Origin: a virus
IMG/VR virus record: IMGVR_UViG_3300028283_000002
Span: 62,001-126,000 of that record
Reading direction: 5' to 3' (one strand)
Length of the DNA: 64,000 bases
Shown here piece by piece: positions 1 through 64,000 of this stretch. Made by a program: the position numbers and the translations under genes. The notes beneath the pieces were generated by a model. The model made no database searches. It had not been told where the DNA came from and saw only the letters and a program-made list of their open reading frames with translations. Within the stretch, counting starts at the first letter, position 1, and each line of letters begins with the position of its first letter.

Positions 1-1115
1 TGATTTGCTGAAAAATTCCATTCGGGGTTAGATTTACCTTCACATATTAACATACCATCCTTCATAGAAAGTGGAATAATCATTCTTTGTCCAATGTACG
101 ACGTTATGGCCCCTTTACGGATAATCATATTTTCTTCTTCAAAATTTATATAGTTATGAATAGATTCAATTCTTTCCTCTTCTTTCAAAGATAAGGCTTC
201 AAGTATTCTATTTATAATAGTTTCTCTATTAAATTTAGAATAAAATTGAGCAAAAATCATATCCGTAAAATAATCTATAGCATATTGACCTTCTAAATAT
301 TCAGAGCCATTCATATTAGTTTCAAAATCAATATCCAATTCTTTCTTGATATCTTTAATCTTGAAATCAATATCTATTTTTGGAAAATTCCTTTTAATAT
401 CTTCTATTTTTTCTTTTAAAATTACTCTTCTCTTGTATTCGAGATTTTCTTTGGCTATTTTCATATGATATTCACATATCATTTTTCCGAAATTTCTAGA
501 ACCAGTATGAACAGTGATCCAAAAAGTTTTATAAGTATCTGATAATCCAATCTCTAGATAATGATTGCCGGACCCGAGCGTTCCTATACCAAATTCAGCA
601 TTTTGTCTCATTCCAATTTGTTTGCATTTTTCAATGAACCAATCGTATGTAAATTCAATTGAAGTATAATTGGTATTAAATTTTTTATTATAACATAGAA
701 TAAATTTCTTAGATTGATCATTAGTTTCTTTCCAATTAAAATTTTCCTCAAAATAATTAGATGGAACAGAACTTCTATCCATGATATTATTCCCCATAGG
801 TATAATTTTTCTAATTTTTTCATTAATTTTTAAAAGTTCATCTCTGTTAGTCGTGAGAATTTTACCTACATTAACAGATAAAACTGAACATCCAATGTCT
901 ACGCCGATCCAAGCTGGGGATAATTTTTCACCTAATTCTATGGTCATTCCGATCACAGCATTCCCCGCACCTGCGTGAACGTCTGGCATTACTACTATTT
1001 TACAACCCCTTGTCGCAATATTACTCACGATATTGTAAATCTGTTTCAATGCAGATTCTTCAACATCATCTATCATAATCTTAGCAGTTGTGTATTTTCC
1101 CTTAATTTCTAACAT
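1..1115 (-). CDS. rtcB: RtcB-type RNA ligase, C-terminus cut by window edge
   Basis: Reads MLEIKGKYTTAK from an ATG at 1115 and stays open to the left edge (about 371 residues). It shows the RtcB signature blocks in order: PDVHAGAGNAVIG (residues 44-56), GVDIGC (71-76), GTLGSGNHYLEI (178-189), HTGSRNFG (203-210), an HNY block followed by IIRKGAI, and NPEWNFSAN at the edge. These contain the Asp, Cys and His residues that bind Mn2+ in known RtcB enzymes. The family joins RNA 3'-phosphate (or cyclic phosphate) to 5'-OH ends with GTP, in tRNA repair and RNA splicing. In a phage it would most simply repair tRNAs or rRNA cut by host defence nucleases; that role is inference. The final residues, including the GMP-binding His in the GAG-R region, lie outside the window. 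Confidence 0.93.
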   Translation of the reverse strand, partial: MLEIKGKYTTAKIMIDDVEESALKQIYNIVSNIATRGCKIVVMPDVHAGAGNAVIGMTIELGEKLSPAWIGVDIGCSVLSVNVGKILTTNRDELLKINEKIRKIIPMGNNIMDRSSVPSNYFEENFNWKETNDQSKKFILCYNKKFNTNYTSIEFTYDWFIEKCKQIGMRQNAEFGIGTLGSGNHYLEIGLSDTYKTFWITVHTGSRNFGKMICEYHMKIAKENLEYKRRVILKEKIEDIKRNFPKIDIDFKIKDIKKELDIDFETNMNGSEYLEGQYAIDYFTDMIFAQFYSKFNRETIINRILEALSLKEEERIESIHNYINFEEENMIIRKGAITSYIGQRMIIPLSMKDGMLICEGKSNPEWNFSAN

Positions 1116-1229
1116 AATTTTTATGTATTTATACAAAATTACAACACTTCTTCAAATAAAAAAAATAAAAACTGAAAAAAATGATATTTTTCTATTTATA
1201 TATAATGTAATACAAAATAAGACAAAATT

Positions 1230-1391
1230 ATGACAAAACAAGAAAGAAAAATGATAAGTTTTAGACTTCACGCAGATTTATATGAATTTATTAAAAAAAA
1301 TTCAGAAATTGATTATGCGTCGATTTCTAGATATATTATAAATTTGATAATAGAAGATAAAAAAAATAAAGAAAAAAATGAAAAGAATTAA
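1230..1391 (+). CDS. Ribbon-helix-helix (CopG/Arc-like) small DNA-binding protein
   Basis: A 53-residue protein starting MTKQERKMISFRLHADLYEF. The pattern of a short beta strand (MISFRLHADL), a helix (LYEFIKKNSE) and a second helix (ASISRYIINLIIEDKK) is that of a ribbon-helix-helix repressor, which binds DNA as a dimer through the strand. Its last 14 bases overlap the start of the homing endonuclease at 1378, so the two are probably translationally coupled. The same arrangement recurs at 30352-30594. A regulator of the endonuclease is the simplest role (inference). Confidence 0.7.
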   Translation: MTKQERKMISFRLHADLYEFIKKNSEIDYASISRYIINLIIEDKKNKEKNEKN

Positions 1392-2538
1392 AAAACCTAA
1401 TGGATATTGGTCCTTTGAAAGATGTCAAAAAGAGGCCTTAAAATATAATACCAGAAAAGAATTTTTTCTAAAAAACTCAGGGTGTTATGATAAATCTATT
1501 AAACAGGGTTGGATGGAACAAATATGTGGACACATGGTCATGGGTAGTGTTTTTTGGACTAAAGAAAAATGTCAAGAAGAATCCTTGAAATACAAAACTA
1601 GAAATGAATTTAGATTAAATAGTTTGGCTTACGCTTCATCATTAAGAAACAAATGGTTAGATGAAATTTGTTCACACATGTCAGAAATTAGGAAACCGAC
1701 TGGGTATTGGACAAAAGAAAGATGTAAAGAAGTAGCAGAAAAATGTGATTCAAAAATAGAATTCAATAGAAAATATAGAGGAGCATATTTATCTTCATGT
1801 AAAAATAATTGGTTAAATGAGATTTGTTCAAATATGATAGGACCAAACAGGAAAAATAAAAAATGGTTGATATATTCCTTTATAATTTTAGATAAATATG
1901 TATATATTGGATTAACAAGTGATGAAAAATCGAGAAATCACTTTCATTTAACTAATAAAAAAAGTGCAGTTTATCAATTCACAACAGAAAATAAAATTGA
2001 AAAAGAAAAAATTAAATATAAGATCGAAATAGATAATATAGTAGATGAAAATCTATCAGCTTCATTAGAAAAATTTTATTTAAATTCATATTTGAAAAAA
2101 GGATATATTAAGTTGAATAAGAATGAAACTGGCGGTTTGGGCGGAATGATTTTGAAATGGACGAAAGAAAGATGTGAAGATGCAGCCAAATCTTGTAAAA
2201 CTAGATCGGAATTTAGTAATAAATTCGAAGGCGCGTATAGTTCATCTAGAAAAAATAAATGGTTAGAAGAAATATGTTTTCATATGAAACCGATTAATAG
2301 AAAACCAAATAATTACTGGACAAAAGAACTATGTTTTGATATAGCTAAGAATTACAAAACTAAATATGAATTTGAAAAAAAATCTAAAGGCGCCTATAAA
2401 TATGCTTTAAGAAATAATTTATTGCGTTCCGTGATAAGTAACACCTGGTTTATTTGGTGTTCTATTACTCAAGTAATACCTTTTATTCTTCTCATCTACA
2501 CAAGAGTACCTCATTGTGTCCATGAATGGATTTCCTGA
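1378..2538 (+). CDS. Homing-endonuclease-like protein: W-T-K-E-R-C repeats flanking a GIY-YIG-like core
   Basis: A 386-residue protein built from about 45-residue repeats of the form YWTKERC...A...K...EF....GAY.....N.WL.EIC.HM. Three copies come first, then a central domain with VYIGLTSDEKSRNH (about residues 172-190), then a fourth and a truncated fifth copy. YIGLT and the following Asn/Glu-rich part resemble a GIY-YIG nuclease, and repeats of this type occur as DNA-binding modules in phage mobile endonucleases. The fifth repeat breaks after YALRNNLL, and the last 35 or so residues are antisense of the convergent gene ending at 2419, so the present C-terminus is chimeric. It is probably a mobile gene inserted at the 3' end of its neighbour. 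Enzyme activity cannot be judged from sequence alone. Confidence 0.7.
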   Translation: MKRIKKPNGYWSFERCQKEALKYNTRKEFFLKNSGCYDKSIKQGWMEQICGHMVMGSVFWTKEKCQEESLKYKTRNEFRLNSLAYASSLRNKWLDEICSHMSEIRKPTGYWTKERCKEVAEKCDSKIEFNRKYRGAYLSSCKNNWLNEICSNMIGPNRKNKKWLIYSFIILDKYVYIGLTSDEKSRNHFHLTNKKSAVYQFTTENKIEKEKIKYKIEIDNIVDENLSASLEKFYLNSYLKKGYIKLNKNETGGLGGMILKWTKERCEDAAKSCKTRSEFSNKFEGAYSSSRKNKWLEEICFHMKPINRKPNNYWTKELCFDIAKNYKTKYEFEKKSKGAYKYALRNNLLRSVISNTWFIWCSITQVIPFILLIYTRVPHCVHEWIS

Positions 2539-3546
2539 TGATGGTTTGTGTTTACCACCCCAGTCTTTAGGTAATGTTACTTCCAGGAGACCAGCGTCTC
2601 CTATATTGTAACTTTTCATACCATTTTTCTTGGCGTAATCCATTAAAATAGTTTTTTCTTCTGGTCCTATTGCATATACTCTATCCATGTAAACTTGCCC
2701 GTCATCTAATCTCCATACAACTGCTCTAGCCATTAATTTATCGTCTTCGTTTGTATATGTACAAAGAGCAATTTTATCTGGATTTTCACAATATAAATTA
2801 AAATAAACAGAACAACTTGAGCTACTCATACAAGAATTCCAAAGTTCTGACGAACCATAAGAACTCTTAGCGTAATGTTCGTTACTATACCAATATCTAA
2901 TATCTTCACCTGTAACTACATCAAGATTTTTACCTTCACCGAGTACGATGACTTTAAAAGCCGCCCTATAAAGAGTAACTAATTCCTCAACTTGTTTATC
3001 AGATAATGTTGGAATAAGTTTTTTAAGAGTTCTACCAACCTTCATAGCTTGTCTACCTTTTTTAAGGTCTGGGTCGCCTTCAAATTTCTTTGCTGGAAGA
3101 TATGTTATAACTTCCATATTATCTTTATCAATATCAAAGAATGATACGTCAATATATTCTTCTGTTGGTTCGAATTTCATTCTTCTAAAAATTCTTAATA
3201 ATTCAGTAGATGCTTTATAAGGTACAACTTCTCTATTTTGAATTTTCTTTGCTAAATCTTCTGGAATTATTTCATAAATATTATCTATTGGTACGTACAA
3301 ACAATGTTTTGGTTTGCCTATGTCTTTGTGACCAGAGTGTAATCTAGGAGAAAAAGAAACAAGAAATTCGATAAGAATATAACCATATTCCTTCATTTCG
3401 ATAACGTTACCAAGTTGGGAACTAACATCAATACCGTCCCATTGACCCATGGTTCTCACCATTTTACCAATAGCTAGGTCTGCTCTTGTTGGTTTCTTAG
3501 GTGTTTTTTTCACAGCTTCATTTATAAAATTGTTATAAGTTATCAT
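2419..3546 (-). CDS. Candidate packaged protein with GRALLW/MDRIY-type domain (paralogue of 4383-5453)
   Basis: I chose the internal ATG at 3546 because it gives the N-terminus MITYNNFINEAV, a T4-like capsid-targeting sequence with the I-N-E cleavage motif, and it lies just after the stop of the upstream gene. The 375-residue protein shares its second half with the gene at 4383: NSCM or QSCM, NPDK/NPEK, then A-R-A-V-V-W-R-L / G-R-A-L-L-W-K-L, Y-M-D-R-[VI]-Y, DYAKK.G and NPFMDT, then a Tyr-Leu-[ST]-N-R tail. I do not recognise a catalytic site. The 3' end overlaps the convergent endonuclease gene by 120 bases. Confidence 0.75.
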   Translation of the reverse strand: MITYNNFINEAVKKTPKKPTRADLAIGKMVRTMGQWDGIDVSSQLGNVIEMKEYGYILIEFLVSFSPRLHSGHKDIGKPKHCLYVPIDNIYEIIPEDLAKKIQNREVVPYKASTELLRIFRRMKFEPTEEYIDVSFFDIDKDNMEVITYLPAKKFEGDPDLKKGRQAMKVGRTLKKLIPTLSDKQVEELVTLYRAAFKVIVLGEGKNLDVVTGEDIRYWYSNEHYAKSSYGSSELWNSCMSSSSCSVYFNLYCENPDKIALCTYTNEDDKLMARAVVWRLDDGQVYMDRVYAIGPEEKTILMDYAKKNGMKSYNIGDAGLLEVTLPKDWGGKHKPSSGNPFMDTMRYSCVDEKNKRYYLSNRTPNKPGVTYHGTQ

Positions 3547-3563
3547 TTCTTTATCAGATTCTT

Positions 3564-4286
3564 TTAATTTTCCCAATTCTCTTCACCGTAAGGGTCTAGG
3601 GTCTTTAATCTCATATCCATTATTTTAATTGGTTGTGTATGAATTAATAATTGTGAAGTTTTATCGTCACATTCAACTATGATAAAATCTTGTGTTGTAC
3701 CATTATGTACACCAATTCTAATAACATGTTTAGTGTATTTTATTTGATCTCCGCCTTTTATCGGTTTACCCTGATAGGTTAAGAGTTGATCAAGAAAATG
3801 TTCTTCAAAGAAATCTAAAAATTTACCAACATCAAATAACTTCGATTTTCCTTCGTCTTGCCAATTATATCTTACCTTTCTTTCCTTATCTTCAAATATA
3901 ACAGGGTAATAATCACCCTTATTGTTACCAAGTATTACGTCATTTACTTCTAAAATCTTTTGTCTTCCATTTTCATCCACCACACCAATTATCTTACCAT
4001 TTATGGATTTTTTCAATTCTTCTATCATTAACTCAGCAGATTCTTTCTTTGCGCTCTCAACTGCGACCTTTTTTTCTTTTTCTAGGTCACTCATTTTTTT
4101 CTTAAGTTCAGCCAGAGCCTTCTCTATATCTCTAGTGTTCTTATTAGTGGTATTGGTCAAAATATTTTGAAAATCATTATAAAATGACTTAGTATCGTAT
4201 ATTTTCTTAGCTCCTGGTGGATCTGGTTTTATCATATCTTCATTTAAGACTTCAAGATTTAAATAAGAATTATATTTCTTTAACAT
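3564..4286 (-). CDS. Candidate packaged protein: capsid-targeting N-terminus, coiled coil and C-terminal DPYGEENW tag
   Basis: A 240-residue protein beginning MLKKYNSYLNLEVLNED, which matches the capsid-targeting pattern and offers L-x-E cut sites. Residues about 55-95 form a charged coiled coil (ALAELKKKMSDLEKEKK). The middle has beta-rich sequence and HVIRIGVHNGTTQDFIIVE. It ends LDPYGEENWEN, the tag shared by 17 proteins here. A TTATATATAG element sits four bases before the ATG (4291-4300), so the message is probably leaderless. It ends 17 bases before the ATG of the next gene downstream (2419-3546), with which it may form an operon. The molecular function is unknown. Confidence 0.78.
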   Translation of the reverse strand: MLKKYNSYLNLEVLNEDMIKPDPPGAKKIYDTKSFYNDFQNILTNTTNKNTRDIEKALAELKKKMSDLEKEKKVAVESAKKESAELMIEELKKSINGKIIGVVDENGRQKILEVNDVILGNNKGDYYPVIFEDKERKVRYNWQDEGKSKLFDVGKFLDFFEEHFLDQLLTYQGKPIKGGDQIKYTKHVIRIGVHNGTTQDFIIVECDDKTSQLLIHTQPIKIMDMRLKTLDPYGEENWEN

Positions 4287-4290
4287 GATA

Positions 4291-4300
4291 CTATATATAA
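4291..4300 (-). promoter_or_regulatory. Late-type promoter element, 4 nt before ATG
   Basis: On the minus strand TTATATATAG is followed by TATC and then the ATG at 4286. This is the same element and the same 4-base spacing as at 10277, 41357 and 61296. Confidence 0.55.
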
Positions 4301-4382
4301 TTTTTTAAATCTTATTTTTTGAATTACAAAGTTAGAAAAATTTTTCAAAATATCTATTTTATTTTTCTTATATATTAATTTT

Positions 4383-5453
4383 TTAATCGTGATCTACATA
4401 TTCCCAATACTCTCCAGCTTTGAAATTTCTAAATCTATTAGTTAAATAATCTCCCGTTGTGATAAAAAATTTAAACGTGTCCATGAAAGGATTATCATGT
4501 GGTGTTCCGTAATCCATACCCATATTGACTCTTAGAAGTATTCCCTTCTTATCTACTTCAGCCTTAGTTAAAAACCCTTTCTTCTTGGCGTAGTCTAAAA
4601 ATAATTTCTCAATAAAATCTTCAGTACAATAAATTCTATCCATATAGATAACACCCTTTGGTTCGTCTAATTTCCATAATAAAGCCCTACCTAATAATCT
4701 ACTCATTGGATTTAATATGTATAACAATTTCACTTTCTCTGGGTTGTTAGTGTAGATGGGTAATCTTCTTTGTGAACGAACGTGTTTCATACAAGATTGG
4801 TGTAAAGAACCACCTCCTTCAGCGTAAAACATTTCGAGGTACCATTTGGCCATATCAATGCCTTTTGCTATTTTAAATCTACCGAAATCATCTTTATTAA
4901 GATTAAATGAAAATTTATAATCGTTAATATAATCTTCTATTATCATATCAGTATCGTTAATAATTTTCTTTAGAAATCTTCCCACTCTAATATTTTGACG
5001 CATAGTTGAAGTCCAAGGATCTTCACCTTTATCTAATCTTTTAAAATTATCAGCACTTAAACAAGACACTGTATCGTTTCTTTGTGTTACGTCAATATAA
5101 GATACGTCACAGAAAAATATTTTTTCGTAATCTAAAAGAAATTTTAAACTATAAGCAGAGATGTCTTTGAATTTTCTAGAATACATTAAAGGTATATTAT
5201 CATCACTCTTATTATTAATGAATAAATCTGTCCATTTTGGATCTCTTATAAACCAACCGTTATTATTATATATCTCGCCTCCTAAATCGTGTAATTTATC
5301 GTTAAATCTATTTAAAAATTGTACACCACTCTTTTTTAATACTCCTATATGGTTATGTGTTTTCAAGTCATCGATGTCCCCGTTAACAACTACAAGGTCG
5401 CCAACTTTGGGTACAATAACAGATTCTTCAAATAGTTTATAGGATAACATCAT
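4383..5453 (-). CDS. Candidate packaged protein, paralogue of 2419-3546
   Basis: A 356-residue protein starting MMLSYKLFEESV, where L-F-E fits the (L/I)-x-E processing motif. Early on it has VGDLVVVNGDIDD, a turn pattern typical of small SH3/KOW-like barrels. The C-terminal half matches the 2419 protein block by block: QSCM, NPEKVKLLYI, LLGRALLWKL, YMDRIY, LDYAKKKGF, DNPFMDTFKF and LTNRFRNF. The two look like an ancient duplication with divergent N-terminal parts. No known enzyme motif is evident. A promoter-like element lies at 5475-5485. Confidence 0.75.
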   Translation of the reverse strand: MMLSYKLFEESVIVPKVGDLVVVNGDIDDLKTHNHIGVLKKSGVQFLNRFNDKLHDLGGEIYNNNGWFIRDPKWTDLFINNKSDDNIPLMYSRKFKDISAYSLKFLLDYEKIFFCDVSYIDVTQRNDTVSCLSADNFKRLDKGEDPWTSTMRQNIRVGRFLKKIINDTDMIIEDYINDYKFSFNLNKDDFGRFKIAKGIDMAKWYLEMFYAEGGGSLHQSCMKHVRSQRRLPIYTNNPEKVKLLYILNPMSRLLGRALLWKLDEPKGVIYMDRIYCTEDFIEKLFLDYAKKKGFLTKAEVDKKGILLRVNMGMDYGTPHDNPFMDTFKFFITTGDYLTNRFRNFKAGEYWEYVDHD

Positions 5454-5474
5454 AAATTGATGATAAATTTTTCG

Positions 5475-5485
5475 TTATATATTAA
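5475..5485 (-). promoter_or_regulatory. Late-type promoter element (TTAATATATAA)
   Basis: The minus-strand copy TTAATATATAAC lies 22 bases upstream of the ATG at 5453, in the divergent gap shared with the glycosyltransferase gene. Confidence 0.45.
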
Positions 5486-5554
5486 TTTTTAAATCTTAAA
5501 TTTTAAAACTTTATTCACTATTGATTATATATCTATGAAAATAAAGACTATGGA

Positions 5555-6757
5555 ATGATAAAAGTTTTAGTACTCACCTCAGATGTTGACGGAATAGGTT
5601 ACTACCGTAATTTTATGCCACACCTTACAATTAATGACCCAGAGTTTGAAGTTGATATAAGAATGTTACAAGACGGCACACTCAACTTATTAGACCCCAA
5701 TTTCATGGGACAATACAAAATATTATTTTACAATAAATCAATACCATTTGCTAAACCCGAGTTTTTTGAATCATTTAATCAAAATCTCAAAAATCTAAAC
5801 ATTAAAGTTGTCTACGACATTGATGATTATTGGGTTTTAAGCTCTTCACATTTAAATTACGATATGTGGAAAAAATCAAAAGCAGATGAAGTGATTACTA
5901 GGGCTTTAAGAGAAGCTGATCACGTTACTACTACAACTCCATTATTCGCCAACAGAATATCAGAAATCAATCCTAATGTTTCAGTTATGGCTAACGCTGT
6001 GAACTTGGAAGAACAACAATGGACATTTAATCGTAGACCGTCAGATAAAATAAGATTTTTGTGGGGTGGTGGTATTAGTCATATGGTTGATCTTAGATTA
6101 TTGAAGACTTCATTTGAAATGTTTGATAAGGACTTTTTAAAGAATGCTCAATTATTTATGTGTGGTTACGATCTTAGAGTTAGAACACCAAAAGGTATGA
6201 TACAAAAGAGTGATCCTAGAACTAATCAATGGAGTTTCTTCGAAGATATATTTACAAATAGAGGTAAATATATTACTGGCGTAGAACATAGGAAATATCT
6301 TCAAACATACGATGATAAAGGTTACGGAATAAATGAAGAACATATTAATGAATTTTACCAAAGAAGATGGACACGTCCTATTTTAAATTACGGACATATG
6401 TACAATGAGGCTGATGTTTGTTTATCACCTTTAAAAAATAACCAGATGTTTAACTTTTATAAATCTAATCTTAAAGTTATTGAAGCTGGTGCTCATCATT
6501 GTCCACTTATTGCTAGTAATTACGGCCCTTATACGGTAGATGATATTGAAGGTAAGAAAGACGGTAAACAGAAAGGATTTTTGATTGACGAAGATAAACC
6601 GAAAATGTGGTACGAAAAAATGAAATTCTACGTTGAAAATCCAGATGTTATGAGAGAACACGGTGAGAATTTATTTAATTACGTTAAAGAAAATTTATGC
6701 ATTAAAGTTGTTGGTGAAAAAAGAAAACAACTTTATAAAAAAGTAGTGGAGGCATAA
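5555..6757 (+). CDS. GT-B fold glycosyltransferase (GT4-like)
   Basis: A 400-residue protein starting MIKVLVLTSDVDGIGYYRN. It has the N-terminal Rossmann half with VVYDIDDYWVL (about 88-98), the linker ADHVTTTTPLFANRI, and a C-terminal nucleotide-sugar half with IRFLWGGGISHMVDL, DVCLSPLKNNQMFNFYKSNLKVIEAGAH (in pieces) and PLIASNYGPY. The late K-x-x-E-A-G block is the usual donor-binding EX7E-type region of GT4 enzymes. It would transfer a sugar from a nucleotide donor, but the acceptor cannot be read from sequence. It is one of four glycosyltransferase genes in this window, so virion or DNA glycosylation is possible. Confidence 0.85.
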   Translation: MIKVLVLTSDVDGIGYYRNFMPHLTINDPEFEVDIRMLQDGTLNLLDPNFMGQYKILFYNKSIPFAKPEFFESFNQNLKNLNIKVVYDIDDYWVLSSSHLNYDMWKKSKADEVITRALREADHVTTTTPLFANRISEINPNVSVMANAVNLEEQQWTFNRRPSDKIRFLWGGGISHMVDLRLLKTSFEMFDKDFLKNAQLFMCGYDLRVRTPKGMIQKSDPRTNQWSFFEDIFTNRGKYITGVEHRKYLQTYDDKGYGINEEHINEFYQRRWTRPILNYGHMYNEADVCLSPLKNNQMFNFYKSNLKVIEAGAHHCPLIASNYGPYTVDDIEGKKDGKQKGFLIDEDKPKMWYEKMKFYVENPDVMREHGENLFNYVKENLCIKVVGEKRKQLYKKVVEA

Positions 6758-6758
6758 T

Positions 6759-7255
6759 ATGAAAACAGAAGAAGTTAAAATGAAAACAGACGAAATATTA
6801 AAATCCATAGACGAAGTAAGAAAGAATTGGGTAAAATATATGACGTCAATATCGAAAAAGTGAAAAAAGAACTAGAAGAAGTGGCTATACCAAATTTCGA
6901 GAAATTAACAAAAAAATTAAACGATACAGTAGCACAAGTATTTGGATGGAGCGCTGACTATCACTTTGTTGAAATATCAAATATAGACGTTATCGATAAT
7001 TACCAAACGTATAATATCGTTGAGGTTAAACAGATTAAAGTTTTGATACCAGAGGAATCAGCAGATAAAACAGATAATTTTATTGTATTGGTGCCTAAAA
7101 ATCAATTTGGTGTGAGAGAACCTAATATGATGGATATAATTTATTTTAGAAATACATTGTATATGGTTAATAGTGTCTTCAAAAGCGAAGATACAAACTC
7201 TTACGAGTTAACTATATCGAAATATCAACAATATAGTGTACTAAAAGGATTATAA
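6759..7255 (+). pseudogene. Structural-type protein gene interrupted by a single-base frameshift
   Basis: An ATG at 6759, two bases after the glycosyltransferase stop, opens MKTEEVKMKTDEILKS and runs to a TGA after 34 codons. The main frame (from a TTG at 6827) encodes GKIYDVNIEKVKKELEEVAI and continues for about 140 residues to 7255. Adding one G to the GGG run near 6828-6830 joins the two as ..DEVRKNWGKIYDVN.., a smooth amphipathic helix. The second half (NMMDIIYFRNTLYMVNSV) has the feel of a small head-tail connector or tail protein, but I cannot name it. It may be a sequencing error or a decaying gene. Confidence 0.6.
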
Positions 7256-7270
7256 AAATAAGTTATTTAT

Positions 7271-7837
7271 ATGAAACTAGAAGATAAAATTAAAGAATTA
7301 GAAGATAAGAAAAAGTCTATAATGACTTCTATTATGGATGAAAAAGTCGAAAAAGAAGTAGTTGGCGATCTTCTCGATGAAATCATTAATATAAAATACG
7401 CTATATCACAATTGAAAGAAGTTGATAATATTGAGGAAGAAGAAGACGATTATCATCTTAACGTGGACGCTTATATCGAAAAGATTAAAACAGAAAGTGC
7501 TCATCATACTATGGGATCAACCACTTATGATATTCAAAGAAAATTGGTCACTAAAATAGAAGTTCTTAAAAATAAAACTTTAGCTACAAAATTAATTACA
7601 AATGGTAATATGGCTGCTGTTTTAGGAGACGTCGCTGGTTATACTCTAACCCCAATAAACGCTGGTAGATTAAATCAAGTTGATCCAAGAATACCATACC
7701 CTATGGGGCAAATAGGTAATTTACAGATATTTGTAGACGCTTTTCAGAGATGGGATGATAATAGAATTGTATTATACGCGAATGAAAACGAGGTAGCCAC
7801 TTTAATAGTAAAGGACACACAAGGTGTACTTATATAA
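7271..7837 (+). CDS. Hypothetical, possible virion structural protein
   Basis: A 188-residue protein with an N-terminal coiled coil (MKLEDKIKELEDKKKSIM) and a C-terminal beta-rich part containing AAVLGDVAGYTLTPINAGR, YPMGQIGNLQIFVDAF and RIVLYANENE. The order 'G-x-I-G-x-x-x-I-[FY]-V-D... V-L-Y-x-x-x-x-E' resembles the C-terminal strands of HK97-fold capsid proteins such as gp23, so a minor capsid-like piece is possible (inference only). It sits between the frameshifted gene and bS21 in a plus-strand series. Confidence 0.6.
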   Translation: MKLEDKIKELEDKKKSIMTSIMDEKVEKEVVGDLLDEIINIKYAISQLKEVDNIEEEEDDYHLNVDAYIEKIKTESAHHTMGSTTYDIQRKLVTKIEVLKNKTLATKLITNGNMAAVLGDVAGYTLTPINAGRLNQVDPRIPYPMGQIGNLQIFVDAFQRWDDNRIVLYANENEVATLIVKDTQGVLI

Positions 7838-7838
7838 T

Positions 7839-7849
7839 TTAATATATAG
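7839..7849 (+). promoter_or_regulatory. Late-type promoter element (TTAATATATAG)
   Basis: A perfect copy of the recurrent element, 23 bases ahead of the bS21 start codon and overlapping the end of the preceding gap. Confidence 0.5.
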
Positions 7850-7860
7850 CAATAAAAACA

Positions 7861-7867
7861 AAGGAGG
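7861..7867 (+). promoter_or_regulatory. Strong Shine-Dalgarno site of the bS21 gene
   Basis: AAGGAGG stands four bases before the ATG at 7872. It is the best Shine-Dalgarno match I see in a window where most genes have none. In Flavobacteriia the host rpsU mRNA is likewise unusual in having a strong site, which links bS21 level to access of the anti-SD sequence. Confidence 0.8.
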
Positions 7868-7871
7868 ATAA

Positions 7872-8072
7872 ATGTTAATAGTAGAATTAAAAAATGGTTT
7901 AACAATAGACAGAGCACTTAAAATACTTAAAGGTAAAGTAGCTAAAACTAAAATGGTCAAGCAGTTAAGAGATAGACAAGCCTATGTTAAACCATCTGTG
8001 GCTAGAAGAGCTGAAATACAGAAAGCAATTTACATACAAGGATTAAGAAAGGAAGAAGAGGATGATAAATAA
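7872..8072 (+). CDS. rpsU: Ribosomal protein bS21 homologue
   Basis: A 66-residue basic protein: MLIVELKNGLTIDRALKIL, then a Lys-rich helix, LRDRQAYVKPSVARR and AIYIQGLRKEEE. The pattern I-x-x-A-L-k-x-x-K, L-R-x-R-x-x-[YF]-x-K-P-S-x-x-R-R is diagnostic for bS21, and AIYIQ.L close to the end resembles Bacteroidetes versions. bS21 sits on the 30S platform near the 3' end of 16S rRNA. Phage copies are known in large phages and are thought to replace the host protein and steer initiation toward phage mRNAs. The gene has its own promoter-like element and a strong Shine-Dalgarno site. The length is normal for the Bacteroidetes family. Confidence 0.92.
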   Translation: MLIVELKNGLTIDRALKILKGKVAKTKMVKQLRDRQAYVKPSVARRAEIQKAIYIQGLRKEEEDDK

Positions 8073-8268
8073 ATTAAAGTATAAAATCACTTATAGATGT
8101 CCTACTCCTCACACACCTGAGGCTGATAGTGAAGAGATTTTTATCGATGCTTATAACGATAAAAGAGCAGTAGATAAATTTTATTCTATGTTCAAAAGTA
8201 GAACATTTGTATTTGAAAAGGTGGAAGAAGTAATAGTAGAAAAAACACATAAAGTAGATGCCAAATAA
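8062..8268 (+). CDS. Small hypothetical protein between bS21 and thymidylate synthase
   Basis: A 68-residue protein (MINKLKYKITYRCPTPHTPE...) whose start overlaps the bS21 stop by 11 bases and whose end overlaps the thymidylate synthase start by 11 bases, so all three are likely co-translated. It looks like a single alpha/beta domain with DAYNDKRAVDKFYSMFKSR. No family is recognised. Confidence 0.65.
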   Translation: MINKLKYKITYRCPTPHTPEADSEEIFIDAYNDKRAVDKFYSMFKSRTFVFEKVEEVIVEKTHKVDAK

Positions 8269-9329
8269 AGTAGATCAACAACACAAAGAATTAATCAGAA
8301 AAATTTTAAGATACGGTTCCACTAAGAAAGATAGAACAGGAGTTGGAACAAAATCTATTTTCGCTCACCAACTGGTGTACGATATGGAAGATGGATTCCC
8401 TTTGCTCACATTAAGGAAAATTCATTCTAAATCATTCATACACGAAATGTTATGGTTCTTAGGAGCTTACGATATGGAAAAATATGGACCTTTTGGAAAC
8501 ACCAATATTAGATATTTATTAGATAACGGTGTAACTTTTTGGAGCGAATGGCCTTATTATTCATATCTTAGAGCAAGAGAGTTTCGTCCAGAATTACCAG
8601 ATATGAATATAAAAGAATTTGAATCTAAAATTATTATAGATGACGAATTTGCCAAAGAATTTGGATCAATAGGACCAGGTTACGGTAAACAATGGACAAA
8701 CTATGGTGGTAAGTTGGAACTTAAAAGAGAAGAAAATAAAAATAATTTCATCATAACTCAAGGATTTAATCAAATAGATAACGTGATCGAATTATTAAAG
8801 AAAGATCCAGACTCACGTCGTATGATAGTAGACGCTTGGAAAGTGGACGAGATAGAAGAAATGTTACTTCCACCTTGTCATTATACATTCCAACTATATA
8901 CAAAAAAAATGAAACCTGAACAGATTTCATGCTTATTCAAGCTGGATAAGTAAAAATAAACTACAATTCGGTAAACCCATGGAAGAATATAATTTCCCAG
9001 AAAGAAAATTATCTATGATGTTAACCATTAGAAGCAACGATTGCGGATTAGGAAACCCTTTTAACGTTGCAGAGTATGCTCTTTTACTTCATATGATTTC
9101 ACAAGTTGTTAATATGGTTCCTAATAAATTGATAATAAATATAGGAGATGCTCACATATATAATAATCATATAGAACAAATGAAAAAATTATTAGATCGT
9201 TCCAGTTATGACCTTCCGACTTTAATATTGAATCAAAATATAAAAAATATTTATGATTTTAGATATGAAGATATAATGATAGAAAATTATAAATCCCACT
9301 CTAATATAAAAATGGACGTTGCAGTTTAA
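8258..9329 (+). pseudogene. thyA: Thymidylate synthase (ThyA), reading frame broken by one base near 8921
   Basis: The first frame gives PNKVDQQHKELIRKIL, DRTGVGTKSIFAHQL (substrate phosphate Arg), SFIHEMLWFL, SRRMIVDAWKVDEIE and LPPCHYTFQLY with the catalytic Cys. After KMKPEQ it goes out of frame and stops at 8953. Dropping one base (the C at about 8921) restores KPERFHAYSSWISKNK and then KLSMMLTIRSNDCGLGNPFN, NVAEYALLL, NIGDAHIYNNHIEQ and a normal end, SNIKMDVAV. All catalytic blocks are present on the two sides. It makes dTMP from dUMP with methylene-tetrahydrofolate for phage DNA synthesis. Either a sequencing insertion or a real inactivating frameshift explains the break. No intron is present. 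Confidence 0.88.
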
Positions 9330-9364
9330 TATTGTAAGGGTACTCTAAATACGACTTTATATTT

Positions 9365-9374
9365 TTAATATATA
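9365..9374 (+). promoter_or_regulatory. Late-type promoter element (TTAATATATA)
   Basis: A copy of the recurrent element, 18 bases before the ATG of the homing endonuclease at 9393. Confidence 0.45.
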
Positions 9375-9392
9375 AGAATAAAAAGTCATCTT

Positions 9393-10214
9393 ATGGAATC
9401 TGGAATTTATAAAATAGTTAATATTACAAATAATAAGTTTTACATAGGTTCTTCTAAAAATTTGAAAAAGAGATGGTGTCAACATAAATCTGATTTAAAT
9501 AGAAATGCTCATCATAGTTTAATTTTACAAAGAGCTTGGAGTAAATATGGCGAGAATTCTTTCGAATTCAATATCATCGAGATATGTGAAGAATCGAAAT
9601 TATTTGAAAAGGAGCAAAAATATATAGACACTTTAAAGCCAAAATATAACGTGGGGTTACAAGCTTGTGGAGGAGATAACTTAACAAATAATCCCAATAG
9701 AGAAGAAATCATTAAAAGAATAGTAATTGGTCTTTACTTTAGAAATCAAAATATGACCGATGGTGAAAAAGAGAAAAGGTCTAATAATTTAAAAGGCGAT
9801 AAAAATCCCAATTTCGGTAATAAATGGACAGAAGAAATGAGGAAAAGCATGAGTGATAGGGTTATTGAACACTTTAAAACACACGATCATTATAAAACTG
9901 GGAAAAAACATAAAGAAATTTTTGGTGAAGAAAAAGCAAAAGAGATAAGTGATAAAATATCTAATTTCGCTTCAACCAGAGTTGGTGAGAAAAACGCTTT
10001 TTATGGTAAACATCATAGTGAAGAAACAAAAAAGATAGCACATGATAGAATGATAGGAAAATATTTTGGCGAACAAAATATTAGATTCTCTATAAATGGT
10101 AAAGAATATGATAGTTTGGGCATAGCATCAAAAGAATTAGATATTCCTATTACCACGATAAGATGGAGAATTAAATCCAACAATGTAAAATTTACAGAAT
10201 ATAAGTATATATAG
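9393..10214 (+). CDS. Free-standing GIY-YIG homing endonuclease with NUMOD3 repeats
   Basis: A 273-residue protein. Residues 1-90 carry the GIY-YIG module: SGIYKIVNITNNKFYIGSS, then KNLKKRWCQHKSDL (catalytic Arg) and FEKEQKYIDTLKPKYNVG (catalytic Glu). The middle has GDKNPNFGNKWTEEMRKSMS and AFYGKHHSEETKK, NUMOD3-type DNA-binding repeats, and the end has a helix-turn-helix (DSLGIASKELDIPITTIRW). It lies directly downstream of thyA, as I-TevI is associated with td in T4, but here the thyA 3' end is intact and the gene is not in an intron. A strong terminator follows. Confidence 0.9.
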   Translation: MESGIYKIVNITNNKFYIGSSKNLKKRWCQHKSDLNRNAHHSLILQRAWSKYGENSFEFNIIEICEESKLFEKEQKYIDTLKPKYNVGLQACGGDNLTNNPNREEIIKRIVIGLYFRNQNMTDGEKEKRSNNLKGDKNPNFGNKWTEEMRKSMSDRVIEHFKTHDHYKTGKKHKEIFGEEKAKEISDKISNFASTRVGEKNAFYGKHHSEETKKIAHDRMIGKYFGEQNIRFSINGKEYDSLGIASKELDIPITTIRWRIKSNNVKFTEYKYI

Positions 10215-10237
10215 ACGTTCAGCTTTATTTGTCCATT

Positions 10238-10266
10238 AAACCACTCTCATGAGAGTGGTTTTTTAT
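10238..10266 (+). terminator. Rho-independent terminator
   Basis: AAACCACTCTCATGAGAGTGGTTT is given here as a perfect stem (AACCACTCTC / GAGAGTGGTT around AT) followed by a T run. It closes the 5.5-10.2 kb plus-strand series. Confidence 0.85.
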
Positions 10267-10276
10267 TTTTAAATTT

Positions 10277-10286
10277 TTATATATAG
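10277..10286 (+). promoter_or_regulatory. Late-type promoter element, 4 nt before ATG
   Basis: TTATATATAG, then CCAC, then the ATG at 10291. With start-site spacing as in T4 late promoters, transcription would begin at the A of the start codon. Confidence 0.55.
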
Positions 10287-10290
10287 CCAC

Positions 10291-10821
10291 ATGATAAAAG
10301 AATTTTCATCTTTCTTAAATGAAACTAGAATCTATGGTGAACTTGTTCCTGTTAAACATGATGGGTCTAATGTTAAAGTGGGCGATGAAGTTAGACATCA
10401 AGACTATGGTGAAGGAGTAGTTAAAAATATTCGTGAACAATTTGGTGTTAAAGTAATAAAAGTTCATTTTCTTTATGTTGTACCTGGTGGAGAAACAAGG
10501 GAGATAAGAGCTGACACCGAAAGGGATTTTGAAGTGGTAGAAACTCCAGATTTTATTGAGGTTGAAGGTGATGTTAGAGATTATATTAAACCAGGTGACA
10601 TTGTACAACACATCACTTATGGTAATTGTATAGTGTTAAGTGTGCGTCTAACTAGACCTTTAGTGGATCTTAAAGTTATTAGTACAAACGTATCAAGGGA
10701 GATAAGAACAGATTTAGGAGTCTTGAAAATAAGGAATAGTTCAATGGAAAAACCTAAACAACCAAGAAGAAGAATAAGATGGTATGATCACGGTAAATTG
10801 GATAATGAATGGATTACATAA
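10291..10821 (+). CDS. Candidate packaged protein with tandem SH3/tudor-like domains
   Basis: A 176-residue protein beginning MIKEFSSFLNETRIYGE: a capsid-targeting pattern with L-N-E. It then has two similar small beta barrels, VKVGDEVRHQDYGEGVVKNI (about 29-48) and IKPGDIVQHITYGNCIVLSV (about 100-119). The G-D-x-V-x-H-x-x-Y/F-G-x-G-x-V pattern is found in the tudor-like tails of UvrD/PcrA and in CarD-type proteins, where it contacts RNA polymerase; that partner is only a suggestion here. The C-terminus IRWYDHGKLD shares the R-W-Y-x-x-G-K-L motif with the proteins at 11619 and 37602. Confidence 0.72.
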   Translation: MIKEFSSFLNETRIYGELVPVKHDGSNVKVGDEVRHQDYGEGVVKNIREQFGVKVIKVHFLYVVPGGETREIRADTERDFEVVETPDFIEVEGDVRDYIKPGDIVQHITYGNCIVLSVRLTRPLVDLKVISTNVSREIRTDLGVLKIRNSSMEKPKQPRRRIRWYDHGKLDNEWIT

Positions 10822-10837
10822 AAAATATATAAATAAC

Positions 10838-11044
10838 ATGGAAAACCTAATTAATTTCAATAAATTCGTAAATGAGGAATATATGTACAGACAATCTGCC
10901 GATACTAAGCCCGAAAGACACGGAAAATCGAAACAATATTTTATTTCAGCTTTAGTTAAAAGAGGACATGATAAAAAGAAATTAGATAAAATGTCTATCG
11001 CTGAACTTGGCAAATTACACGCCAGCGCAAAAAAAGAAAAATAA
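10838..11044 (+). CDS. Small candidate packaged protein
   Basis: I chose the ATG at 10838, giving MENLINFNKFVNEEYMYRQ, a capsid-targeting-like start. An in-frame ATG at 10784 would lie inside the previous gene. The 68-residue product has a C-terminal helical piece, KKLDKMSIAELGKLHASAKKEK, resembling DNA- or RNA-binding SAP-like helices. The stop TAA is immediately followed by the ATG of the protease gene. Confidence 0.6.
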   Translation: MENLINFNKFVNEEYMYRQSADTKPERHGKSKQYFISALVKRGHDKKKLDKMSIAELGKLHASAKKEK

Positions 11045-11626
11045 ATGGATAAAATATCCCTCTTACTTGAGAAATCTGATGTGCCAGTCAAGATATTAAA
11101 TTATCCTGAAGTTCGCCAATCTACCAAAGATAGATGTGGTATAGACGCCGTTCAAACTGTTCTTCAATATTACGGTGAAGATTATAGAGAAGACGAACTT
11201 TTGAGCAGCCTTAGAAATAAAAACACTTATCTATCTGATAATATGGAAAGCGCTAGAGTTAATAATGTAGTAAATCTTTTCAAAGAAAAAGAATATAAGA
11301 TTGATTTTAAACGAATGAACATCAATGATATAATAGGATATTTAAATAGAGATATTCCTGTTATTTTATTAATACAGGCTTGGGGTGAAGTAGATGATTA
11401 CGAAGAAGAATGGAAGAGTGGGCATTACGTTGTGGCTGTAGGATATACAAAGAATAAAATATTATTTGAGGACCCAGCTACATTTCAAATGACTTATTTA
11501 ACTTTTGATGAATTAATGGTAAGGTGGCACGACGAGGACGAGGACAGAAGATATATTAATTTTGGTATAGCTGTATATGGTAAGCAACCAAAGTTTGATA
11601 AAAATAAATGGTTAAAGATTGGTTAA
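11045..11626 (+). CDS. C39-like papain-fold cysteine peptidase
   Basis: A 193-residue protein. STKDRCGIDAVQTVLQYYG (about 26-44) contains the Gln/Cys-type active-site helix. SGHYVVAVGYTK (about 127-138) supplies the His, and ILFEDPATF (about 141-149) the Asp, with spacing typical of Peptidase_C39/C39-like domains. Those domains cut Gly-Gly leader peptides or act as stand-alone proteases. It is flanked on both sides by capsid-targeted candidates. Its own N-terminus (MDKISLLLEKSDV) has an L-L-E that could be processed. It could be an injected protease or a processing enzyme; the sequence does not decide. Confidence 0.78.
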   Translation: MDKISLLLEKSDVPVKILNYPEVRQSTKDRCGIDAVQTVLQYYGEDYREDELLSSLRNKNTYLSDNMESARVNNVVNLFKEKEYKIDFKRMNINDIIGYLNRDIPVILLIQAWGEVDDYEEEWKSGHYVVAVGYTKNKILFEDPATFQMTYLTFDELMVRWHDEDEDRRYINFGIAVYGKQPKFDKNKWLKIG

Positions 11627-12176
11627 GAATTACTCGACATATATGAATGAAGCAAAGGGTGATCAACTTTTCAAAGAAGGTGAAGTGGCTTATTTTAATG
11701 GTGATGATTGGTCTTCAAATATGGGACAGTGTGAAATTATTGTGTCTGGATTTAACACTAAAAAGAAGACATGGGAATATAGGATAAAAGTAGGAACTAT
11801 GACTTTTTGGACAGAAGAGACACACATAAAGCATTTGGAAAAAGAAGAGCCAGTTAAAACGAAGGCAGCTGTAAGATGGTACAAGGGTGGTAAACTCAGC
11901 GCACCAATACCATCAGAAGATGTTCCAGAATATGTTGATTTTATAACTAATGATAAATTTAGACAATTCTTGATAGATAATAATGATTATACAAATTATA
12001 TTGAAAATGTGAAGAGATATTGCGGTAGATTGCCTCAATTTATAGAAAGATTTAGTGATAATGATCAAAGAGAACTTATAAATCACGCTTTCACTTGGGA
12101 CAGAACACCAGAAGATTATAATTATTGGAGCGATTTAAATCAAAAATGGAAAGAAATATATCAAACATATAGATAA
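11619..12176 (+). CDS. Candidate packaged protein with SH3-like domain and RWYxxGKL motif
   Basis: A 185-residue protein with N-terminus MVKNYSTYMNEAKGD (capsid-targeting pattern, M-N-E). Residues 15-75 look like a small beta barrel (LFKEGEVAYFNGDDW ... GTMTFWTEETHIKHLE). AVRWYKGGKLSAP then matches the motif in the proteins at 10291 and 37602, and a helical C-terminal domain follows. It overlaps the protease gene by eight bases and abuts the next gene without a gap, so it lies in one operon. Function unknown. Confidence 0.7.
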   Translation: MVKNYSTYMNEAKGDQLFKEGEVAYFNGDDWSSNMGQCEIIVSGFNTKKKTWEYRIKVGTMTFWTEETHIKHLEKEEPVKTKAAVRWYKGGKLSAPIPSEDVPEYVDFITNDKFRQFLIDNNDYTNYIENVKRYCGRLPQFIERFSDNDQRELINHAFTWDRTPEDYNYWSDLNQKWKEIYQTYR

Positions 12177-13241
12177 ATGATAAAAAAATATAACACATAT
12201 ATAAACGAAGGAGTTAAGGATAAACCTAAATTCTTTAATATCAAGGACGTTTTTGATAAATTTCCAGGTAGTATTTCGATTGCTGAGAAGGAACTTCAAA
12301 ATCTTGTAATCGGGGAATTATGTGTTTGGTATGTAGTTGGTTCCAGTTCGTTGAAAAAACAAGTGGTAAGTGAAGTAGAAATTAGAAAGTTTCATCAAGT
12401 ATATTTTAACGGTTTTCACGTCAACGCTGATTATAGTATAGAAATAGAACAAAAAAGCAAAGAAGACAATTCTTTGAGAACTACAATAGATGATGAAATA
12501 CAATCATATATAGATAAACTTAAAAATGGTCGACCAAAGAAACATGAGATAGTTGGTTTTCCAACTGGTGAGGTATTGTATGTTACAAGAGACGAGATGC
12601 AAAAATTATTAGATAATGGGCTTGTGAGATATGAGAAGTGGATGAAATGGAGAGATACAGATTATAAAGACATATATTTTTTTAGAGATCAAGTCTATCA
12701 TCAAATTAGAAAAGTTTTAGACGATACATATAAAAAACCAATAAAATCTAATGTTGAAGAGAAAGACGAATACGATATTGGTGACGTTGTTGTTTGTACT
12801 GGTTCTTCTGGTAGATTAGTACTTGAAGATAGAATAGGTAAAATTGTTGATAAAGTCAAAAAACCAAAAGAACAAGATTATTCTTATCTGGTATCATTTT
12901 TAATGAAATTTAGTTTCTATCTTTTAGATGGAAATAAATGGTGGATGAAAGAAAATAATATAAAAGGATTATATACTGGTGATATTCAAACTCAAATACA
13001 ACTAGCCAAACTACAAGATAAAAGACAACCACCACCCGAAGTTGAAAAATTTATGAGCGATTTTCTAGAAGAACACGAAATAGATGACGATTATCATTTA
13101 AAACAACTATTTAAATCTGGCGCAAATAAAGTAGTTATAGATCAAGGGAATGATAATATAAAAACAATAGAACCAAAACCTATGTCTATACAATCAGATG
13201 ATTACGAAGATGAAGAAGAAATGGATCAACAAAATGATTAA
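12177..13241 (+). CDS. Candidate packaged protein
   Basis: A 354-residue protein starting MIKKYNTYINEGVKDK with a clear I-N-E site. It has a region of mixed alpha/beta, then YDIGDVVVCTGSSGRLVLED, another G-D-x-V SH3/KOW-like barrel (about 195-240), and an acidic tail (SDDYEDEEEMDQQND). The TAA overlaps the next ATG in ATGATTAA. No enzyme motif is seen. Confidence 0.7.
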   Translation: MIKKYNTYINEGVKDKPKFFNIKDVFDKFPGSISIAEKELQNLVIGELCVWYVVGSSSLKKQVVSEVEIRKFHQVYFNGFHVNADYSIEIEQKSKEDNSLRTTIDDEIQSYIDKLKNGRPKKHEIVGFPTGEVLYVTRDEMQKLLDNGLVRYEKWMKWRDTDYKDIYFFRDQVYHQIRKVLDDTYKKPIKSNVEEKDEYDIGDVVVCTGSSGRLVLEDRIGKIVDKVKKPKEQDYSYLVSFLMKFSFYLLDGNKWWMKENNIKGLYTGDIQTQIQLAKLQDKRQPPPEVEKFMSDFLEEHEIDDDYHLKQLFKSGANKVVIDQGNDNIKTIEPKPMSIQSDDYEDEEEMDQQND

Positions 13242-15009
13242 GAAATTTAAAACATATAACGAAGAGTTTTCTTTCGATAAAATCGAGAGCGAGGAGATTG
13301 TTATTGATATTAATGACTATGCCGAAGAATACGATAATATCTTTAAAGATAAATTCAGATGCGTTAAAGCTGTTGGACCTATTCATCAAGAAGGTGAAAT
13401 CTTTAATGTGAAAGATTTGTTTAAAGGTACATTTGGAATGTGGATAACAAGTAAATCAAGATACGATGTGACTGAAAAATTTAAAATTATAAAAGGTTTC
13501 GATTGTGATATAGAATTCCTACAATTGAAAAAAGGTAATTATATTATGATTTGGCCGGGTAAACAACAAAGAATAAATGACGCTGATCCAAATTACGAAC
13601 CTTATCCAGGAGCACCAAAGAGAAAAGCGAGAATGAAAGGATCAAAAGAAAATTCTTTAAAAAGATTATCTAGAATATTTAGTGAACATAATAAAATTTT
13701 TATTCCAGCCAATAGAGTTGTAATGTACAATTTAGTGGAATATTTAAGAGACGCCCAAGAGAAACTTATAGGCGGTTATTTTTGGGAAACATCATCAGGC
13801 ACTGTTGTAAGAGGAACTACCGATAAAAGATATACAGGTAAACAAGAAGAAATAGTTATCACAAGACCTAGATACATATACACAAACGGTGATCATTTAA
13901 TATTAAAAAGCCAAAAAGTAGGAGGAACAGTTTGGGACAGAGAAAAAGAAACTTATTTAGATATAAATAAACCCATCTACGGTAAAATGGTACATTGGAT
14001 TGATCCAGAACTAGATCCATACGGTGAGGAGGAATGGGACGATGAAGTTAGAGAAATCACTGAAATCCGAAGTTTTGATAAATTTATACCAACAGGTAAA
14101 TCTATTTCCAGTAATGAGATAGAAGATATGATAGAAAAAAGAGACGTAAGAGTTCTTAATGAAGATTATATAGGACGGGTAATGGTTTCAGATTTACCAA
14201 ATTATTACATACATATAACTAATTGGATAATTAATAATGATGGAAGACAGCGGTATAAAGGATTAAGATTTTATTACGATAATTACTACGATCCAAATGG
14301 AAAACATTATCAATTTACAACTGAAAGGGTTTACTATTTCAAATCTAACATTACAATTACCACTTATAAAGAAATTGATCCTATGATAATTATAGATGAA
14401 AGAGATCCATATGGAGAAGAAGATTGGCGTGAATACGTGATAAGTGAACAATTTAATGAAGAATACACTCCTCCTAAACCAAAACTTGTTTTAGATAGAA
14501 CACTTAATTTTAGTGATTTTCTTAGATTTGATCTTCTCGGACTTAAAAAGTTAAATCTTGTTAGAGATTTTATGTTAGAACAAATTGTTATTATTAAACA
14601 GGGGCATAATAACGCTAGAACAAAAGGTAGGGTATATCACATTAAACCAATTAAAATAGATGGCGATCAATATTACGAGATTAAAATGACTACAAAACAA
14701 GGGGATAAATCAATTATTATTGGTGACGCTGATAAATTTAAAGTTAAACCTCCTAAACAAATTAAATATAAAATAGATCCATGCGGTGAAGAAGATTGGG
14801 AATTATTGGGGGATGACGTTCCGGATGTTAAATCAAAAGTCATTAAGGGTAAAGGAAAAATCAAGAATAATGGGTATTTCAGCCACACCTTTCCGGTCAA
14901 AAAAGATTTTTATAAAATTTTAAAAGATATTCGACATCAAGCGATTCAAAAAGAAGATTTTGAAAAGTTTTTAAAAGAAAAACGAAAAAAGGAAAACGAA
15001 GAAGATTAG
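13234..15009 (+). CDS. Candidate packaged protein with three internal DP(Y/C)GEE(D/E)W motifs
   Basis: The start at 13234 is preferred over 13198 because it gives MIKKFKTYNEEFSFD and the compact ATGATTAA overlap seen elsewhere in the window. The 591-residue protein has three similar modules, each ending in a tag copy: LDPYGEEEWDDEV, RDPYGEEDWREYV and IDPCGEEDWELL. The middle copies show that the tag is not restricted to C-termini. The modules carry beta-rich sequence such as KGNYIMIWPGKQQ. The third copy has Cys in place of Tyr. It reads as a tandem array of one domain plus tag. Confidence 0.75.
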   Translation: MIKKFKTYNEEFSFDKIESEEIVIDINDYAEEYDNIFKDKFRCVKAVGPIHQEGEIFNVKDLFKGTFGMWITSKSRYDVTEKFKIIKGFDCDIEFLQLKKGNYIMIWPGKQQRINDADPNYEPYPGAPKRKARMKGSKENSLKRLSRIFSEHNKIFIPANRVVMYNLVEYLRDAQEKLIGGYFWETSSGTVVRGTTDKRYTGKQEEIVITRPRYIYTNGDHLILKSQKVGGTVWDREKETYLDINKPIYGKMVHWIDPELDPYGEEEWDDEVREITEIRSFDKFIPTGKSISSNEIEDMIEKRDVRVLNEDYIGRVMVSDLPNYYIHITNWIINNDGRQRYKGLRFYYDNYYDPNGKHYQFTTERVYYFKSNITITTYKEIDPMIIIDERDPYGEEDWREYVISEQFNEEYTPPKPKLVLDRTLNFSDFLRFDLLGLKKLNLVRDFMLEQIVIIKQGHNNARTKGRVYHIKPIKIDGDQYYEIKMTTKQGDKSIIIGDADKFKVKPPKQIKYKIDPCGEEDWELLGDDVPDVKSKVIKGKGKIKNNGYFSHTFPVKKDFYKILKDIRHQAIQKEDFEKFLKEKRKKENEED

Positions 15010-15059
15010 ATATTGGATAAAAACCAGAAAAGAATCGAATTATAATAAATATAATCCAA

Positions 15060-15881
15060 ATGAACTCAATTATTAAAATAAACGGTAGAGAACTAAAACC
15101 CTATATTTGGAATCTATACAATGGTCATAAAACCAACGATATAGATTACTATTATAGTAGAATGATGGAAGCTGAACTTAAAACAGAAGAATTAGGTAAA
15201 ATTGGCGAACTTCCTATATTTCTTGTTCAAAACGATCACGTTATAGGTCAACCTAATATTCTTATTATGGGCGGAGTCCACGGCGAGGAATCTGCCGGTT
15301 CTTGGGGCATATTGAATACGATGATGAAATTGAAGTTGATGAAAATTCACGCTAATGTTTCTTTCATTCCTATTATGAACCCTTACGGATTTAGTAAAGG
15401 CATAAGATTTAACGAACAACTAAAATCTGTTAATAGTGGTTATTTTAGGACAAAATCTGGCAAACCAGAACTAACAGAAGAAGGTAAGATTTTAAATAAA
15501 AATTTTGTTAGATTAACAGAATTAGCAAGAAACGGATTCCTGTCTTGCCACGAAGATACAGATGAAAATCATTTCTTTATCTACGAAATTATACACGACG
15601 CTAAACCAGATTTCTTTTGCACTGAACTTCAGAACATTGGAATTAGATATTTCGGTAAACGTCCAGACGGTCCTTCTTATCAAGGAACAACAAAAGACGG
15701 CGTTGTGATGAACGAAAAAGACGGCACAATAGATGATTATTTATTTACAATAGGTGGTATTCATAGAGCTATTACTACTGAAACACCAGGACACGAAGAT
15801 ATAAACAAAAGAGTATTTGTTTACGAACAATTAATAACTAAATTTATAGAATTAAATAACGCTGGAAATTTTTGGAGATAA
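15060..15881 (+). CDS. M14-like zinc carboxypeptidase / succinylglutamate desuccinylase-type hydrolase
   Basis: A 273-residue protein. ILIMGGVHGEESAGSW (about 67-82) has the H-x-x-E zinc ligands, NPYGFSKGIRFN (about 104-115) the Asn/Arg substrate block, LSCHEDTDENHFF the third ligand His, and AITTETPGH the catalytic Glu. This order fits M14 carboxypeptidases and the related AstE/aspartoacylase group. It could trim peptides (for example cell wall or processed virion proteins) or small amides. It follows the packaged-protein operon by about 50 bases and has no capsid-targeting start. Confidence 0.82.
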   Translation: MNSIIKINGRELKPYIWNLYNGHKTNDIDYYYSRMMEAELKTEELGKIGELPIFLVQNDHVIGQPNILIMGGVHGEESAGSWGILNTMMKLKLMKIHANVSFIPIMNPYGFSKGIRFNEQLKSVNSGYFRTKSGKPELTEEGKILNKNFVRLTELARNGFLSCHEDTDENHFFIYEIIHDAKPDFFCTELQNIGIRYFGKRPDGPSYQGTTKDGVVMNEKDGTIDDYLFTIGGIHRAITTETPGHEDINKRVFVYEQLITKFIELNNAGNFWR

Positions 15882-16223
15882 TTAATTAAGACTCCTTCTA
15901 TATCTTCTTTCTTGATTCATTATACCAACATTCACTAAATCAACTATTTCCTCACCCCTTTTCTTTTTATTTTTAATCTCCTCTTTATATTCATCTGGAT
16001 CGAGTCTATCTTTAACAAGGGTCATGTATTCGAAATCAGAAATTTTACTTATATCGTTTGTGTGGCAAAACTTACAGTTTGTGGCTTCGTCATTAAATGT
16101 TTTAAACAAAGCGTTACATTTATTGCATTTGTAATAAGCTGTGAGATCTTCTTTTGATGTTACTAATGGAGCAGCTCCAATTTGCTCTGCTTCAAAAGTT
16201 TTAAAATCCATTATGTTTCTCAT
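15882..16223 (-). CDS. Candidate packaged zinc-ribbon protein
   Basis: A 113-residue protein, MRNIMDFKTFEAEQIGAAP. An ATG at 16211 would give MDFKTFEAE, closer to the capsid-targeting form, so the start is open. YYKCNKCNALF and TNCKFCHTN give two C-x2-C pairs, a zinc ribbon. The C-terminus is basic. Its stop abuts the convergent M14 gene with no gap. Confidence 0.65.
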   Translation of the reverse strand: MRNIMDFKTFEAEQIGAAPLVTSKEDLTAYYKCNKCNALFKTFNDEATNCKFCHTNDISKISDFEYMTLVKDRLDPDEYKEEIKNKKKRGEEIVDLVNVGIMNQERRYRRSLN

Positions 16224-16266
16224 CGACGATATATTTTTTAACTATATATCGTTTTAGAAAAATGAA

Positions 16267-16410
16267 TTATTTAGATTCGAGTATTATTTTAAGATCGTTA
16301 ACAGCTTCTTCCCATTTTTGATTTTGTACTGCTTTCCATTTCAAATTCCTGGATTCATTCATTAAGAACCTTGCGTTCTCAAGTTGTTTAATCAATTCTA
16401 AATCTTCCAT
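16267..16410 (-). CDS. Small helical protein (47 residues)
   Basis: MEDLELIKQLENARFLMNES followed by KWKAVQNQKWEEAVNDLKIILESK. It looks like a two-helix hairpin and has a faint resemblance to UVR-type motifs (K-W-E-E-A-V-x-x-L). It lies in line with the minus-strand genes on both sides. Too short for a firm call. Confidence 0.45.
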   Translation of the reverse strand: MEDLELIKQLENARFLMNESRNLKWKAVQNQKWEEAVNDLKIILESK

Positions 16411-16424
16411 ATATTCTTTTATTT

Positions 16425-16844
16425 TTATATATTATTAAAGACGTCGTCTGATAGAGGGAAACTAACAAAACCTTTGGTTAATTTAGGATCAATGGGTTTG
16501 CCTTCTTCGAATTGTTTATTAACAGTTTCGTGTCTATTAATCATTTCTTGTACTGTTTCTTCGTCAAAAAGTGGAAGAAATCTTTTAATTTCTTCTTCAA
16601 CTTCATCTAATTCTTCTTGTGTCCAATTGTGGGGTTGAACCCATTCTATATTTAAATCGTAAACAGAATGTTCGTCACCAAGATTAACGTGGAAACATTG
16701 ACCAAGATTTAAATGATCTTTATCAATCATATCCAGTGGAAGATCCATTGTATAATTTAAACCGTAATCTTCTTTCTTTAATCTAACAGTTACTAGATCA
16801 AGTTTTTCTTCTATACTTTCAATAAAACCAAAATATCTATTCAT
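16425..16844 (-). CDS. Hypothetical protein
   Basis: A 139-residue protein with a beta-rich N-terminal half (NRYFGFIESIEEKLDLVTVR, LDMIDKDHLNLGQCFHVNLG) and an acidic helical second half. Its start overlaps the end of the metallophosphoesterase gene by eight bases, so they are co-translated. No family recognised. Confidence 0.65.
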   Translation of the reverse strand: MNRYFGFIESIEEKLDLVTVRLKKEDYGLNYTMDLPLDMIDKDHLNLGQCFHVNLGDEHSVYDLNIEWVQPHNWTQEELDEVEEEIKRFLPLFDEETVQEMINRHETVNKQFEEGKPIDPKLTKGFVSFPLSDDVFNNI

Positions 16845-17382
16845 TTCTTTGCCTTTCTATATATTCAATTATTTGTACTATTGATAATGGTACGTAACCA
16901 ACGTTGTCTACTCCAACGTCAATAACACCTGGTGCGTGAAAGTATTCACCGTGATGTTCGTAGATTCCGTGAACGTGTCCGTGAAGACAAATTATATCAG
17001 AACCTTTTGCTGGGTAATGTGGATAATGACTCATGGAAAAATTATAAGTTTTACCGTTGTGTTGGTAAGACATTTCGTGTGAGTAATCCCACCATTGAAT
17101 TAAACCTGAGTTTTTGTAGTTGTTAAGCATGTATGTTCTATCATGATTACCTTTAATCATGTATTTAATGCCGTTTAGTTTACATAAAAGATTCCTAGCG
17201 AATCTCTTAGACATAGTAAGACTAAAATCACCAAGATAGTAAACCTCGTCTTCGGGTTTAATAACTTTGTTCCAAGATTCTGTCATGTGTTTGTTCATCG
17301 AATGAACATCACCAAATTGTCTGTTACAGAATCCAATAATATTGCGATGCCCAAAATGGTGATCTGATGATACATATATCAT
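16837..17382 (-). CDS. Calcineurin-like metallophosphoesterase
   Basis: A 181-residue protein with the full set of metal-binding blocks: VSSDHHFGH (4-12), YYLGDFSL (about 48-55), IKGNHDRTY (about 76-84), SMSHYPHYP and CLHGHVHG. Single-domain phosphoesterases of this size act on cyclic or RNA/nucleotide phosphodiesters. In a phage this could include 2',3'-cyclic phosphates or cyclic-nucleotide defence signals, which is speculation. RtcB and an RNA ligase elsewhere in the window make RNA-end chemistry a reasonable context. Confidence 0.88.
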   Translation of the reverse strand: MIYVSSDHHFGHRNIIGFCNRQFGDVHSMNKHMTESWNKVIKPEDEVYYLGDFSLTMSKRFARNLLCKLNGIKYMIKGNHDRTYMLNNYKNSGLIQWWDYSHEMSYQHNGKTYNFSMSHYPHYPAKGSDIICLHGHVHGIYEHHGEYFHAPGVIDVGVDNVGYVPLSIVQIIEYIERQRNE

Positions 17383-17474
17383 ATTTTGTATATCTGTTGT
17401 AAAAATATCATATTTTTATTTTAATATATACAAATATAATAAATAATATTTAAATAAAAAAAAATAAAATAAAT

Positions 17475-18416
17475 ATGGCTGGTATAAAATGGACCGAGGA
17501 TGAAGATAATTTTTTAAAGGAAAATTATGAAAAATTGAATAAAGACGATTTATTAACTAAATTGATTAACAGAACTTGGGATGCTATCAAATTAAGAGCT
17601 GAAAAGTTCAAGATTAAAAGATATAATAATGAAAGAAGATTCATTGATCTTGACGTTTTATTAAAAGATACAAATGAGTCATATTACTGGATTGGTTTTA
17701 TTATGGCTGATGGTCATATACACAATAATAAAAGATTGAAGATTTGTCTATCCATTAAAGACGAAGAACATTTGATAAAATTTAAAAATTTTATCAAATA
17801 TGAAGGTGAATTAGCTTATGGGAACAACAACAATCGTGATAATACCACTATTAGTGTAATGGATACTAAATACATAAAAAAATTATGCCAAAAATTCGAT
17901 ATAAAACACAATAAAACGTATAATCAATGTAATATTCATAAAATTAAAAAAAATAATTTATTATTAAGTCTAATAGTTGGATTCATAGACGGTGATGGTT
18001 CTATTAGAAATTCGAAAAATAGAAAAGATTTTTTTCTAACTATTAAATGTCATAAAAGTTGGTCAAATAATTTAGATTATATATTAAAATCGATAATTAG
18101 AATAACTGGTAAAAATTGTAATACATCAGTAAAATTAACAAATTGTAAAAGATATTCATATATTCATATGGGGAATTCTGTTGTCCTTAAAAAATTGAAA
18201 CATGAAATGTTGAAGTTAAATGTTCCATATATGAAAAGAAAATGGGATATTATAAATATGGATTTTGAAAGTAAATATGAAACTAAGAGAAAACATTTAG
18301 AACAATATATTGGTATTATTAATAACGATCCACACATGAAAATAAAGAACATCGCAAAATTGATAGGTTTATCAGAAGGAGCCATTTATAAATATAAGAG
18401 AGAATTAAAAAAGTAG
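17475..18416 (+). CDS. LAGLIDADG homing endonuclease
   Basis: A 313-residue protein with two LAGLIDADG helices, YYWIGFIMADGHI (about 70-82) and LSLIVGFIDGDGSI (about 164-177), each with the catalytic Asp at the end. This is a monomeric double-motif enzyme. The N-terminus (GIKWTEDEDNFLKENY) is a Myb/SANT-like helix-turn-helix and the C-terminus (MKIKNIAKLIGLSEGAIYKY) another helix-turn-helix. It is free-standing between the metallophosphoesterase and a packaged-protein pair. Confidence 0.93.
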   Translation: MAGIKWTEDEDNFLKENYEKLNKDDLLTKLINRTWDAIKLRAEKFKIKRYNNERRFIDLDVLLKDTNESYYWIGFIMADGHIHNNKRLKICLSIKDEEHLIKFKNFIKYEGELAYGNNNNRDNTTISVMDTKYIKKLCQKFDIKHNKTYNQCNIHKIKKNNLLLSLIVGFIDGDGSIRNSKNRKDFFLTIKCHKSWSNNLDYILKSIIRITGKNCNTSVKLTNCKRYSYIHMGNSVVLKKLKHEMLKLNVPYMKRKWDIINMDFESKYETKRKHLEQYIGIINNDPHMKIKNIAKLIGLSEGAIYKYKRELKK

Positions 18417-18426
18417 TTCATTTAAT

Positions 18427-18437
18427 TTAATATATAG
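18427..18437 (+). promoter_or_regulatory. Late-type promoter element (TTAATATATAG)
   Basis: A perfect copy, 19 bases before the ATG at 18457. Confidence 0.5.
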
Positions 18438-18456
18438 TAAAAAAGAATCAGTCAAT

Positions 18457-18777
18457 ATGGCACACGTTAAAAGATTTAAAGAAGTAAACGAAAGTTTTTA
18501 TTTTAGTGACTGGGTTGATATGGATCTATTACAATCAGTTATAGACCACATGAAACCAGGTAAAGAATCATCTGGTGACGAATTCAAACAATCCCTCAGA
18601 GGATTCAATAACGAATACGAAGTCACCGTTCAAAAAAGATTACCAGCAACATTTGGTAAACAAGTAGCTGTTTGGATTGACCTATATCTAGTTCAAGATG
18701 TGATAGATAGAATGAACCCAGTTTTATGTAAACAATCAGATGAATATAAAGCGGAATTAAAAAACTTCTTAAAATAA
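18457..18777 (+). CDS. Candidate packaged protein
   Basis: A 106-residue protein starting MAHVKRFKEVNESFYF, with V-K-R-F-K-E-V-N-E as the targeting-like segment, shared with the next gene (HVKRFKEIFEA). It has two similar halves: MDLLQSVIDHMKPGKESSGDEF and LYLVQDVIDRMNPVLCKQSDEY, i.e. an internal duplication of an L-[LV]-Q-x-V-I-D-x-M-x-P module. The stop and next start overlap by one base (TAATG). Confidence 0.65.
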   Translation: MAHVKRFKEVNESFYFSDWVDMDLLQSVIDHMKPGKESSGDEFKQSLRGFNNEYEVTVQKRLPATFGKQVAVWIDLYLVQDVIDRMNPVLCKQSDEYKAELKNFLK

Positions 18778-19190
18778 TGCACGTTAAAAGATTTAAAGAA
18801 ATATTTGAAGCTGTGGCTGTACATAAAAGTGTGAAGCCCGAAAAACTTCCTCATTGTGCCGAAATGGAAGCTAAGGGATATAGAATAGCGTCGATAGGAG
18901 ACGATAAATACGCTTTTCACAAGAATTACGAAGCAGATGATGATATTTATTGGTTAGGTAAAAATACACCAGATTACCAGTACGGTAAAACTTATATCGC
19001 TACACCTGATATTGTTGCTGATAAGAAACATAATCCTTTCTATTCAATTTTCTGTAAATGTGATCCAGGTCCAACCGATGAGCAGAAGAAGATCATAGCA
19101 GAAAGAGAAAAAGAAAATCAGAAAAGGTATGAGTTAATACAGAAACAGATTAGAGGTGAAGCTGAAAAGAAAAAGAAGAAAAAGAAATAA
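18777..19190 (+). CDS. Candidate packaged protein, basic tail
   Basis: A 137-residue protein, MHVKRFKEIFEAVAVHKS. The first nine residues nearly repeat the start of the previous protein. The body has aromatic-rich sequence (DDIYWLGKNTPDYQYGKTYI), a C-K-C pair and a long charged helix ending in a run of seven lysines. The basic end could contact packaged DNA (inference). Confidence 0.65.
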   Translation: MHVKRFKEIFEAVAVHKSVKPEKLPHCAEMEAKGYRIASIGDDKYAFHKNYEADDDIYWLGKNTPDYQYGKTYIATPDIVADKKHNPFYSIFCKCDPGPTDEQKKIIAEREKENQKRYELIQKQIRGEAEKKKKKKK

Positions 19191-19200
19191 TCATCAAATA

Positions 19201-19509
19201 TTAAACCCATGAATTTCTATCAGTCCAACGATTTTTATATGGGTCTGATTTAGTTTCATATTTTTTACTTGGTAAATCATCGTCCCAATTTTCTTCACCG
19301 TAAGGATCAAGCTCTTTCATTCTGTCCTTTTTAATGTTCATTTTCTTGAGTTCTTTTCTAGCTCTATATGTAACAGAGTAGTCTGATAATTCTCTTAATT
19401 TTTCAAGTATATAAACTCTATCTTTATCTGGAAGATTATGCCAATCATCTTTGGATAATCTCATGGATTTAATTTTCCTTAATTCGTATAAATATTCTCG
19501 GTCGGTCAT
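19201..19509 (-). CDS. DPYGEENW-tagged small protein
   Basis: The start at 19509 overlaps the preceding stop in ATGA and has GGAGG ten bases upstream, which favours it over 19524. The 102-residue protein is helical and basic (DREYLYELRKIKSMRLS), then has KELDPYGEENWDDDL, followed by a degenerate second copy (KSDPYKNRWTD). It is the last gene of the minus-strand tagged block. Function unknown. Confidence 0.65.
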   Translation of the reverse strand: MTDREYLYELRKIKSMRLSKDDWHNLPDKDRVYILEKLRELSDYSVTYRARKELKKMNIKKDRMKELDPYGEENWDDDLPSKKYETKSDPYKNRWTDRNSWV

Positions 19510-20021
19510 ACGTTGTCCTCCCATAATTCTTCCCCGTAAGGGTCTGCTTCACTAAAAATTTGTTTACCTTTATTAATGGGTTGTATTGATTCATTGAATG
19601 CTCCCCACTGTGGAAAATGATCATCCAACAGAGATACTCTTAATAATTCCATATTATCATCTAAATGATGATAAACATTATTTTCACTCGTTAGAATTGA
19701 TAGACCATCGTTTCTCATTATATCTATCAGTGGTCTATTATCGTGTAATAAACACGTATCATCAAAATGAAAAAATGGATCACCGTCTATTCTTGAAAAT
19801 CCTAAAAATTTTATCCAATTTTTTAAATTATCATCTGGGAAATCGTGTTTATTAATTATTGCGCCAGCATCAGTTTCTTTACCTATATAAATCCAACAAG
19901 GACCAGATACACCGCCTACTTTTTCACGTATTCCAAAATATCTCATTTGTTCTCTTAAACACGCGTTTAAAGCAGCTTCTAATTGAACAGATCTTGTTCT
20001 TATCTTAAATACTAATGGCAT
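19506..20021 (-). CDS. DPYGEELW-tagged protein
   Basis: A 171-residue protein ending KQIFSEADPYGEELWEDNV. The body starts VFKIRTRSVQLEAALNACLR, contains GPCWIYIGKETD, and has a stretch of acidic alpha/beta sequence. The residues before the tag (P-x-x-x-G-x-x-x-F-S-E) match those in its upstream neighbours, so the shared unit is longer than eight residues. No known fold recognised. Confidence 0.68.
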   Translation of the reverse strand: MPLVFKIRTRSVQLEAALNACLREQMRYFGIREKVGGVSGPCWIYIGKETDAGAIINKHDFPDDNLKNWIKFLGFSRIDGDPFFHFDDTCLLHDNRPLIDIMRNDGLSILTSENNVYHHLDDNMELLRVSLLDDHFPQWGAFNESIQPINKGKQIFSEADPYGEELWEDNV

Positions 20022-20024
20022 AAT

Positions 20025-20594
20025 TTATTCCTCCCAATTTTCTTCACCGTAAGGATCAACAGCACAAAACTTTTGTCCCTTTGGTTCTTTTTTTCTTGAT
20101 ATTTCTTTTTCTAAAAATATTAAATCTTCATTAACTCTATTTCTCAAACCAATTAAAGCCACTCTATAATCCCTATGCGTCTTGTATCTACCTTTAGTGA
20201 TGAAAAAATAAGAATTTAATTCTCCTCTTGATTTATCCACATCCGCTTCTAATGTCCATATTCTTGTCCTACAATCTGTGAATCTATTAGCTGTGTAATT
20301 ATCCATATTTGGTGCCCATTGACCATTATAATGTCTAGCCACATGATCCAATCTATGAACCATAGGAGTGATATTATTATGTATGGTTCTATATGTGGAT
20401 TTAATATCTTCTATTTCAGCCACTATACCAACACCAAGAATCCCTTTTGTGAGATATATAGGGAATACCTTTTCTTTTATTAAATTCCACAATTCAGTGC
20501 ATGTTTTTACAATTATGGCAATAATAACACGCCAACCTTCTAATGTGAATAAAAGTTTGAATATATTACTCAACGTATGGAATACCGCTTTCAT
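20025..20594 (-). CDS. DPYGEENW-tagged protein with membrane anchor
   Basis: A 189-residue protein with a hydrophobic N-terminal segment (GWRVIIAIIVKTCTELW and ILGVGIVAEIE) that likely contacts membrane, a long helical region, and the end PKGQKFCAVDPYGEENWEE. It overlaps the upstream gene by 29 bases. The membrane segment plus cytoplasmic tag suggests tethering something that recognises the tag (inference). Confidence 0.65.
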   Translation of the reverse strand: MKAVFHTLSNIFKLLFTLEGWRVIIAIIVKTCTELWNLIKEKVFPIYLTKGILGVGIVAEIEDIKSTYRTIHNNITPMVHRLDHVARHYNGQWAPNMDNYTANRFTDCRTRIWTLEADVDKSRGELNSYFFITKGRYKTHRDYRVALIGLRNRVNEDLIFLEKEISRKKEPKGQKFCAVDPYGEENWEE

Positions 20595-20895
20595 TTAATG
20601 AATCTAAATAATTGTTATGACCTAATTGAATTTTATCGTAAATTTCGTCTCTGAATTTCACCTTAACTTCCCTATCTGGGTAGTACTCTGCAATTTCTCT
20701 TAATTTTGAACCACTTGGTATAGCTATTAAATCATCATCCATAACGTAAGAACCTTCACCATCAAACCAGGGAAAATCCATAAGTAATTCGTGTTGAGCT
20801 AATAACATTGGATAATATATGTTATTTTCGAACATTCCTGGTCCCTCTAGACAAACCCACCATCTGTTTTGTATTTTGGATATTGTGTATCTCAT
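20566..20895 (-). CDS. Hypothetical protein in tagged block
   Basis: A 109-residue protein (MRYTISKIQNRWWVCLEGPG...). Aromatic-rich N-terminus and no tag of its own; it lies between two tagged genes with an overlap downstream and a three-base gap upstream. No family recognised. Confidence 0.6.
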   Translation of the reverse strand: MRYTISKIQNRWWVCLEGPGMFENNIYYPMLLAQHELLMDFPWFDGEGSYVMDDDLIAIPSGSKLREIAEYYPDREVKVKFRDEIYDKIQLGHNNYLDSLNESGIPYVE

Positions 20896-20898
20896 AAT

Positions 20899-21318
20899 CT
20901 ACTCCTTCCAATTTTCTTCACCGTAAGGATCTAATTCACTAAAAACTTGTCCTTGCGGATCGTTGTTTTCATACCTTATTTGAGCAGCAACCATCTCAAT
21001 TCTTAAAGTGTTTATAACATCTTTATGCCTATCATACATAACATCTATAACAATCCCATGATTATCAATTAGTTCTGGGGGATTATTGGTTGCGTCACAT
21101 ATTATTTTATAGTTATAAAGGAAGTGATTAACTTGTAGTTCTTTAAATATGGGATCTAATCTTGTTATAATTTCAGTGCGTGTGTCTGGCGTATTGAAAC
21201 GCATCCACATGTTTTCTAACGCTTCTTCAATTCTTTTTCTAATTAAGATGAAGGCTCTGCGTACATTTAAATCATCGAGTGTTATCGAATCTTCATTTAT
21301 TATCCAAGGACTATTCAT
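20899..21318 (-). CDS. Stand-alone tail-sheath C-terminal-domain-like protein with DPYGEENW tag
   Basis: A 139-residue protein. Its body follows the phage tail sheath C-terminal domain (gp18/Phage_sheath_1C) closely: LNVRRAFILIRKRIEEALEN, F.....RTEIITRLDPIFKEL, FLYNYKIICDATNNPPELID and VIDVMYD. These correspond to the sheath blocks VRR-x-[FL]-I-x-[IL]-x-K-x-I-x-x-A, [LV]-x-P-[FI], and [YF]-[KV]-[VI]-x-C-D-x-x-N-N-x-x-x-[VIL]-I-D. It lacks the rest of a sheath protein and instead ends QVFSELDPYGEENWKE. A full-size sheath gene starts at 63644. It may bind or cap sheath, or be a recycled domain; no enzymatic role is expected. Confidence 0.68.
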   Translation of the reverse strand: MNSPWIINEDSITLDDLNVRRAFILIRKRIEEALENMWMRFNTPDTRTEIITRLDPIFKELQVNHFLYNYKIICDATNNPPELIDNHGIVIDVMYDRHKDVINTLRIEMVAAQIRYENNDPQGQVFSELDPYGEENWKE

Positions 21319-21706
21319 TGTCCCACCTTTCTTCCCCGTAGGGATCTAATTCACTAAATACCTGTTGATAACTACCTTTAGGATCATGTCCATGTAATCC
21401 TCTAAAATCGCCTTCACAATCAAACCAACCAACATCGGGACGATAACTCCATAATTCACTAGCCATGGATTTTCCTTGTAATTTAGTTTTAACTCCTTTG
21501 TGTTCAATCCACATGGCGTTGCCTTGTGAATCTGACTGTAAAACTTTATGGTTATCTGTTGCATTAATAGTATTACTTAGTTGAAAACTACTTGGATTTG
21601 GTACTCCGTAAAAACTATTAGTCACTATTTTTTTCCATAGTTTATTTGTATTCATTGGTTTTCCTCCTCTCCATTTAGGATTGTTGCTCATAAATCTTCT
21701 AGACAT
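21311..21706 (-). CDS. DPYGEERW-tagged protein with fibre-like segment
   Basis: A 131-residue protein with a basic start (MSRRFMSNNPKWRGGK), then NATDNHKVLQSDSQGNAMW, a segment typical of phage/trimeric fibre repeats of the form [KG]-x-L-x-S-D-x-x-G-N-A-x-W. It ends YQQVFSELDPYGEERWDNE. Start and stop each overlap neighbouring genes by one to eight bases. It may be a piece of a fibre or tail protein fused to the tag. Confidence 0.62.
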   Translation of the reverse strand: MSRRFMSNNPKWRGGKPMNTNKLWKKIVTNSFYGVPNPSSFQLSNTINATDNHKVLQSDSQGNAMWIEHKGVKTKLQGKSMASELWSYRPDVGWFDCEGDFRGLHGHDPKGSYQQVFSELDPYGEERWDNE

Positions 21707-22104
21707 TACCAGTTCTCCTCTCCGTAAGGGTCTAATTCATTAAATCTTTGTTCACCTTTTGGTTGTTGGGTTTGTTCATTTTGTTTCCACAACATTCCTG
21801 TACTACCAAAACCTGTATTATTTTTAAAAAAGTCTGGAAGTTTTTCCATTGCTTCTTTCATATATTTTTGACCTGCTCCTGTAACTCCTCTTGCTTGGTC
21901 GTAATAATTAGTTGACCAATGATCTATTAATCCTAATTTATTCCATTTCTCAACGGCGTCTCTACGTATTTTCCTAAGAGTTTCTTTATCAATAGAATTT
22001 TCATATTCTTTTACAAGTTCTAGTTCTCTTTTAGCAATACTATCAAAGCTCTCCATTTTCATGAGATCTTCGTTTAAACTCCTATATTCTTCTTTAGTCA
22101 TCAT
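21706..22104 (-). CDS. DPYGEENW-tagged helical protein
   Basis: The ATG at 22104 is used; it overlaps the preceding TAA in TAATG. A longer version from a TTG at 22116 is less likely. The 132-residue protein has a charged helical first half (MKMESFDSIAKRELELVKEY), then DHWSTNYYDQARGVTGAGQK, and ends PKGEQRFNELDPYGEENW with Trp as the final residue, the most compact tag in the set. Confidence 0.65.
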   Translation of the reverse strand: MMTKEEYRSLNEDLMKMESFDSIAKRELELVKEYENSIDKETLRKIRRDAVEKWNKLGLIDHWSTNYYDQARGVTGAGQKYMKEAMEKLPDFFKNNTGFGSTGMLWKQNEQTQQPKGEQRFNELDPYGEENW

Positions 22105-22257
22105 TAGTTTCTCCAATCTTCCTCACCGTAAGGATCTAAATCACTAACTACTCTATTAATTTCAGAGTTTCTCATACCTCTTCCTATTGACTGTTTTTCA
22201 TGTAAACTACCGAAGCTTCCTATTTTCCAAATCTTTTATTTTATCTTCTATTTTCAT
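22104..22257 (-). pseudogene. Short DPYGEEDW-tagged gene with a one-base frameshift
   Basis: The ATG at 22257 opens MKIEDKIKDLENRKLR and stops at once. The next frame reads IWKIGSFGSLHEKQS... and ends NRVVSDLDPYGEEDWRN at 22104. Removing one A from the AAAA run near 22240 joins them into a 50-residue protein with the normal tag end. It may be a sequence error or a dead gene. A shorter product from an internal ATG (MRNSEINRVVSDLDPYGEED) is also possible. Confidence 0.5.
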
Positions 22258-22274
22258 AACTTTTATTTTATTTT

Positions 22275-22538
22275 TTATTCATCTGTTAAAGCCGCTTTAA
22301 TGGATTCTGTAACATCAGGTATGACTTGTACTTTCTCAAGTATTTTAACCTCAATATCAATAATTCTATTACCCGGAATATATCTTTTATCGTATCCAAC
22401 ATCTACCAAAAAACCTTGAGTACAAATTCTATAAAGATGTTCTTTAAGAGAACTATCTTCACAATCAATATGAAGATGATGTAATCTTGGTTCTGTGTAT
22501 CTTTGATCTATATGTATTTCTAATTCGTATGTGTTCAT
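22275..22538 (-). CDS. Hypothetical small protein
   Basis: An 87-residue beta-rich protein, MNTYELEIHIDQRYTEPRL, with HHLHIDCEDSS and RIIDIEVKILEKV. It is the first gene after the tagged sub-block and sits five bases from the next gene. No recognised family. Confidence 0.6.
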   Translation of the reverse strand: MNTYELEIHIDQRYTEPRLHHLHIDCEDSSLKEHLYRICTQGFLVDVGYDKRYIPGNRIIDIEVKILEKVQVIPDVTESIKAALTDE

Positions 22539-22542
22539 AACT

Positions 22543-22752
22543 CTAATTATTTTTTTCTTCTTCTACTTTTTCTAATTCTCCAAGTAAAACAACTTTTAAG
22601 TGATTTGTTGAAAAGTGACGTGCTTGTACGATAAAACTTTTATCGTCATCAAGTAAAACAGTATCATTAACGGCTGGAACAATATATGTGTAATATTCCT
22701 GAAGTATCTCACCGTCGTAGTCCATAATTATAATTTTGTAATCTTTGATCAT
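22543..22752 (-). CDS. Hypothetical small protein
   Basis: A 69-residue protein, MIKDYKIIIMDYDGEILQEY, predicted as a small beta barrel with an acidic tail (ELEKVEEEKNN). Three bases separate it from the preceding gene. Function unknown. Confidence 0.6.
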   Translation of the reverse strand: MIKDYKIIIMDYDGEILQEYYTYIVPAVNDTVLLDDDKSFIVQARHFSTNHLKVVLLGELEKVEEEKNN

Positions 22753-22754
22753 TG

Positions 22755-22997
22755 TTAAGGCTTCGTTTTCTTTTTTATAGTCTTTTTTTCGTCAGTTGTT
22801 TCGGTTTTTTCAACCTTTTCTCTCTTTTTTCTTGGTTTTAAATATGGAGTATATTCAGTTATACCTTTTTTTTCTAAACAGTTAAAGCAATGCAATACCT
22901 GATAAGAGTTGTTCTTTGTAACCCAATACACTTCTTTATCTGTAAAGTCACCAAGACAGTTCATACAGATATTACTATTAGAAATTTTCTTCGCCAT
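22755..22997 (-). CDS. Small zinc-finger protein
   Basis: An 80-residue protein with CMNCLGDF and HCFNCLEKKG, two C-x2-C pairs 26 residues apart, and a strongly basic, Lys/Thr-rich tail. It is probably a zinc-binding nucleic-acid or ribosome binder. It overlaps the upstream membrane-protein gene by 20 bases. Confidence 0.65.
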   Translation of the reverse strand: MAKKISNSNICMNCLGDFTDKEVYWVTKNNSYQVLHCFNCLEKKGITEYTPYLKPRKKREKVEKTETTDEKKTIKKKTKP

Positions 22998-23268
22998 CGT
23001 CTTTTATATTATCCAAGTTATATCTTTGTTTCTTTTTATCCCAATCTCTACCTAAAAATTTCATAATAGGCCACCAATTCTTGAAATTATCACTCTTGAG
23101 GATTAATACAGTCTCCACAATTATTCCAAAAATATTTAAAACAGGAGTGAACCAAACATGTGGTGAAACATTCTTATCTATTCCCCTTATATAAGCATGA
23201 TAGTTCAACCATCTACATAGAAATACACTCTCGATGTATATACCTAATATCCAATATAATACCGTCAT
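22978..23268 (-). CDS. Small membrane protein
   Basis: A 96-residue protein with two hydrophobic segments (VLYWILGIYIESVFLCRW and PVLNIFGIIVETVLILK), then a charged tail ending DDGEENF. The N-terminus overlaps the upstream stop by four bases. Inner-membrane location is likely. Confidence 0.62.
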   Translation of the reverse strand: MTVLYWILGIYIESVFLCRWLNYHAYIRGIDKNVSPHVWFTPVLNIFGIIVETVLILKSDNFKNWWPIMKFLGRDWDKKKQRYNLDNIKDDGEENF

Positions 23269-23642
23269 AATCCTAAAATTTTATCAATTAAATTCATATC
23301 TTCTGTGTCTGTGTCGTCAACGATGAATATAGTTTCATGGATTTCAGCAACGAGATCTAACATGTCTCCTCTATTCTTCATCCATAACATATAATCACCA
23401 GAATCAAACTTCACACTTTCGTCTAAAGCCTTGTTATATAAGGAAATTTGAACTACGTCACCAGTAGTTACACCCATTCCAAACTGATTATAATAATAAA
23501 GAATTTCCCATGTTTCATCTTCGTAAACAAATGATAAATTAGGGTGATCTGAAGAAATGACGTTTACTTTATCTACGTTCTTCAACGCTGTATTTCTTAC
23601 GATTTCGAATACTTTCGTTCTTTGTTCTAATGATAGTTTCAT
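23265..23642 (-). CDS. Hypothetical protein
   Basis: Start moved to the ATG at 23642 (MKLSLEQRTKVFEIVRN), which follows the upstream gene with a 10-base gap. About 125 residues, alpha/beta, with TWEILYYYNQFGMGVTTGD and an acidic C-terminal helix. No recognised family. Confidence 0.6.
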   Translation of the reverse strand: MKLSLEQRTKVFEIVRNTALKNVDKVNVISSDHPNLSFVYEDETWEILYYYNQFGMGVTTGDVVQISLYNKALDESVKFDSGDYMLWMKNRGDMLDLVAEIHETIFIVDDTDTEDMNLIDKILGL

Positions 23643-23652
23643 GATTTTTAAA

Positions 23653-23925
23653 TTAAGGATATAATACAATACATCTTTTACTTGGGTCGTTCTTCATCAA
23701 TTCCCACTCGTCGTCTTCAAAATCGTTTTCCCACGCTTCTCTTTTCGTGTCGTAAACTTCATATCCACCTCTTCTACCACCTTCTTCTGTGAAGACACAA
23801 TCTGGATCAAATCCGCGAGCCGATTCATAACCATTACCTTCTGAGTCCCTTTGCAACATTATTTTGCAATCGTCCAATTCAATAGACATTGAATTGACTT
23901 GTTCTCTTAGTTCTTTAAGTTTCAT
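23653..23925 (-). CDS. Phage protein of unknown function
   Basis: A 90-residue protein, MKLKELREQVNSMSIELDD, followed by CKIMLQRDSEGNGYESARG and DPDCVFTEEG. The design (an N-terminal helix, L-x-x-x-x-D-D-x-x-V/I, then D-S-E-G-N) is common in small phage proteins, but I cannot assign a role. Confidence 0.62.
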   Translation of the reverse strand: MKLKELREQVNSMSIELDDCKIMLQRDSEGNGYESARGFDPDCVFTEEGGRRGGYEVYDTKREAWENDFEDDEWELMKNDPSKRCIVLYP

Positions 23926-23926
23926 A

Positions 23927-24175
23927 TTAGTTTTGTTTTTTAATCATTTCAGTCTGAACGTAAGTAGCTTTATCGAATTCCACTTTTCTGATGGAATCAA
24001 TTTTAGGTCCAGCACAATATACACAAGAGCTATAAACGTCAGGTGAACTGAAAGACGTTGTGATAGAATAATTATTGTTTACGTTATCGTAAGCAATTTT
24101 CTGTTCAATTTTTACACTTTGATTACCGCAAGCCATTAAAAATAACATTGAGGCAAATACTATTAACTTTTTCAT
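23927..24175 (-). CDS. Small lipoprotein
   Basis: An 82-residue protein with a clear type II signal: MKKLIVFASMLFLMAC with lipobox L-M-A-C and then GNQSVKIEQK. The mature part is about 66 residues with C-V-Y-C. In prophages and phages, small surface lipoproteins often mediate superinfection exclusion; that is a possibility here, not shown. Confidence 0.75.
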   Translation of the reverse strand: MKKLIVFASMLFLMACGNQSVKIEQKIAYDNVNNNYSITTSFSSPDVYSSCVYCAGPKIDSIRKVEFDKATYVQTEMIKKQN

Positions 24176-24193
24176 TTTTCTTTTTTTTAATTT

Positions 24194-24379
24194 TTAGAAA
24201 GGTCCGTAATAACAATCATCTTTTACACGTGGTTTACCAGATAACATATTAGATATTAAGAATTTTAAATCTAATATAAAAGCGACTATCAACCACAAAA
24301 TAATCCCCGGTATTATTAATGTCGGTAAAGTTATTAATAATAATAACACGTACCCTATAATTTGAAAAAACTTTTTCAT
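24194..24379 (-). CDS. Small membrane protein
   Basis: 61 residues, MKKFFQIIGYVLLLLITLPT, with two adjacent transmembrane segments and a short basic tail. The start overlaps the upstream stop in ATGA. Confidence 0.6.
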   Translation of the reverse strand: MKKFFQIIGYVLLLLITLPTLIIPGIILWLIVAFILDLKFLISNMLSGKPRVKDDCYYGPF

Positions 24380-24540
24380 TTTTTATATCCTTTTTTATTA
24401 TCAAACGATTTACCAAACAATCTAAGTGTGAATTCAAAAAATAAAGCAATAAGAGCTAGTCCTATTACTAATACATCTGGAAACATAACTATAACAAATA
24501 TAATAACAATCGCGATTACAAGTCCCATATCAATTTTCAT
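24376..24540 (-). CDS. Small membrane protein (54 residues)
   Basis: MKIDMGLVIAIVIIFVIVMF then PDVLVIGLALIALFFEF and a basic tail. Its TGA overlaps the next ATG in ATGA, and its start overlaps the upstream gene by 11 bases. These couplings support it as a real gene. Confidence 0.55.
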   Translation of the reverse strand: MKIDMGLVIAIVIIFVIVMFPDVLVIGLALIALFFEFTLRLFGKSFDNKKGYKK

Positions 24541-24742
24541 TTTTAGGTTTATTGAAAATATCGTAAGGAAAATATTTCCTTTCTATTATTAACAAATAAA
24601 ATGCCATAAACATTACAAGAAAGAAAGACATCATTATATACGATCTACTACCGACAGCTAGGGTCATCCACGCTGATATAATCAAAGCATCTAACCCCAC
24701 AATAATTCTAAGCAGATATTTAATAAAAATTTTTAATATCAT
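24530..24742 (-). CDS. Small membrane protein
   Basis: The ATG at 24742 overlaps the upstream TGA in ATGA and is preferred over 24868. About 70 residues with two transmembrane segments (LLRIIVGLDALIISAWMTLA and MMSFFLVMFMAFYLLII). Confidence 0.58.
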   Translation of the reverse strand: MILKIFIKYLLRIIVGLDALIISAWMTLAVGSRSYIMMSFFLVMFMAFYLLIIERKYFPYDIFNKPKNEN

Positions 24743-24969
24743 ATTTTTATGTCTTTTAAATATTGTGAGAACATTACTAAATATGGATAAAAAAGATATA
24801 CAAAATAACATAACCCAATTATAACCATATACATCATGAATATGAAGGGCCAGTTGATAGATAACCATCTTGGATATTTATCTTCCTTATCATTTGCCGC
24901 TATTATACCAGCAATTATAGACATTATAATTAATACAACACCTATTAAACCAACGATTAAATGTACCAT
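24739..24969 (-). CDS. Small membrane protein
   Basis: 76 residues, MVHLIVGLIGVVLIIMSIIA, two transmembrane segments (the second FIFMMYMVIIGLCYFVYLFY). It is part of a run of four consecutive small membrane-protein genes at 24.2-25.0 kb. Confidence 0.58.
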   Translation of the reverse strand: MVHLIVGLIGVVLIIMSIIAGIIAANDKEDKYPRWLSINWPFIFMMYMVIIGLCYFVYLFYPYLVMFSQYLKDIKI

Positions 24970-24984
24970 ATTTTTATTTTTTAT

Positions 24985-25293
24985 TTACCAATTAACTATC
25001 ATTGTCCAAGAAGAACCTTTTCCTGCGTATTTTTGTTCTATGACTTCAAACCCTTCTGCCCTTAGATCATCTTGAAGATCAAATATATATTCACATAATT
25101 TCACATTAACGTCCTCCTGAACTTGTAAATTATACGATCCCATTTCAGACATTTTTTTAATTTCTTCGTGAATTAATTTAAGTCCGACTTTTTTCCTTTC
25201 CTCTTTAAATTCGTTAAGTCTTATATCTGACTCGGCTCTAAGTCTCTTATCAGACTCTTCTGCCAATTTTTTCATTTCTTCTGCTAATCCCAT
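24985..25293 (-). CDS. Hypothetical coiled-coil protein
   Basis: Start taken at 25293 (MGLAEEMKKLAEESDKRLRA). About 102 residues, a long charged helix followed by an alpha/beta end (FEVIEQKYAGKGSSWTMIVNW). This type, a helical lead with a G-x-S-W-T end, recurs in phage small proteins. Function unknown. Confidence 0.58.
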   Translation of the reverse strand: MGLAEEMKKLAEESDKRLRAESDIRLNEFKEERKKVGLKLIHEEIKKMSEMGSYNLQVQEDVNVKLCEYIFDLQDDLRAEGFEVIEQKYAGKGSSWTMIVNW

Positions 25294-25307
25294 ATTATTT
25301 AGTGTTT

Positions 25308-25550
25308 TTATTCGTTCCAATTTTCTTCTCCGTATGGATCTATATCATTAAAAATTCTATTTGTTTTACGTTCTTCCATTATAGGTACATTTTCGTAATA
25401 TTTCGCAAGATGTTGATAATCATACGTGTACCGGTTAAACTTCAATTTCTCTCTTGATATCTCTTCGGCTAAGATAGCTTCTAGTTGTGCAACAACGTCA
25501 AAACCATGATAAGCTTTAAGATCTTCTATATTTTCAGCATTCCATTTCAC
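25308..25550 (-). CDS. Major-capsid-protein-like fragment with DPYGEENW tag
   Basis: An 80-residue protein. NIEDLKAYHGFDVVAQLEAI and ILAEEISREK follow a well-known segment of T4-family gp23 ([ED]-L-[KR]-A-x-H-G-[LF]-D-x-x-x-[EQ]-L-x-x-I-L-x-x-E-I). The match covers about 35 residues. The protein then ends NRIFNDIDPYGEENWNE. It is far too short to be a capsid subunit. With the sheath-like gene at 20899, it suggests that pieces of virion proteins have been fused to the tag. The end overlaps the next gene by four bases. Confidence 0.62.
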   Translation of the reverse strand: MKWNAENIEDLKAYHGFDVVAQLEAILAEEISREKLKFNRYTYDYQHLAKYYENVPIMEERKTNRIFNDIDPYGEENWNE

Positions 25551-25831
25551 GAAGTCCAGTCCTCCTCACCGTAAGGATCATCATATTTATGTTTCTTCAT
25601 GAGAATTTTATTTCTTCTTTTCTTCCATATTTTAACAAAAAATTTCCAAATGCTTTCTAAACCAAATTCCCAAAAAGCTGCGAAAATTAATACTAACGAT
25701 GCTAAAATGTTTAATGGTGTGAAAAATATAGCAAATTCAAATCCCCCTTTATCGCTATCCTCCCACATCGCGAAATAAAAAAATATAAGCAATACAAACC
25801 AAGCGATTAAAAAACCTATAAGCCACCACAT
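25547..25831 (-). CDS. Membrane protein with C-terminal DPYGEEDW tag
   Basis: The ATG at 25831 follows the upstream TAG by two bases. 94 residues: two transmembrane segments (LIGFLIAWFVLLIFFYFAMW and LNILASLVLIFAAFWEFGL), a basic stretch (KKRRNKILMKKHK), then YDDPYGEEDWTS. By the positive-inside rule the tag faces the cytoplasm, so this protein could bring a tag-binding partner to the membrane (inference). Confidence 0.65.
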   Translation of the reverse strand: MWWLIGFLIAWFVLLIFFYFAMWEDSDKGGFEFAIFFTPLNILASLVLIFAAFWEFGLESIWKFFVKIWKKRRNKILMKKHKYDDPYGEEDWTS

Positions 25832-25833
25832 AT

Positions 25834-27285
25834 CTAGTTCTCCCAATTTTCTTCCCCATAAGGATCTAAAGACTTACGCCTGTGATACTCTTCGGGATTA
25901 GTTTCAAGTAATTTTAATTTATCTATCAATATACTATTTTCTTTCATTGCTTTATCTGAAAGTTTCAGATAATGTATAACTTCTTTTTGTACTTCGTTCT
26001 TTTCGTTTATAACTCTTCTTAAAGCTTCTTTAGTCTTCTTTAAATCTTCAACAAGATATTTTTTATTTTCTTCTATTTCTCTGTTTCTTCTATCAAAATA
26101 ATCTTTATGAAAATTTGCTTCTTTTATCCATTCATCAGGCTCACCAGGTAAAGGTGAAGACTCATCTTTCCACCATGTAGTATCTGGAATGTTCCACTTT
26201 TTAGTTTTTTGCGATGATTCTAACTTATCCCTGTAATCAGCGTATTTTTTCTTATTAAGCGTCCACTCTTCTTCTGTTAAAGTTGGTGGGGCGTAAGCAC
26301 GTGCGTTCTCCCAAGACCTTCCTTCTTCGTATAATTTACCACTACCAAACCATCTACCTTCTAACTCACTATCTCTTTGAAAATCTTCGTACCTTTTCTT
26401 TTTTTCTTTCCATTCTTGATCACTCAACACTTTTATTTCACCATCATCACCTTTTTCGATGGGAAGAATAGGGTTAAGTGGAGGATTAAAACCTCTTTTT
26501 TTCATTACTTCGTTCCACTCATCTTCTGTATAGCGTTTATATTTTTCTTCTATTATATTATTATATTTTTCCCTACTGTCACGCAGATGTGGATTTTGAT
26601 CCAACTTCCATAAAGGAATTTCTTGTTGTTCTGTATCTACATTTAATTTAATACCTTTTGGATATTTATGTTGTGATACCTGCCAGGAATAAGGTTTATA
26701 AGGTTCGTCGTAATCCTTAATTTCATTTCTTCTATCTGGATTATTTCTATTATATTCTGTTTGTTTTACAAATTCTTTATATCTCTCCCTATTTTCTGTT
26801 TCAGTTAAACCATGATCAGGTTTATAAATACCACTTCTGAAATCTTCTTTTGGTTTTTGTGTCGCCGTTATGAACGGTCTTCCCTGACTGACTATGTTAT
26901 CAGCCAATTTTCTCACTTCGTCGTGGGTTAATTCTTTACCGTCAACATAATACTTATTATCTTTTCTTGTAACTGCTGGATTTTGTAAAGAAAAATGAGA
27001 TTTACTCGAATATGTTTTCTCACCTTCCGAATTCCACACTTCTGTTATAGGAACAAAAGGTTCTAATCTAGAAACTTCCTTTTCATATTCTTTTGCTACA
27101 TCTTTTATGGACACAAAAGGTTTTTTTTCTTGGTTTTCCTTTTCCTTCAATTCCTCGTAATGGAATACATTATTTCGTGCATCAGGTTCGGAAGAAGAAA
27201 CATCTTTATTTAAATGTAAAGTTTCTTGCCACCATCTTACACCAGACTCATTTGGATCGTATTCACCATCTTTATTTCTTGCCAT
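25834..27285 (-). CDS. Large charged DPYGEENW-tagged protein
   Basis: 483 residues from the ATG at 27285 (a GTG at 27288 precedes it). It is highly charged, Tyr/Trp-rich, with loose repeats around D-E-W-N-E, Q-E-W-K-E-K-K-K-R-Y-E-D-F and E-E-W-T-L-N-K-K-K-Y-A-D-Y. A coiled coil spans about 400-460, and the end is KSLDPYGEENWEN. It looks like an extended scaffold- or linker-type protein. It starts inside the end of the preceding gene (14-base overlap). No known family. Confidence 0.68.
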   Translation of the reverse strand: MARNKDGEYDPNESGVRWWQETLHLNKDVSSSEPDARNNVFHYEELKEKENQEKKPFVSIKDVAKEYEKEVSRLEPFVPITEVWNSEGEKTYSSKSHFSLQNPAVTRKDNKYYVDGKELTHDEVRKLADNIVSQGRPFITATQKPKEDFRSGIYKPDHGLTETENRERYKEFVKQTEYNRNNPDRRNEIKDYDEPYKPYSWQVSQHKYPKGIKLNVDTEQQEIPLWKLDQNPHLRDSREKYNNIIEEKYKRYTEDEWNEVMKKRGFNPPLNPILPIEKGDDGEIKVLSDQEWKEKKKRYEDFQRDSELEGRWFGSGKLYEEGRSWENARAYAPPTLTEEEWTLNKKKYADYRDKLESSQKTKKWNIPDTTWWKDESSPLPGEPDEWIKEANFHKDYFDRRNREIEENKKYLVEDLKKTKEALRRVINEKNEVQKEVIHYLKLSDKAMKENSILIDKLKLLETNPEEYHRRKSLDPYGEENWEN

Positions 27286-27793
27286 CACTCATATCTTTAA
27301 TCTTTTTAACAATCTCTTTTTGTATAGTTTTAGTCAATTCATCTACCATCATCTGCTCAAATTCTTTCATATGCTCTTCATACGTTTTCTTTTTTGTAGA
27401 CTCAGGTGAATCTGGAAAAGTCTTAGGTAATTCTATATCAACGTCGTAATAATCACCTAACATTTTTAATTTATTCCAATCATTTTTGTGAATAGAATTT
27501 CTGTACCATTTAACGTAAAAAACACATAAAGAATTAACAATTAATCCATTCTGTAACAGATAATCGTGACTATCAGAATCTTCCCCACAATCTGTTTCGT
27601 GCCATCCTCGCCACCCGTCATCGTTGAATTTTTCTGGTTTGTCTATATCTGAATAATTTGCTGATCCTCTTTTAGCAAAGCTAAAAGCAGTCTCTATTAG
27701 AAGAGTCAATTCATCGTTGATAGGATCTTTTAACTTTTCTTCTTTCTTAGGTTCCATATATAGAAGAAACCTAGATGTATCATTCCTGTGCAT
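27272..27793 (-). CDS. Hypothetical protein
   Basis: 173 residues from 27793; an ATG at 27757 (MEPKKEEKLKDPINDELTLL) is an alternative. It has DGWRGWHETDCGEDSDSHDY and LLQNGLIVNSLCVFYVKWYR, then a charged C-terminal helix. The Leu-Leu-x-x-G-L-x-x-N-S-L-x-x-x-x-x-x-W-Y pattern occurs in several phage proteins of unknown role. Confidence 0.6.
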   Translation of the reverse strand: MHRNDTSRFLLYMEPKKEEKLKDPINDELTLLIETAFSFAKRGSANYSDIDKPEKFNDDGWRGWHETDCGEDSDSHDYLLQNGLIVNSLCVFYVKWYRNSIHKNDWNKLKMLGDYYDVDIELPKTFPDSPESTKKKTYEEHMKEFEQMMVDELTKTIQKEIVKKIKDMSDGKK

Positions 27794-27962
27794 TTTTATC
27801 TTTTTTAAACCATCCTTTAAATTCTTTCCACGATATAGAATCTGGATTATCTTTCATATCAAACATTCCAAAACGAATAGCCAATACAAAAGCTGCACCC
27901 ATCATCACAAACACCATACAAAATATTAAAAAACAATATAATAAAATCGCTAATCCCATCAT
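27780..27962 (-). CDS. Small membrane protein
   Basis: 60 residues with one long hydrophobic segment (ILLYCFLIFCMVFVMMGAAF), then a charged cytoplasmic tail (SWKEFKGWFKKDKN). Start and stop overlap its neighbours, fitting the tightly packed block. Confidence 0.58.
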   Translation of the reverse strand: MMGLAILLYCFLIFCMVFVMMGAAFVLAIRFGMFDMKDNPDSISWKEFKGWFKKDKNAQE

Positions 27963-28236
27963 AACTTTATAGTTAATAAAAATTTACTACTTTCTTTTAA
28001 TTCATCTAATTTAGTAAATCCGTCTTTTCTAGCCATATCAATCAAAACATTTACAGCTACATCTTCCTATTAATTTTATTAAAACTCTTTCTAATCTTTT
28101 AGCTGATTCAACTGTTATATTTTCGTATAATTTAAATCTTATTGGTTCTTCTTTATCATTTAGAATTTCAGCAACTACTCTATCAACGTCTTTAATGTTT
28201 TTTTTATAATTCACTTTTATAAACGTAATATTTCAT
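27959..28236 (-). pseudogene. Small gene with two one-base frameshifts
   Basis: An ATG at 28236 overlaps the upstream TGA (ATGA), giving MKYYVYK. Removing one A from AAAA near 28215 leads into VNYKKNIKDVDRVVAEILN and VESAKRLERVLIKLIG. Removing one A near 28075 leads into DVAVNVLIDMARKDGFTKLD and a stop at 27959, which again overlaps the next start. The combined protein would be about 91 residues. Two shifts in one small gene suggest real decay rather than chance error, but homopolymer error is not excluded. Confidence 0.5.
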
Positions 28237-28538
28237 TTAGTTTTTAATTCTCTTTTTCTGTTAATAATGATTTCCTCAGCCCTGTAAGCGTCCTGAATAT
28301 TCATTTTCTTAACGACTATATCTTCACCACCGAAACTTGATATAATCAGTGTAGTCCCCCAGAGAGAAGTATCTACTTTCACTGCAGCTACATTAAGTAT
28401 ATCCATACTCATACTATCTTTATTCAAAAGACTTTTGTTCCTTTTACTAAATCTAATAATGTCGTTATCTATCTCTAACACGTAAGGTGTAAAGATAGGA
28501 CCAAGACGAGTAATATCAGATGTGAATTTATTGTACAT
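28233..28538 (-). CDS. Small protein, possible PH-like fold
   Basis: 101 residues. LGPIFTPYVLEIDNDIIRFS, then SMSMDILNVAAVKVDTSLWG and TTLIISSFGGEDIVVKKMN, then a C-terminal helix (QDAYRAEEIIINRKREL). Repeated beta strands plus a final helix match bacterial PH-like domains. Overlaps both neighbours by one to four bases. Role unknown. Confidence 0.58.
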   Translation of the reverse strand: MYNKFTSDITRLGPIFTPYVLEIDNDIIRFSKRNKSLLNKDSMSMDILNVAAVKVDTSLWGTTLIISSFGGEDIVVKKMNIQDAYRAEEIIINRKRELKTK

Positions 28539-28867
28539 TAGGTAAAAATTATAAGATTGTTTTTTGTAGAAATAGCAGATAATTTATTCAAAAGATTTCT
28601 GAATTTTACGTGATAATTTCCAGATTGTGTCCAATCATCAATAAAAAAATCAATCCTATCAAAGATAACCACAGTGTTTTTAGCCCTATCTAAGACTTCA
28701 AACAATTTATCGTTAGATTTATCTTTGAAAGAAATGAGAGTAGTTTTATCAGACAACGGGTACATAACAGCCATTGTTTCAATCACTATGACGTCTTCGT
28801 CTTTAAAATGTTCGAGGAACTTATTTATTTTTTCGTAATACATAATTAGTGATTTTATTTTTAACAT
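28538..28867 (-). CDS. Hypothetical protein with Walker-B-like strand
   Basis: 109 residues (an ATG at 28843, MYYEKINKFLEHF, may be the true start). VIVIETMAVM and TVVIFDRIDFFIDDW resemble core strands of a RecA-like fold, the second like a Walker B, ending NNLIIFT, but there is no Walker A. It could be a degenerate ATPase-like binding domain. It is the first gene of the long minus-strand block, next to a divergent promoter region. Confidence 0.55.
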   Translation of the reverse strand: MLKIKSLIMYYEKINKFLEHFKDEDVIVIETMAVMYPLSDKTTLISFKDKSNDKLFEVLDRAKNTVVIFDRIDFFIDDWTQSGNYHVKFRNLLNKLSAISTKNNLIIFT

Positions 28868-28956
28868 ACAAATATAATAATAAATTTTGGAATAAAAAAT
28901 ATATTGAAAAATAAACTTCTATCTAATTTTCATTTATATAAAAGAAAAGCTATACT

Positions 28957-29586
28957 ATGAAGATTTCCGTAATAATGGCGAGTTTCCTCAACATGCCTGG
29001 AAGAACACAGTTAGACGCTAAATTCAAAAGAGCAGTCACATCCTTCCTTAAACAATCACACGAAGATAAAGAACTTATCATCGTCGCAGACGGCTGCGAG
29101 AAAACAATGCAAATATACAACGATAATTTTATAAATTACGATAATATTAAATTAATTCCTATTCCTAAACAACCACTATACTCCGGTGTTATGAGAAATA
29201 TAGCATACGAAGTGGCTGAAGGTGATATAGTTACATATCTTGACGCTGATGATGTTATAGGCAAAAATCATTTATCTAGTATATTAAATCAATTTGATAC
29301 AGAAAAATACGATTGGATTTATTACGATGATTATATGACTCTTGATAAAGACTTTAAGAAGTTACATGTTAGGGTAGTTGAGCCACGATACGCTTCTATT
29401 GGAACTAGTAGTATATCACATAAGAATCCAAAATTATTAAAAGACGGACAGTATCTTAAATTTTCTACGGGATATGGACACGATTTTGTTTTCGTGATGA
29501 AATTAGCTTCTTTGGGATATAGATTTAAGAAACTGGAAAAGATGCCTGAATATATTGTGTGTCACTACCAAGGAATGGACGTGTAA
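28957..29586 (+). CDS. GT2-family glycosyltransferase
   Basis: 209 residues with the GT-A core: MKISVIMASFLNMPGRTQLD, SFLKQSHEDKELIIVADGCE, GVMRNIAYEVAEGDIVTYLD followed by ADD (the D-x-D metal/nucleotide site), then IYYDDYM and a late GYGHDFVFVMKLASLGYRF. The length equals a single catalytic domain. The acceptor is unknown. Its 3' end overlaps a convergent homing endonuclease by 22 bases. Confidence 0.87.
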   Translation: MKISVIMASFLNMPGRTQLDAKFKRAVTSFLKQSHEDKELIIVADGCEKTMQIYNDNFINYDNIKLIPIPKQPLYSGVMRNIAYEVAEGDIVTYLDADDVIGKNHLSSILNQFDTEKYDWIYYDDYMTLDKDFKKLHVRVVEPRYASIGTSSISHKNPKLLKDGQYLKFSTGYGHDFVFVMKLASLGYRFKKLEKMPEYIVCHYQGMDV

Positions 29587-30380
29587 TTTATCAATTTATC
29601 AAATTCGTCATAATTCTTATTGATTATAATAATATATTTATATTGTTTCTCAACTTCTTCTTTTTGATATTTAATTCTACTGGCAAATTTATCCTTCCAA
29701 TAAGATGATTTTATCTCGACTATAAGATTAAGTTCACTGATATAGAAATCTGAATGATATACTTTATTTATACTATCACATAAGTATTTAATAGATGGTC
29801 CTCTTTCAATTTTAATTCTATCATAGTATTTTTCTAAAAAATCTAATTCGTAAGAACCTTGATAATAAATGTCTGTGTTTCTAAAATTTTTAATTTTATT
29901 ACCGGTTGAAAATGATTTAATTAAAATATCATGATTTTGTGTTGGATTATCACATCCATAATTTTTTCTATATGTTTCTATTCTATCTTCTAAACATTTC
30001 TGTGTCTGCATATTATGCTCCACTCCATATTTTTCAACCATAGTGTGTTTGATTTTATTTATCTTATCACTACTTTGGAAACAGTTTTTAACCCCGTATA
30101 ATTTCATATTAGTTTCTTCCCTTTTAATGTTAGAGCATATACCTTTACATAAATACATTTCAGTTTTGTTTTTTGTAGAATCTATATAAGTTGAATGAAG
30201 TATTTCCCTTTCTGTTCCACAAAAATCACATTTAACTCTTATTTTAGATTTACCTGGCGCTAATTCAATAGGCACATCTATTATGTCACCCAACTTGGTA
30301 TTATAGAATTGTTCATGTTGTTTATAATGAGGAATATTTCCTCTATTCAATCTAATTTTCACTATTTTTGTTAGTATCAT
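29565..30380 (-). CDS. PD-(D/E)XK (EDxHD-like) homing endonuclease with DUF723-type repeats
   Basis: The start at 30380 gives MILTKIVKIRLNRGNIPHY, matching the N-terminus of the 42806 endonuclease (MILSEEVKIRLNYKNKEHF). A C-x2-C zinc knuckle (VKCDFCGTERE) and a second Cys pair follow. Next come repeats of the form K-x-Y-G-V-x-[NH] (MKLYGVKNCFQSSDKINKIK, MVEKYGVEHNMQ, YRKNYGCDNPTQ). The nuclease part is SYELDFLEKYY, VYHSDFYISELNLIVEIKS. It overlaps the GT2 gene 3' end and is preceded by a ribbon-helix-helix gene. Confidence 0.85.
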   Translation of the reverse strand: MILTKIVKIRLNRGNIPHYKQHEQFYNTKLGDIIDVPIELAPGKSKIRVKCDFCGTEREILHSTYIDSTKNKTEMYLCKGICSNIKREETNMKLYGVKNCFQSSDKINKIKHTMVEKYGVEHNMQTQKCLEDRIETYRKNYGCDNPTQNHDILIKSFSTGNKIKNFRNTDIYYQGSYELDFLEKYYDRIKIERGPSIKYLCDSINKVYHSDFYISELNLIVEIKSSYWKDKFASRIKYQKEEVEKQYKYIIIINKNYDEFDKLINYTSIPW

Positions 30381-30519
30381 CTTTTTTCTTATTTTTATCA
30401 ATATAATCTTTTATTATCTTATTAACCAATTTGGATTTAGTTATAAGTCCATCCTCGCAGAAATCATCGAGTTCTTTAATAACTTCTTCATCTAATGTAA
30501 AACTAAAAACTTTCTTCAT
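30352..30519 (-). CDS. Ribbon-helix-helix small DNA-binding protein
   Basis: 55 residues from the ATG at 30519: MKKVFSFTLDEEVIKELDD, FCEDGLITKSKLVNKIIKDY, then a Lys/Asn tail. It has the strand-helix-helix layout of CopG-type repressors. Its last 29 bases overlap the endonuclease start, the same gene pair arrangement as 1230/1378. A promoter-like element lies at 30541. Confidence 0.72.
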   Translation of the reverse strand: MKKVFSFTLDEEVIKELDDFCEDGLITKSKLVNKIIKDYIDKNKKKDDTNKNSEN

Positions 30520-30540
30520 ATTATATCTTATTATTTTATA

Positions 30541-30551
30541 ATATATATTAA
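30541..30551 (-). promoter_or_regulatory. Late-type promoter element
   Basis: Minus-strand TTAATATATAT, 22 bases before the ribbon-helix-helix ATG at 30519. Confidence 0.4.
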
Positions 30552-30563
30552 AAACTAAAAACG

Positions 30564-30592
30564 AAAAAAGATCCCACTGGGGATCTTTTTTC
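30564..30592 (-). terminator. Rho-independent terminator
   Basis: Stem AAAAAGATCCC / GGGATCTTTTT with a four-base loop and T runs on both sides. It lies 35 bases after the end of the minus-strand Fn3-like gene. Confidence 0.85.
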
Positions 30593-30626
30593 ACAATTTA
30601 GCAGGTAAAGTTTTAACCAATGGTGG

Positions 30627-31283
30627 TCATCCAACATTTGTAGCTGGCAAAGTTTGTACCACAGGTAAAGCTGCAGGTGTAATAAAAGTCATATCTTCAC
30701 CGTAGGCGGTTCCAACACTATTAGTAGCCTTTATTCTAAAATGATATAAAGTGCCAGGAATAAGAACTGAAGTACTATTATACCCACCAGAACTTAATTG
30801 TAGTGAGCACATCACTGTTTCATTTCCGTTAACAACTCCAAATGAAGCTTCGTAATCGTAAGTGGTTCCTGTGCCGTAATCAAAATAAACGTGTGTAGAT
30901 TCACCCAGTGGGTTACAACTACCATTGAGAGTAGCGAATGGTGGTGATACAGCGTTCCAATTAGCACCACCTCTAACTTCTTGTGGTCCTTCCGGTGGAG
31001 GTGTACTATCCCATCCAACTAACCCGTAAACCCCAGGTGGTAAATCTTCTATAATGCAGTTATAATCTTCTGCAGCTAAGATCATTTCCTCGGGTGTATG
31101 AGCAGTAATTTGTGGAGCTGGTATGTTCTCAATTGTGCGATACATATTGTTATTAATTTTCAGATCCACCTTAAACGGGGCGATGCCGTCTTGTATGTGT
31201 ATTTTTATCATACCATCAGCCAATCCGTAGCCTGATACAGGTAATACACAACCCCAAAATTTTAAATTGTAATTTTCTTCCAT
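30627..31283 (-). CDS. Virion surface protein with fibronectin-III-like domain
   Basis: 218 residues. The first part contains FWGCVLPVSGYGLADGMIKI and LPPGVYGLVGWDSTPPPEGP. The second half (about 105-205) is Fn3/Ig-like: THVYFDYGTGTTYDYEAS, then VLIPGTLYHFRIKATNSVGT and AYGEDMTFITP, the L-x-P-x-T-x-Y-x-[FY]-[RK]-[IV]-x-A-x-N-x-x-G signature. Such domains decorate phage capsids and tails and help bind surfaces. It has its own terminator. Confidence 0.78.
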   Translation of the reverse strand: MEENYNLKFWGCVLPVSGYGLADGMIKIHIQDGIAPFKVDLKINNNMYRTIENIPAPQITAHTPEEMILAAEDYNCIIEDLPPGVYGLVGWDSTPPPEGPQEVRGGANWNAVSPPFATLNGSCNPLGESTHVYFDYGTGTTYDYEASFGVVNGNETVMCSLQLSSGGYNSTSVLIPGTLYHFRIKATNSVGTAYGEDMTFITPAALPVVQTLPATNVG

Positions 31284-31395
31284 AGTAATAATTACTTTTT
31301 GTCCCTAATAAGAGATTAAGAAAAATTGTTTCGAGTATAATTTAATCTTAACGGGTATCGTATTCTTCCGAAAAGCATCCTATGAGGATAGGCGT

Positions 31396-31466
31396 AGATA
31401 ACCTAATTATTAATATGTCCCTATACGGGTGAGGCTTGTAGCACGTGTAAACACGTATGGTTATTT
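31396..31466 (-). ncRNA. Candidate structured RNA (multibranch fold)
   Basis: AGATAACC at 31396-31403 can pair with GGTTATTT at 31459-31466 (one G-U). Inside are CCC/GGG around TATAC at 31419-31429 and ACGTG/CACGT around TAAA at 31443-31456. It would lie in the 5' leader of the minus-strand Fn3-like gene. I matched no known family. Confidence 0.25.
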
Positions 31467-31515
31467 AACTGACTAGTCAGTATTTGTTATTCGTCCGTGA
31501 TATATATAATAAAAA

Positions 31516-31538
31516 AAGATCCTCTTTTGGAGGATCTT
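31516..31538 (-). terminator. Rho-independent terminator
   Basis: AAGATCCTC and GAGGATCTT form a nine-pair stem with a TTTTG loop, with a poly-A/T flank that becomes a U run on minus-strand RNA. It ends the 31614-34325 transcript. Confidence 0.82.
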
Positions 31539-31613
31539 AAAAAGGTGGACCCAGTGTATTGTATAGTGAAGTGGCACAACTTAACCAAAATCACTGGAAA
31601 TTACCCACCAAAG

Positions 31614-34325
31614 TTATGAAGGACCTATATAGGTCGTAGGAGAATATTGAACATTCTGAATCTCCTCGTTTATAAAGTCCTTAGTTACTAAGTACCTGTG
31701 ATTTATATCACTAGTATCACTGGCGTCTATTCTCACAACACTTAGTTTAATTCCTTTATAATAATGAGCCTTTGGAGTACCTCTTAATTTAACCGACCAA
31801 CCACTTGTGTCCCAGTCTAATATTGCCTGAATACCGATTAGTCCCACTATTTTATACAATCCTGACCAGTCTGTATATGTGTTACCACTCAATAGATATA
31901 AATCTTCAATATAAATCCAGTCATTAACGTAGAATAAATCTTCTTTTAAATCTATTGTTGTTCCTGTTCCCCAAGTTGCACCTGTTGTTAATCTATCAAT
32001 GAATGTACTTAATTTCATATAATATGAATTGTTAAATGTCGAACCTGTTGGGTTTGTTGGAACGTAAGTTGAAATATCCACTGGTAAATCTATCGGGCCT
32101 ATTAATAATTGTTCAGTTTTAGCATTAGGTGTACCGTCATTGAACATTACATTAATATTCAATTCATTGGAATATAAAGCTATATCAGGTCTTAATATAA
32201 AATCCACTGATTGTTTAAACGCTAGATCTTGATCAAGAGCCACTTGTAAAACCAAACCTTTATTCTCTACAACCATATCGTTAAATATATTTACCAAGAA
32301 CTTACCTGTGTTTGGCACAGTAATTAGTTGTGATATTGTAGTAGTTATACCAGTTTGACCAGAATGTGCTATATTATAATTTGCTATGTCTGTTGAAAAC
32401 ATATTATAAATTTCACTATAATCAACATTAACAGCGTTAAAACTTAAAGCTGGATAATTTTTAGTATAATCAATTCCAATTTTAACAGTATCAGAATCAA
32501 CAAATTGATTGGTTTGATATAATTTTAATATATCTTCCATATTTCTGAGTCTGTTTTTAATTTCACTAACATCTGTTTGTGAATAGATTAGGCTTTTAAG
32601 TCTAACTATATCGTCGTTCATTGTTATAAATTCAGTAATAATAGTTGAGAACTGTTCGGATAAGAGAACGTAATTGCTCATAACTTTATTGTAGAGATCG
32701 AATCCAAATATATTATAAATCGAAGTTGGATCGTACCTTAATGGTAACATATCGTTATCAACTTTAAAATCCAAATTCAAGTTATAGATATAAGAATATC
32801 CGTCTTGATTAGAGTTAGTAACAAGTTTTTTTGTTAAAGTGATCATTCTGTCGCCAGATGTTCCAAAGTCGTTATCTGGGTTATCAAGAAATTCAATACC
32901 GTAAAGATTTGTATAGACTTTATTTGTACCGTGATCGTGTACTTGGTAGTACCAAAGAATTGCGTTAAAATCAAAATCTTCAGGTGGATTACCGTTTTGT
33001 GAAATAGAATTGAATTCGTCAAAATTTAAAACATTTGAAGCTGCAGTTTGAGCTTTATAATAATGTTTTAAATTGAAATCCATACATACACCGTCAATAT
33101 TAGCATCGTCGAAATCATTTAAGAATTCAAAAGCGTCGTCTGCTGCTAATCCAACGTTATTAACTCTAAGTACACCAAAGTAATCTCCACTATATCTAAT
33201 AGGATCACCAGTACTCATTTTATACGTTTTATCGTATGTATCAAAATATCCAAAATAAGAACCTGGATAATCATTAGGATTACTTCTTATAGGAGAACTT
33301 AAATTTTCTGAACCTATAATTTCGTCTTGAATCTGGTCATCGAGAATTGGAATAGATAAACCAGGATAATAATTTGTATTAGTCTGTGTTTCAAATAAAA
33401 CTGTTGGGGTCATTCCAGCGTGTGCTGGTATCATCGCTGTAAACTCTGTGAAAGTTTGTTGTGAAGATTGTACTTTACTAGTAGCTTGAATTTCACCGAT
33501 ATACTGTACTAATTTATGATAACTTAAATAACATATTGTATCTGTAGCGCCGAAAGCAGATGGCGTTAAAGTGTTGAATAAAGTTATAATTGTTTGATTT
33601 GTTGGGGGATTTTGTTCTATCAATGTGATTTCACAAGTTATACCTGTTAATTCAGCGGGTGTAGTTGAGCCAGAAAAAAGAATATTATCACCAACTCTGA
33701 ATTTAGAGTAACTATTTATTGTAACTACGGCGTAGCCCAGTGAACCATCAACAGAACAAGCGTAATTTTTAACTTCTCTTTCTTTCCAAAGATATTTTCT
33801 AAAATAATCTTGATTAGTAACAGTTGAAGCGTTATTGTTATCAAAATCAGAAAGATTTTTATCCCAATCTATTTTATGTTCAGCTGGTTCCAAGTCTATA
33901 ATATTGTGTAATCTACACCATTTCCAGAATATTTCTTCTGTTGGTGTTTTTCTTTCCATAGGATTATAGAAATCTTTATTAGCAGTAATTCTTGTCTCTC
34001 TGAAACAAGCGTCTTGGTTTGCTATGTAGTTTCTAATAGATTCAACTAATTGGTCAGAGTATTTTGTTGGATTACCAGCGTTTGGATCAAAATTATATGT
34101 ATTTATACCGCGTGTAGGATCAACAACGTCTTGTTTTGAAAAGTTCAAAACTGGACCAGTGGTTGGATCGTTGCTTGATGGTATATTTAACAAAACGAAT
34201 TTTGTAACTTGAACATCAAATGCCTCTTGAAATGGGTAAACATTGAAATCATTTGCTGCTGAAGGAAATGCTAAGAACGTCGTGCCACGTGTTCTTAAGC
34301 TTTTATAAAGGGGACAACTTGCCAT
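31614..34325 (-). CDS. Large virion structural protein (probable baseplate/tail)
   Basis: 903 residues, MASCPLYKSLRTRGTTFLAF. It is low in Cys, rich in Asn/Asp/Tyr and beta-strand sequence, and has no signal peptide. It contains TPTEEIFWKWCRLHNIIDLE near residue 125 and a coiled coil near 580-620 (SEIKNRLRNMEDILKLYQTN). Length, composition and a late-type promoter resemble tail/baseplate proteins of contractile phages. It ends YSPTTYIGPS. I cannot equate it with a particular T4 gene product. Confidence 0.72.
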   Translation of the reverse strand: MASCPLYKSLRTRGTTFLAFPSAANDFNVYPFQEAFDVQVTKFVLLNIPSSNDPTTGPVLNFSKQDVVDPTRGINTYNFDPNAGNPTKYSDQLVESIRNYIANQDACFRETRITANKDFYNPMERKTPTEEIFWKWCRLHNIIDLEPAEHKIDWDKNLSDFDNNNASTVTNQDYFRKYLWKEREVKNYACSVDGSLGYAVVTINSYSKFRVGDNILFSGSTTPAELTGITCEITLIEQNPPTNQTIITLFNTLTPSAFGATDTICYLSYHKLVQYIGEIQATSKVQSSQQTFTEFTAMIPAHAGMTPTVLFETQTNTNYYPGLSIPILDDQIQDEIIGSENLSSPIRSNPNDYPGSYFGYFDTYDKTYKMSTGDPIRYSGDYFGVLRVNNVGLAADDAFEFLNDFDDANIDGVCMDFNLKHYYKAQTAASNVLNFDEFNSISQNGNPPEDFDFNAILWYYQVHDHGTNKVYTNLYGIEFLDNPDNDFGTSGDRMITLTKKLVTNSNQDGYSYIYNLNLDFKVDNDMLPLRYDPTSIYNIFGFDLYNKVMSNYVLLSEQFSTIITEFITMNDDIVRLKSLIYSQTDVSEIKNRLRNMEDILKLYQTNQFVDSDTVKIGIDYTKNYPALSFNAVNVDYSEIYNMFSTDIANYNIAHSGQTGITTTISQLITVPNTGKFLVNIFNDMVVENKGLVLQVALDQDLAFKQSVDFILRPDIALYSNELNINVMFNDGTPNAKTEQLLIGPIDLPVDISTYVPTNPTGSTFNNSYYMKLSTFIDRLTTGATWGTGTTIDLKEDLFYVNDWIYIEDLYLLSGNTYTDWSGLYKIVGLIGIQAILDWDTSGWSVKLRGTPKAHYYKGIKLSVVRIDASDTSDINHRYLVTKDFINEEIQNVQYSPTTYIGPS

Positions 34326-34344
34326 TATCTATATGTTTTTTCTT

Positions 34345-34355
34345 TTATATATTAA
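34345..34355 (-). promoter_or_regulatory. Late-type promoter element
   Basis: Minus-strand TTAATATATAA, 20 bases before the ATG of the 903-residue structural gene. Confidence 0.5.
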
Positions 34356-34398
34356 AAATGGCGTGTTACATTTATTTTTTTATTTAGAAGATTTTGAT

Positions 34399-34406
34399 TA
34401 ATTTTG
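34399..34406 (+). promoter_or_regulatory. Possible host-type -7 element (TAATTTTG)
   Basis: TAATTTTG fits the Bacteroidetes -7 consensus TA-n-n-TTTG and ends four bases before the ATG at 34411. No matching -33 TTTG is seen, so this is weak. Confidence 0.3.
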
Positions 34407-34410
34407 TACT

Positions 34411-34602
34411 ATGAAACGGGAAATGCGATATATCGTGGAAGTGCCATCTGGCGAGATTATATGGGTACCTTATAGTATCTTTAACATTCTTGCTGCCTAT
34501 AACATGCTTGGTTACGATAAAAGAGGATTTCATTTCTTTGTTAACTCTAAAAGAAAAGAAGTTAATGAGATTATAAAATACGAAAGTAAAATGGTATCGT
34601 AA
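34411..34602 (+). CDS. Small hypothetical protein
   Basis: 63 residues, MKREMRYIVEVPSGEIIWVP then YSIFNILAAYNMLGYDKRGF. It is a lone plus-strand gene with its own terminator. The minus-strand reading of the same DNA is far less protein-like. Function unknown. Confidence 0.58.
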   Translation: MKREMRYIVEVPSGEIIWVPYSIFNILAAYNMLGYDKRGFHFFVNSKRKEVNEIIKYESKMVS

Positions 34603-34605
34603 AAA

Positions 34606-34640
34606 AAGAAGAGTCACTTGGACTCTTCTTTTTCTTTTTT
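34606..34640. terminator. Bidirectional terminator
   Basis: AAGAAGAGTC / GACTCTTCTT around ACTTG, with a T run on the plus side and an A run on the other. It serves the plus-strand small gene. The left arm and loop also form the end of the minus-strand gene at 34614. Confidence 0.8.
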
Positions 34641-34844
34641 CTTCATACCTAGTATTTCCTGGTCTTTATCATCAATTTCCATCCATATTCTAAAGCCATC
34701 GTCATGATTAAACATAAATAATATATTCACGTCTAACCATAACATAATATCTACAAGAATGTCGTAAAACCAATTTCTGCCTTTTATATCTTCGTTACAA
34801 GGGTTGTAATAAATGGGTATTCCTCTATAATAGGCTTTTTTCAT
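34614..34844 (-). CDS. Hypothetical small protein
   Basis: 76 residues, MKKAYYRGIPIYYNPCNEDI, with WFYDILVDIMLWLDVNILFM and a Lys/Glu-rich end encoded by the terminator stem. It overlaps the upstream stop by four bases. No family recognised. Confidence 0.6.
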   Translation of the reverse strand: MKKAYYRGIPIYYNPCNEDIKGRNWFYDILVDIMLWLDVNILFMFNHDDGFRIWMEIDDKDQEILGMKKKEKEESK

Positions 34845-35776
34845 TCGTATTCACCGTTTATTTTTATAGTATCGTCTTTGTCTTTCTTTGGATCGTAATC
34901 GTCTGCTCTCATACAAAATGCGTCTTTTTCATCTTCTTCTGGAAATTCTTCTTTAATAATTTCAACTAAATTTTCTAACTGTTTCTTTGTTGGTTTTTTA
35001 CCGTCTGTTGTGTGCACAAATAAAGGGAGTTTGTCTAAGTACGCTGGTCTCTTCTTTTTCTTTTTATCTTCTTCATTAGAATTAATAAAGGCTCCACCAT
35101 TTTCCTCTTCTATTTCGTCAATTAGTTTTTCCTTTTTCTTTTTATCAATCCATTCTTTATTCAATCTTGATTCTTCCATGATTTCTTCTTCATCAGTTAC
35201 TTCAATATAATCAATATCCTGAACATCCTTTTCCATGTAATCAGCGTATTTAATAGGTGGTTCTGTAACATCACCAAATTCAGAGTAATCTATTTCGTCT
35301 TTACCTAGATCTTCGAATTCTATATCAATCTTGAGAAAATCTTTTAATTTATCACTTAACGTAGAGTCTTCTATTTCATCGTTTGTTTCCATATAATCTA
35401 AGATGACGTCGTCTTCTGAAGCGAAGACATCTTCGTCTTCTACGTATTCTTTATTATACATTCTTTCTTCGTAATCGTCGTCATCGTCGTCTGATTCTTC
35501 AAGAGTTTCGTCTTCGTAGTTGAGTATCATTTCCTCTATCTCTTCCATATTTTCTTCTTCGGCGTAGATTTTCAGTCTTTCCATAAATGCGTCATAGTGA
35601 TCATCATCTTCAAAATCAGACTCATCGTCTCTATAACTTAGAATATACTCTTTGAGTTCGTCAATATAATCGTCTTTACCCATGATATATCTAATAACAT
35701 AGATATAAGGTTTTGTTTGATTATAGTGTGGTTTATCACCACCTACGAAATCGCTAAAACTCGTTAACTTTGCCAT
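34841..35776 (-). CDS. Highly acidic protein, possible scaffold/core protein
   Basis: 311 residues, MAKLTSFSDFVGGDKPHYN, a weak capsid-targeting-like start. It is extremely acidic (runs such as EESDDDDDDYEER and EEENMEEIEEM) and helical, with a short basic linker (KKKKKRPAYLDKLPLF) before a folded-looking C-terminal part. Acidic helical proteins of this type can be prohead core/scaffold components or DNA mimics; neither is proven. Confidence 0.62.
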   Translation of the reverse strand: MAKLTSFSDFVGGDKPHYNQTKPYIYVIRYIMGKDDYIDELKEYILSYRDDESDFEDDDHYDAFMERLKIYAEEENMEEIEEMILNYEDETLEESDDDDDDYEERMYNKEYVEDEDVFASEDDVILDYMETNDEIEDSTLSDKLKDFLKIDIEFEDLGKDEIDYSEFGDVTEPPIKYADYMEKDVQDIDYIEVTDEEEIMEESRLNKEWIDKKKKEKLIDEIEEENGGAFINSNEEDKKKKKRPAYLDKLPLFVHTTDGKKPTKKQLENLVEIIKEEFPEEDEKDAFCMRADDYDPKKDKDDTIKINGEYE

Positions 35777-35785
35777 TTTGTTTAG

Positions 35786-36040
35786 TTATTTTTTAACAAA
35801 TGTTTTTGTATATAAATCGTATTTTATATAAAATAATAGATTATATATTCCACTTTTTTCACATTTAGTGGCTCCAATTAATTGTGCACCATTTTCTAAA
35901 TCATCTAATTGTCCAACTTCACCCATAGTCTCATCTAAATCAACATATGCTTTTTGTTCATTTTTAATATCTTCTATGGCTATTTCCATTCCACGAATAA
36001 CTTTATTTGTTCTCTCAATAAATTCTTCTTTAGTTATCAT
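35786..36040 (-). CDS. Hypothetical small protein
   Basis: 84 residues, MITKEEFIERTNKVIRGMEI. N-terminal helix pair, then GEVGQLDDLENGAQLIGATK and an aromatic end. The gap to the next gene is 14 bases. Function unknown. Confidence 0.58.
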   Translation of the reverse strand: MITKEEFIERTNKVIRGMEIAIEDIKNEQKAYVDLDETMGEVGQLDDLENGAQLIGATKCEKSGIYNLLFYIKYDLYTKTFVKK

Positions 36041-36054
36041 AATATTATCTTTTT

Positions 36055-36243
36055 TTATTCGACACTATAATAAGAAGTCATTACCATAACGTTAGGACCA
36101 AAACTGTTGGGTTCAATATCAATTGAACTGATCATTTTTGTTAGATATAATGTATCTCCTTTTTCTAATTCGTTATTTACTTTATTAACTAATTCATTCA
36201 TTAATACTGATTCACAATGTTGAATAGTTTTATCGGTGCCCAT
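36055..36243 (-). CDS. Hypothetical small protein
   Basis: 62 residues, MGTDKTIQHCESVLMNELVN, with a beta-rich end (SFGPNVMVMTSYYSVE). It is the first gene of the minus-strand group starting at 36.2 kb, with a TATATA-type element just upstream. Confidence 0.56.
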   Translation of the reverse strand: MGTDKTIQHCESVLMNELVNKVNNELEKGDTLYLTKMISSIDIEPNSFGPNVMVMTSYYSVE

Positions 36244-36327
36244 TTTATTTTATATATTATTCTATAATGGTCCTTATATTATATTTTATATTCAAAGTTT
36301 AAATTGGAAAAATATGACTTTAACATA

Positions 36328-36338
36328 TTAATATATAG
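36328..36338 (+). promoter_or_regulatory. Late-type promoter element (TTAATATATAG)
   Basis: A perfect copy, 24 bases before the ATG at 36363. Confidence 0.5.
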
Positions 36339-36362
36339 GCTTAACCAAAATAATTTTAAAAT

Positions 36363-37600
36363 ATGAATAACGTAATAACAACATATGACGACTTCTTAAA
36401 TGAAGGATTGTTAGATGATACTAAAGCTAAGATTTTGAAATGGTGGAACAACTTTCAGAATAGAGATAATGTAATAAGAAAGATTCATATGTATCTTAAC
36501 GCTGGTTCGTGGGGAGTCTTTTCATTTTCATAGCCACTCTTATAGCAATGTGGACACCTACTGATATTGGTAGAACTATACAGTCTTTAATTACAAATAA
36601 CAAGTTAATGTATTGGGCTATTTTTGTCATGTTGAGTAATGTAAATACTGGCGATAAACAATTAATGAAAAAAAGAAAAGAATTAGTAGAAAAGAAAATG
36701 AAAGAACTCAGAGATATGTTCGCTGAGAAAAATTATACTAGTCATTATTACGTTGTTTTGGGTGATAAAAAAGATATTAAATCAGTACTGGATAAACTTA
36801 AAGCAGATGATCTTATTACTGATGCAAATATTATTGACGTTGCTGATGTAACATTGGTTGATTTTTCAAAAACTTATAACATTAAAGATCCAGATAAATC
36901 TGTAGATCCTTATGGCGAAGAAGATTGGGCTGATAAAGATGTTGATGAGAGAGAGGCTTTACAAATATCAAACGCTGCAAAGAATTTAGAAGATAAATAT
37001 AAAGTCAATTTCAGAAAAGTAGAAGACGTGGTAGATTATATGGATAATAAATGGGAAGATTTTTCTGTAGCCAAGAAATTAACAAAATTTGGTAAAACTA
37101 CATCTAAAATGTGGGACAGAGAATATCAAAGAGGTATAGATAGAGTAAAACAAAGAAGAGAAGAAAGAAATAGACCACCAGAACCAGTCTTCTTCGATGA
37201 TGAAGATGATATTCCAGATGATCCTATGGGTGATTATTATTTTAATGAAATGCCAAACGATTTAGAATATAATAAAGTGCCTTTGACTGACGCCGAAGCA
37301 AAAAATTATAATGTCGGTGACGTAATACCAATTGGAGGTGAAGACTATACTATAACTAGAATAGATCCAGAAGAAGATGAAGCCTTCGCATATCCAAACA
37401 GATTATTACCAAATAATTGGTTAGAAGAAGAAAGAGCTAAAGGCAACGTAAAAGATTTACCAGATGGTAATCGTGACGGTCATAATTATCCAAGAGTAGC
37501 TGTTAAAATTGAACCACCAAAGAAAAGATTTATGGATAGATTCAAGGACTTTGTAGTTCCTGGATTCGATGTAAAACCACCAGAAGTAATGGAAAGATAA
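36363..37600 (+). pseudogene. Candidate packaged membrane protein with DPYGEEDW tag; one-base frameshift
   Basis: The ATG at 36363 gives MNNVITTYDDFLNEGLLDD, a clear targeting start with L-N-E, and runs 55 codons to a TAG. The rest continues in another frame from a weak GTG at 36509: SLFIFIATLIAMWTPTDIGR, then KKRKELVEKKMKELRDMFAE. Adding one G to the GGGG run at 36511-36514 joins NAGSWG to SLFIF and gives about 412 residues. These hold a transmembrane segment, SVDPYGEEDWADK in mid-protein, and a G-D-V-I-P-I-G-G-E-D turn near the end. The targeting start argues that the upstream part belongs. It may be a sequence error or a split gene. Confidence 0.7.
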
Positions 37601-37601
37601 T

Positions 37602-37970
37602 ATGATAAAAGATTTTCAATTATTTATCGAAGCGATTCGTTGGTACGAAAAAGGAAAACTAGGCGAAAAAGAAGTTAAAGAAGTCACAGAAGAAGTCTTT
37701 AGAGTCGGTGATAACGTTGGGCCTATAGATGCATTTAATATTCATAAATGGCACGATGGATACGAAGTAAAACACCCAGCTCCAGGTGAAAACGGATTTT
37801 GGGAAGAATCTAGGGCTTTTAGCAATGAGCCATTAAATCAATATTGGGAAGTTAATGCGGTCTGTGATTTTAACAGAGATGGATACGATGGTCAATTAAT
37901 TCAATTAACAGATAAATACCCTTGGTACCAAGCAATGGGTTTTAAAAAAGTAAATAAATATGGCGAATAA
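37602..37970 (+). CDS. Candidate packaged protein with RWYxxGKL motif
   Basis: 122 residues, MIKDFQLFIEAIRWYEKGKL. The targeting-like start ends F-I-E-A and runs straight into I-R-W-Y-E-K-G-K-L, the motif found in the proteins at 10291 and 11619. The body is a small aromatic-rich domain (FRVGDNVGPIDAFNIHKWHD). It overlaps the next gene by 11 bases. Confidence 0.68.
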   Translation: MIKDFQLFIEAIRWYEKGKLGEKEVKEVTEEVFRVGDNVGPIDAFNIHKWHDGYEVKHPAPGENGFWEESRAFSNEPLNQYWEVNAVCDFNRDGYDGQLIQLTDKYPWYQAMGFKKVNKYGE

Positions 37971-38631
37971 AATATCAATTAGAGACATAGAAGCAGCCAT
38001 CAAAGAATCAATGAAAGGCAGTGAAATACAATTTTCAGATTCAGTCTACGAAGAAAAATCTGGCAAACTTCGCCTCATAATCTTCTTCAATAAACTTTTT
38101 ACTAGCACCAACGTGGTCCTCTATACTAAACTTCTTTTCGAAGTTGATAAAAATAAAGAATATCTTGTAGAAAATAGCAGTGGGCAAAATTTCTTTAAAT
38201 ATTTATATGATATTAATTGCCAATATAATATGAAAATTATTGATGATATAAATGATTTTAAGACACAATGGAAGAAGATTATAGATAGTAATGAATTTGG
38301 TCCAAATTTAAAAGTGTTATCTGAGTTTATAAAGCAACCTTCATTCATCGTTAATGAGTGGTTTAATAAGAATGATGTGAAGGATATATCTATGACTGGG
38401 TTTAAATATGAACCTAAGATGAAGATAATGCCTTGTAAGATATTATCGTTTCATTTTGTAATGAATGTGAATAATTCGGAAGAAGTGGAATTATTTATAA
38501 AGAAAGAGGGTAAGAATGATTTTATGTTAACTTTTACTATTAATGGTAAGAAAGTAGATGTAGAGAAACCAGATTTAAGTGCTTTGGTGCAAACTATTGG
38601 AGAAACTCTAAAAGATAATATGGGACAATGA
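37960..38631 (+). CDS. Hypothetical protein
   Basis: 223 residues, MANKISIRDIEAAIKESMKG. Alpha/beta sequence, no targeting start and no tag. The end (EKPDLSALVQTIGETLKDNM) resembles a helical tail and has a faint likeness to the protein at 44398 (also ending in a helix after a beta region). Four-base ATGA overlap with the next gene. Confidence 0.62.
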   Translation: MANKISIRDIEAAIKESMKGSEIQFSDSVYEEKSGKLRLIIFFNKLFTSTNVVLYTKLLFEVDKNKEYLVENSSGQNFFKYLYDINCQYNMKIIDDINDFKTQWKKIIDSNEFGPNLKVLSEFIKQPSFIVNEWFNKNDVKDISMTGFKYEPKMKIMPCKILSFHFVMNVNNSEEVELFIKKEGKNDFMLTFTINGKKVDVEKPDLSALVQTIGETLKDNMGQ

Positions 38632-39044
38632 TTAAGTTATTTGAAGCATATAAAAAGAATTTTTCATTTGGACATGAAATTGAAAATTTCAAAGATTTCT
38701 ACGTTGTTGAAAACGTTGGTAAATTATTTGATATGTGCGATAAGAATGGCAACGAAGTTGTAAGATACATGACTCTTCTATGTGATAGTAATAAAGTGAA
38801 AATAGAAAAGCAAGACGGTAACATTATAAAATTTAGAGGGTACACTTCAACTGATAATATGTCTTCTGCTTTTTTAAAAACCTTCTGGGACGTGAATATT
38901 GAAAAATGGAGATATATAATTTATTTAGTTGATAGTAAAGGTGGGGAATATAGAACATCTGTAAACGATAAAATAACCTTTTATAGATCAAAGGGAATAA
39001 TATCACCTTTAGATCCATATGGAGAGGAGGTTTGGGATGATTAA
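38628..39044 (+). CDS. Candidate packaged protein with C-terminal DPYGEEVW tag
   Basis: 138 residues, MIKLFEAYKKNFSFGHEIEN, a targeting-like start in shorter form (L-F-E-A). A compact beta-rich body (GNIIKFRGYTSTDNMSS, WRYIIYLVDSKGGEYR) precedes SPLDPYGEEVWDD at the end. The codons of the tag (GGAGAGGAGG) provide a Shine-Dalgarno-like run for the next gene, whose ATG overlaps the stop in ATGATTAA. Confidence 0.7.
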   Translation: MIKLFEAYKKNFSFGHEIENFKDFYVVENVGKLFDMCDKNGNEVVRYMTLLCDSNKVKIEKQDGNIIKFRGYTSTDNMSSAFLKTFWDVNIEKWRYIIYLVDSKGGEYRTSVNDKITFYRSKGIISPLDPYGEEVWDD

Positions 39045-39459
39045 AAATTACCTAACATATATAAGAGAAAATGTTGAATTTGATGAACCCCCTATTAATT
39101 TAAAGGATTTCACTCCTAAATACGTTTTTGATTATTATAAAGAAAAATATTGTGAAAAAGATAAGATGTTCAGGTACTGTGAATGGACTAAAATGTATGT
39201 AGATTTCATATTAAAAACATTAGAAATAGATAAATATATTATATTTAATGGTAATTCGCCAGGTGAAAGTAATGAACTACATAGTGGTTATATTAAAAAA
39301 GTTTTACAACCAGATAATCAAAAAGCTATAATTCATATTATTTTAGATGACGGTATTGAGTACGGTATGTACCCAGGTGAAACGGTTAGAATATTTGATA
39401 AAGAACCAGAAAAGATATATAGAGAAGAAGATCCGTACGGTGAAGAAGAATGGTATTAA
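39037..39459 (+). CDS. Candidate packaged protein with C-terminal DPYGEEEW tag
   Basis: The ATG at 39037 is chosen over 39019 because it gives MIKNYLTYIRENVEFDEP, a targeting start with I-R-E, and has GGAGAGGAGG upstream. 140 residues. The body has a helical half, then IIFNGNSPGESNELHSGYIK and a small beta barrel, ending REEDPYGEEEWY. Function unknown. Confidence 0.7.
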   Translation: MIKNYLTYIRENVEFDEPPINLKDFTPKYVFDYYKEKYCEKDKMFRYCEWTKMYVDFILKTLEIDKYIIFNGNSPGESNELHSGYIKKVLQPDNQKAIIHIILDDGIEYGMYPGETVRIFDKEPEKIYREEDPYGEEEWY

Positions 39460-39471
39460 GCAGAGCCAATT

Positions 39472-39481
39472 TTAATATATA
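39472..39481 (+). promoter_or_regulatory. Late-type promoter element (TTAATATATA)
   Basis: A copy of the element 21 bases before the ATG of the baseplate gene. Confidence 0.5.
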
Positions 39482-39502
39482 AAAGAAAAAAGACATCCGC
39501 AA

Positions 39503-41341
39503 ATGCAAATAATAAATTTCATAGAACTCCAATATGATAAACTTAGCGAACAAATAAAAAACTGGTTGCAAGTAACTTATTCTAAATCAGATATAAACTT
39601 CAGCGAAGCGTCAACATACGGACAAATACTTAAAGTTGATAAAGAACTTTTTACTCACAATATTATTTATAATAAGAACTCTGTTAATCAAATTGCTATA
39701 GACTACGCTACTGATGATAGAATCATAGGTAATTTAGCTCGTATAAGTGGACATAATCCAACACGTCCTATATCAGCAACTGGGACAATCAATCTCAAAC
39801 TTAAAACAGGTATTGATATTGAAAGCCAAATTGGTGGTTCGAAAATCAAAATAAATAATAGAACTCTCCTTAAAAATAAATCAAATAGCCTTTATTATAA
39901 CATAGTTCTAGGTACAGATTACGTTCTATACGACGTTACAGCAGACATGACTATTCAACTTAACGTTATACAAGGTCAATACGAATCACAACAATTCACA
40001 GGACAAGGAGTTAAAAATCAATCATTTAGTGTTAATGTTGATGGTATAACCAACATTGAGAATTTCAATTTTGCTGTATTTTATAATGGGTTGTTGTTAA
40101 GTCCTAAGGTTGGTATGGTTGATATGTTACCTAATGAATTTGCTTTCTTTTCAAGAACTGGTTTTCAAGGTGGTTTAGATATTTATTTTGGAACTGGTGA
40201 TTTTGGATTTGTGCCAGGTATTGGTTCTATAATTGAGTGTAGATATTTATTATCAGACGGTAAGAATGGTAATATTCTTAATAATAAAGTAAATGATTTC
40301 ACATTTATTGATTCAGTATATGACGGTAACGGTGATATATTATCAATGGAAACTTTGTTTGATATAACAGTAGAAAATGATATAACTTTTGGTGCAGATA
40401 AAGAGAACAAAGTTTTCACAAAGAATGTTGTACCTTTTGTATCTAGAAATTTTGTTCTAGCTACACCTGATCAATTTATTTACACATTAAAAAAATTAAA
40501 TATGTTTTCGCTTATCAATGCTTATAATACTCTCGATGAGAACAACGTAAATAATAACACTTATATTGATCAATTTATCACTGCTACATTTGGACAGAAC
40601 GTTCCAAACAGGGATAAAATAAGAGAAAGTTTAAAAGACTTTTTTCCTAACATTTATGATAACGTTATTTATTTATATTTAATACCAAACGTTAAAAATT
40701 ATTTTGTTAGTGATTATAATTACTTCACAATACCTTTTGACGCTTTTTATCTTGATGCTAACGAAAAGAAAAAAGTAATGGATTATCTAAGACAAATGGG
40801 AACTTTATCTATTACAACCAATGTTAAGATAGTTGATCCTGTTATCTCAAGATATGTTATAAATGTTTACGTAAGAAGATTTAGTGACGACTTTGAAGAT
40901 AATATTAGAAATAAAATAATTGGTATTGTATCTGATTATTTTATCAATGTAAATAGATATGATAGAATAGTTAAAGCTGATTTAATTACAAAAATAAAAG
41001 AGCAAGTGTCTGGCGTTGATAGTGTTAACTTAGATTTTATTTGTAAAAAGAACGAAGATTATCACAGAGATCGTAATATTAATGTAGTTAACGCAAATGT
41101 AGCGAACACGAACGATCCGACTTTGTTAGCTCCTCCGACCCCAGTGAATCCAGATAGGTATGACCCAAATAAAGTTTTGGGATTAGATCCAGTTCAAGGA
41201 GATATAGTAGCTGATAAGACTGAGTTTGCTGTATTAAGAGGTGGTTGGTACGATAGAAATGGCATTTATTATAACGATGTGCCAATTATAAATGGTTTAT
41301 CTACAATAAATATTGTTTGGACTGGTGTAAGTGTAAAATAA
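39503..41341 (+). CDS. Baseplate wedge protein, gp6/J-like
   Basis: 612 residues. The start, DINFSEASTYGQILKVDKEL, and GNLARISGHNPTRPISATGT with INLKLKTGID match the conserved opening of gp6/Baseplate_J proteins, including the Arg-Pro-x-x-A-x-G-x-[IV] strand. It continues beta-rich and includes a late helical-beta domain (YVINVYVRRFSDDFEDNIRN) similar to the gp6 dimerisation part. Gp6 forms the inner ring of wedges in contractile-tail baseplates. Length is near the T4 protein (660). Confidence 0.87.
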   Translation: MQIINFIELQYDKLSEQIKNWLQVTYSKSDINFSEASTYGQILKVDKELFTHNIIYNKNSVNQIAIDYATDDRIIGNLARISGHNPTRPISATGTINLKLKTGIDIESQIGGSKIKINNRTLLKNKSNSLYYNIVLGTDYVLYDVTADMTIQLNVIQGQYESQQFTGQGVKNQSFSVNVDGITNIENFNFAVFYNGLLLSPKVGMVDMLPNEFAFFSRTGFQGGLDIYFGTGDFGFVPGIGSIIECRYLLSDGKNGNILNNKVNDFTFIDSVYDGNGDILSMETLFDITVENDITFGADKENKVFTKNVVPFVSRNFVLATPDQFIYTLKKLNMFSLINAYNTLDENNVNNNTYIDQFITATFGQNVPNRDKIRESLKDFFPNIYDNVIYLYLIPNVKNYFVSDYNYFTIPFDAFYLDANEKKKVMDYLRQMGTLSITTNVKIVDPVISRYVINVYVRRFSDDFEDNIRNKIIGIVSDYFINVNRYDRIVKADLITKIKEQVSGVDSVNLDFICKKNEDYHRDRNINVVNANVANTNDPTLLAPPTPVNPDRYDPNKVLGLDPVQGDIVADKTEFAVLRGGWYDRNGIYYNDVPIINGLSTINIVWTGVSVK

Positions 41342-41356
41342 AATAGAATTAAAATT

Positions 41357-41366
41357 TTATATATAG
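41357..41366 (+). promoter_or_regulatory. Late-type promoter element, 4 nt before ATG
   Basis: TTATATATAG, CTTT, then the ATG at 41371. Same spacing as at 4291, 10277 and 61296. Confidence 0.55.
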
Positions 41367-41370
41367 CTTT

Positions 41371-41880
41371 ATGTTGAAAATATATCAAGAATTCTTAGCA
41401 GTAAATGAAGAGATGGCAGCATTTGATCCGTCAGATAGATTAAGATGGGCTGTTCATGAAATTATGATGCGTCTTAAAGACGGTGCTATTATAAAATTTG
41501 CTGATATGAGTAAAGTTTTAAAATCTGATTTTAAAATTGATATCTCAGAAGGAATACTTAAAGATATATTCGACTCGTGGGACAGATACAACGATCCAGA
41601 TTATAGTTTCTTTAAAAAAGAAGATAAAAACTGGATGGATGCTTTTTGTTTCCAAGGACACGTTAAACGTAAATGTAGAGATAAACAAAGTTTCGGTAAA
41701 CATAGAAAGAAAGAAGTAACATATTCAACTGGCAACGCATATGGTTATTGGCGAGGTAATAAATGGATACCATATAACACTGGTGTAAGTAGAACAGTAA
41801 AGGGCACAACTGCTTTTGATGATCTAGAGGATGATAGATGGACGAACCCTTACGGTAAGGGTGTTTATTATGGTGATTAA
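41371..41880 (+). CDS. Candidate packaged protein (closest T4-like targeting start)
   Basis: 169 residues. MLKIYQEFLAVNEEMAAF is the closest match in the window to the T4 internal-protein leader (M-K-T-Y-Q-E-F-I-A-E). The body has a helical part and a C-terminal basic, aromatic region (HVKRKCRDKQSFGKHRKKE, AYGYWRGNKWIPYN). The end, WTNPYGKGVYYGD, is a faint echo of the tag but lacks its acidic part. A basic internal protein could bind packaged DNA. Confidence 0.72.
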   Translation: MLKIYQEFLAVNEEMAAFDPSDRLRWAVHEIMMRLKDGAIIKFADMSKVLKSDFKIDISEGILKDIFDSWDRYNDPDYSFFKKEDKNWMDAFCFQGHVKRKCRDKQSFGKHRKKEVTYSTGNAYGYWRGNKWIPYNTGVSRTVKGTTAFDDLEDDRWTNPYGKGVYYGD

Positions 41881-41892
41881 AAAATTTATAAA

Positions 41893-42474
41893 ATGGTGAA
41901 GAAATATAAGCAATTTCTGTTTGAATGGGGATACGGAGGTGAAGGTGGTGCAGCTTCTAAAGATCCTATTAAAGTTAGAAGTGCTATGCTTACAGAAATA
42001 GATCCATTAGAAGCCAAAGAAGAAGAAGAAGAGGAAGAAGATAATAGTGATATTCCTATCCTATCAGATACTAACGAATCAGTTGATAATGAAGAATTAG
42101 ATCCTTACGGGGAAGAAGTTTGGGACGGTGATTTACCGAGTTATAGTTATAGAGAATGGAATGACGGTATATATAGTTTCTTAAAACAATTAAAAAATAC
42201 ATTCATAGATGAATGTCTTGCTGGTCTAGAAAGAGTAGAGCAAAAAGACGCGGAAGAATGGTTAGATGATATATTGAATGAAATAGAAGACGGTGATTAC
42301 GATTTTAGTTCAGATGATATTAGAGCCATACGTGACGATATAGACGATTTACTTGAATTATGTGTGGATAATGAAGATGATGATAGAGTCGAAGGTCCTG
42401 ATCCAGATGAGTACTACGATAGAAAACGTGAAGAAGAATACGAAAGATTCGAAAGGGAGTACGAGGATAAATAA
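41893..42474 (+). CDS. Candidate packaged acidic protein with internal DPYGEEVW tag
   Basis: 193 residues, MVKKYKQFLFEWGYGGEGG. Strongly acidic (EEEEEEEDNSD) before EELDPYGEEVWDGDLPSY at about residue 75. The C-terminal half is helical and acidic again (DDIRAIRDDIDDLLELC). The targeting start and the tag are both present. It lies 12 bases after the previous gene, so the two share a transcript. Confidence 0.7.
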   Translation: MVKKYKQFLFEWGYGGEGGAASKDPIKVRSAMLTEIDPLEAKEEEEEEEDNSDIPILSDTNESVDNEELDPYGEEVWDGDLPSYSYREWNDGIYSFLKQLKNTFIDECLAGLERVEQKDAEEWLDDILNEIEDGDYDFSSDDIRAIRDDIDDLLELCVDNEDDDRVEGPDPDEYYDRKREEEYERFEREYEDK

Positions 42475-42485
42475 TATATACACGT

Positions 42486-42743
42486 ATGATAGAAAGAGAA
42501 TCCCAAATAAAAGAGTTGTTCGACCTTAAACATAGAAAAGATAATGAAATACATCAACATTTCGATTACGAGAACGAGTTGATGAATAAGATGATGCCAG
42601 AGTACGCCAGAAGAAATGATACAGTAAATGAATTCGTTTTAAGAATTCAAAAATTATTTGTTTGGGGAATTGAAGCTCAATTAACAATTCGTAATTTTTA
42701 TAACTATAGCGTGAATAAGTACTACTCCCGTCATTCAAATTAA
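42486..42743 (+). CDS. Hypothetical helical protein
   Basis: 85 residues, MIERESQIKELFDLKHRKDN, charged and mostly helical with a C-terminal Tyr-rich end. It follows the tagged acidic gene by 11 bases. Function unknown. Confidence 0.58.
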   Translation: MIERESQIKELFDLKHRKDNEIHQHFDYENELMNKMMPEYARRNDTVNEFVLRIQKLFVWGIEAQLTIRNFYNYSVNKYYSRHSN

Positions 42744-42776
42744 TTATAGAAATTACTAAACTTCAATATAAAATAT

Positions 42777-42786
42777 TTATATATAG
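42777..42786 (+). promoter_or_regulatory. Late-type promoter element (TTATATATAG)
   Basis: Lies 19 bases before the ATG of the endonuclease at 42806. Confidence 0.42.
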
Positions 42787-42805
42787 TATAAAAGAAATAC
42801 TATTT

Positions 42806-44365
42806 ATGATATTATCTGAAGAAGTTAAAATAAGATTAAATTATAAAAATAAAGAACATTTTAAAAATTTAGGTTATGATATTGATAATAAGTTTATCAA
42901 TGTCAGGGTTGAACATTTAAATAAAGGTTCTCATGTTATAGTCAAAATTAAATGTGATGAATGTGAAATAGAAAAAGAAATACAATATTTTGCTTATATA
43001 AAATATTTATCAAGAAGTAAGGATAGTAAATATCGTTGTGGTAAATGTAATCAAATAGATAGAAAAAGCACCAATATTGAAAGATATGGAGAAGATTCTC
43101 CTATAAAAATCAAAGAGTTTAGAGATAATAGAAATAAAACCATTATTGATAAATATGGAACTGATCACCCTTGCAAAAATAAAGATGTTAAAAATAAGAT
43201 ATTTAATACTAATTTAGAAAGATATGGAGTAAAATATGTCCCTTTAAATGAAGAAATTCGAGATAAAATTATAAAAACAAATTATATAAAATATGGGGGA
43301 GTTAGTAATTTATCTTCGCGAATAGAAAGAGATAAAATAGAAGATATAATGCTAGATAGATACGGGTTCAAATATTCTTTACAAATAAAATCTATAAGAG
43401 ACGTTATAGTTGAAAGAGGATTAATTACAAGAAAAAATAAAATCAAAGATGATTATAAGAATATAATAGACATTATAGGAACAGATTATACTGTCAAATG
43501 TGATTGTGGCAATGATCATGATTTTGTTATAAATTCTTATAATTTTTATCAAAGAATAAAATATGGTACTACTATATGTACAATATGTAATCCGATTGAT
43601 AAACATATTTCTGGTTTGGAAATAGATTTTGTTAATTTCATTAAGGATGAGTATAGAGGAGATATATTGATTAATAATAGAGATATAATACCACCACAAG
43701 AAATTGATGTTTATTTTCCAGATTTAAAAGTTGGTTTCGAGTTTAATGGATTATATTGGCATAGTGATGAATATAAGGAAATTGAATATCATAAAAACAA
43801 AATAGAAATTGCCAATAAAAAAGGCATTAAACTCTTACATGTTTATGATGATGATTGGAGATATAAGAAAGATATAATAAAAAATGATATAAGAAGAATA
43901 ATAAATCCGAATAAAAGTGACATAGAAGAAATATTTGAAGTGAATAATAGTATAGCTGAAATATATAACTACAATAATAATTTATACGGGTATTCAACGT
44001 CAAGTATAAATATATGTGGAACAAAAGACAATAATGTTGTTAGTATGATGAACATTAAAAAGAGTAAGAACGATTATGAGATAGTGAGATTGACAGGCGA
44101 TGATAATTTTGATCAATTATTTAAATATTTTCTAAATAAATATAAACCAAAGAGGGTGGTTGGATTTGTAAATAAAGATTGGAGTATTTATAATTTTTAT
44201 GAAAGAAATGACTTCATGGTGGAAAATGAAACAGAACCAGATTTTCACTATATAATAGATAATAAAAGGATGAAAAATATTGAAGGAACATTATTCGAAA
44301 ATCAAATACAGAAAATATATGATTCTGGTAAAATATTTTACAAATTGGAAATACGAGACAAATAA
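42806..44365 (+). CDS. Vsr/EDxHD-like homing endonuclease with DUF723-type repeats
   Basis: 519 residues. N-terminal MILSEEVKIRLNYKNKEHF, shared with the 29565 protein. A zinc knuckle (IKCDECEIEKE) comes next, then repeats ERYGEDSPIKIKEFRDN, DKYGTDHPCKNKDVKNK, ERYGVKYVPLNEEIRDK and DRYGFKYSLQIKSIRD. The nuclease core is QEIDVYFPDLKVGFEFNGLY, WHSD, then GIKLLHVYDDDW. The D...E-x-N-G-x-x-W-H pattern is that of Vsr-related (I-Bth0305I-type) homing enzymes. A C-terminal domain of about 150 residues follows. Confidence 0.88.
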   Translation: MILSEEVKIRLNYKNKEHFKNLGYDIDNKFINVRVEHLNKGSHVIVKIKCDECEIEKEIQYFAYIKYLSRSKDSKYRCGKCNQIDRKSTNIERYGEDSPIKIKEFRDNRNKTIIDKYGTDHPCKNKDVKNKIFNTNLERYGVKYVPLNEEIRDKIIKTNYIKYGGVSNLSSRIERDKIEDIMLDRYGFKYSLQIKSIRDVIVERGLITRKNKIKDDYKNIIDIIGTDYTVKCDCGNDHDFVINSYNFYQRIKYGTTICTICNPIDKHISGLEIDFVNFIKDEYRGDILINNRDIIPPQEIDVYFPDLKVGFEFNGLYWHSDEYKEIEYHKNKIEIANKKGIKLLHVYDDDWRYKKDIIKNDIRRIINPNKSDIEEIFEVNNSIAEIYNYNNNLYGYSTSSINICGTKDNNVVSMMNIKKSKNDYEIVRLTGDDNFDQLFKYFLNKYKPKRVVGFVNKDWSIYNFYERNDFMVENETEPDFHYIIDNKRMKNIEGTLFENQIQKIYDSGKIFYKLEIRDK

Positions 44366-44397
44366 TATTCTATATATAAAAACAAAAGTTAAACCTA

Positions 44398-44784
44398 ATG
44401 GTTGAAGAAATAAAAGACGATAATATACATTTTTACGGCAAAGTAGCAAAAATGCCTAAAAATTCTAAAGCTGCCCAATCTTATACCTTCTTGGAGAAAA
44501 TAAAAATATCCAAACAGAAGTTGTGGTATATCTTGATCGAAAAGCAAGATAACGAACTTCAAATGATCAAGTATAATAATAAAAAGGGATTCAATTTGAG
44601 GGCTTTCGTCGATGGTTTAAAAAATTATTACGCTACTAACGAATCTATGAAACAATATATAGATAGATTAGAAATAGATGGAAACGATAAATTCTCTATC
44701 ATAAAGAATATTCCCAACGTTGAAATAGACGGGAAGAAATTGATTTCTATCTTAGCGGAAGACCTTATCAAATTACTTAAATAA
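44398..44784 (+). CDS. Hypothetical protein
   Basis: 128 residues, MVEEIKDDNIHFYGKVAKMP. A short beta region with KLWYILIEKQDNELQMIKYN, then helices, ending LISILAEDLIKLLK. No known family. It ends two bases before the convergent endonuclease gene. Confidence 0.6.
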   Translation: MVEEIKDDNIHFYGKVAKMPKNSKAAQSYTFLEKIKISKQKLWYILIEKQDNELQMIKYNNKKGFNLRAFVDGLKNYYATNESMKQYIDRLEIDGNDKFSIIKNIPNVEIDGKKLISILAEDLIKLLK

Positions 44785-44786
44785 TG

Positions 44787-45596
44787 TTAGGATTTAATTC
44801 TTATAAATTCACAGTTTAGAAGAGACTTTATTTCCATCTCTTTTATGATGTCCTTCGATTTTAATTTTCCCATTCCATCGTAGTGATGTTTTTCATCATA
44901 TTCATACGCGACATTATTTTCAGCATCATAACCGTCTAACCAATATCCCAATTCATTTATATGAAATTCCCCACCATTTTCAGCATGTTGTATATAACAC
45001 CCATTTATTTTCATTAAATTGTTAAAATATTGACACGCTATTGGATTATAGTTTGGTATAATTTGACCAAATTTGGATTCTATCTCTTTAATTCTAGATA
45101 ACCTCATTTTCATTTTACTTTCGGTTGTATGAAATTGACCTGTTTTAGTCGATGATATTTTTTCCTTATGTTCGTTAGTTAAAATTTTTCCTTTATTTCC
45201 TTTTGATATTTTCAATTTTGTTTCATCAGACACTTTTCTCCCTTTTTGAGATTTTGACATTTTCTTTCTTGTTTCTTCTGACGCTTTTTTCCCAAAATTA
45301 GGAGACATTTCACCAGTTAATTGTGTTAATTTACCTATTAAAGACATCTTTTTCTTATATTCCAAAGATTTTTTCTTTCCAGTTTGAGATTTTGACATTT
45401 TTAAAAGTGTTTCATTTGAAAATTTTCTACCTTTCAATAATCCACTTATTCTATTTTTAGATTCAATTGATAAAGTTTTACCAATATGAGAGCAGGATAA
45501 ACATTTTCTATTTTTCAATTCAGCTATCGTATAACTCGATTTTCTAGAATAACTAATTTTTTTTCCGCACATTGGACATTTTCTTATGAGATTCAT
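44787..45596 (-). CDS. Mobile endonuclease with zinc ribbon, NUMOD3 repeats and PD-(D/E)XK-like end
   Basis: 269 residues. N-terminal zinc ribbon (RKCPMCGKKIS, RKCLSCSHIG), then a series of NUMOD3-type repeats (GRKFSNETLLKMSKSQTGKK, SPNFGKKASEETRKKMSKSQ, GRKVSDETKLKISKGNKGK), then a C-terminal part GYWLDGYDAENNVAYEYDEK, HHYDGMGKLKSKD. The D-x-x-x-x-x-A-Y-E-[YF]-D-E-x-x-H block resembles phage-associated homing nucleases. It abuts the 3' end of the plus-strand neighbour. Confidence 0.82.
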   Translation of the reverse strand: MNLIRKCPMCGKKISYSRKSSYTIAELKNRKCLSCSHIGKTLSIESKNRISGLLKGRKFSNETLLKMSKSQTGKKKSLEYKKKMSLIGKLTQLTGEMSPNFGKKASEETRKKMSKSQKGRKVSDETKLKISKGNKGKILTNEHKEKISSTKTGQFHTTESKMKMRLSRIKEIESKFGQIIPNYNPIACQYFNNLMKINGCYIQHAENGGEFHINELGYWLDGYDAENNVAYEYDEKHHYDGMGKLKSKDIIKEMEIKSLLNCEFIRIKS

Positions 45597-45620
45597 AATT
45601 ATATATATTAATAATTAAAT

Positions 45621-47786
45621 CTAAATTTCGTTTAAAAGTGGTTTTATCTTATTTATAACATCTTCTGGTGTGATAGTTTTACTACACTCGAATTGTCTAT
45701 CAGTCCCCTTATGTGCTGGACACCAATCCCAATCCCCTCTATCAAATTCGTATCTCAAATCGTTAAAACAACCGTTACAAACTTTTTCATTTATAACTCT
45801 TACACAATTTTCTTGAAATTCGCAGAATGGTTTACTAAATCCACTGATCATAACAACTTTCTTACCGACAGCCCAAGCTACCCATGCTAGACCACTACCA
45901 ATAGTTACCATAAACTCAGCGTGTCTTATTTGATTTATTCTTCTCTCAATAGATTGATCACCTGTCTCATTTATAATATTTTTTAAAACAGTTCCTTGTT
46001 TACTAATAATAACAACTTTAAGTCCTTGTTTATTAAGATAATCTACAACAGTTTGCCACCCTTTTGGGTAATGCCAATGTTTAGCGTTGGCTGTAGAATG
46101 CTCTGCTATAACCACATATTTATCTTTATAAGGTCTTTCTTTGTTAGGAATAGCAATTTTAGGTATAATCTCTTTATATGGTAATCCAAGTATATCAGTA
46201 ATAGTTTGTTGTAAAGGTACAATTCTATAATCATGTGGTTGTTGATTTCTATCTCCTCCCCAAGGTGGTGAAAACCAACCTATGTTATAAGTGGCGTATA
46301 AATTGTCTGGAGTAGTATCTGGCTTTATGAAGATAATATTCCCGTAAACGCTCTCAAATAAATGATTTTGATGAGTAGAGCAATACATTATACATTCATG
46401 CTTCTTTCTAAATTCTTCTACAAATGGTATCCAGGCAATTGAGTCACCAAGAGAACTACTATGAAAAGCTATTAAAATATTTTTACCTTTTGGTTCAAAA
46501 TCAAATTGTTGTGTATCGTCGCCGCTCACTTTTATTCTCCATTTTCTATAATAAGATGTATTAGGTTTTGCCCATCTATTAGAAGTCATATCTAATCCGT
46601 AAACTGATTTATCAGACCCTTCTGTCATGTCTATAAAATCAACATGGATGTTCTTCTCTGTTAAACATTTCATTTCGAAATGTGCCCCGCTAACTCCATC
46701 TCTACCATTAAAATGAACGTTATAAGTCATTTTTGGATCGGTATGTGGTTTGGCTATAACTTCACTATTAGAGTATGCTTCTATAACATGTTGACGCATG
46801 TCTTCACGTGTGAAATTATTTTTAACAGAAATAACAAAATTATAAAAATCATTTAGTTCTTTAACTACAACACTCCAATCATATAATTTAGTCGTTTCGT
46901 GTACAGCGTCTTTGAAGGCATCGTAATTATTAATTACATTCTTTATTTTACTGGTAACATCAATTGTATTCCTTATACATTTTTCTAATCCAAGTAATGG
47001 TCTCTTACCGTCGTAAGTTCCAACAACTGGTAATCCACAAGCCATAGCCTCAACCAGTGTTAAATTAGGATGACCAGCCTCTAATTCAGACGGATGCATG
47101 AATATAGTATGATCGTTATAAATATCAACTAATTCTGCTTCACTTGGATCTTTAATAAAATTAATTTTCTTGTATTCTAAAAGATCTGGATTAGCGTTAA
47201 AAAAGTTTTTATTGTTGTCTGGACCAACTATTGTTATCTCTAAATCTAACTCTTTTGCAGCCTCAATAGCGTAACGAAAACCTTTTCTATCAACTGATGG
47301 TTCACTAGCGTAACCATTATTAGCCACACAAAGTAATTTATGTTTTTCGTGTTTAATACCTTTATCGTAATATATTGAAGTATCTGCACCGTGTTGTATA
47401 TAAAACAATTTATCAGTTGTATCGAAATAGTCAACAAGAAAATCAGCGTAAGTTATTGAAGCTACTGACTTTTTCATAGCCAATAAGTTAGTAGAGTAAA
47501 GAGTAGATAGTTTACCGTACCTCACAACGTGATGATCGTGTAAAGAAAAGACGTAAGGAATATTTCTATCGTTCCACGCCTCAACAGCTTGATTAGCAGC
47601 GTGAAAATGTACAATATCGTATTTTAATTTACCGTGTTCGTCATACAGTTCCCAAGGAAAAACTACGTCAACTGTATGTCCAAGTTTTTCTAGTTGGAGT
47701 TTATAATTCCAAATGACTTTTTCTATTGCCCCCCAACTCTTGGGTGGTATTTCAATGGCACCGAGATTTATTTGTGCTATTTTCAT
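45621..47786 (-). CDS. Two-domain glycosyltransferase: GT4 plus TibC-like (GT9) heptosyltransferase with Cys finger
   Basis: 721 residues. The N-terminal half (1-350) is a GT-B GT4 enzyme: KIAQINLGAIEIPPKSWGAI, YDIVHFHAANQAVEAW, TIFMHPSELEAGHPNLTLVE and EAMACGLPVVGTY. The C-terminal half (430-720) resembles autotransporter heptosyltransferases of the TibC/Aah group: GKNILIAFHSSSLGDSIAW, IAEHSTANAKHWHYPKGW, FMVTIGSGLAWVAWAVGKK. It ends in CNGCFNDLRYEF, DWDWCPAHKGTD and FECSKTITPEDVI, a four-Cys metal finger like that of TibC. TibC O-heptosylates Ser in repetitive adhesins. The acceptor here could be a Ser/Thr-rich fibre (see 52337). Confidence 0.85.
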   Translation of the reverse strand: MKIAQINLGAIEIPPKSWGAIEKVIWNYKLQLEKLGHTVDVVFPWELYDEHGKLKYDIVHFHAANQAVEAWNDRNIPYVFSLHDHHVVRYGKLSTLYSTNLLAMKKSVASITYADFLVDYFDTTDKLFYIQHGADTSIYYDKGIKHEKHKLLCVANNGYASEPSVDRKGFRYAIEAAKELDLEITIVGPDNNKNFFNANPDLLEYKKINFIKDPSEAELVDIYNDHTIFMHPSELEAGHPNLTLVEAMACGLPVVGTYDGKRPLLGLEKCIRNTIDVTSKIKNVINNYDAFKDAVHETTKLYDWSVVVKELNDFYNFVISVKNNFTREDMRQHVIEAYSNSEVIAKPHTDPKMTYNVHFNGRDGVSGAHFEMKCLTEKNIHVDFIDMTEGSDKSVYGLDMTSNRWAKPNTSYYRKWRIKVSGDDTQQFDFEPKGKNILIAFHSSSLGDSIAWIPFVEEFRKKHECIMYCSTHQNHLFESVYGNIIFIKPDTTPDNLYATYNIGWFSPPWGGDRNQQPHDYRIVPLQQTITDILGLPYKEIIPKIAIPNKERPYKDKYVVIAEHSTANAKHWHYPKGWQTVVDYLNKQGLKVVIISKQGTVLKNIINETGDQSIERRINQIRHAEFMVTIGSGLAWVAWAVGKKVVMISGFSKPFCEFQENCVRVINEKVCNGCFNDLRYEFDRGDWDWCPAHKGTDRQFECSKTITPEDVINKIKPLLNEI

Positions 47787-47977
47787 ATTGTTTCCTCCTT
47801 TTTATAATTTTCTAGTGGGCACCAATGTGGTATTACCATATCGGCTTCCAATATTTTATTTGCGAATTCACAAGTATATTCGTAAATTGGTAAATCGTCA
47901 TCTAAAGGTTTGCCTTTTATAGAATGAGGACAATAGAAACAATCTTTATCTATTAAGTAACCATCTGTTATTTTCAT
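47783..47977 (-). CDS. Small Cys4 protein
   Basis: 64 residues, MKITDGYLIDKDCFYCPHSI. C-x2-C, a central Cys (EYTCEFANKI) and PHWCPLENY give four cysteines for one metal site. It sits directly upstream of the large glycosyltransferase (four-base overlap), so the two are probably expressed together. Confidence 0.65.
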   Translation of the reverse strand: MKITDGYLIDKDCFYCPHSIKGKPLDDDLPIYEYTCEFANKILEADMVIPHWCPLENYKKEETI

Positions 47978-48014
47978 TTATAACTTTTTCTTTTTTAGAT
48001 GTTTTTAACATCTT

Positions 48015-51000
48015 TCACTCCACTTCGGTGTCCCTTTCTGTGAATAATCCATTTTCCACAATATCTTTATAGTTATTCATATTTACATTGAATTTTTGTA
48101 CATCTAAAACAGTATTTGTTGTAGAATCTAAAAATGTCGCTGTTATATTATAATTATCTGTATTAGACATAATTACTTTTCTCAAGTAATAACTTCTTTC
48201 TTTTACGTAGTGAGTACTAGTTTCAATTTTTCCGTTATTTTCAAATAAGAATTCTATTCTTCTATTATCTTTATTATTGGAAGAATTAAACCAAACAATA
48301 AAACTATTACCTTGATTTTTAACTGGTAATATTGCTAAATATTCAACTCCCGAAAATATATTAATATTTGAATTATTGAATAATTTTTCTTCGTTAGTTT
48401 CTTCAATTATTAGATTTTTGGAGTGCTTTGATAATTTCATATAGAAATAATTTTCCAAGAAATTATGTGAACCGTTATTTTCGCATTCTGAATTATAATC
48501 CCAAGGAGTTCTTATTACTTTATCAAATACACTAGTGTAAAATTCAGTATTCACTATGAAAAATACACTCTTATATAATTTCATATCTCCTTCGTTATAA
48601 GACATAAAATATCCTTTTTTATTCTCTTTATCCATCCTATCACATAATTTGTTAATAGTATCTATATTAGATTGATTAAGAATAAAATCGTAACTCACAC
48701 TTATAACTTTATCGTAACCTGCGGATTTAGCGAATTTTATAGAATTCTCAATGTTATTAAAAACTGTTAACGATTGATTAAGATCTGAATTCTTTTGTAA
48801 TCTATCAAGTCTTATTTCCACTTTACCTTGTTGTATAGTTGACCAATATAAATTATATAAAGAGTGACCAATTAAAGGATTATAAGCGTCATAAATGTAA
48901 TAATCTACTTTATCTTGTAAATTTTTATTAACTGGATAATGAGAAGCCAATATAATTTTATTACCAGTCGATTTTAAACTGTCTATGCATAATTCAGTAG
49001 TGTCCTCTTTTATCTTAGTGTCTGGATAAGTGAGTACAAGATATATATTTCCTTTTGGTTCAGATACAGGTGATTGAGTCTCAGTAATTATTTCTTTAGA
49101 TTCTATATCAATTATTTTTGGTTTGGAGTCTTTTGTTAATCTAAGTTCTTTTACGAATAAGAGTTGATCCTTTATCATATAATCAGCACTAAATCCAATA
49201 AAATTTGGATCTGTTTTATAGTAATTTACCCCAGGTGAAACCCAGTTACAATAACCACCGTTATTGAAAACTAAATTTTCAGCAGTATAAACAATATCAC
49301 CTGTTTCTATATTCCTAATCAAAACATTCAATTTAACGTCTTTGAGAGGTCCGTTATAAGGTAGATATAATCTATTCTCTTCTGGTTTAAAATCTAAATC
49401 AAAATCATCTTTAACTGGATATATCGATGTGTCTTTATTGTCATCAATGAGTTCATTTATTTCTTTCCTAACTTTATCTGAGTCTGGAACTATATCTAAC
49501 TTTAAAGTTTTTGTAAATAGAAAAGTTCCGTTATGACTCACATCGAAAGAAAATTCTTTATATTTTTGATGTCCATATATCATTACCCAAATTGGATTAT
49601 AAGGAGATAAAGAAGACTTAGCAGTATAAATATTTTTAGATTCACCAGCATTAACAACAATTGAGAAATCCGCTATATCCTGTTGGAAAAAATCACTTAA
49701 ACAAAAATAAAATTTCTGGTCTTCTTTGTTATACTCAATTATAATATCATCTGGATTTTTATCCTTTAACAACGTATCAACATTTTTTTTTAAAAAATGT
49801 TCAACATTTTCGCCCTGAATAGTTGAAACACCCTCTATTTGAGTGGTCAATCTTGGAGCAATTGCTTTAGTTCTCCTTTTAAACATATCATTGAACATCA
49901 AATCTGAAACGTCCCATAATATAGTATCGTAAGATCTTTTTATATAATCAAAAGCAAATTTTGGAAACATAATTGACTGAATACCAATTATTTTATTTGT
50001 TATATACATCCAATCATTTATATCACCGTGTTTATCAGATACCATTTCTCCTGTTCTTAGATTTCTATTATCACCAAAAGACATGTAATATATTCCTCTT
50101 TCGTTTATATGATCACACGATTGGAACACTTTATCTACAAATTCTTCGATTGGCACAGCCAATTTACAATCAGACTCAAATATCATAAGAAAATCTACGT
50201 CATCTGTTGCCTCTGTTAAAACAGCTTTTTTAAATGACTGGTAATTTCCGTAATGTGGTCCCTTTAATGAGTAAGCACCAATTCTACCAACGTCATTTGG
50301 CCTGGCGCAAAATTCTCTTGGTGGAGTTTCAGTATATCTCTGATTAATATGTTGAACGTAATCTATGCCGTAATCTTTTAATTTTTCTAATTGTTTTATA
50401 GAATCGCTTTTTCTATTATCTTCTTCCAATAAAAGATGTACTGCTCTAATTTTATATTTTCTATCGGTCTTAATATCTCTAGGAAACAAAAAATTCTTAA
50501 CTAAACCAGCGTCAATATCTTCGTTACCATTAAGATAATGTATTGTTTCTTCTGTATCATACTTCCTATTATAAACGTCAAGTGGGAATAAGAACTGATG
50601 TATTTGATGCTCTAAAGCTTCTTTAATTACAAGTGGATTTAATTCTTTATTCCAACGAAATCCTCTTGACGTAAAAAGAAATAAATCACAAGCGTCTAAC
50701 CAATCATCAATATCATCTCTTTCACCGAGAATATTACAATTTTTTGGTTTTATCTTCATTAAAGGTCTCCAATAATCTTGGAAGTTATCCGCCTGATTAC
50801 CAATAAAATGGAATTGGATTTTTTCGTTTTTAAGTTTCCTGGCTATTTCGAAGGAGTAGGCTTGATTTTTTCTTGGTGTGAACAGACCAACGTTAACAAC
50901 GTGTTTAAGTTTTGGATCTAGACCGAGTTTTTTCATTGCCTCAGCTTTTCTTTCGGGTGTTGGTATAGATTTTTCAACGGGATATTCTATTACTTCTGTT

Positions 51001-51449
51001 GGTATTCCGAATTTATTAAATTTGAAGCAGTTATATTGTGATACAAATAAAAATTTATCGGGGAACCATATTTTATCGTCAACGTTATAGTCAGATGAAT
51101 GAGTTGTTTCGAAGATTTTATATTTTCTGTCCAGTTTATAAATGTCTTTAGCTAGATTGAAATCTATATTAAATAGTTCTGGTATTTCTTCGAAATGAAT
51201 GTAATCTGGTTGAACTTTTTCAATTATGTCTAACAATTCTCTTTTATTATCGCCTAGGGTCCAGAAATGTTCTGGGGCAAGAAGTTTTTTAAGTCTATTT
51301 TTTTGAATAATAAAATCGTTTGAGTAATTATTAAATTCTACTACGTAAATATCAATATCATCTTTAACTAATTCTACTCTTTTAACAAGCACTTGAGGAC
51401 CACCTCCCGTGGAAAAATGTGGGGAAATTGATAATAATTTTTTCTTCAT
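48015..51449 (-). CDS. Giant multidomain glycosyltransferase
   Basis: 1144 residues. Domain 1 (1-310) is GT4-like: KLLSISPHFSTGGGPQVLVK, VVNVGLFTPRKNQAYSFEIA, NCNILGERDDIDDWLDACDL, KELNPLVIKEALEH. Domain 2 (about 325-560) has the look of a GT-A/GT25-type enzyme: VGRIGAYSLKGPHYGNYQSF, then DVDFLMIFESDCKLAVPIEE with the acidic E-S-D site. The remainder has Ig-like linker sequence and a third alpha/beta domain (NIYLVLTYPDTKIKEDTTEL, KSAGYDKVISVSYDFI) that may be another transferase. No membrane segment. It likely builds an oligosaccharide in one chain; the acceptor is unknown. Confidence 0.8.
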   Translation of the reverse strand: MKKKLLSISPHFSTGGGPQVLVKRVELVKDDIDIYVVEFNNYSNDFIIQKNRLKKLLAPEHFWTLGDNKRELLDIIEKVQPDYIHFEEIPELFNIDFNLAKDIYKLDRKYKIFETTHSSDYNVDDKIWFPDKFLFVSQYNCFKFNKFGIPTEVIEYPVEKSIPTPERKAEAMKKLGLDPKLKHVVNVGLFTPRKNQAYSFEIARKLKNEKIQFHFIGNQADNFQDYWRPLMKIKPKNCNILGERDDIDDWLDACDLFLFTSRGFRWNKELNPLVIKEALEHQIHQFLFPLDVYNRKYDTEETIHYLNGNEDIDAGLVKNFLFPRDIKTDRKYKIRAVHLLLEEDNRKSDSIKQLEKLKDYGIDYVQHINQRYTETPPREFCARPNDVGRIGAYSLKGPHYGNYQSFKKAVLTEATDDVDFLMIFESDCKLAVPIEEFVDKVFQSCDHINERGIYYMSFGDNRNLRTGEMVSDKHGDINDWMYITNKIIGIQSIMFPKFAFDYIKRSYDTILWDVSDLMFNDMFKRRTKAIAPRLTTQIEGVSTIQGENVEHFLKKNVDTLLKDKNPDDIIIEYNKEDQKFYFCLSDFFQQDIADFSIVVNAGESKNIYTAKSSLSPYNPIWVMIYGHQKYKEFSFDVSHNGTFLFTKTLKLDIVPDSDKVRKEINELIDDNKDTSIYPVKDDFDLDFKPEENRLYLPYNGPLKDVKLNVLIRNIETGDIVYTAENLVFNNGGYCNWVSPGVNYYKTDPNFIGFSADYMIKDQLLFVKELRLTKDSKPKIIDIESKEIITETQSPVSEPKGNIYLVLTYPDTKIKEDTTELCIDSLKSTGNKIILASHYPVNKNLQDKVDYYIYDAYNPLIGHSLYNLYWSTIQQGKVEIRLDRLQKNSDLNQSLTVFNNIENSIKFAKSAGYDKVISVSYDFILNQSNIDTINKLCDRMDKENKKGYFMSYNEGDMKLYKSVFFIVNTEFYTSVFDKVIRTPWDYNSECENNGSHNFLENYFYMKLSKHSKNLIIEETNEEKLFNNSNINIFSGVEYLAILPVKNQGNSFIVWFNSSNNKDNRRIEFLFENNGKIETSTHYVKERSYYLRKVIMSNTDNYNITATFLDSTTNTVLDVQKFNVNMNNYKDIVENGLFTERDTEVE

Positions 51450-52180
51450 CTATTAATTTTTTCTTTTTTGATTAATTTAAATTTTTTACATTCGTATCTA
51501 GTGAAAAAAGACATGCTACATCCGATATGTTCGATAACTTCTTTTCTACTATTGAATACTAATTCTTCACCATTTGGCGTTTCTATATAATATCTAGTCG
51601 CGTCTGGATTAGTTAAACCTGTGTTTTTACCTTTTCTTATTTCACTCCAATGTTTTTTAGTTTCGTCTGAATGATGTTTTCCAAACATAGGATGCTCTTC
51701 ACCAACGCATTTTCCTTTTCTGCTTTCTGAAATTTTTTCTATTGTTTCTTTTGATTTATTTTTACCAGGATTTTCATCACCTAACCATTTTATTCTTAAT
51801 TGTTCTTTTTGTTCTTCGGTCATTTTTTGAAGTTTCCTTTTCTCTCTTATTTTCTCTTTTGTTTCTTCTGGTAAATGTTTACCAAACATAGGGTTATTTT
51901 CACCCTTCATTGATCTGAAGGTTCTACCCCCTTCACAAATATTATATCCTATTTTCCAGTTCGTAGAATTGAGTTCTTTAATCCAGTGGATTTCTCTTTC
52001 ATCCATGTGTTTTTCATCTGAACAAATTTCCAATGTTTCTTTTTTAAAGTTTTCCTTACCATATTTTTTGATGGCTAATTTTATTGACGTGCCAGATCCA
52101 AAGTACTTAGGATTATCTTTAATGTCTTGGCCAACATATATTTTATCGTTGATCAGATTTGTAATTTTATAAATTATCAT
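51446..52180 (-). CDS. GIY-YIG homing endonuclease with NUMOD3 repeats
   Basis: 244 residues. MIIYKITNLINDKIYVGQD is the GIY-YIG core in the form I-Y-K...I-Y-V-G, with YFGSGTSIKLAIKKYGKENF, DEREIHWIKELNS (catalytic Glu) and NICEGG. NUMOD3 repeats follow (GENNPMFGKHLPEETKEKIR, EHPMFGKHHSDETKKHWSEI) and a C-terminal helix-turn-helix. It is placed upstream of, and overlapping by four bases, the giant glycosyltransferase gene. Confidence 0.9.
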   Translation of the reverse strand: MIIYKITNLINDKIYVGQDIKDNPKYFGSGTSIKLAIKKYGKENFKKETLEICSDEKHMDEREIHWIKELNSTNWKIGYNICEGGRTFRSMKGENNPMFGKHLPEETKEKIREKRKLQKMTEEQKEQLRIKWLGDENPGKNKSKETIEKISESRKGKCVGEEHPMFGKHHSDETKKHWSEIRKGKNTGLTNPDATRYYIETPNGEELVFNSRKEVIEHIGCSMSFFTRYECKKFKLIKKEKINR

Positions 52181-52192
52181 TGTTTTTTATTG

Positions 52193-52203
52193 TTATATAT
52201 TAA
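52193..52203 (-). promoter_or_regulatory. Late-type promoter element
   Basis: Minus-strand TTAATATATAA, 13 bases before the ATG of the endonuclease at 52180. It may also drive the glycosyltransferase genes behind it. Confidence 0.48.
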
Positions 52204-52274
52204 AAATTAACCGCCTGTTCTTAAATAGGGTGATATATTTTCTATGATATATAATAATTTATATATCGTGCAAT

Positions 52275-52336
52275 GGTGGGCAGGTTTAAATTTTCGTTGT
52301 TTAATTTTTTAATATATAGAATAAAAATCTGCCACC
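52275..52336 (+). promoter_or_regulatory. Long-range inverted repeat bracketing promoter and start of the fibre gene
   Basis: GGTGGGCAG (52275-52283) can pair with CTGCCACC (52329-52336), one bulge, enclosing the late-type element at 52309-52319. The right arm ends exactly at the GTG start at 52337. It is either an operator-like repeat or part of a leader structure if transcription begins further upstream. Confidence 0.35.
52309..52319 (+). promoter_or_regulatory. Late-type promoter element (TTAATATATAG)
   Basis: A perfect copy, 17 bases before the GTG start of the collagen-like fibre gene. Confidence 0.5.
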
Positions 52337-54658
52337 GTGAGTTTCAAAAAATTCCAAATTATTAGTCCAGATACCATAGGTAGTCCTGATCCAGGGCACA
52401 TTTATCTTGGTAGAGATAATATAGGGCTTTGGGAAAAATATCCAGACGGTGAATGGGTTTATATTGTAACTGGCGGTACAACAGGTGCTGGCACTAGTGG
52501 TACATCTGGTGAAGCAGGATCATCTGGTAAAGACGGATCATTTATAGGATCATCTGGAATAAGTGGAAGCTCAGGCATTTCAAGTAGCTCAGGTATTAGT
52601 GGTAGTTCAGGTAAATCTGGAACAGACGGAACATCTGGCACTAGTGGATATACAGGATCATCAGGCACGACAGGCACATCAGGCAAAACTGGTACATCTG
52701 GATCAAGTGGAACTAGTGGTAAAACTGGTTCAAGTGGATCATCTGGTAAGGATGGAAATTTTTGGGGATCTAGCGGCACATCAGCTACATCAGGTATAAA
52801 CGGAGGATACGGGGGATCATCAAGAAAATGGAGATTTACTACATCAGCAACCCCAGTAACACCTGGTTATTTTAACGCGACTGGAACAACTTTCAACTTA
52901 AATGATATAAACTGTATTAGAATAAATGGTCAAGATTTTGATAACCAGAGTGTTAATTCGTGGTTAAGTTCCTGGGTTAATGGTGTATTAAAAATAGAGG
53001 AGTGGGGTAATGCTCAAAATTTTGGAATATATTCGATAATAAGTGGTATTACTACAAATATTTACAATATTATAGGCGATTTTTACGAAATAAGTGGAAT
53101 AACAACATTTAGCGCAGATGGCACTTTAACCAATGGAATAGATTATTTAATATCTTATGTACCTGGTTCTATGGTGTCTAGTAGTGGAAAAAATGGAACT
53201 AGTGGTTCTTCAGGTATTGGGGTGGATTATTTAGATATAACTATTATAACGGCTTATACATATACAATATTACCAAGTGATAAATTTTTAATAGTCAATA
53301 CATTTTCACTTATAGATGGTGAAATAATATTACCCCCTTGTAATGGCAGTGGGAGAGTTATAAAAATAAAAAGCGATAATCATAAACCTATAAATATAGT
53401 TCCAAATACATTTCTTTGGTATATTGTAGATACTGGTTATACTATATCTGATTATATAGATACTGAGTTTTTCGCTCCTTGGGCTGGAAATTCAATAGGA
53501 AATCCAAAATATTTATTGAGTCAGGGAGTTATAGATCTTGTAGATGTTGTATCGCAAGATCAAAGCTTGGGAAATGGTGGATTATGGAACATTTTAAATG
53601 AAGAAAATAGAAGTGTGACAATATTAACAGGTTATACTGAACTACATGGTAACGATTTAATTCCAAGATATCTAGTGTGCTCTGGTGGAACTTATAATAT
53701 ATTATTACCTGAAGCTAATAGAACTGGTGTAATTTTCAATTTTAAAAACGCGAGTACAGGTGTGATCACAATTAACGCACAACCAAGTGAATATATAGAT
53801 GGATTATCCACTTTAGTATTACCTTCTTATGTCTCTTTAGTTGACTCTGGTTATTACAATTGGAGCATATTCGAAGATATAGATGAAGGTGGAGCTGGAT
53901 CTAGTGGAACTAGTGGACATAGTGGATCATCTGGATCTAGTGGATTTGGCAGTCCTGGTGACTCTGGTTCAAGTGGCACTAGTGGATATGGTGGAACATC
54001 TGGATCTAGTGGGTTTGGCAGTCCTGGTGACTCTGGATCTTCAGGAACAACCGGCACTTCAGGTACGTCTGGAATATCTGGCACAAGTGGATCTTCTGGT
54101 ACAACAGGTACATCAGGTAGTTCCGGGATAGGTAGTTCTGGAACAAGCGGTAGTTCAGGTTGGAGTGGTGGGAGTTCAGGTACTAGTGGTTGGAGTGGTG
54201 GGAGTTCAGGTACTAGTGGTTGGAGTGGTGGGAGTTCAGGTACTAGTGGTTGGAGTGGTGGGAGTTCAGGTACTAGTGGTTCATCAGGTTCATCAGGGAC
54301 AAGTGGATCTTCAGGATCATCTGGTATATATATAATTGATATAGAAGAATTGAATTTTAATGTGGAAGTTTCAGGTGAAACAAATATTTTTTTGGACGAT
54401 TATGCTTGGTACCCATATGAAGTCAGTGGATTAACGTTGAGAACACCAAATGGAACTTGTTATGTTGATATGATGATAAGTGGAACTAGTGTTTTAAGTA
54501 TAAGCGGAATGACTAATATAACAGGAAGTACAAATTTAAATATTTATTATTCAACTGAAAATTACACAGTAAATATTGGAAATAAATTCTATATTAAAAT
54601 TAATAATAATATTAATGCTGTATATCTAATTGGATCAACTAAAATTAGAAGAATTTAA
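52337..54658 (+). CDS. Collagen-like tail-fibre protein, Ser/Gly/Thr-rich
   Basis: 773 residues from a GTG start (MSFKKFQIISPDTIGSPDPG). A short N-terminal head with HIYLGRDNIGLWEKYPDGEW, then about 105 residues of G-[ST]-S triplets (collagen-like), a beta-rich domain (about 155-290), a second folded domain with carbohydrate/lectin-like beta sequence, then about 140 more residues of triplets, and a final domain of about 110 residues. Glycine occurs every third residue through both tracts, which predicts a collagen-type triple helix with an exposed Ser/Thr surface. The second tract contains four perfect 30-bp DNA repeats. It is very likely a receptor-binding or long fibre. It overlaps the FISUMP gene by one base. 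Confidence 0.85.
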   Translation: MSFKKFQIISPDTIGSPDPGHIYLGRDNIGLWEKYPDGEWVYIVTGGTTGAGTSGTSGEAGSSGKDGSFIGSSGISGSSGISSSSGISGSSGKSGTDGTSGTSGYTGSSGTTGTSGKTGTSGSSGTSGKTGSSGSSGKDGNFWGSSGTSATSGINGGYGGSSRKWRFTTSATPVTPGYFNATGTTFNLNDINCIRINGQDFDNQSVNSWLSSWVNGVLKIEEWGNAQNFGIYSIISGITTNIYNIIGDFYEISGITTFSADGTLTNGIDYLISYVPGSMVSSSGKNGTSGSSGIGVDYLDITIITAYTYTILPSDKFLIVNTFSLIDGEIILPPCNGSGRVIKIKSDNHKPINIVPNTFLWYIVDTGYTISDYIDTEFFAPWAGNSIGNPKYLLSQGVIDLVDVVSQDQSLGNGGLWNILNEENRSVTILTGYTELHGNDLIPRYLVCSGGTYNILLPEANRTGVIFNFKNASTGVITINAQPSEYIDGLSTLVLPSYVSLVDSGYYNWSIFEDIDEGGAGSSGTSGHSGSSGSSGFGSPGDSGSSGTSGYGGTSGSSGFGSPGDSGSSGTTGTSGTSGISGTSGSSGTTGTSGSSGIGSSGTSGSSGWSGGSSGTSGWSGGSSGTSGWSGGSSGTSGWSGGSSGTSGSSGSSGTSGSSGSSGIYIIDIEELNFNVEVSGETNIFLDDYAWYPYEVSGLTLRTPNGTCYVDMMISGTSVLSISGMTNITGSTNLNIYYSTENYTVNIGNKFYIKINNNINAVYLIGSTKIRRI
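54161..54280 (+). repeat. Four perfect 30-bp tandem repeats in the collagen-like tract
   Basis: Unit begins TGGAGTGGTGGGAGTTCAGG and ends TACTAGTGGT; copies start at 54161, 54191, 54221 and 54251 with no base difference. It encodes W-S-G-G-S-S-G-T-S-G. Perfect identity points to recent expansion or slippage, which would change fibre length by ten residues per unit. Confidence 0.95.
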
Positions 54659-55311
54659 TGAAAAGAAGATTTGTTTATAAGCGTAGCAGATACATACCTT
54701 ATGATAAATTAGACTACGGATATTTGTATAATTGGTATGTTGTATCAGATGTTAGAAATATAACTAACATCGGTTGGCATGTACCGAGCTTGGCTGAATG
54801 GGAAACATTAAGATTTGCTGTAGGATCTTACCCAAGTGGTCTAGGATCAGGGTACCCCCTAATAGAAACTGGTTCAACTTATTGGCAACCACCTATCACA
54901 AACGCTACAAACTCAACTGGATTTAATGGGAGACCAAATGGTACAAGATTAGTTAATGGATCATTTTCTGGCGGGCACACTTATGGTCACTGGTGGTCAA
55001 GTACAGATGTTTTTGGCACTAATGCATATGAAAAATATTTATTCGATTCAAATTATCTTAATCAAACAAATCCAGATAAAAAAACAGGATCAAGCTTACG
55101 TCTCATAAAAGATGTAACATCAGTAATACCTGGTGGATATACTGGAAACAACGGACTGCAGTACACTTCTGTTATAATAGACACCCAAGAATGGTTATCG
55201 GAAAATCTTACTGAGACTCAATATAGAAACGGTGATTCTATCCCAAATGTAACAAATAATACAGATTGGTCCCTTTTATCAACTGGTGCTATTTGTACCT
55301 ATTTATTTTAA
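54658..55311 (+). CDS. FISUMP-type (C-type-lectin-like) protein, probable fibre tip
   Basis: 217 residues. DYGYLYNWYVVSDVRN, NIGWHVPSLAEWETLRFAV, GHWWSSTDVF and SSLRLIKDV follow the Fibrobacter-succinogenes-major-paralogous-domain pattern. A C-terminal unit (VIIDTQEWLSENLTETQYRN, GDSIPNVTNNTDWSLLSTGA) is what usually stands before YGYLYNWY in this family, so the domain is circularly permuted. The TAATG overlap with the fibre gene suggests that the two form one adhesin. The lectin-like fold is the type used for variable tips in DGR systems, but no reverse transcriptase is visible here. Confidence 0.82.
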   Translation: MKRRFVYKRSRYIPYDKLDYGYLYNWYVVSDVRNITNIGWHVPSLAEWETLRFAVGSYPSGLGSGYPLIETGSTYWQPPITNATNSTGFNGRPNGTRLVNGSFSGGHTYGHWWSSTDVFGTNAYEKYLFDSNYLNQTNPDKKTGSSLRLIKDVTSVIPGGYTGNNGLQYTSVIIDTQEWLSENLTETQYRNGDSIPNVTNNTDWSLLSTGAICTYLF

Positions 55312-57533
55312 TCTTGTGAATTATTGTTATTAATACTAGATTTATTTGTTATAGCAGACTGTACCAGTCTTGTTGTACCTCCGAATGACGTGAAATTAAT
55401 AGTTTTATCGGTACTCTTAGTCCAACCAAAATCAAGAGCCAGATCCTTAACATTAACAATATTAGGTATAGCTATAATACTTTGCAATTTAGCTATTTCT
55501 ACTCTTTCTAAAAGAATAACAGTATTACCAACTGTAGCTGGTGTCTGGTAAGCGTAATTTATCTGAACACCAAGATTCGTCAAACTGGATACAACAGCGT
55601 CTATTTGAGCGTTTGTTATTCCGCCCTTTATCCAAACTATAACATTTCTATAAGAATCAAGAGTGCCTCTCGCTCCAGGTTGTAATAAAGGAATACCATC
55701 GGCATTAAATTGTGGTGGTATAATATCATTTATTCCACCACTTCTTTCCGCTGCCACCTGTGCTGATGCTTTTGCGTCCGCTGAAGTTACACCACCAGTT
55801 GCATTCGGTACATCTTTTAAAGCTAGATCAGCACTAGTATTACCAGATGAAATTGATGGCGTTGTTTTAACATCTAAGAATTTAAGATTTTCAAATATTT
55901 TAAATTTACCTGAATAAAGTAATGTTTTTGTTTTATAATTACTGGCGTTTAAAATAATATAGAAGTTATCTGACTTTTCTTTAGTCATTTGTTTCAAGAT
56001 AGGTATATCTTCTTGATTAACTTTAAAGACAACTACACCAATATCAAATTTATTTTCATCTGTCTGGAAATAAATTTCTTTTTCTACTGTTTTAGTATCA
56101 GATTTAAAAACTAAATTTAATTTAGAATTAAGCAACACTTTACTTAAATTATAAGGAGTTATTGGGGAAGTAGGTGTATCTTGTTTTGCCATTTGAAATT
56201 TGATAATATTATCAAAGGGGGTTAATATTATATTTAATAATCCCATACCTTTGTAATCACTATCTGTTCCAGGATTCCAATTATTCGCTAATATTTTATA
56301 ATTGTTTATAAGAATAGGGAAAGGAACTTTAACTAGATTAATATCAACATTTGTAGTAGTAGTTTTCAAATCATACACCTTATCGTATTTGTAATTATAA
56401 ATCTTAGGTTTAGATAAATTATCAACAGTTAATCTCGCTAACGTCTTACCATATTTTAATAAATTATTCGTAAGCCCAATACTAGCAAATCTACTAAATG
56501 AACTACTATCCACTAAATCTATAACCTTCATTTCTACATCAATGGCGGCAGTTGTATTAGAATATTTAATAATAGGTCTATATTCAATCTTTTGTGCAAA
56601 ATTTTCTGTTACTAAAAATGTAATCGGAAACCCACTTATTAAATTTTCTTCGTATAAAGTTACGACGTATTCGATATTTATCTTTCTTCCCTGTGATTCA
56701 AGATTATTAACGAAGTTATCCATGTTCTCATTTGAGTTATCGTAAACTCCATATATTTCAAAGAAATCCCCTTGTGTAGATTCTTCAACCATTACACCTA
56801 ATGTTTGGTACTCTGGTTGTATAGATAAAGAAGTTTTATAAGTATCACCTAGATAATAATAAGGAACACTAAAAACTGTCTGTTTAGATGATATAAACGA
56901 AAACTCTAAATAAATAGGAGCACTCATATTTAATCCAACACTATCTGTTAAATGATCGTTAACACTATCTGGTGTTACAACATTTGTTGTTGGATTTATA
57001 TTTCTTTGATTAGCAGTGTCTTGTACGCTAGGAACATAGAATGTTAAATATTTACCCCATTCTTTTTGGTTGTATGTAAATGGAGTGGCTAGGTCCATTA
57101 ATTGATCGGCGTATTCAATAACGCCACTAACACTTTGTGCTTGTGTTTTATCAAAATAGAAATTGGAAAGTGGGTATTGTTTTTTACCTAAATAATCAAG
57201 GGCTTGAATTTTTAAATAGAAACCGTAATATACACCAAAATTATAACTAGACGGAAAGTATAATGTTACTTTATCGTAAAGCATCGGAGCAGTAGAATAA
57301 TTCTGTAACTTTAAGAAGTTGAATTTAGTAGGATCTACTTTTGAATATTTTTTAGTTGTTGCGTCTATTACGAATAAGTTATGATCAATATCATTGATAT
57401 TAGTTGTAGATAAGAAGTTTCGAGTATTTTTTGTAAGGTCTGACCATACAATATAATTTTCTGTTACGTTTAAACTACTGTAATCCCATTCTAATAAAAC
57501 ATTTTGGTCTAGATTTAAATATTTTTTAGCCAT
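55308..57533 (-). CDS. Large virion structural protein
   Basis: The start at 57533 (MAKKYLNLDQNVLLEWDYSS) is preferred over 57629 because it follows the late-type element at 57554 and clears the neighbouring terminator. 741 residues, beta-rich, Asn/Thr/Lys-rich, no signal peptide. Near the end it has RNVIVWIKGGITNAQIDAVV, and a low-complexity Ala-rich stretch (ADAKASAQVAAERSGG). Similar in style to the 903-residue protein; probably a tail or baseplate part. Convergent overlap with the FISUMP gene is four bases. Confidence 0.72.
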   Translation of the reverse strand: MAKKYLNLDQNVLLEWDYSSLNVTENYIVWSDLTKNTRNFLSTTNINDIDHNLFVIDATTKKYSKVDPTKFNFLKLQNYSTAPMLYDKVTLYFPSSYNFGVYYGFYLKIQALDYLGKKQYPLSNFYFDKTQAQSVSGVIEYADQLMDLATPFTYNQKEWGKYLTFYVPSVQDTANQRNINPTTNVVTPDSVNDHLTDSVGLNMSAPIYLEFSFISSKQTVFSVPYYYLGDTYKTSLSIQPEYQTLGVMVEESTQGDFFEIYGVYDNSNENMDNFVNNLESQGRKINIEYVVTLYEENLISGFPITFLVTENFAQKIEYRPIIKYSNTTAAIDVEMKVIDLVDSSSFSRFASIGLTNNLLKYGKTLARLTVDNLSKPKIYNYKYDKVYDLKTTTTNVDINLVKVPFPILINNYKILANNWNPGTDSDYKGMGLLNIILTPFDNIIKFQMAKQDTPTSPITPYNLSKVLLNSKLNLVFKSDTKTVEKEIYFQTDENKFDIGVVVFKVNQEDIPILKQMTKEKSDNFYIILNASNYKTKTLLYSGKFKIFENLKFLDVKTTPSISSGNTSADLALKDVPNATGGVTSADAKASAQVAAERSGGINDIIPPQFNADGIPLLQPGARGTLDSYRNVIVWIKGGITNAQIDAVVSSLTNLGVQINYAYQTPATVGNTVILLERVEIAKLQSIIAIPNIVNVKDLALDFGWTKSTDKTINFTSFGGTTRLVQSAITNKSSINNNNSQD

Positions 57534-57553
57534 TGTTGCACATTTCTTTTTCG

Positions 57554-57563
57554 TTATATATAA
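57554..57563 (-). promoter_or_regulatory. Late-type promoter element (TTTATATATAA)
   Basis: Minus strand, 21 bases before the ATG at 57533. Confidence 0.48.
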
Positions 57564-57587
57564 AAAATGGCAACACACAAAAACAAA

Positions 57588-57621
57588 AAACCCCAACAAA
57601 AATTGCTGGGGTTTCTTTTTT
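57588..57621 (-). terminator. Rho-independent terminator
   Basis: AAACCCCA / TGGGGTTT with a purine-rich loop and U runs on both sides. It ends the minus-strand gene at 57620. Confidence 0.82.
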
Positions 57622-57835
57622 ACATCCACTTTTTACGTTTCTCATCAAACTCTTTTTCAAGTTTGGTTAAACTGTAACTCCATGTTTCAGGAAAATCAAG
57701 TAACCTGTACTTTTGATTCCTTACTTCTTGGTGAATGTTTCTAGGTTCTGCTTCAATAAAGTAATATTGAGCACGGTAACCTCTTCGGTTTACCATATCG
57801 ACTCTCCAAAGTCGAAGTTTATCATTTGTTTTCAT
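57620..57835 (-). CDS. Hypothetical small protein
   Basis: 71 residues, MKTNDKLRLWRVDMVNRRGY, RAQYYFIEAEPRNIHQEV. A basic alpha/beta domain. Its start codon lies inside an 11-base-pair inverted repeat. Function unknown. Confidence 0.62.
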   Translation of the reverse strand: MKTNDKLRLWRVDMVNRRGYRAQYYFIEAEPRNIHQEVRNQKYRLLDFPETWSYSLTKLEKEFDEKRKKWM

Positions 57836-57859
57836 AACTCAAGATCTACTTGAGTTATG
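57833..57859. repeat. Perfect 11-bp inverted repeat over a start codon
   Basis: CATAACTCAAG and CTTGAGTTATG around ATCTA. The left arm contains the start codon of the minus-strand gene. It could be a repressor site or an RNA hairpin hiding the start codon. Confidence 0.85.
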
Positions 57860-57919
57860 ATGAGTTATATTTTTTCATATTACTATATATACAATATTTT
57901 TAGTGTAGTTTGGACAATT

Positions 57920-58963
57920 TTAACGTCTTCCACCGCCACCACCGCCACCACGCATTCCACCACCTCCGCCACTAGAGCCACCACGCATCCCACTACCACT
58001 TGATCCACCACTTCTACCTGCTGGTGAGTAAGAACCACCTCCTCTAGATGGAGTTGAATAACTACCACTACTTCTGGTAGGTGAAGAATAATTACCAGTT
58101 CCTCTTTGTTGTGAAGGAGAATTATAACCCCTATTATAACCAGGATTTTGTCTCTGTGAAGGAGAATTATATCCTCTATTATTAGGAGTTTGTGAAGGAG
58201 ATCTATATCCAGGATTTACTGTCCTAGTACGAGGACTCACATATTCTTGGCTAGACCTAGCTTGACGATACTGAGCAGGATAATAACTCTTAGCGTTATT
58301 ATATCTTTGTTGCTGATTATTTCTTTGTTGTGTACTAACACCCCTATTAACAGGTTGCCTACTTTGTAAAGCTCTATTACTTGGTGTTCTAGTATTTATT
58401 CCACTCCTTGTATTCACAACAGTTCTTGGGTTCACGCCAGTTGTTCTGGTATTCCTATACATATCATTTCTTTTACCATTATAGTTGTTACGACCGTAAC
58501 CAACATCCCTGTGTCTTCCCATATATGTATTATAATGAGCACCATAGTTACCGTAACCGTAATAACCGTAATACCCACCGTAATATCCCCATCCGTAATA
58601 AGGATAACCCCAGTAACCACCGTACCAATAAGGATTGTACCATCCGAACCCGTAGTAATATGGTGAGTAATAAGGAGCATATCCCCAACTATATCCCATA
58701 TAGTAATAAGGACTATAAACGGACACGTAGAAAGGATCTGGATCAAATATATTAACGTAGAGATTCTTTTCCGCGTTATACACTGTACCAAAACCAAACT
58801 TGTTCTCGTCGTAATACTTTGTAGTATCTACCGAAGTTGAATCTGGAGGTGAAGTATATGATAAATCATCGGTGTAATATGATTGTGGGTTAACTGTAGC
58901 GTTACGCGTAGCAGTACAACCGACAAAGATCAATAAAATCAGAAATAAGAAAATCTTTTTCAT
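57920..58963 (-). CDS. Tyr/Gly-rich lipoprotein with low-complexity tail
   Basis: 347 residues. Type II signal peptide MKKIFLFLILLIFVGC with lipobox F-V-G-C. After about 55 residues there is a long Tyr/Gly/Trp/Pro stretch (YYGWGYYGGYYGYYGYG), then an Arg/Asn/Ser/Gln-rich tail with P-S-Q repeats, ending in Gly-Gly-Gly-Arg repeats. This composition is common in outer-membrane or surface lipoproteins of Bacteroidetes. It looks host-derived and may alter the cell surface against other phages; that role is inference. Confidence 0.8.
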   Translation of the reverse strand: MKKIFLFLILLIFVGCTATRNATVNPQSYYTDDLSYTSPPDSTSVDTTKYYDENKFGFGTVYNAEKNLYVNIFDPDPFYVSVYSPYYYMGYSWGYAPYYSPYYYGFGWYNPYWYGGYWGYPYYGWGYYGGYYGYYGYGNYGAHYNTYMGRHRDVGYGRNNYNGKRNDMYRNTRTTGVNPRTVVNTRSGINTRTPSNRALQSRQPVNRGVSTQQRNNQQQRYNNAKSYYPAQYRQARSSQEYVSPRTRTVNPGYRSPSQTPNNRGYNSPSQRQNPGYNRGYNSPSQQRGTGNYSSPTRSSGSYSTPSRGGGSYSPAGRSGGSSGSGMRGGSSGGGGGMRGGGGGGGRR

Positions 58964-58996
58964 AATTATTTGATTATTTTATATATTATATAACAA

Positions 58997-59629
58997 TTAT
59001 TGTGACAAAGGTTTTAATTCGTTCGGAGTTATCTTTTGGAACATCCAATGATCATCCGTTGTAACATGTCCTTTTCTAACATATTTAGCGATAGATTTTT
59101 CAAACTCTTCAAATGAAAAACTAGAAGCCAATCTAATAACAAACCCCTCTTGTATTTCAGTATTTATTTTGAAATTCTCAATAAACTCTTTGTTATAAAT
59201 ACCTCTCCATAAAACTGGGACGTGTTCTAATCCAAGAAATTTACTAAAAGTAACTGTATCATCCCACGATAAACAAGTATCATCTTCGTCCCAAATAGAA
59301 AATACCATAAAATAAGAAGGAAGACTTTTATATGATAATGAATGTTGAGCGTAAAGATTTTCACCACAAATTTTCCAATCATCTGGAATATTATATTTGA
59401 TATTCCCCCAAAGTCCTTTAACCCAGTGTCTTGAAGGATGATCAGCACTATCTAACGAACGGGCGTGAATACAATCATTCATAAGAGTCGTATTTTCACC
59501 ATCTAACTTCTCGCTTATTACTATTTCCTTTCCATTAAAAAAATCAATGTTTTTATGTATTCTATCGTCACTTGTGGCTCCAGGGCTCCAGGGAACGTGC
59601 GCCGTGCGCGGGTATTTACGTTTCATCAC
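58997..59629 (-). CDS. RNA ligase (ATP-dependent, Rnl/DRB0094-like)
   Basis: 210 residues. ISEKLDGENTTL contains nucleotidyl-lysine motif I (K-L-D-G-E). WKICGENLYAQHSLSY is motif III, YFMVFSIWDED motif IIIa, EGFVIRLA motif IV and AKYVRKGHV motif V. The order and spacing fit small RNA ligases that seal nicked RNA. It has no clear extra domain. Like RtcB at the left end it could repair tRNA or rRNA cut by host defence. A homing-endonuclease remnant overlaps its start by 14 bases. Confidence 0.88.
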   Translation of the reverse strand: MMKRKYPRTAHVPWSPGATSDDRIHKNIDFFNGKEIVISEKLDGENTTLMNDCIHARSLDSADHPSRHWVKGLWGNIKYNIPDDWKICGENLYAQHSLSYKSLPSYFMVFSIWDEDDTCLSWDDTVTFSKFLGLEHVPVLWRGIYNKEFIENFKINTEIQEGFVIRLASSFSFEEFEKSIAKYVRKGHVTTDDHWMFQKITPNELKPLSQ

Positions 59630-59918
59630 TTTTAATTTTTTTAATTATAAAATTTATTAAATCATTTTTATATTCTTTTAATTCTTTCTCCCATATATAT
59701 ATTATTTTATATCCTTTACTTTCAGCTAATAATTTTTTATTTAAATCCTTTTCCCACAATTCTTTAGCTATAGCACTTTTAAACGGGTGTGGTAAAATAT
59801 CAGTTTCTTTATAAATTAAAGGGTTAGCGTGCCAAAAATCTCCATTTATTTCTATTAATAAGTTCGTATTGGTAATTCTAATATCATATGAATTTTTATT
59901 TATCCAATATTGTTTTGA
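59616..59918 (-). pseudogene. Homing endonuclease remnant (C-terminal nuclease part only)
   Basis: An open frame without a start codon, closed on the upstream side by a TAG at 59919. It encodes SYDIRITNTNLLIEINGDFW, HANPLIYKETDILPHPFK, KDLNKKLLAESKGYK and IIYIWEKELKEYKNDLINF. These line up with the end of the 62561 endonuclease (KFFDIKIKNTLIDVNSDLWH, then AESFGYKVFYIWENDIKD). The N-terminal two thirds are missing, and the break falls at the 37-bp inverted repeat. It is a decayed mobile gene. Confidence 0.8.
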
Positions 59919-60258
59919 CTACTTGTAATGATTGTGGGACACAGTATATAAGACATCTACCATCACTTATATACTGTGTCCCACAATCATTACAAGTAGT
60001 CAGAGGTTTCAATGGTGTTGTTTTCTTACCTTTTATAAAATTACTCCACTGTTTATGATATTTCTTTTTATAATGTTCACAATTTCTTTCAGATTGTGAT
60101 AAATAACATTCTGAATCACAAGCCATTCCAGCGTCACTACCAGGATATAAATAATCTAAAAAACAAGAACCTTCTGGGCATTCACAGATTTCCCAATTCT
60201 CTTCACCGTAAGGATCAAGTTCTTTTTTAGAATCAAACATTTTAAATTTTTTTATCAT
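59896..60258 (-). CDS. Candidate packaged Cys-rich protein with DPYGEENW tag right after the targeting start
   Basis: 120 residues, MIKKFKMFDSKKELDPYGEE then NWEICECPEGSCF. Both signals lie within the first 22 residues, so if the leader were cut the tag would become the new N-terminus. The body has about ten Cys (CECPEGSC, ACDSECYL, CEHYKKKY) and then CNDCGTQYISDGRC, a zinc-ribbon-like unit. The last 28 residues are encoded by the inverted repeat and are probably not original. Confidence 0.72.
   Translation of the reverse strand: MIKKFKMFDSKKELDPYGEENWEICECPEGSCFLDYLYPGSDAGMACDSECYLSQSERNCEHYKKKYHKQWSNFIKGKKTTPLKPLTTCNDCGTQYISDGRCLIYCVPQSLQVVKTILDK
59916..60002. repeat. 37-bp perfect inverted repeat with 13-base loop
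   Basis: Left arm 59916-59952 and right arm 59966-60002 are exact reverse complements (for example GACTACTTGTAATGATTGTG against CACAATCATTACAAGTAGTC). The right arm encodes C-N-D-C-G-T-Q-Y-I of the tagged Cys-rich protein. The left arm is an inverted copy that then joins the endonuclease remnant. Confidence 0.95.
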
Positions 60259-60377
60259 TACAAATATACTTATTTTTGTCCACTTAAAAAAATTAATTTA
60301 AACTAACATTTATATTGATATATATTAAAAATAACAACAATAAAAAAGATATATAAGGAGAAAAATTTAATTCAATT

Positions 60378-61286
60378 ATGAGAAACCAGAAGATAAGGAC
60401 TTTCTACAAAAAAGAAATGGCTTTAAATGATATAGTCGCAGAAAACTACTCAATGTCCCCCAACAAACCAAAGTTGTTCATGGATCACGTAGAAAAGAAA
60501 GACAAGAAAGACCTCCTTATCGTTGACGAAGACTTTGACCCCTTCAGCCGTGAAGATTTCTATATCGCTCATACAAAAGAATACGTTGACGCTTTTTTCG
60601 ATAATATTCCAAACCTTAACGTTAGTAATAAATTAAAATGGACACCAGAATTTGCTGATACTGTAAGATACACAAACTCATCACTTTACGCTGCTATTAA
60701 ACATAGTATTGATTATCCTGATATAGTTAGTTTATCCCCGACTGCTGGATTTCACCACGCTATGCCACATAGAGGATTTGATTTCTGTACTTTTTCTGGT
60801 CAAGTTATAGCTTCTGCTAAAATATACCAACAATACAAATTGGCTGGTGCTTACATAGATTTAGATGCCCATTTTGGTAACTCCATTGGAGATAGTATGA
60901 ACTTTGTTAAAGATTTAGATAAGGCTATTGTGATGAACATTAACCCAGAAGATTACCACGATTGGTACATTAAAAATCTAAACAGAGATCTTAAAATTCT
61001 AGAAAATAAGATATTAAATAAAGAAGTAGATTATTTAGTGTTTGCTCACGGTGCTGATAGCACAGAAGATGATGATCTTGGCGACGGTCAATTAACTGAT
61101 AAGGGTTGGGTTAGAGTTAGTGAAATAGTTTATAATTTCATTAACGAAATTGATTTAAAATTAGGAAGACCTATCCCATTAACTCTATCTTTATTTGGCG
61201 GATACAGAAGACATGACTTCGATAGTGTGTTGGACTTGCATTTAACGGATATAGAAAAATGCCACAGTATCCTCTGTAAAAATTAA
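60378..61286 (+). CDS. HDAC-like deacetylase (arginase/deacetylase superfamily)
   Basis: 302 residues. SLSPTAGFHHAMPHRGFDFC has the His-His pair. AGAYIDLDAHFGNSIGDSMN gives the D-x-D-x-H zinc block, YLVFAHGADSTEDDDLGDGQ the second Asp region, and LTLSLFGGYRRHD the G-G-Y. This order is that of class-II-type histone deacetylases and acetylpolyamine amidohydrolases. It would remove acetyl groups from lysines or polyamines. Its neighbour at 61311 has a GNAT-like acetyltransferase block. Confidence 0.85.
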   Translation: MRNQKIRTFYKKEMALNDIVAENYSMSPNKPKLFMDHVEKKDKKDLLIVDEDFDPFSREDFYIAHTKEYVDAFFDNIPNLNVSNKLKWTPEFADTVRYTNSSLYAAIKHSIDYPDIVSLSPTAGFHHAMPHRGFDFCTFSGQVIASAKIYQQYKLAGAYIDLDAHFGNSIGDSMNFVKDLDKAIVMNINPEDYHDWYIKNLNRDLKILENKILNKEVDYLVFAHGADSTEDDDLGDGQLTDKGWVRVSEIVYNFINEIDLKLGRPIPLTLSLFGGYRRHDFDSVLDLHLTDIEKCHSILCKN

Positions 61287-61295
61287 TTCTAAAAT

Positions 61296-61306
61296 TTAAT
61301 ATATAG
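61296..61306 (+). promoter_or_regulatory. Late-type promoter element, 4 nt before ATG
   Basis: TTAATATATAG, TGGC, then the ATG at 61311. Confidence 0.55.
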
Positions 61307-61310
61307 TGGC

Positions 61311-62588
61311 ATGAAATACCTTGGTACTATATTAGAAGAATTGGGTGTTAAATCATTACCAGTTTCGTCTTATTTAAATTGGAGTGATTTAGAATTCGAT
61401 AAGATTAGAAAAACTAGGGGCGATAAATATAAAAAATATGGAGGTAAAGAATTAGCAGATGAAAGAAGATCTTTAAAGAAGAAAATTAAAGCTGATATAG
61501 ATGAAATAAAAAAATTAAAAGATACTGGCATTTTCTTTATCGAGAAAGAGTCTTTTCTAATGCAATTTTTCACTCTTTACTTCTACAACGTTAGGTACAA
61601 AAAACCAATATCTGATATATTTAAAAAATGGGGAATCGATCCACTCGCAGCTAAAACACATTTCAGTTTAGAAGATAGATTAAACAGAATGCACTTTCTT
61701 AAAGGCGTTGATCCTCAGTTGAGGGGGACGGGTCTGGCGGAATTACTTTACAAAGAATTTATACATTATATAGGATGGGCTACATCAAATGCTGACGCCA
61801 AACCAGGTGTTAAAGTTATATGGTCAAAATTAGCTAAGGACGATGATTTTTATACTGTTGTAACTTATTTTGATGTATTGGCTATAAGTAAGAAAAAAGG
61901 ATATACAGAAGAAGAAATAAGACAAATTGTAAATAGATTTTTAGAATCTAAAGTTGAAGACGTTTATAAATATAAGGGCAAGACAGTCATAGACGACGAA
62001 CTTCTTGAAATGTTCCCCGAACTAAAAGATAAATATTACAGAAAAGGTAAAGTAGTTAAAAGATATGAGAACATTATAAAGAAAGAATTGAAATATCTTC
62101 CTTTTATAAACGATTCATTAATTATAGACGTCAAGGGGAACGAAGAATATTGTTTGATTAGAGATGTATATTTCACACACGGTAAAATATATTACTGGGG
62201 TGTGGTTAGATCAGGCGATATAATCATCTCACCTTATATCGAAGACGGGGAAATAGGGTTCAGTAAAGTTCTTTGGAAAGAAGTAGATGGTTACGATAAA
62301 TATACTATATTACAACAAGACGTTGATGTAGTTGGCATCATACCAAACTCTAATGATATAAGATTAACTAGGAGAAATGTTAGTGTGCAAGATATGATAG
62401 ATGGTGTAAGATTATCATACATACCTAGGAGAGTTGTATATAGTGGTGAGGAGTTAGATAGATTAGTCTTTTCGAGAACAAGAGTTAAAAACGCCATTGA
62501 AGTAAGAATATCTTATAAAGACGAAAGAAGAAAATTACAACTCATTAAGAATCACGAGTATTATAAAAGAATGTTCATCGCTAGATAA
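61311..62588 (+). CDS. Large protein with GNAT-like acetyltransferase block
   Basis: 425 residues, MKYLGTILEELGVKSLPVSS, whose I-L-E-E could be a processing site though the leader is atypical. A charged coiled coil follows (ADERRSLKKKIKADIDEIKK). Then MHFLKGVDPQLRGTGLAELL with YKEFIHYIGW resembles GNAT motif A (V-x-P-x-x-R-G-x-G-[LI]-[AG]-x-x-L), the acetyl-CoA pyrophosphate loop. The C-terminal 200 residues look beta-rich. It has a near-leaderless promoter. It overlaps the convergent endonuclease by 28 bases. The acetyltransferase call rests on one motif. Confidence 0.6.
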   Translation: MKYLGTILEELGVKSLPVSSYLNWSDLEFDKIRKTRGDKYKKYGGKELADERRSLKKKIKADIDEIKKLKDTGIFFIEKESFLMQFFTLYFYNVRYKKPISDIFKKWGIDPLAAKTHFSLEDRLNRMHFLKGVDPQLRGTGLAELLYKEFIHYIGWATSNADAKPGVKVIWSKLAKDDDFYTVVTYFDVLAISKKKGYTEEEIRQIVNRFLESKVEDVYKYKGKTVIDDELLEMFPELKDKYYRKGKVVKRYENIIKKELKYLPFINDSLIIDVKGNEEYCLIRDVYFTHGKIYYWGVVRSGDIIISPYIEDGEIGFSKVLWKEVDGYDKYTILQQDVDVVGIIPNSNDIRLTRRNVSVQDMIDGVRLSYIPRRVVYSGEELDRLVFSRTRVKNAIEVRISYKDERRKLQLIKNHEYYKRMFIAR

Positions 62589-63484
62589 TTGATTAGATTA
62601 TCGTCGTTCAAATCCTTTATATCATTTTCCCAAATATAAAACACCTTATAACCAAAGGATTCTGCTAATACCTTTTTATTTAAATCCCTTCTCCATATAG
62701 TTTTTACTCTTTCTTTTTTAAATGGGAATTTCAAAACGTCGTTCTCGTTATAAAGAACAGGATTAGCGTGCCATAGATCGCTATTAACATCTATCAGAGT
62801 ATTCTTTATCTTTATATCAAAGAACTTCCTTCCAACCATGAATCTCTTAGTGTATGTTATATTCAATTTATCAAGACAGTTTGTAACCTTAGACTCTATT
62901 GAAGAATATATTTTATCAAGAAGAAAGTCTTTTTGCTCATCTGATAAGTTAATCCAATGATTATAACATATTTTATATAAACTCTTTAATTCATTTTGTA
63001 CTTCTTCGTCTATGGTATCATTTTTCATATCTAACGTTTTAGATATGAATAGATCACGTAGATTTATGAAATTCTGTATGTTTTTAGAAGCATTTAGATT
63101 TTTTAAACGTTTCTTATTTTTAACAGATTGGAGTTTAGATACGTTATCCACTCCGTATTTGGTCATACAAGTTTTTTTGTATTTCTTGGTTGATATTTGT
63201 TTGGAACTTACTTTCATAGTTCTTCTTTTGATATTGTAATAATCTAGAAGAAATATTATGTTATTGTAACTTATGAGATGATCTTTTCTGATCTCAGGAA
63301 GACTTTTAAGTTTGACGACGTATTCATCGAAGAGAGTATTTTTAGTACTTATCATGGGGAAGTTATAAGATAGAAATTCAATTTTGATTCCTTCTTTTGT
63401 CCATACTTTCATGTTCTTGTTACACCTATAAATATGGCGACCGTCGTAGCGATTGATTCTATTTTTACAAAAAGGACAGTGCAT
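62561..63484 (-). CDS. EDxHD-type homing endonuclease
   Basis: 307 residues. N-terminal zinc finger (HCPFCKNRINRYDGRHIYRC), an HTH-like stretch, a DUF723-like repeat (MTKYGVDNVSKLQSVKNKKR), then a nuclease domain: VGRKFFDIKIKNTLIDVNSD, LWHANPVLYN, ESFGYKVFYIWENDI. The remnant at 59616 is a relative. It lies immediately upstream of the tail sheath gene and overlaps the 3' end of the 61311 gene. Confidence 0.86.
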   Translation of the reverse strand: MHCPFCKNRINRYDGRHIYRCNKNMKVWTKEGIKIEFLSYNFPMISTKNTLFDEYVVKLKSLPEIRKDHLISYNNIIFLLDYYNIKRRTMKVSSKQISTKKYKKTCMTKYGVDNVSKLQSVKNKKRLKNLNASKNIQNFINLRDLFISKTLDMKNDTIDEEVQNELKSLYKICYNHWINLSDEQKDFLLDKIYSSIESKVTNCLDKLNITYTKRFMVGRKFFDIKIKNTLIDVNSDLWHANPVLYNENDVLKFPFKKERVKTIWRRDLNKKVLAESFGYKVFYIWENDIKDLNDDNLINYLAMNILL

Positions 63485-63570
63485 CTTCTCACGTATATAT
63501 AAATAGTGAGAAGTTGGATAACTTCATATTTTTCAGTTGGAAAACTATCGAAAAATGAGAAAAATTATAA

Positions 63571-63579
63571 TATATATAG
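63571..63579 (+). promoter_or_regulatory. Late-type promoter element (TATATATAG)
   Basis: Lies 64 bases before the sheath ATG, giving a longer leader than the other copies. Confidence 0.4.
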
Positions 63580-63643
63580 TATTAAACGTATTAAATTGTA
63601 TGTGAGTCGTGGGACAAACATAGTAAAAAATAATTAAAAAAAT

Positions 63644-64000
63644 ATGCCAATAAGTAACAAAGATTTAGGAAAGTACAAACGTCCAGGTATTTTCATCGAA
63701 GAGATAGATCTATCGATGATTGAACGTCCAATTCAGGAAGTACTAATCAACTTAGTGCCTGGCTTCTCTAAGAAGGGTCCTTTCAATAAGCCTGTTAGGG
63801 TTAATAGCCCACAGGAATTTGAGGACATTTTTGGACCAGTGGACAAAAACCTTGAAAACAAAGGTTCATACTTCCACAGATTTGTAGAGGATATGTTGAC
63901 TGTGGGTCCCGTTTGGGCACTCAATTTATTGAAGACTGATCCTACTAGAGATCAATTGGAATGGGAATCTATCTCAGTTTCAGCTCAGTACGATAACGGT
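63644..64000 (+). CDS. Tail sheath protein (gp18-like), N-terminal part
   Basis: 119 residues to the right edge. LGKYKRPGIFIEEIDLSMIE, VLINLVPGFSKKGPFNKPVR, VNSPQEFEDIFGPVDKNLEN, and GSYFHRFVEDMLTVGPVWAL follow the N-terminal arm and first domain of contractile-phage tail sheaths (R-P-G-[VI]-[FY]-x-x-E; G-x-x-x-x-G-P; V-x-S-x-x-[ED]-F-x-x-x-F-G). It establishes myovirus morphology. The C-terminus lies outside the window. Confidence 0.9.
   Translation, partial: MPISNKDLGKYKRPGIFIEEIDLSMIERPIQEVLINLVPGFSKKGPFNKPVRVNSPQEFEDIFGPVDKNLENKGSYFHRFVEDMLTVGPVWALNLLKTDPTRDQLEWESISVSAQYDNG

Follow-up and report, generated by a model that had tools for sequence, protein, structure and literature searches.

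Tagged fragments of virion-assembly proteins, including a free tail-sheath handshake domain, in a giant-phage lineage

Results

Gene content of the locus

The window, which denotes the whole stretch of 64,000 nucleotides analysed here, runs from position 62001 to position 126000 of a viral contig 152,665 bases in length (IMG/VR record IMGVR_UViG_3300028283_000002). The open reading frame at 20899-21318 is a genuine gene of the minus strand encoding 139 aa; the plus strand at this place is riddled with stop codons. Proteins carrying the peptide DPYGEExW are referred to as tagged, and MCP denotes the gp23-type capsid protein. The features of the window are as follows.

3564..4286, minus strand: tagged 240-aa protein
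7271..7837, plus strand: untagged 188-aa MCP fragment, parent residues 388-543 (phmmer, E 6e-26)
13198..15009, plus strand: 603-aa protein with two internal tags
19201..19524, minus strand: 107-aa protein with an internal tag
19506..20021, minus strand: tagged 171-aa MCP fragment covering parent residues 165-244, with a second, weaker match around 305-325 (BLAST/phmmer to the gp23-like MCP of LR756501, E 7e-16 to 5e-17)
20025..20594, minus strand: tagged neighbour, 189 aa; contig L038 encodes a tagged protein similar to it at 8202-8684
20566..20895, minus strand: untagged neighbour, 109 aa
20899..21318, minus strand: tagged free tail-sheath C-terminal (handshake) domain protein, 139 aa (Pfam PF17482, PHROG_23, T4 gp18)
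20908..20931, minus strand: DPYGEENW tag of the free sheath-domain protein
21031..21282, minus strand: sheath-homologous part of the same protein, residues 13-96, matching residues 1174-1271 of the phage's own sheath
21311..21706, minus strand: tagged neighbour, 131 aa, no Pfam/PHROG match
21706..22116, minus strand: tagged neighbour, 136 aa
22104..22175, minus strand: 23-aa tagged remnant of a sheath N-terminal fragment (118 aa in LR756501)
25308..25550, minus strand: tagged 80-aa protein with MCP segment 376-401 (short BLAST match, E 0.003, 46% over 26 aa)
25547..25846, minus strand: tagged 99-aa protein
25834..27288, minus strand: tagged 484-aa protein
36509..37600, plus strand: protein with an internal tag
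38628..39044, plus strand: tagged 138-aa protein
39019..39459, plus strand: tagged 146-aa protein
41893..42474, plus strand: protein with an internal tag
59896..60258, minus strand: 120-aa protein with an N-terminal tag right behind MIKKFKMFDSKKEL, which resembles the T4 capsid-targeting N-terminus
63644..64000, plus strand: start of the intact, untagged sheath gene (1285 aa), which runs past the window to position 129501 of the contig

The Pfam/PHROG search of the other tagged neighbours identified no parent protein. The 171-aa MCP fragment has an orthologue, 50% identical, in the IMG/VR contig 3300027896_000352 (hereafter L033). The tagged sheath N-terminal fragment of LR756501 (554941-555297) matches sheath residues 28-72; at 22104-22538 of the window, most of this gene is gone and an unrelated open reading frame (22275-22538) is found instead. 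Genes resembling LAGLIDADG homing endonucleases by eye lie beside tagged arrays in the window (17475-18416) and in L033 (2489-3301), and such endonucleases may have helped to shuffle the structural-gene pieces.

The free sheath-domain protein

The first-pass annotation had described the 139-aa protein as carrying sheath C-terminal domain blocks with no sheath body. Both points were borne out. Pfam PF17482 (Phage_sheath_1C) matched residues 13-93 with 29.8 bits against the curated cut-off of 26.9 bits (E 6.6e-7), PHROG_23 (tail sheath) matched with an E value of 7e-15, and residues 548-645 of T4 gp18 matched with an E value of 5e-7. The chain opens at the C-terminal domain, so that the sheath body and the N-terminal arm are absent. 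The C-terminal donor arm is absent as well: similarity to the phage's own sheath fades past residue ~1271 of 1285, and the tag follows. The tag was indeed present at the C-terminus, where it had been taken as the very end of the chain; two further residues (KE) follow it, giving the end DPYGEENWKE. Unlike those of some other tagged proteins, the N-terminus (MNSPWIINEDS) has no motif like the capsid-targeting sequence (CTS). An AlphaFold2 model made from five sequences was weak (mean pLDDT 53). When this model was used in the proposed Foldseek comparison, sheaths occupied ranks 1-4 (T4, KP1 gp18-type and then pyocin), with E values of only 0.017-0.19. No match to PF04965 (GPW_gp25) was obtained in the Pfam search of the protein at E 1. 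Judged by its sequence, the free-domain protein belongs to Phage_sheath_1C and is neither a sheath protein nor gp25.

Compared with the copy in LR756501 (90.6% identity), the gene showed a dN of 0.047 and a dS of 0.47. The resulting dN/dS of 0.10 indicates a maintained protein under purifying selection. A third copy, also tagged and 45% identical over residues 4-139, was found in the divergent contig L033, and it scored 40.3 bits against Phage_sheath_1C, above the curated cut-off. Among the 2032 matching phage records (2034 places in total), a second sheath-C place occurred only in LR756501 and its twin LR756503. These findings support the view that the free handshake domain is a separate, tagged and selectively maintained protein.

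Relationship to the intact sheath and to sheath initiators

The intact sheath gene was confirmed to begin at 63644 and to encode 1285 aa. Its C-terminal domain, which lies beyond the window's end in the contig, was 39% identical to the free domain. The first-pass annotation had called the free domain recycled; taken as an origin from this sheath, that was not supported. A small first tree (87/86) paired the two, suggesting a recent copy, and this was overturned after other Mahaphage sheaths had been added, when the three free domains grouped as one clade (100/97). The AU test rejected the free domains as sister to the phage's own sheath (p=0.008) and, more weakly, their placement within the five long sheaths of Mahaphages (p=0.04), and it did not reject a clade made up of the free domains and all six Mahaphage sheaths. 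Furthermore, the canonical NVRR motif is kept in the free domains, whereas the own sheath has HSRE there. Together with the AU rejection, this difference indicates that the split between free domain and own sheath is old. The free domain might descend either from the sheath of a different phage or from a sheath copy that arose early in the Mahaphages; as the branches are long, its exact position in the tree is unsure.

A stand-alone protein of the sheath-C fold (gp25, BW1 or XM1 gp15) starts the sheath in contractile tails (PMC10811340, PMC10457771). Since gp25 is of similar size, has the fold expected of the free domain and accepts the arms of the first ring (PMC10457771), the free domain might be the phage's own initiator, replacing gp25 and nucleating the sheath in the baseplate. 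In line with this, no PF04965 match was found in LR756501 or in the phage's own contig, although a divergent gp25 could escape the Pfam model. On the other hand, no free sheath domain was found in five related genomes of the Mahaphage clade, all of which have intact sheaths, and the gene is clustered with tagged capsid fragments, well away from the sheath and tube genes. Its restriction to a single lineage and its capsid-fragment surroundings make the role of initiator less likely, and we consider it decidedly improbable.

Occurrence of the tag

The window contains 18 exact codings of DPYGEExW, against none in 100 dinucleotide shuffles, and the whole contig contains 36 copies. In LR756501 (735,411 bases), 103-109 copies were counted (109 for the core DPYGEE), lying in ~90 of ~1050 genes; these gene numbers come from a simple longest-ORF call and are approximate. 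The copies in LR756501 comprised 38 C-terminal, 20 N-terminal and 47 internal ones, and a broader regular expression, D[PA][YFWHIL]GE, detected no variants of the core there. The synonymous codons of the tag vary freely, from which it follows that the tag is preserved at the protein level, and a DNA-level repeat was ruled out on the same ground.

Many IMG/VR contigs carry the tag. It was absent from five further genomes of the Mahaphage clade, LR756502, LR745206, LR756504, LR756500 and Lak-B5, against 103 copies in LR756501, with a reversed-pattern control also giving 0, and short tblastn found it nowhere in INPHARED besides LR756501 and LR756503. A host origin was discarded, as the 84,980 species of bacteria and archaea that were scanned yielded just 35 sporadic single matches. 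Solved structures gave just weak, chance-like matches (designed TPRs and others). In the literature search the motif was not reported in any phage, and the sole DPYGEE match was an unrelated yeast peptide paper. A ~3.3-kb contig binned as lake Bacteroidetes (L123) has a tagged gene at 2551-2841, next to one of the ParB/methyltransferase type by resemblance, and may be phage DNA from the tagged lineage; two further ~3.3-kb contigs of lake Bacteroidetes bins (L145 and L150) have a tag match at nearly the same position.

The tagged proteins include enzymes, namely a tRNA nucleotidyltransferase, an acetyltransferase, a deaminase and a methyltransferase, so that the tag is not restricted to assembly mimics. 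In LR756501, some large proteins bear three or four tags (loci L017-L032, e.g. 44452-46983, 154863-158564 and 457823-459457); a multi-tag protein of 1233 aa has a CTS-like start followed by deaminase-like and tRNA nucleotidyltransferase parts plus an HD region.

Fragments of virion proteins in LR756501 and related contigs

The tagged proteins were compared, with the tag masked, with the LR756501 proteome. Several proved to be pieces of virion proteins, and these parents were named by PHROG and PDB as the portal, the head maturation protease (with a coiled-coil scaffold fused to it), the gp23-type MCP and the sheath. When every long protein of LR756501 was ranked by its number of shorter partial matches and repeat/fibre families were set aside, capsid, portal, protease-scaffold and sheath stood out. 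At least 18 fragments were found in this genome (capsid 7, portal 4, protease-scaffold 4, sheath 3).

Several pieces recur. Capsid pieces 104-154, 164-325, 343-412 and 543-592 were found across contigs, and portal residues 60-91 were found fused to 278-312, once together with a permuted third piece. The protease piece 39-157 is present in three phages and tagged every time. The sheath C-terminal domain piece likewise occurs in three phages; the sheath N-terminal piece is present in LR756501 and mostly lost in the window. A chimera in L033 (5581-6036) consists of the protease end and two capsid pieces, with a tag behind each. Some of the capsid pieces, at ~45 aa, lack the length needed to form a folded capsid domain.

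In addition, mini-portals of 330-345 aa (portal ~64-276) with varied N-terminal parts were seen in L036 (2857-3843), L079 (1883-2905), L041 (11485-12522), L033 (36-1019) and LR756501 (142020-143048). Their start looks P-loop-like (GK[ST]) in L036, L079 and L041; Pfam did not confirm this for L036. In L033, a protein resembling M16 metallopeptidases by eye (1016-2152) immediately follows the mini-portal and precedes the tagged array.

In the S77 prohead-protease family, the catalytic triad is H-S-D (PMC5694885). Assigning catalytic residues by motif position and this triad, we found the presumed catalytic His77 (GEFDHP) and the Ser pair 132-133 (VSSRA) in the intact protease. In the tagged fragments, the first Ser of SSR is replaced by Arg in all three and the second by Pro in two of the three, and the presumed His is replaced by Tyr or Phe in two of the three. 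As the presumed catalytic residues are changed while the fold region is kept, these fragments are predicted not to cut.

The fragments retain the most conserved segments of their parents, e.g. MKIAAQTIGLDLVAVKP and ISSTLKRTQIEDIKAATGMD. Many bacterial immune systems recognise structural proteins, the very class of the parents (PMC11364771), and the capsid, portal, protease and sheath fragments might accordingly serve as decoys that occupy host immune receptors for phage structural proteins. Retention of the conserved segments would fit such decoys; binding of such an epitope, however, usually activates the sensor, and the tagged enzymes would be left unexplained. We regard this explanation as improbable.

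The fragments could also be relics, that is, pieces of duplicated structural genes that stay open by chance and whose function is unlinked to the parent. The homing-endonuclease-like genes and the rearranged, permuted pieces suggest frequent recombination, and most of one fragment has been lost from the window. Against this stand the dN/dS of 0.10 of the free sheath-domain gene, the orthologues in a divergent phage, 45-50% identical and with intact tags, and the similar cut boundaries in several phages. Relics are thus disfavoured and appear very improbable.

Association of the tag with virion fragments and capsid-targeting-like starts

Virion fragments were enriched among the tagged genes of LR756501 (8/90 against 10/956, Fisher p=5e-5, with approximate gene calls and non-independent paralogues). 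CTS-like N-termini were enriched as well, being found in 16 of the 90 tagged genes against 26 of 960 (p=6e-8); here, resemblance means a match to a loose regular expression, and clustered related genes are not independent. N-terminal tags often sit directly behind starts of the MIKKFKLFE type. In total, ~42 proteins of LR756501 start like T4 capsid-targeting sequences (MIKKYGQFLNE, MKKYIEFINEE), and these are possibly a large head-loaded set.

Both enrichments and the position of the N-terminal tags would fit a virion-loading adapter, in which tag and virion fragments are addresses and the phage's own particle carries the tagged proteins, either inside it or on its outside. The sheath domain would then anchor the tag and its binder to the tail, as the CTS, capsid and scaffold pieces would for the head. 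The CTS routes proteins into T4 proheads (PMC5694885), and tagged enzymes would suit injected cargo. The looseness of the expression and the clustering of genes weaken this argument, however, and no tag was found in the intact capsid, portal, protease, sheath and tube proteins; moreover, fragments occur without the tag in other Mahaphages, as described below. Since the tagging of enzymes and the CTS-like enrichment favour a link between the tag and the phage's own particle, we rank the adapter close behind interference with virion assembly, though it is in itself rather unlikely.

Untagged fragments in other Mahaphages

The Mahaphage clade is predicted to replicate in Bacteroidetes (PMC7162821). 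Untagged small proteins made up of capsid residues 34-70 and 109-152 were found in LR756502 and LR745206. LR756500 has untagged capsid pieces 365-417 and 483-540 and a portal piece 269-336, and LR756504 has an untagged small protein with capsid residues 109-164. A portal-like protein of LR745206, recognised by eye, shows DYWFP...KFVIP in the same inverted order as in LR756501. Because these untagged fragments are cut at similar boundaries, the fragment proteins would be older than the tag; by sequence, they look like a clade-wide feature to which the tag was added later in one lineage. The keeping of untagged capsid and portal fragments elsewhere further implies that the tag is not needed for their role.

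Untagged mini-capsid and mini-portal genes lie in four other Mahaphages at 7773-9310 of L167, 9407-10131 of L168, 7592-8533 and 15911-16480 of L169, and 8901-9098 of L170, and the order of the mini-capsid and mini-portal genes is common to LR756502 and LR745206. A candidate free sheath domain in LR745206 (E 0.03) fell over the open reading frame of an HD-type enzyme and was dropped. The 636-kb genome LR756504 has two full-length sheath genes, at 165669-169406 and, very divergent, at 366442-370047. Lak phages recode TAG, and the portal gene of Lak-B5 (L166, 410587-412215) has eleven in-frame TAG codons; the lineage of the window was without such recoding in the genes read.

Discussion

The larger finding is a lineage-specific peptide tag that recurs ~100 times in one giant phage, where some of its carriers are fragments that mimic the phage's own proteins of virion assembly. 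That the free sheath domain caps, nucleates or blocks sheaths, be they the phage's own or a rival's, as first proposed, is plausible. Since the tag is present on ~90 genes of LR756501 and at least 18 virion fragments are found there, an explanation must cover the whole set and not the sheath alone.

The sheath C-terminal domain accepts the N- and C-arms of the upper-ring subunits (PMC10811340, PMC10457771). As the acceptor domain is present, the N-arm absent and the C-arm swapped for the tag, the free protein should receive the interlock and not pass it on. We infer arm binding, capping and docking through the tag for this protein. The free handshake domain would bind sheath subunits at the growing end, where it would stop or alter stacking, either as a non-extendable initiator of the gp25 type or as a chain terminator. 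Mimics of the capsid, the portal, the catalytically altered protease, the scaffold and the sheath would likewise be competitive modulators of virion assembly. DPYGEExW would be a docking peptide whose partner brings the bound virion part together with other tagged proteins. An acceptor-only handshake domain within a set of virion-assembly mimics, with the tag as docking peptide, is the reading that we tentatively favour, at a little under an even chance. As its target, the tails of competitors or satellites are possible but doubtful, and the phage's own particles somewhat more doubtful still. Assembly poisoning by a mimic must, in any case, include some way around self-poisoning.

Several known systems resemble parts of this arrangement. 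Like the sheaths of T4 gp18 and of Phage_sheath_1 and Phage_sheath_1C, the free protein has the complete handshake domain with the NVRR and CDATNN..ID motifs. It differs from contractile sheath proteins in that it has neither body nor N-arm, DPYGEENW replaces the C-arm and the gene lies away from the tail cluster. The gp25-type initiators (T4 gp25, XM1 gp15 and Milano BW1; GPW_gp25) appear to be analogous, being small, stand-alone and arm-accepting proteins of the sheath-C fold, whereas the free domain is of the sheath family by sequence, is not conserved in related phages, is tagged and is grouped with capsid fragments.

Giant phages like phiKZ have a truncated, presumably inactive prohead-protease paralogue, gp117 of SPN3US (PMC5694885). 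Like the tagged protease fragments, gp117 is a shortened assembly protein that has lost catalytic position(s) and exists beside a working copy; it differs in being a single, untagged protein without sheath, capsid and portal companions. In Tai tail-assembly interference (PMC11364771) and in satellite capsid interference, small proteins of mobile elements block the virion assembly of another phage. Those proteins are not described in PMC11364771 as virion fragments and have no shared tag; interference by the proteins reported here is putative. The T4 CTS is, like DPYGEExW, a short peptide common to unrelated proteins and linked to the virion, and many tagged proteins have CTS-like starts. However, the CTS is N-terminal and cleaved, whereas DPYGEExW has a fixed core and can be N-terminal, internal or C-terminal.

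To our knowledge, no described phage has the same exact short peptide on ~9% of its genes, and we know of none that keeps rearranged fragments of capsid, portal, protease and sheath as separate selected genes. One giant-phage lineage might, though we hold this to be unlikely on balance, have built a modular protein network on an 8-residue docking peptide and fixed this peptide to miniaturised and catalytically changed pieces of all the major proteins of virion assembly, the resulting mimics (sheath acceptor domain, pseudo-protease, capsid and portal pieces) modulating or sabotaging assembly, notably that of competitors. Should the mimics act on assembly, they would offer inhibitors of capsids and of contractile tails that are ready for use. 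Should the tag serve for docking or loading, it would pinpoint the cargo of the virion, or a network of interactions, in the largest phages known, which have been seen in metagenomes only and whose biology is otherwise closed.
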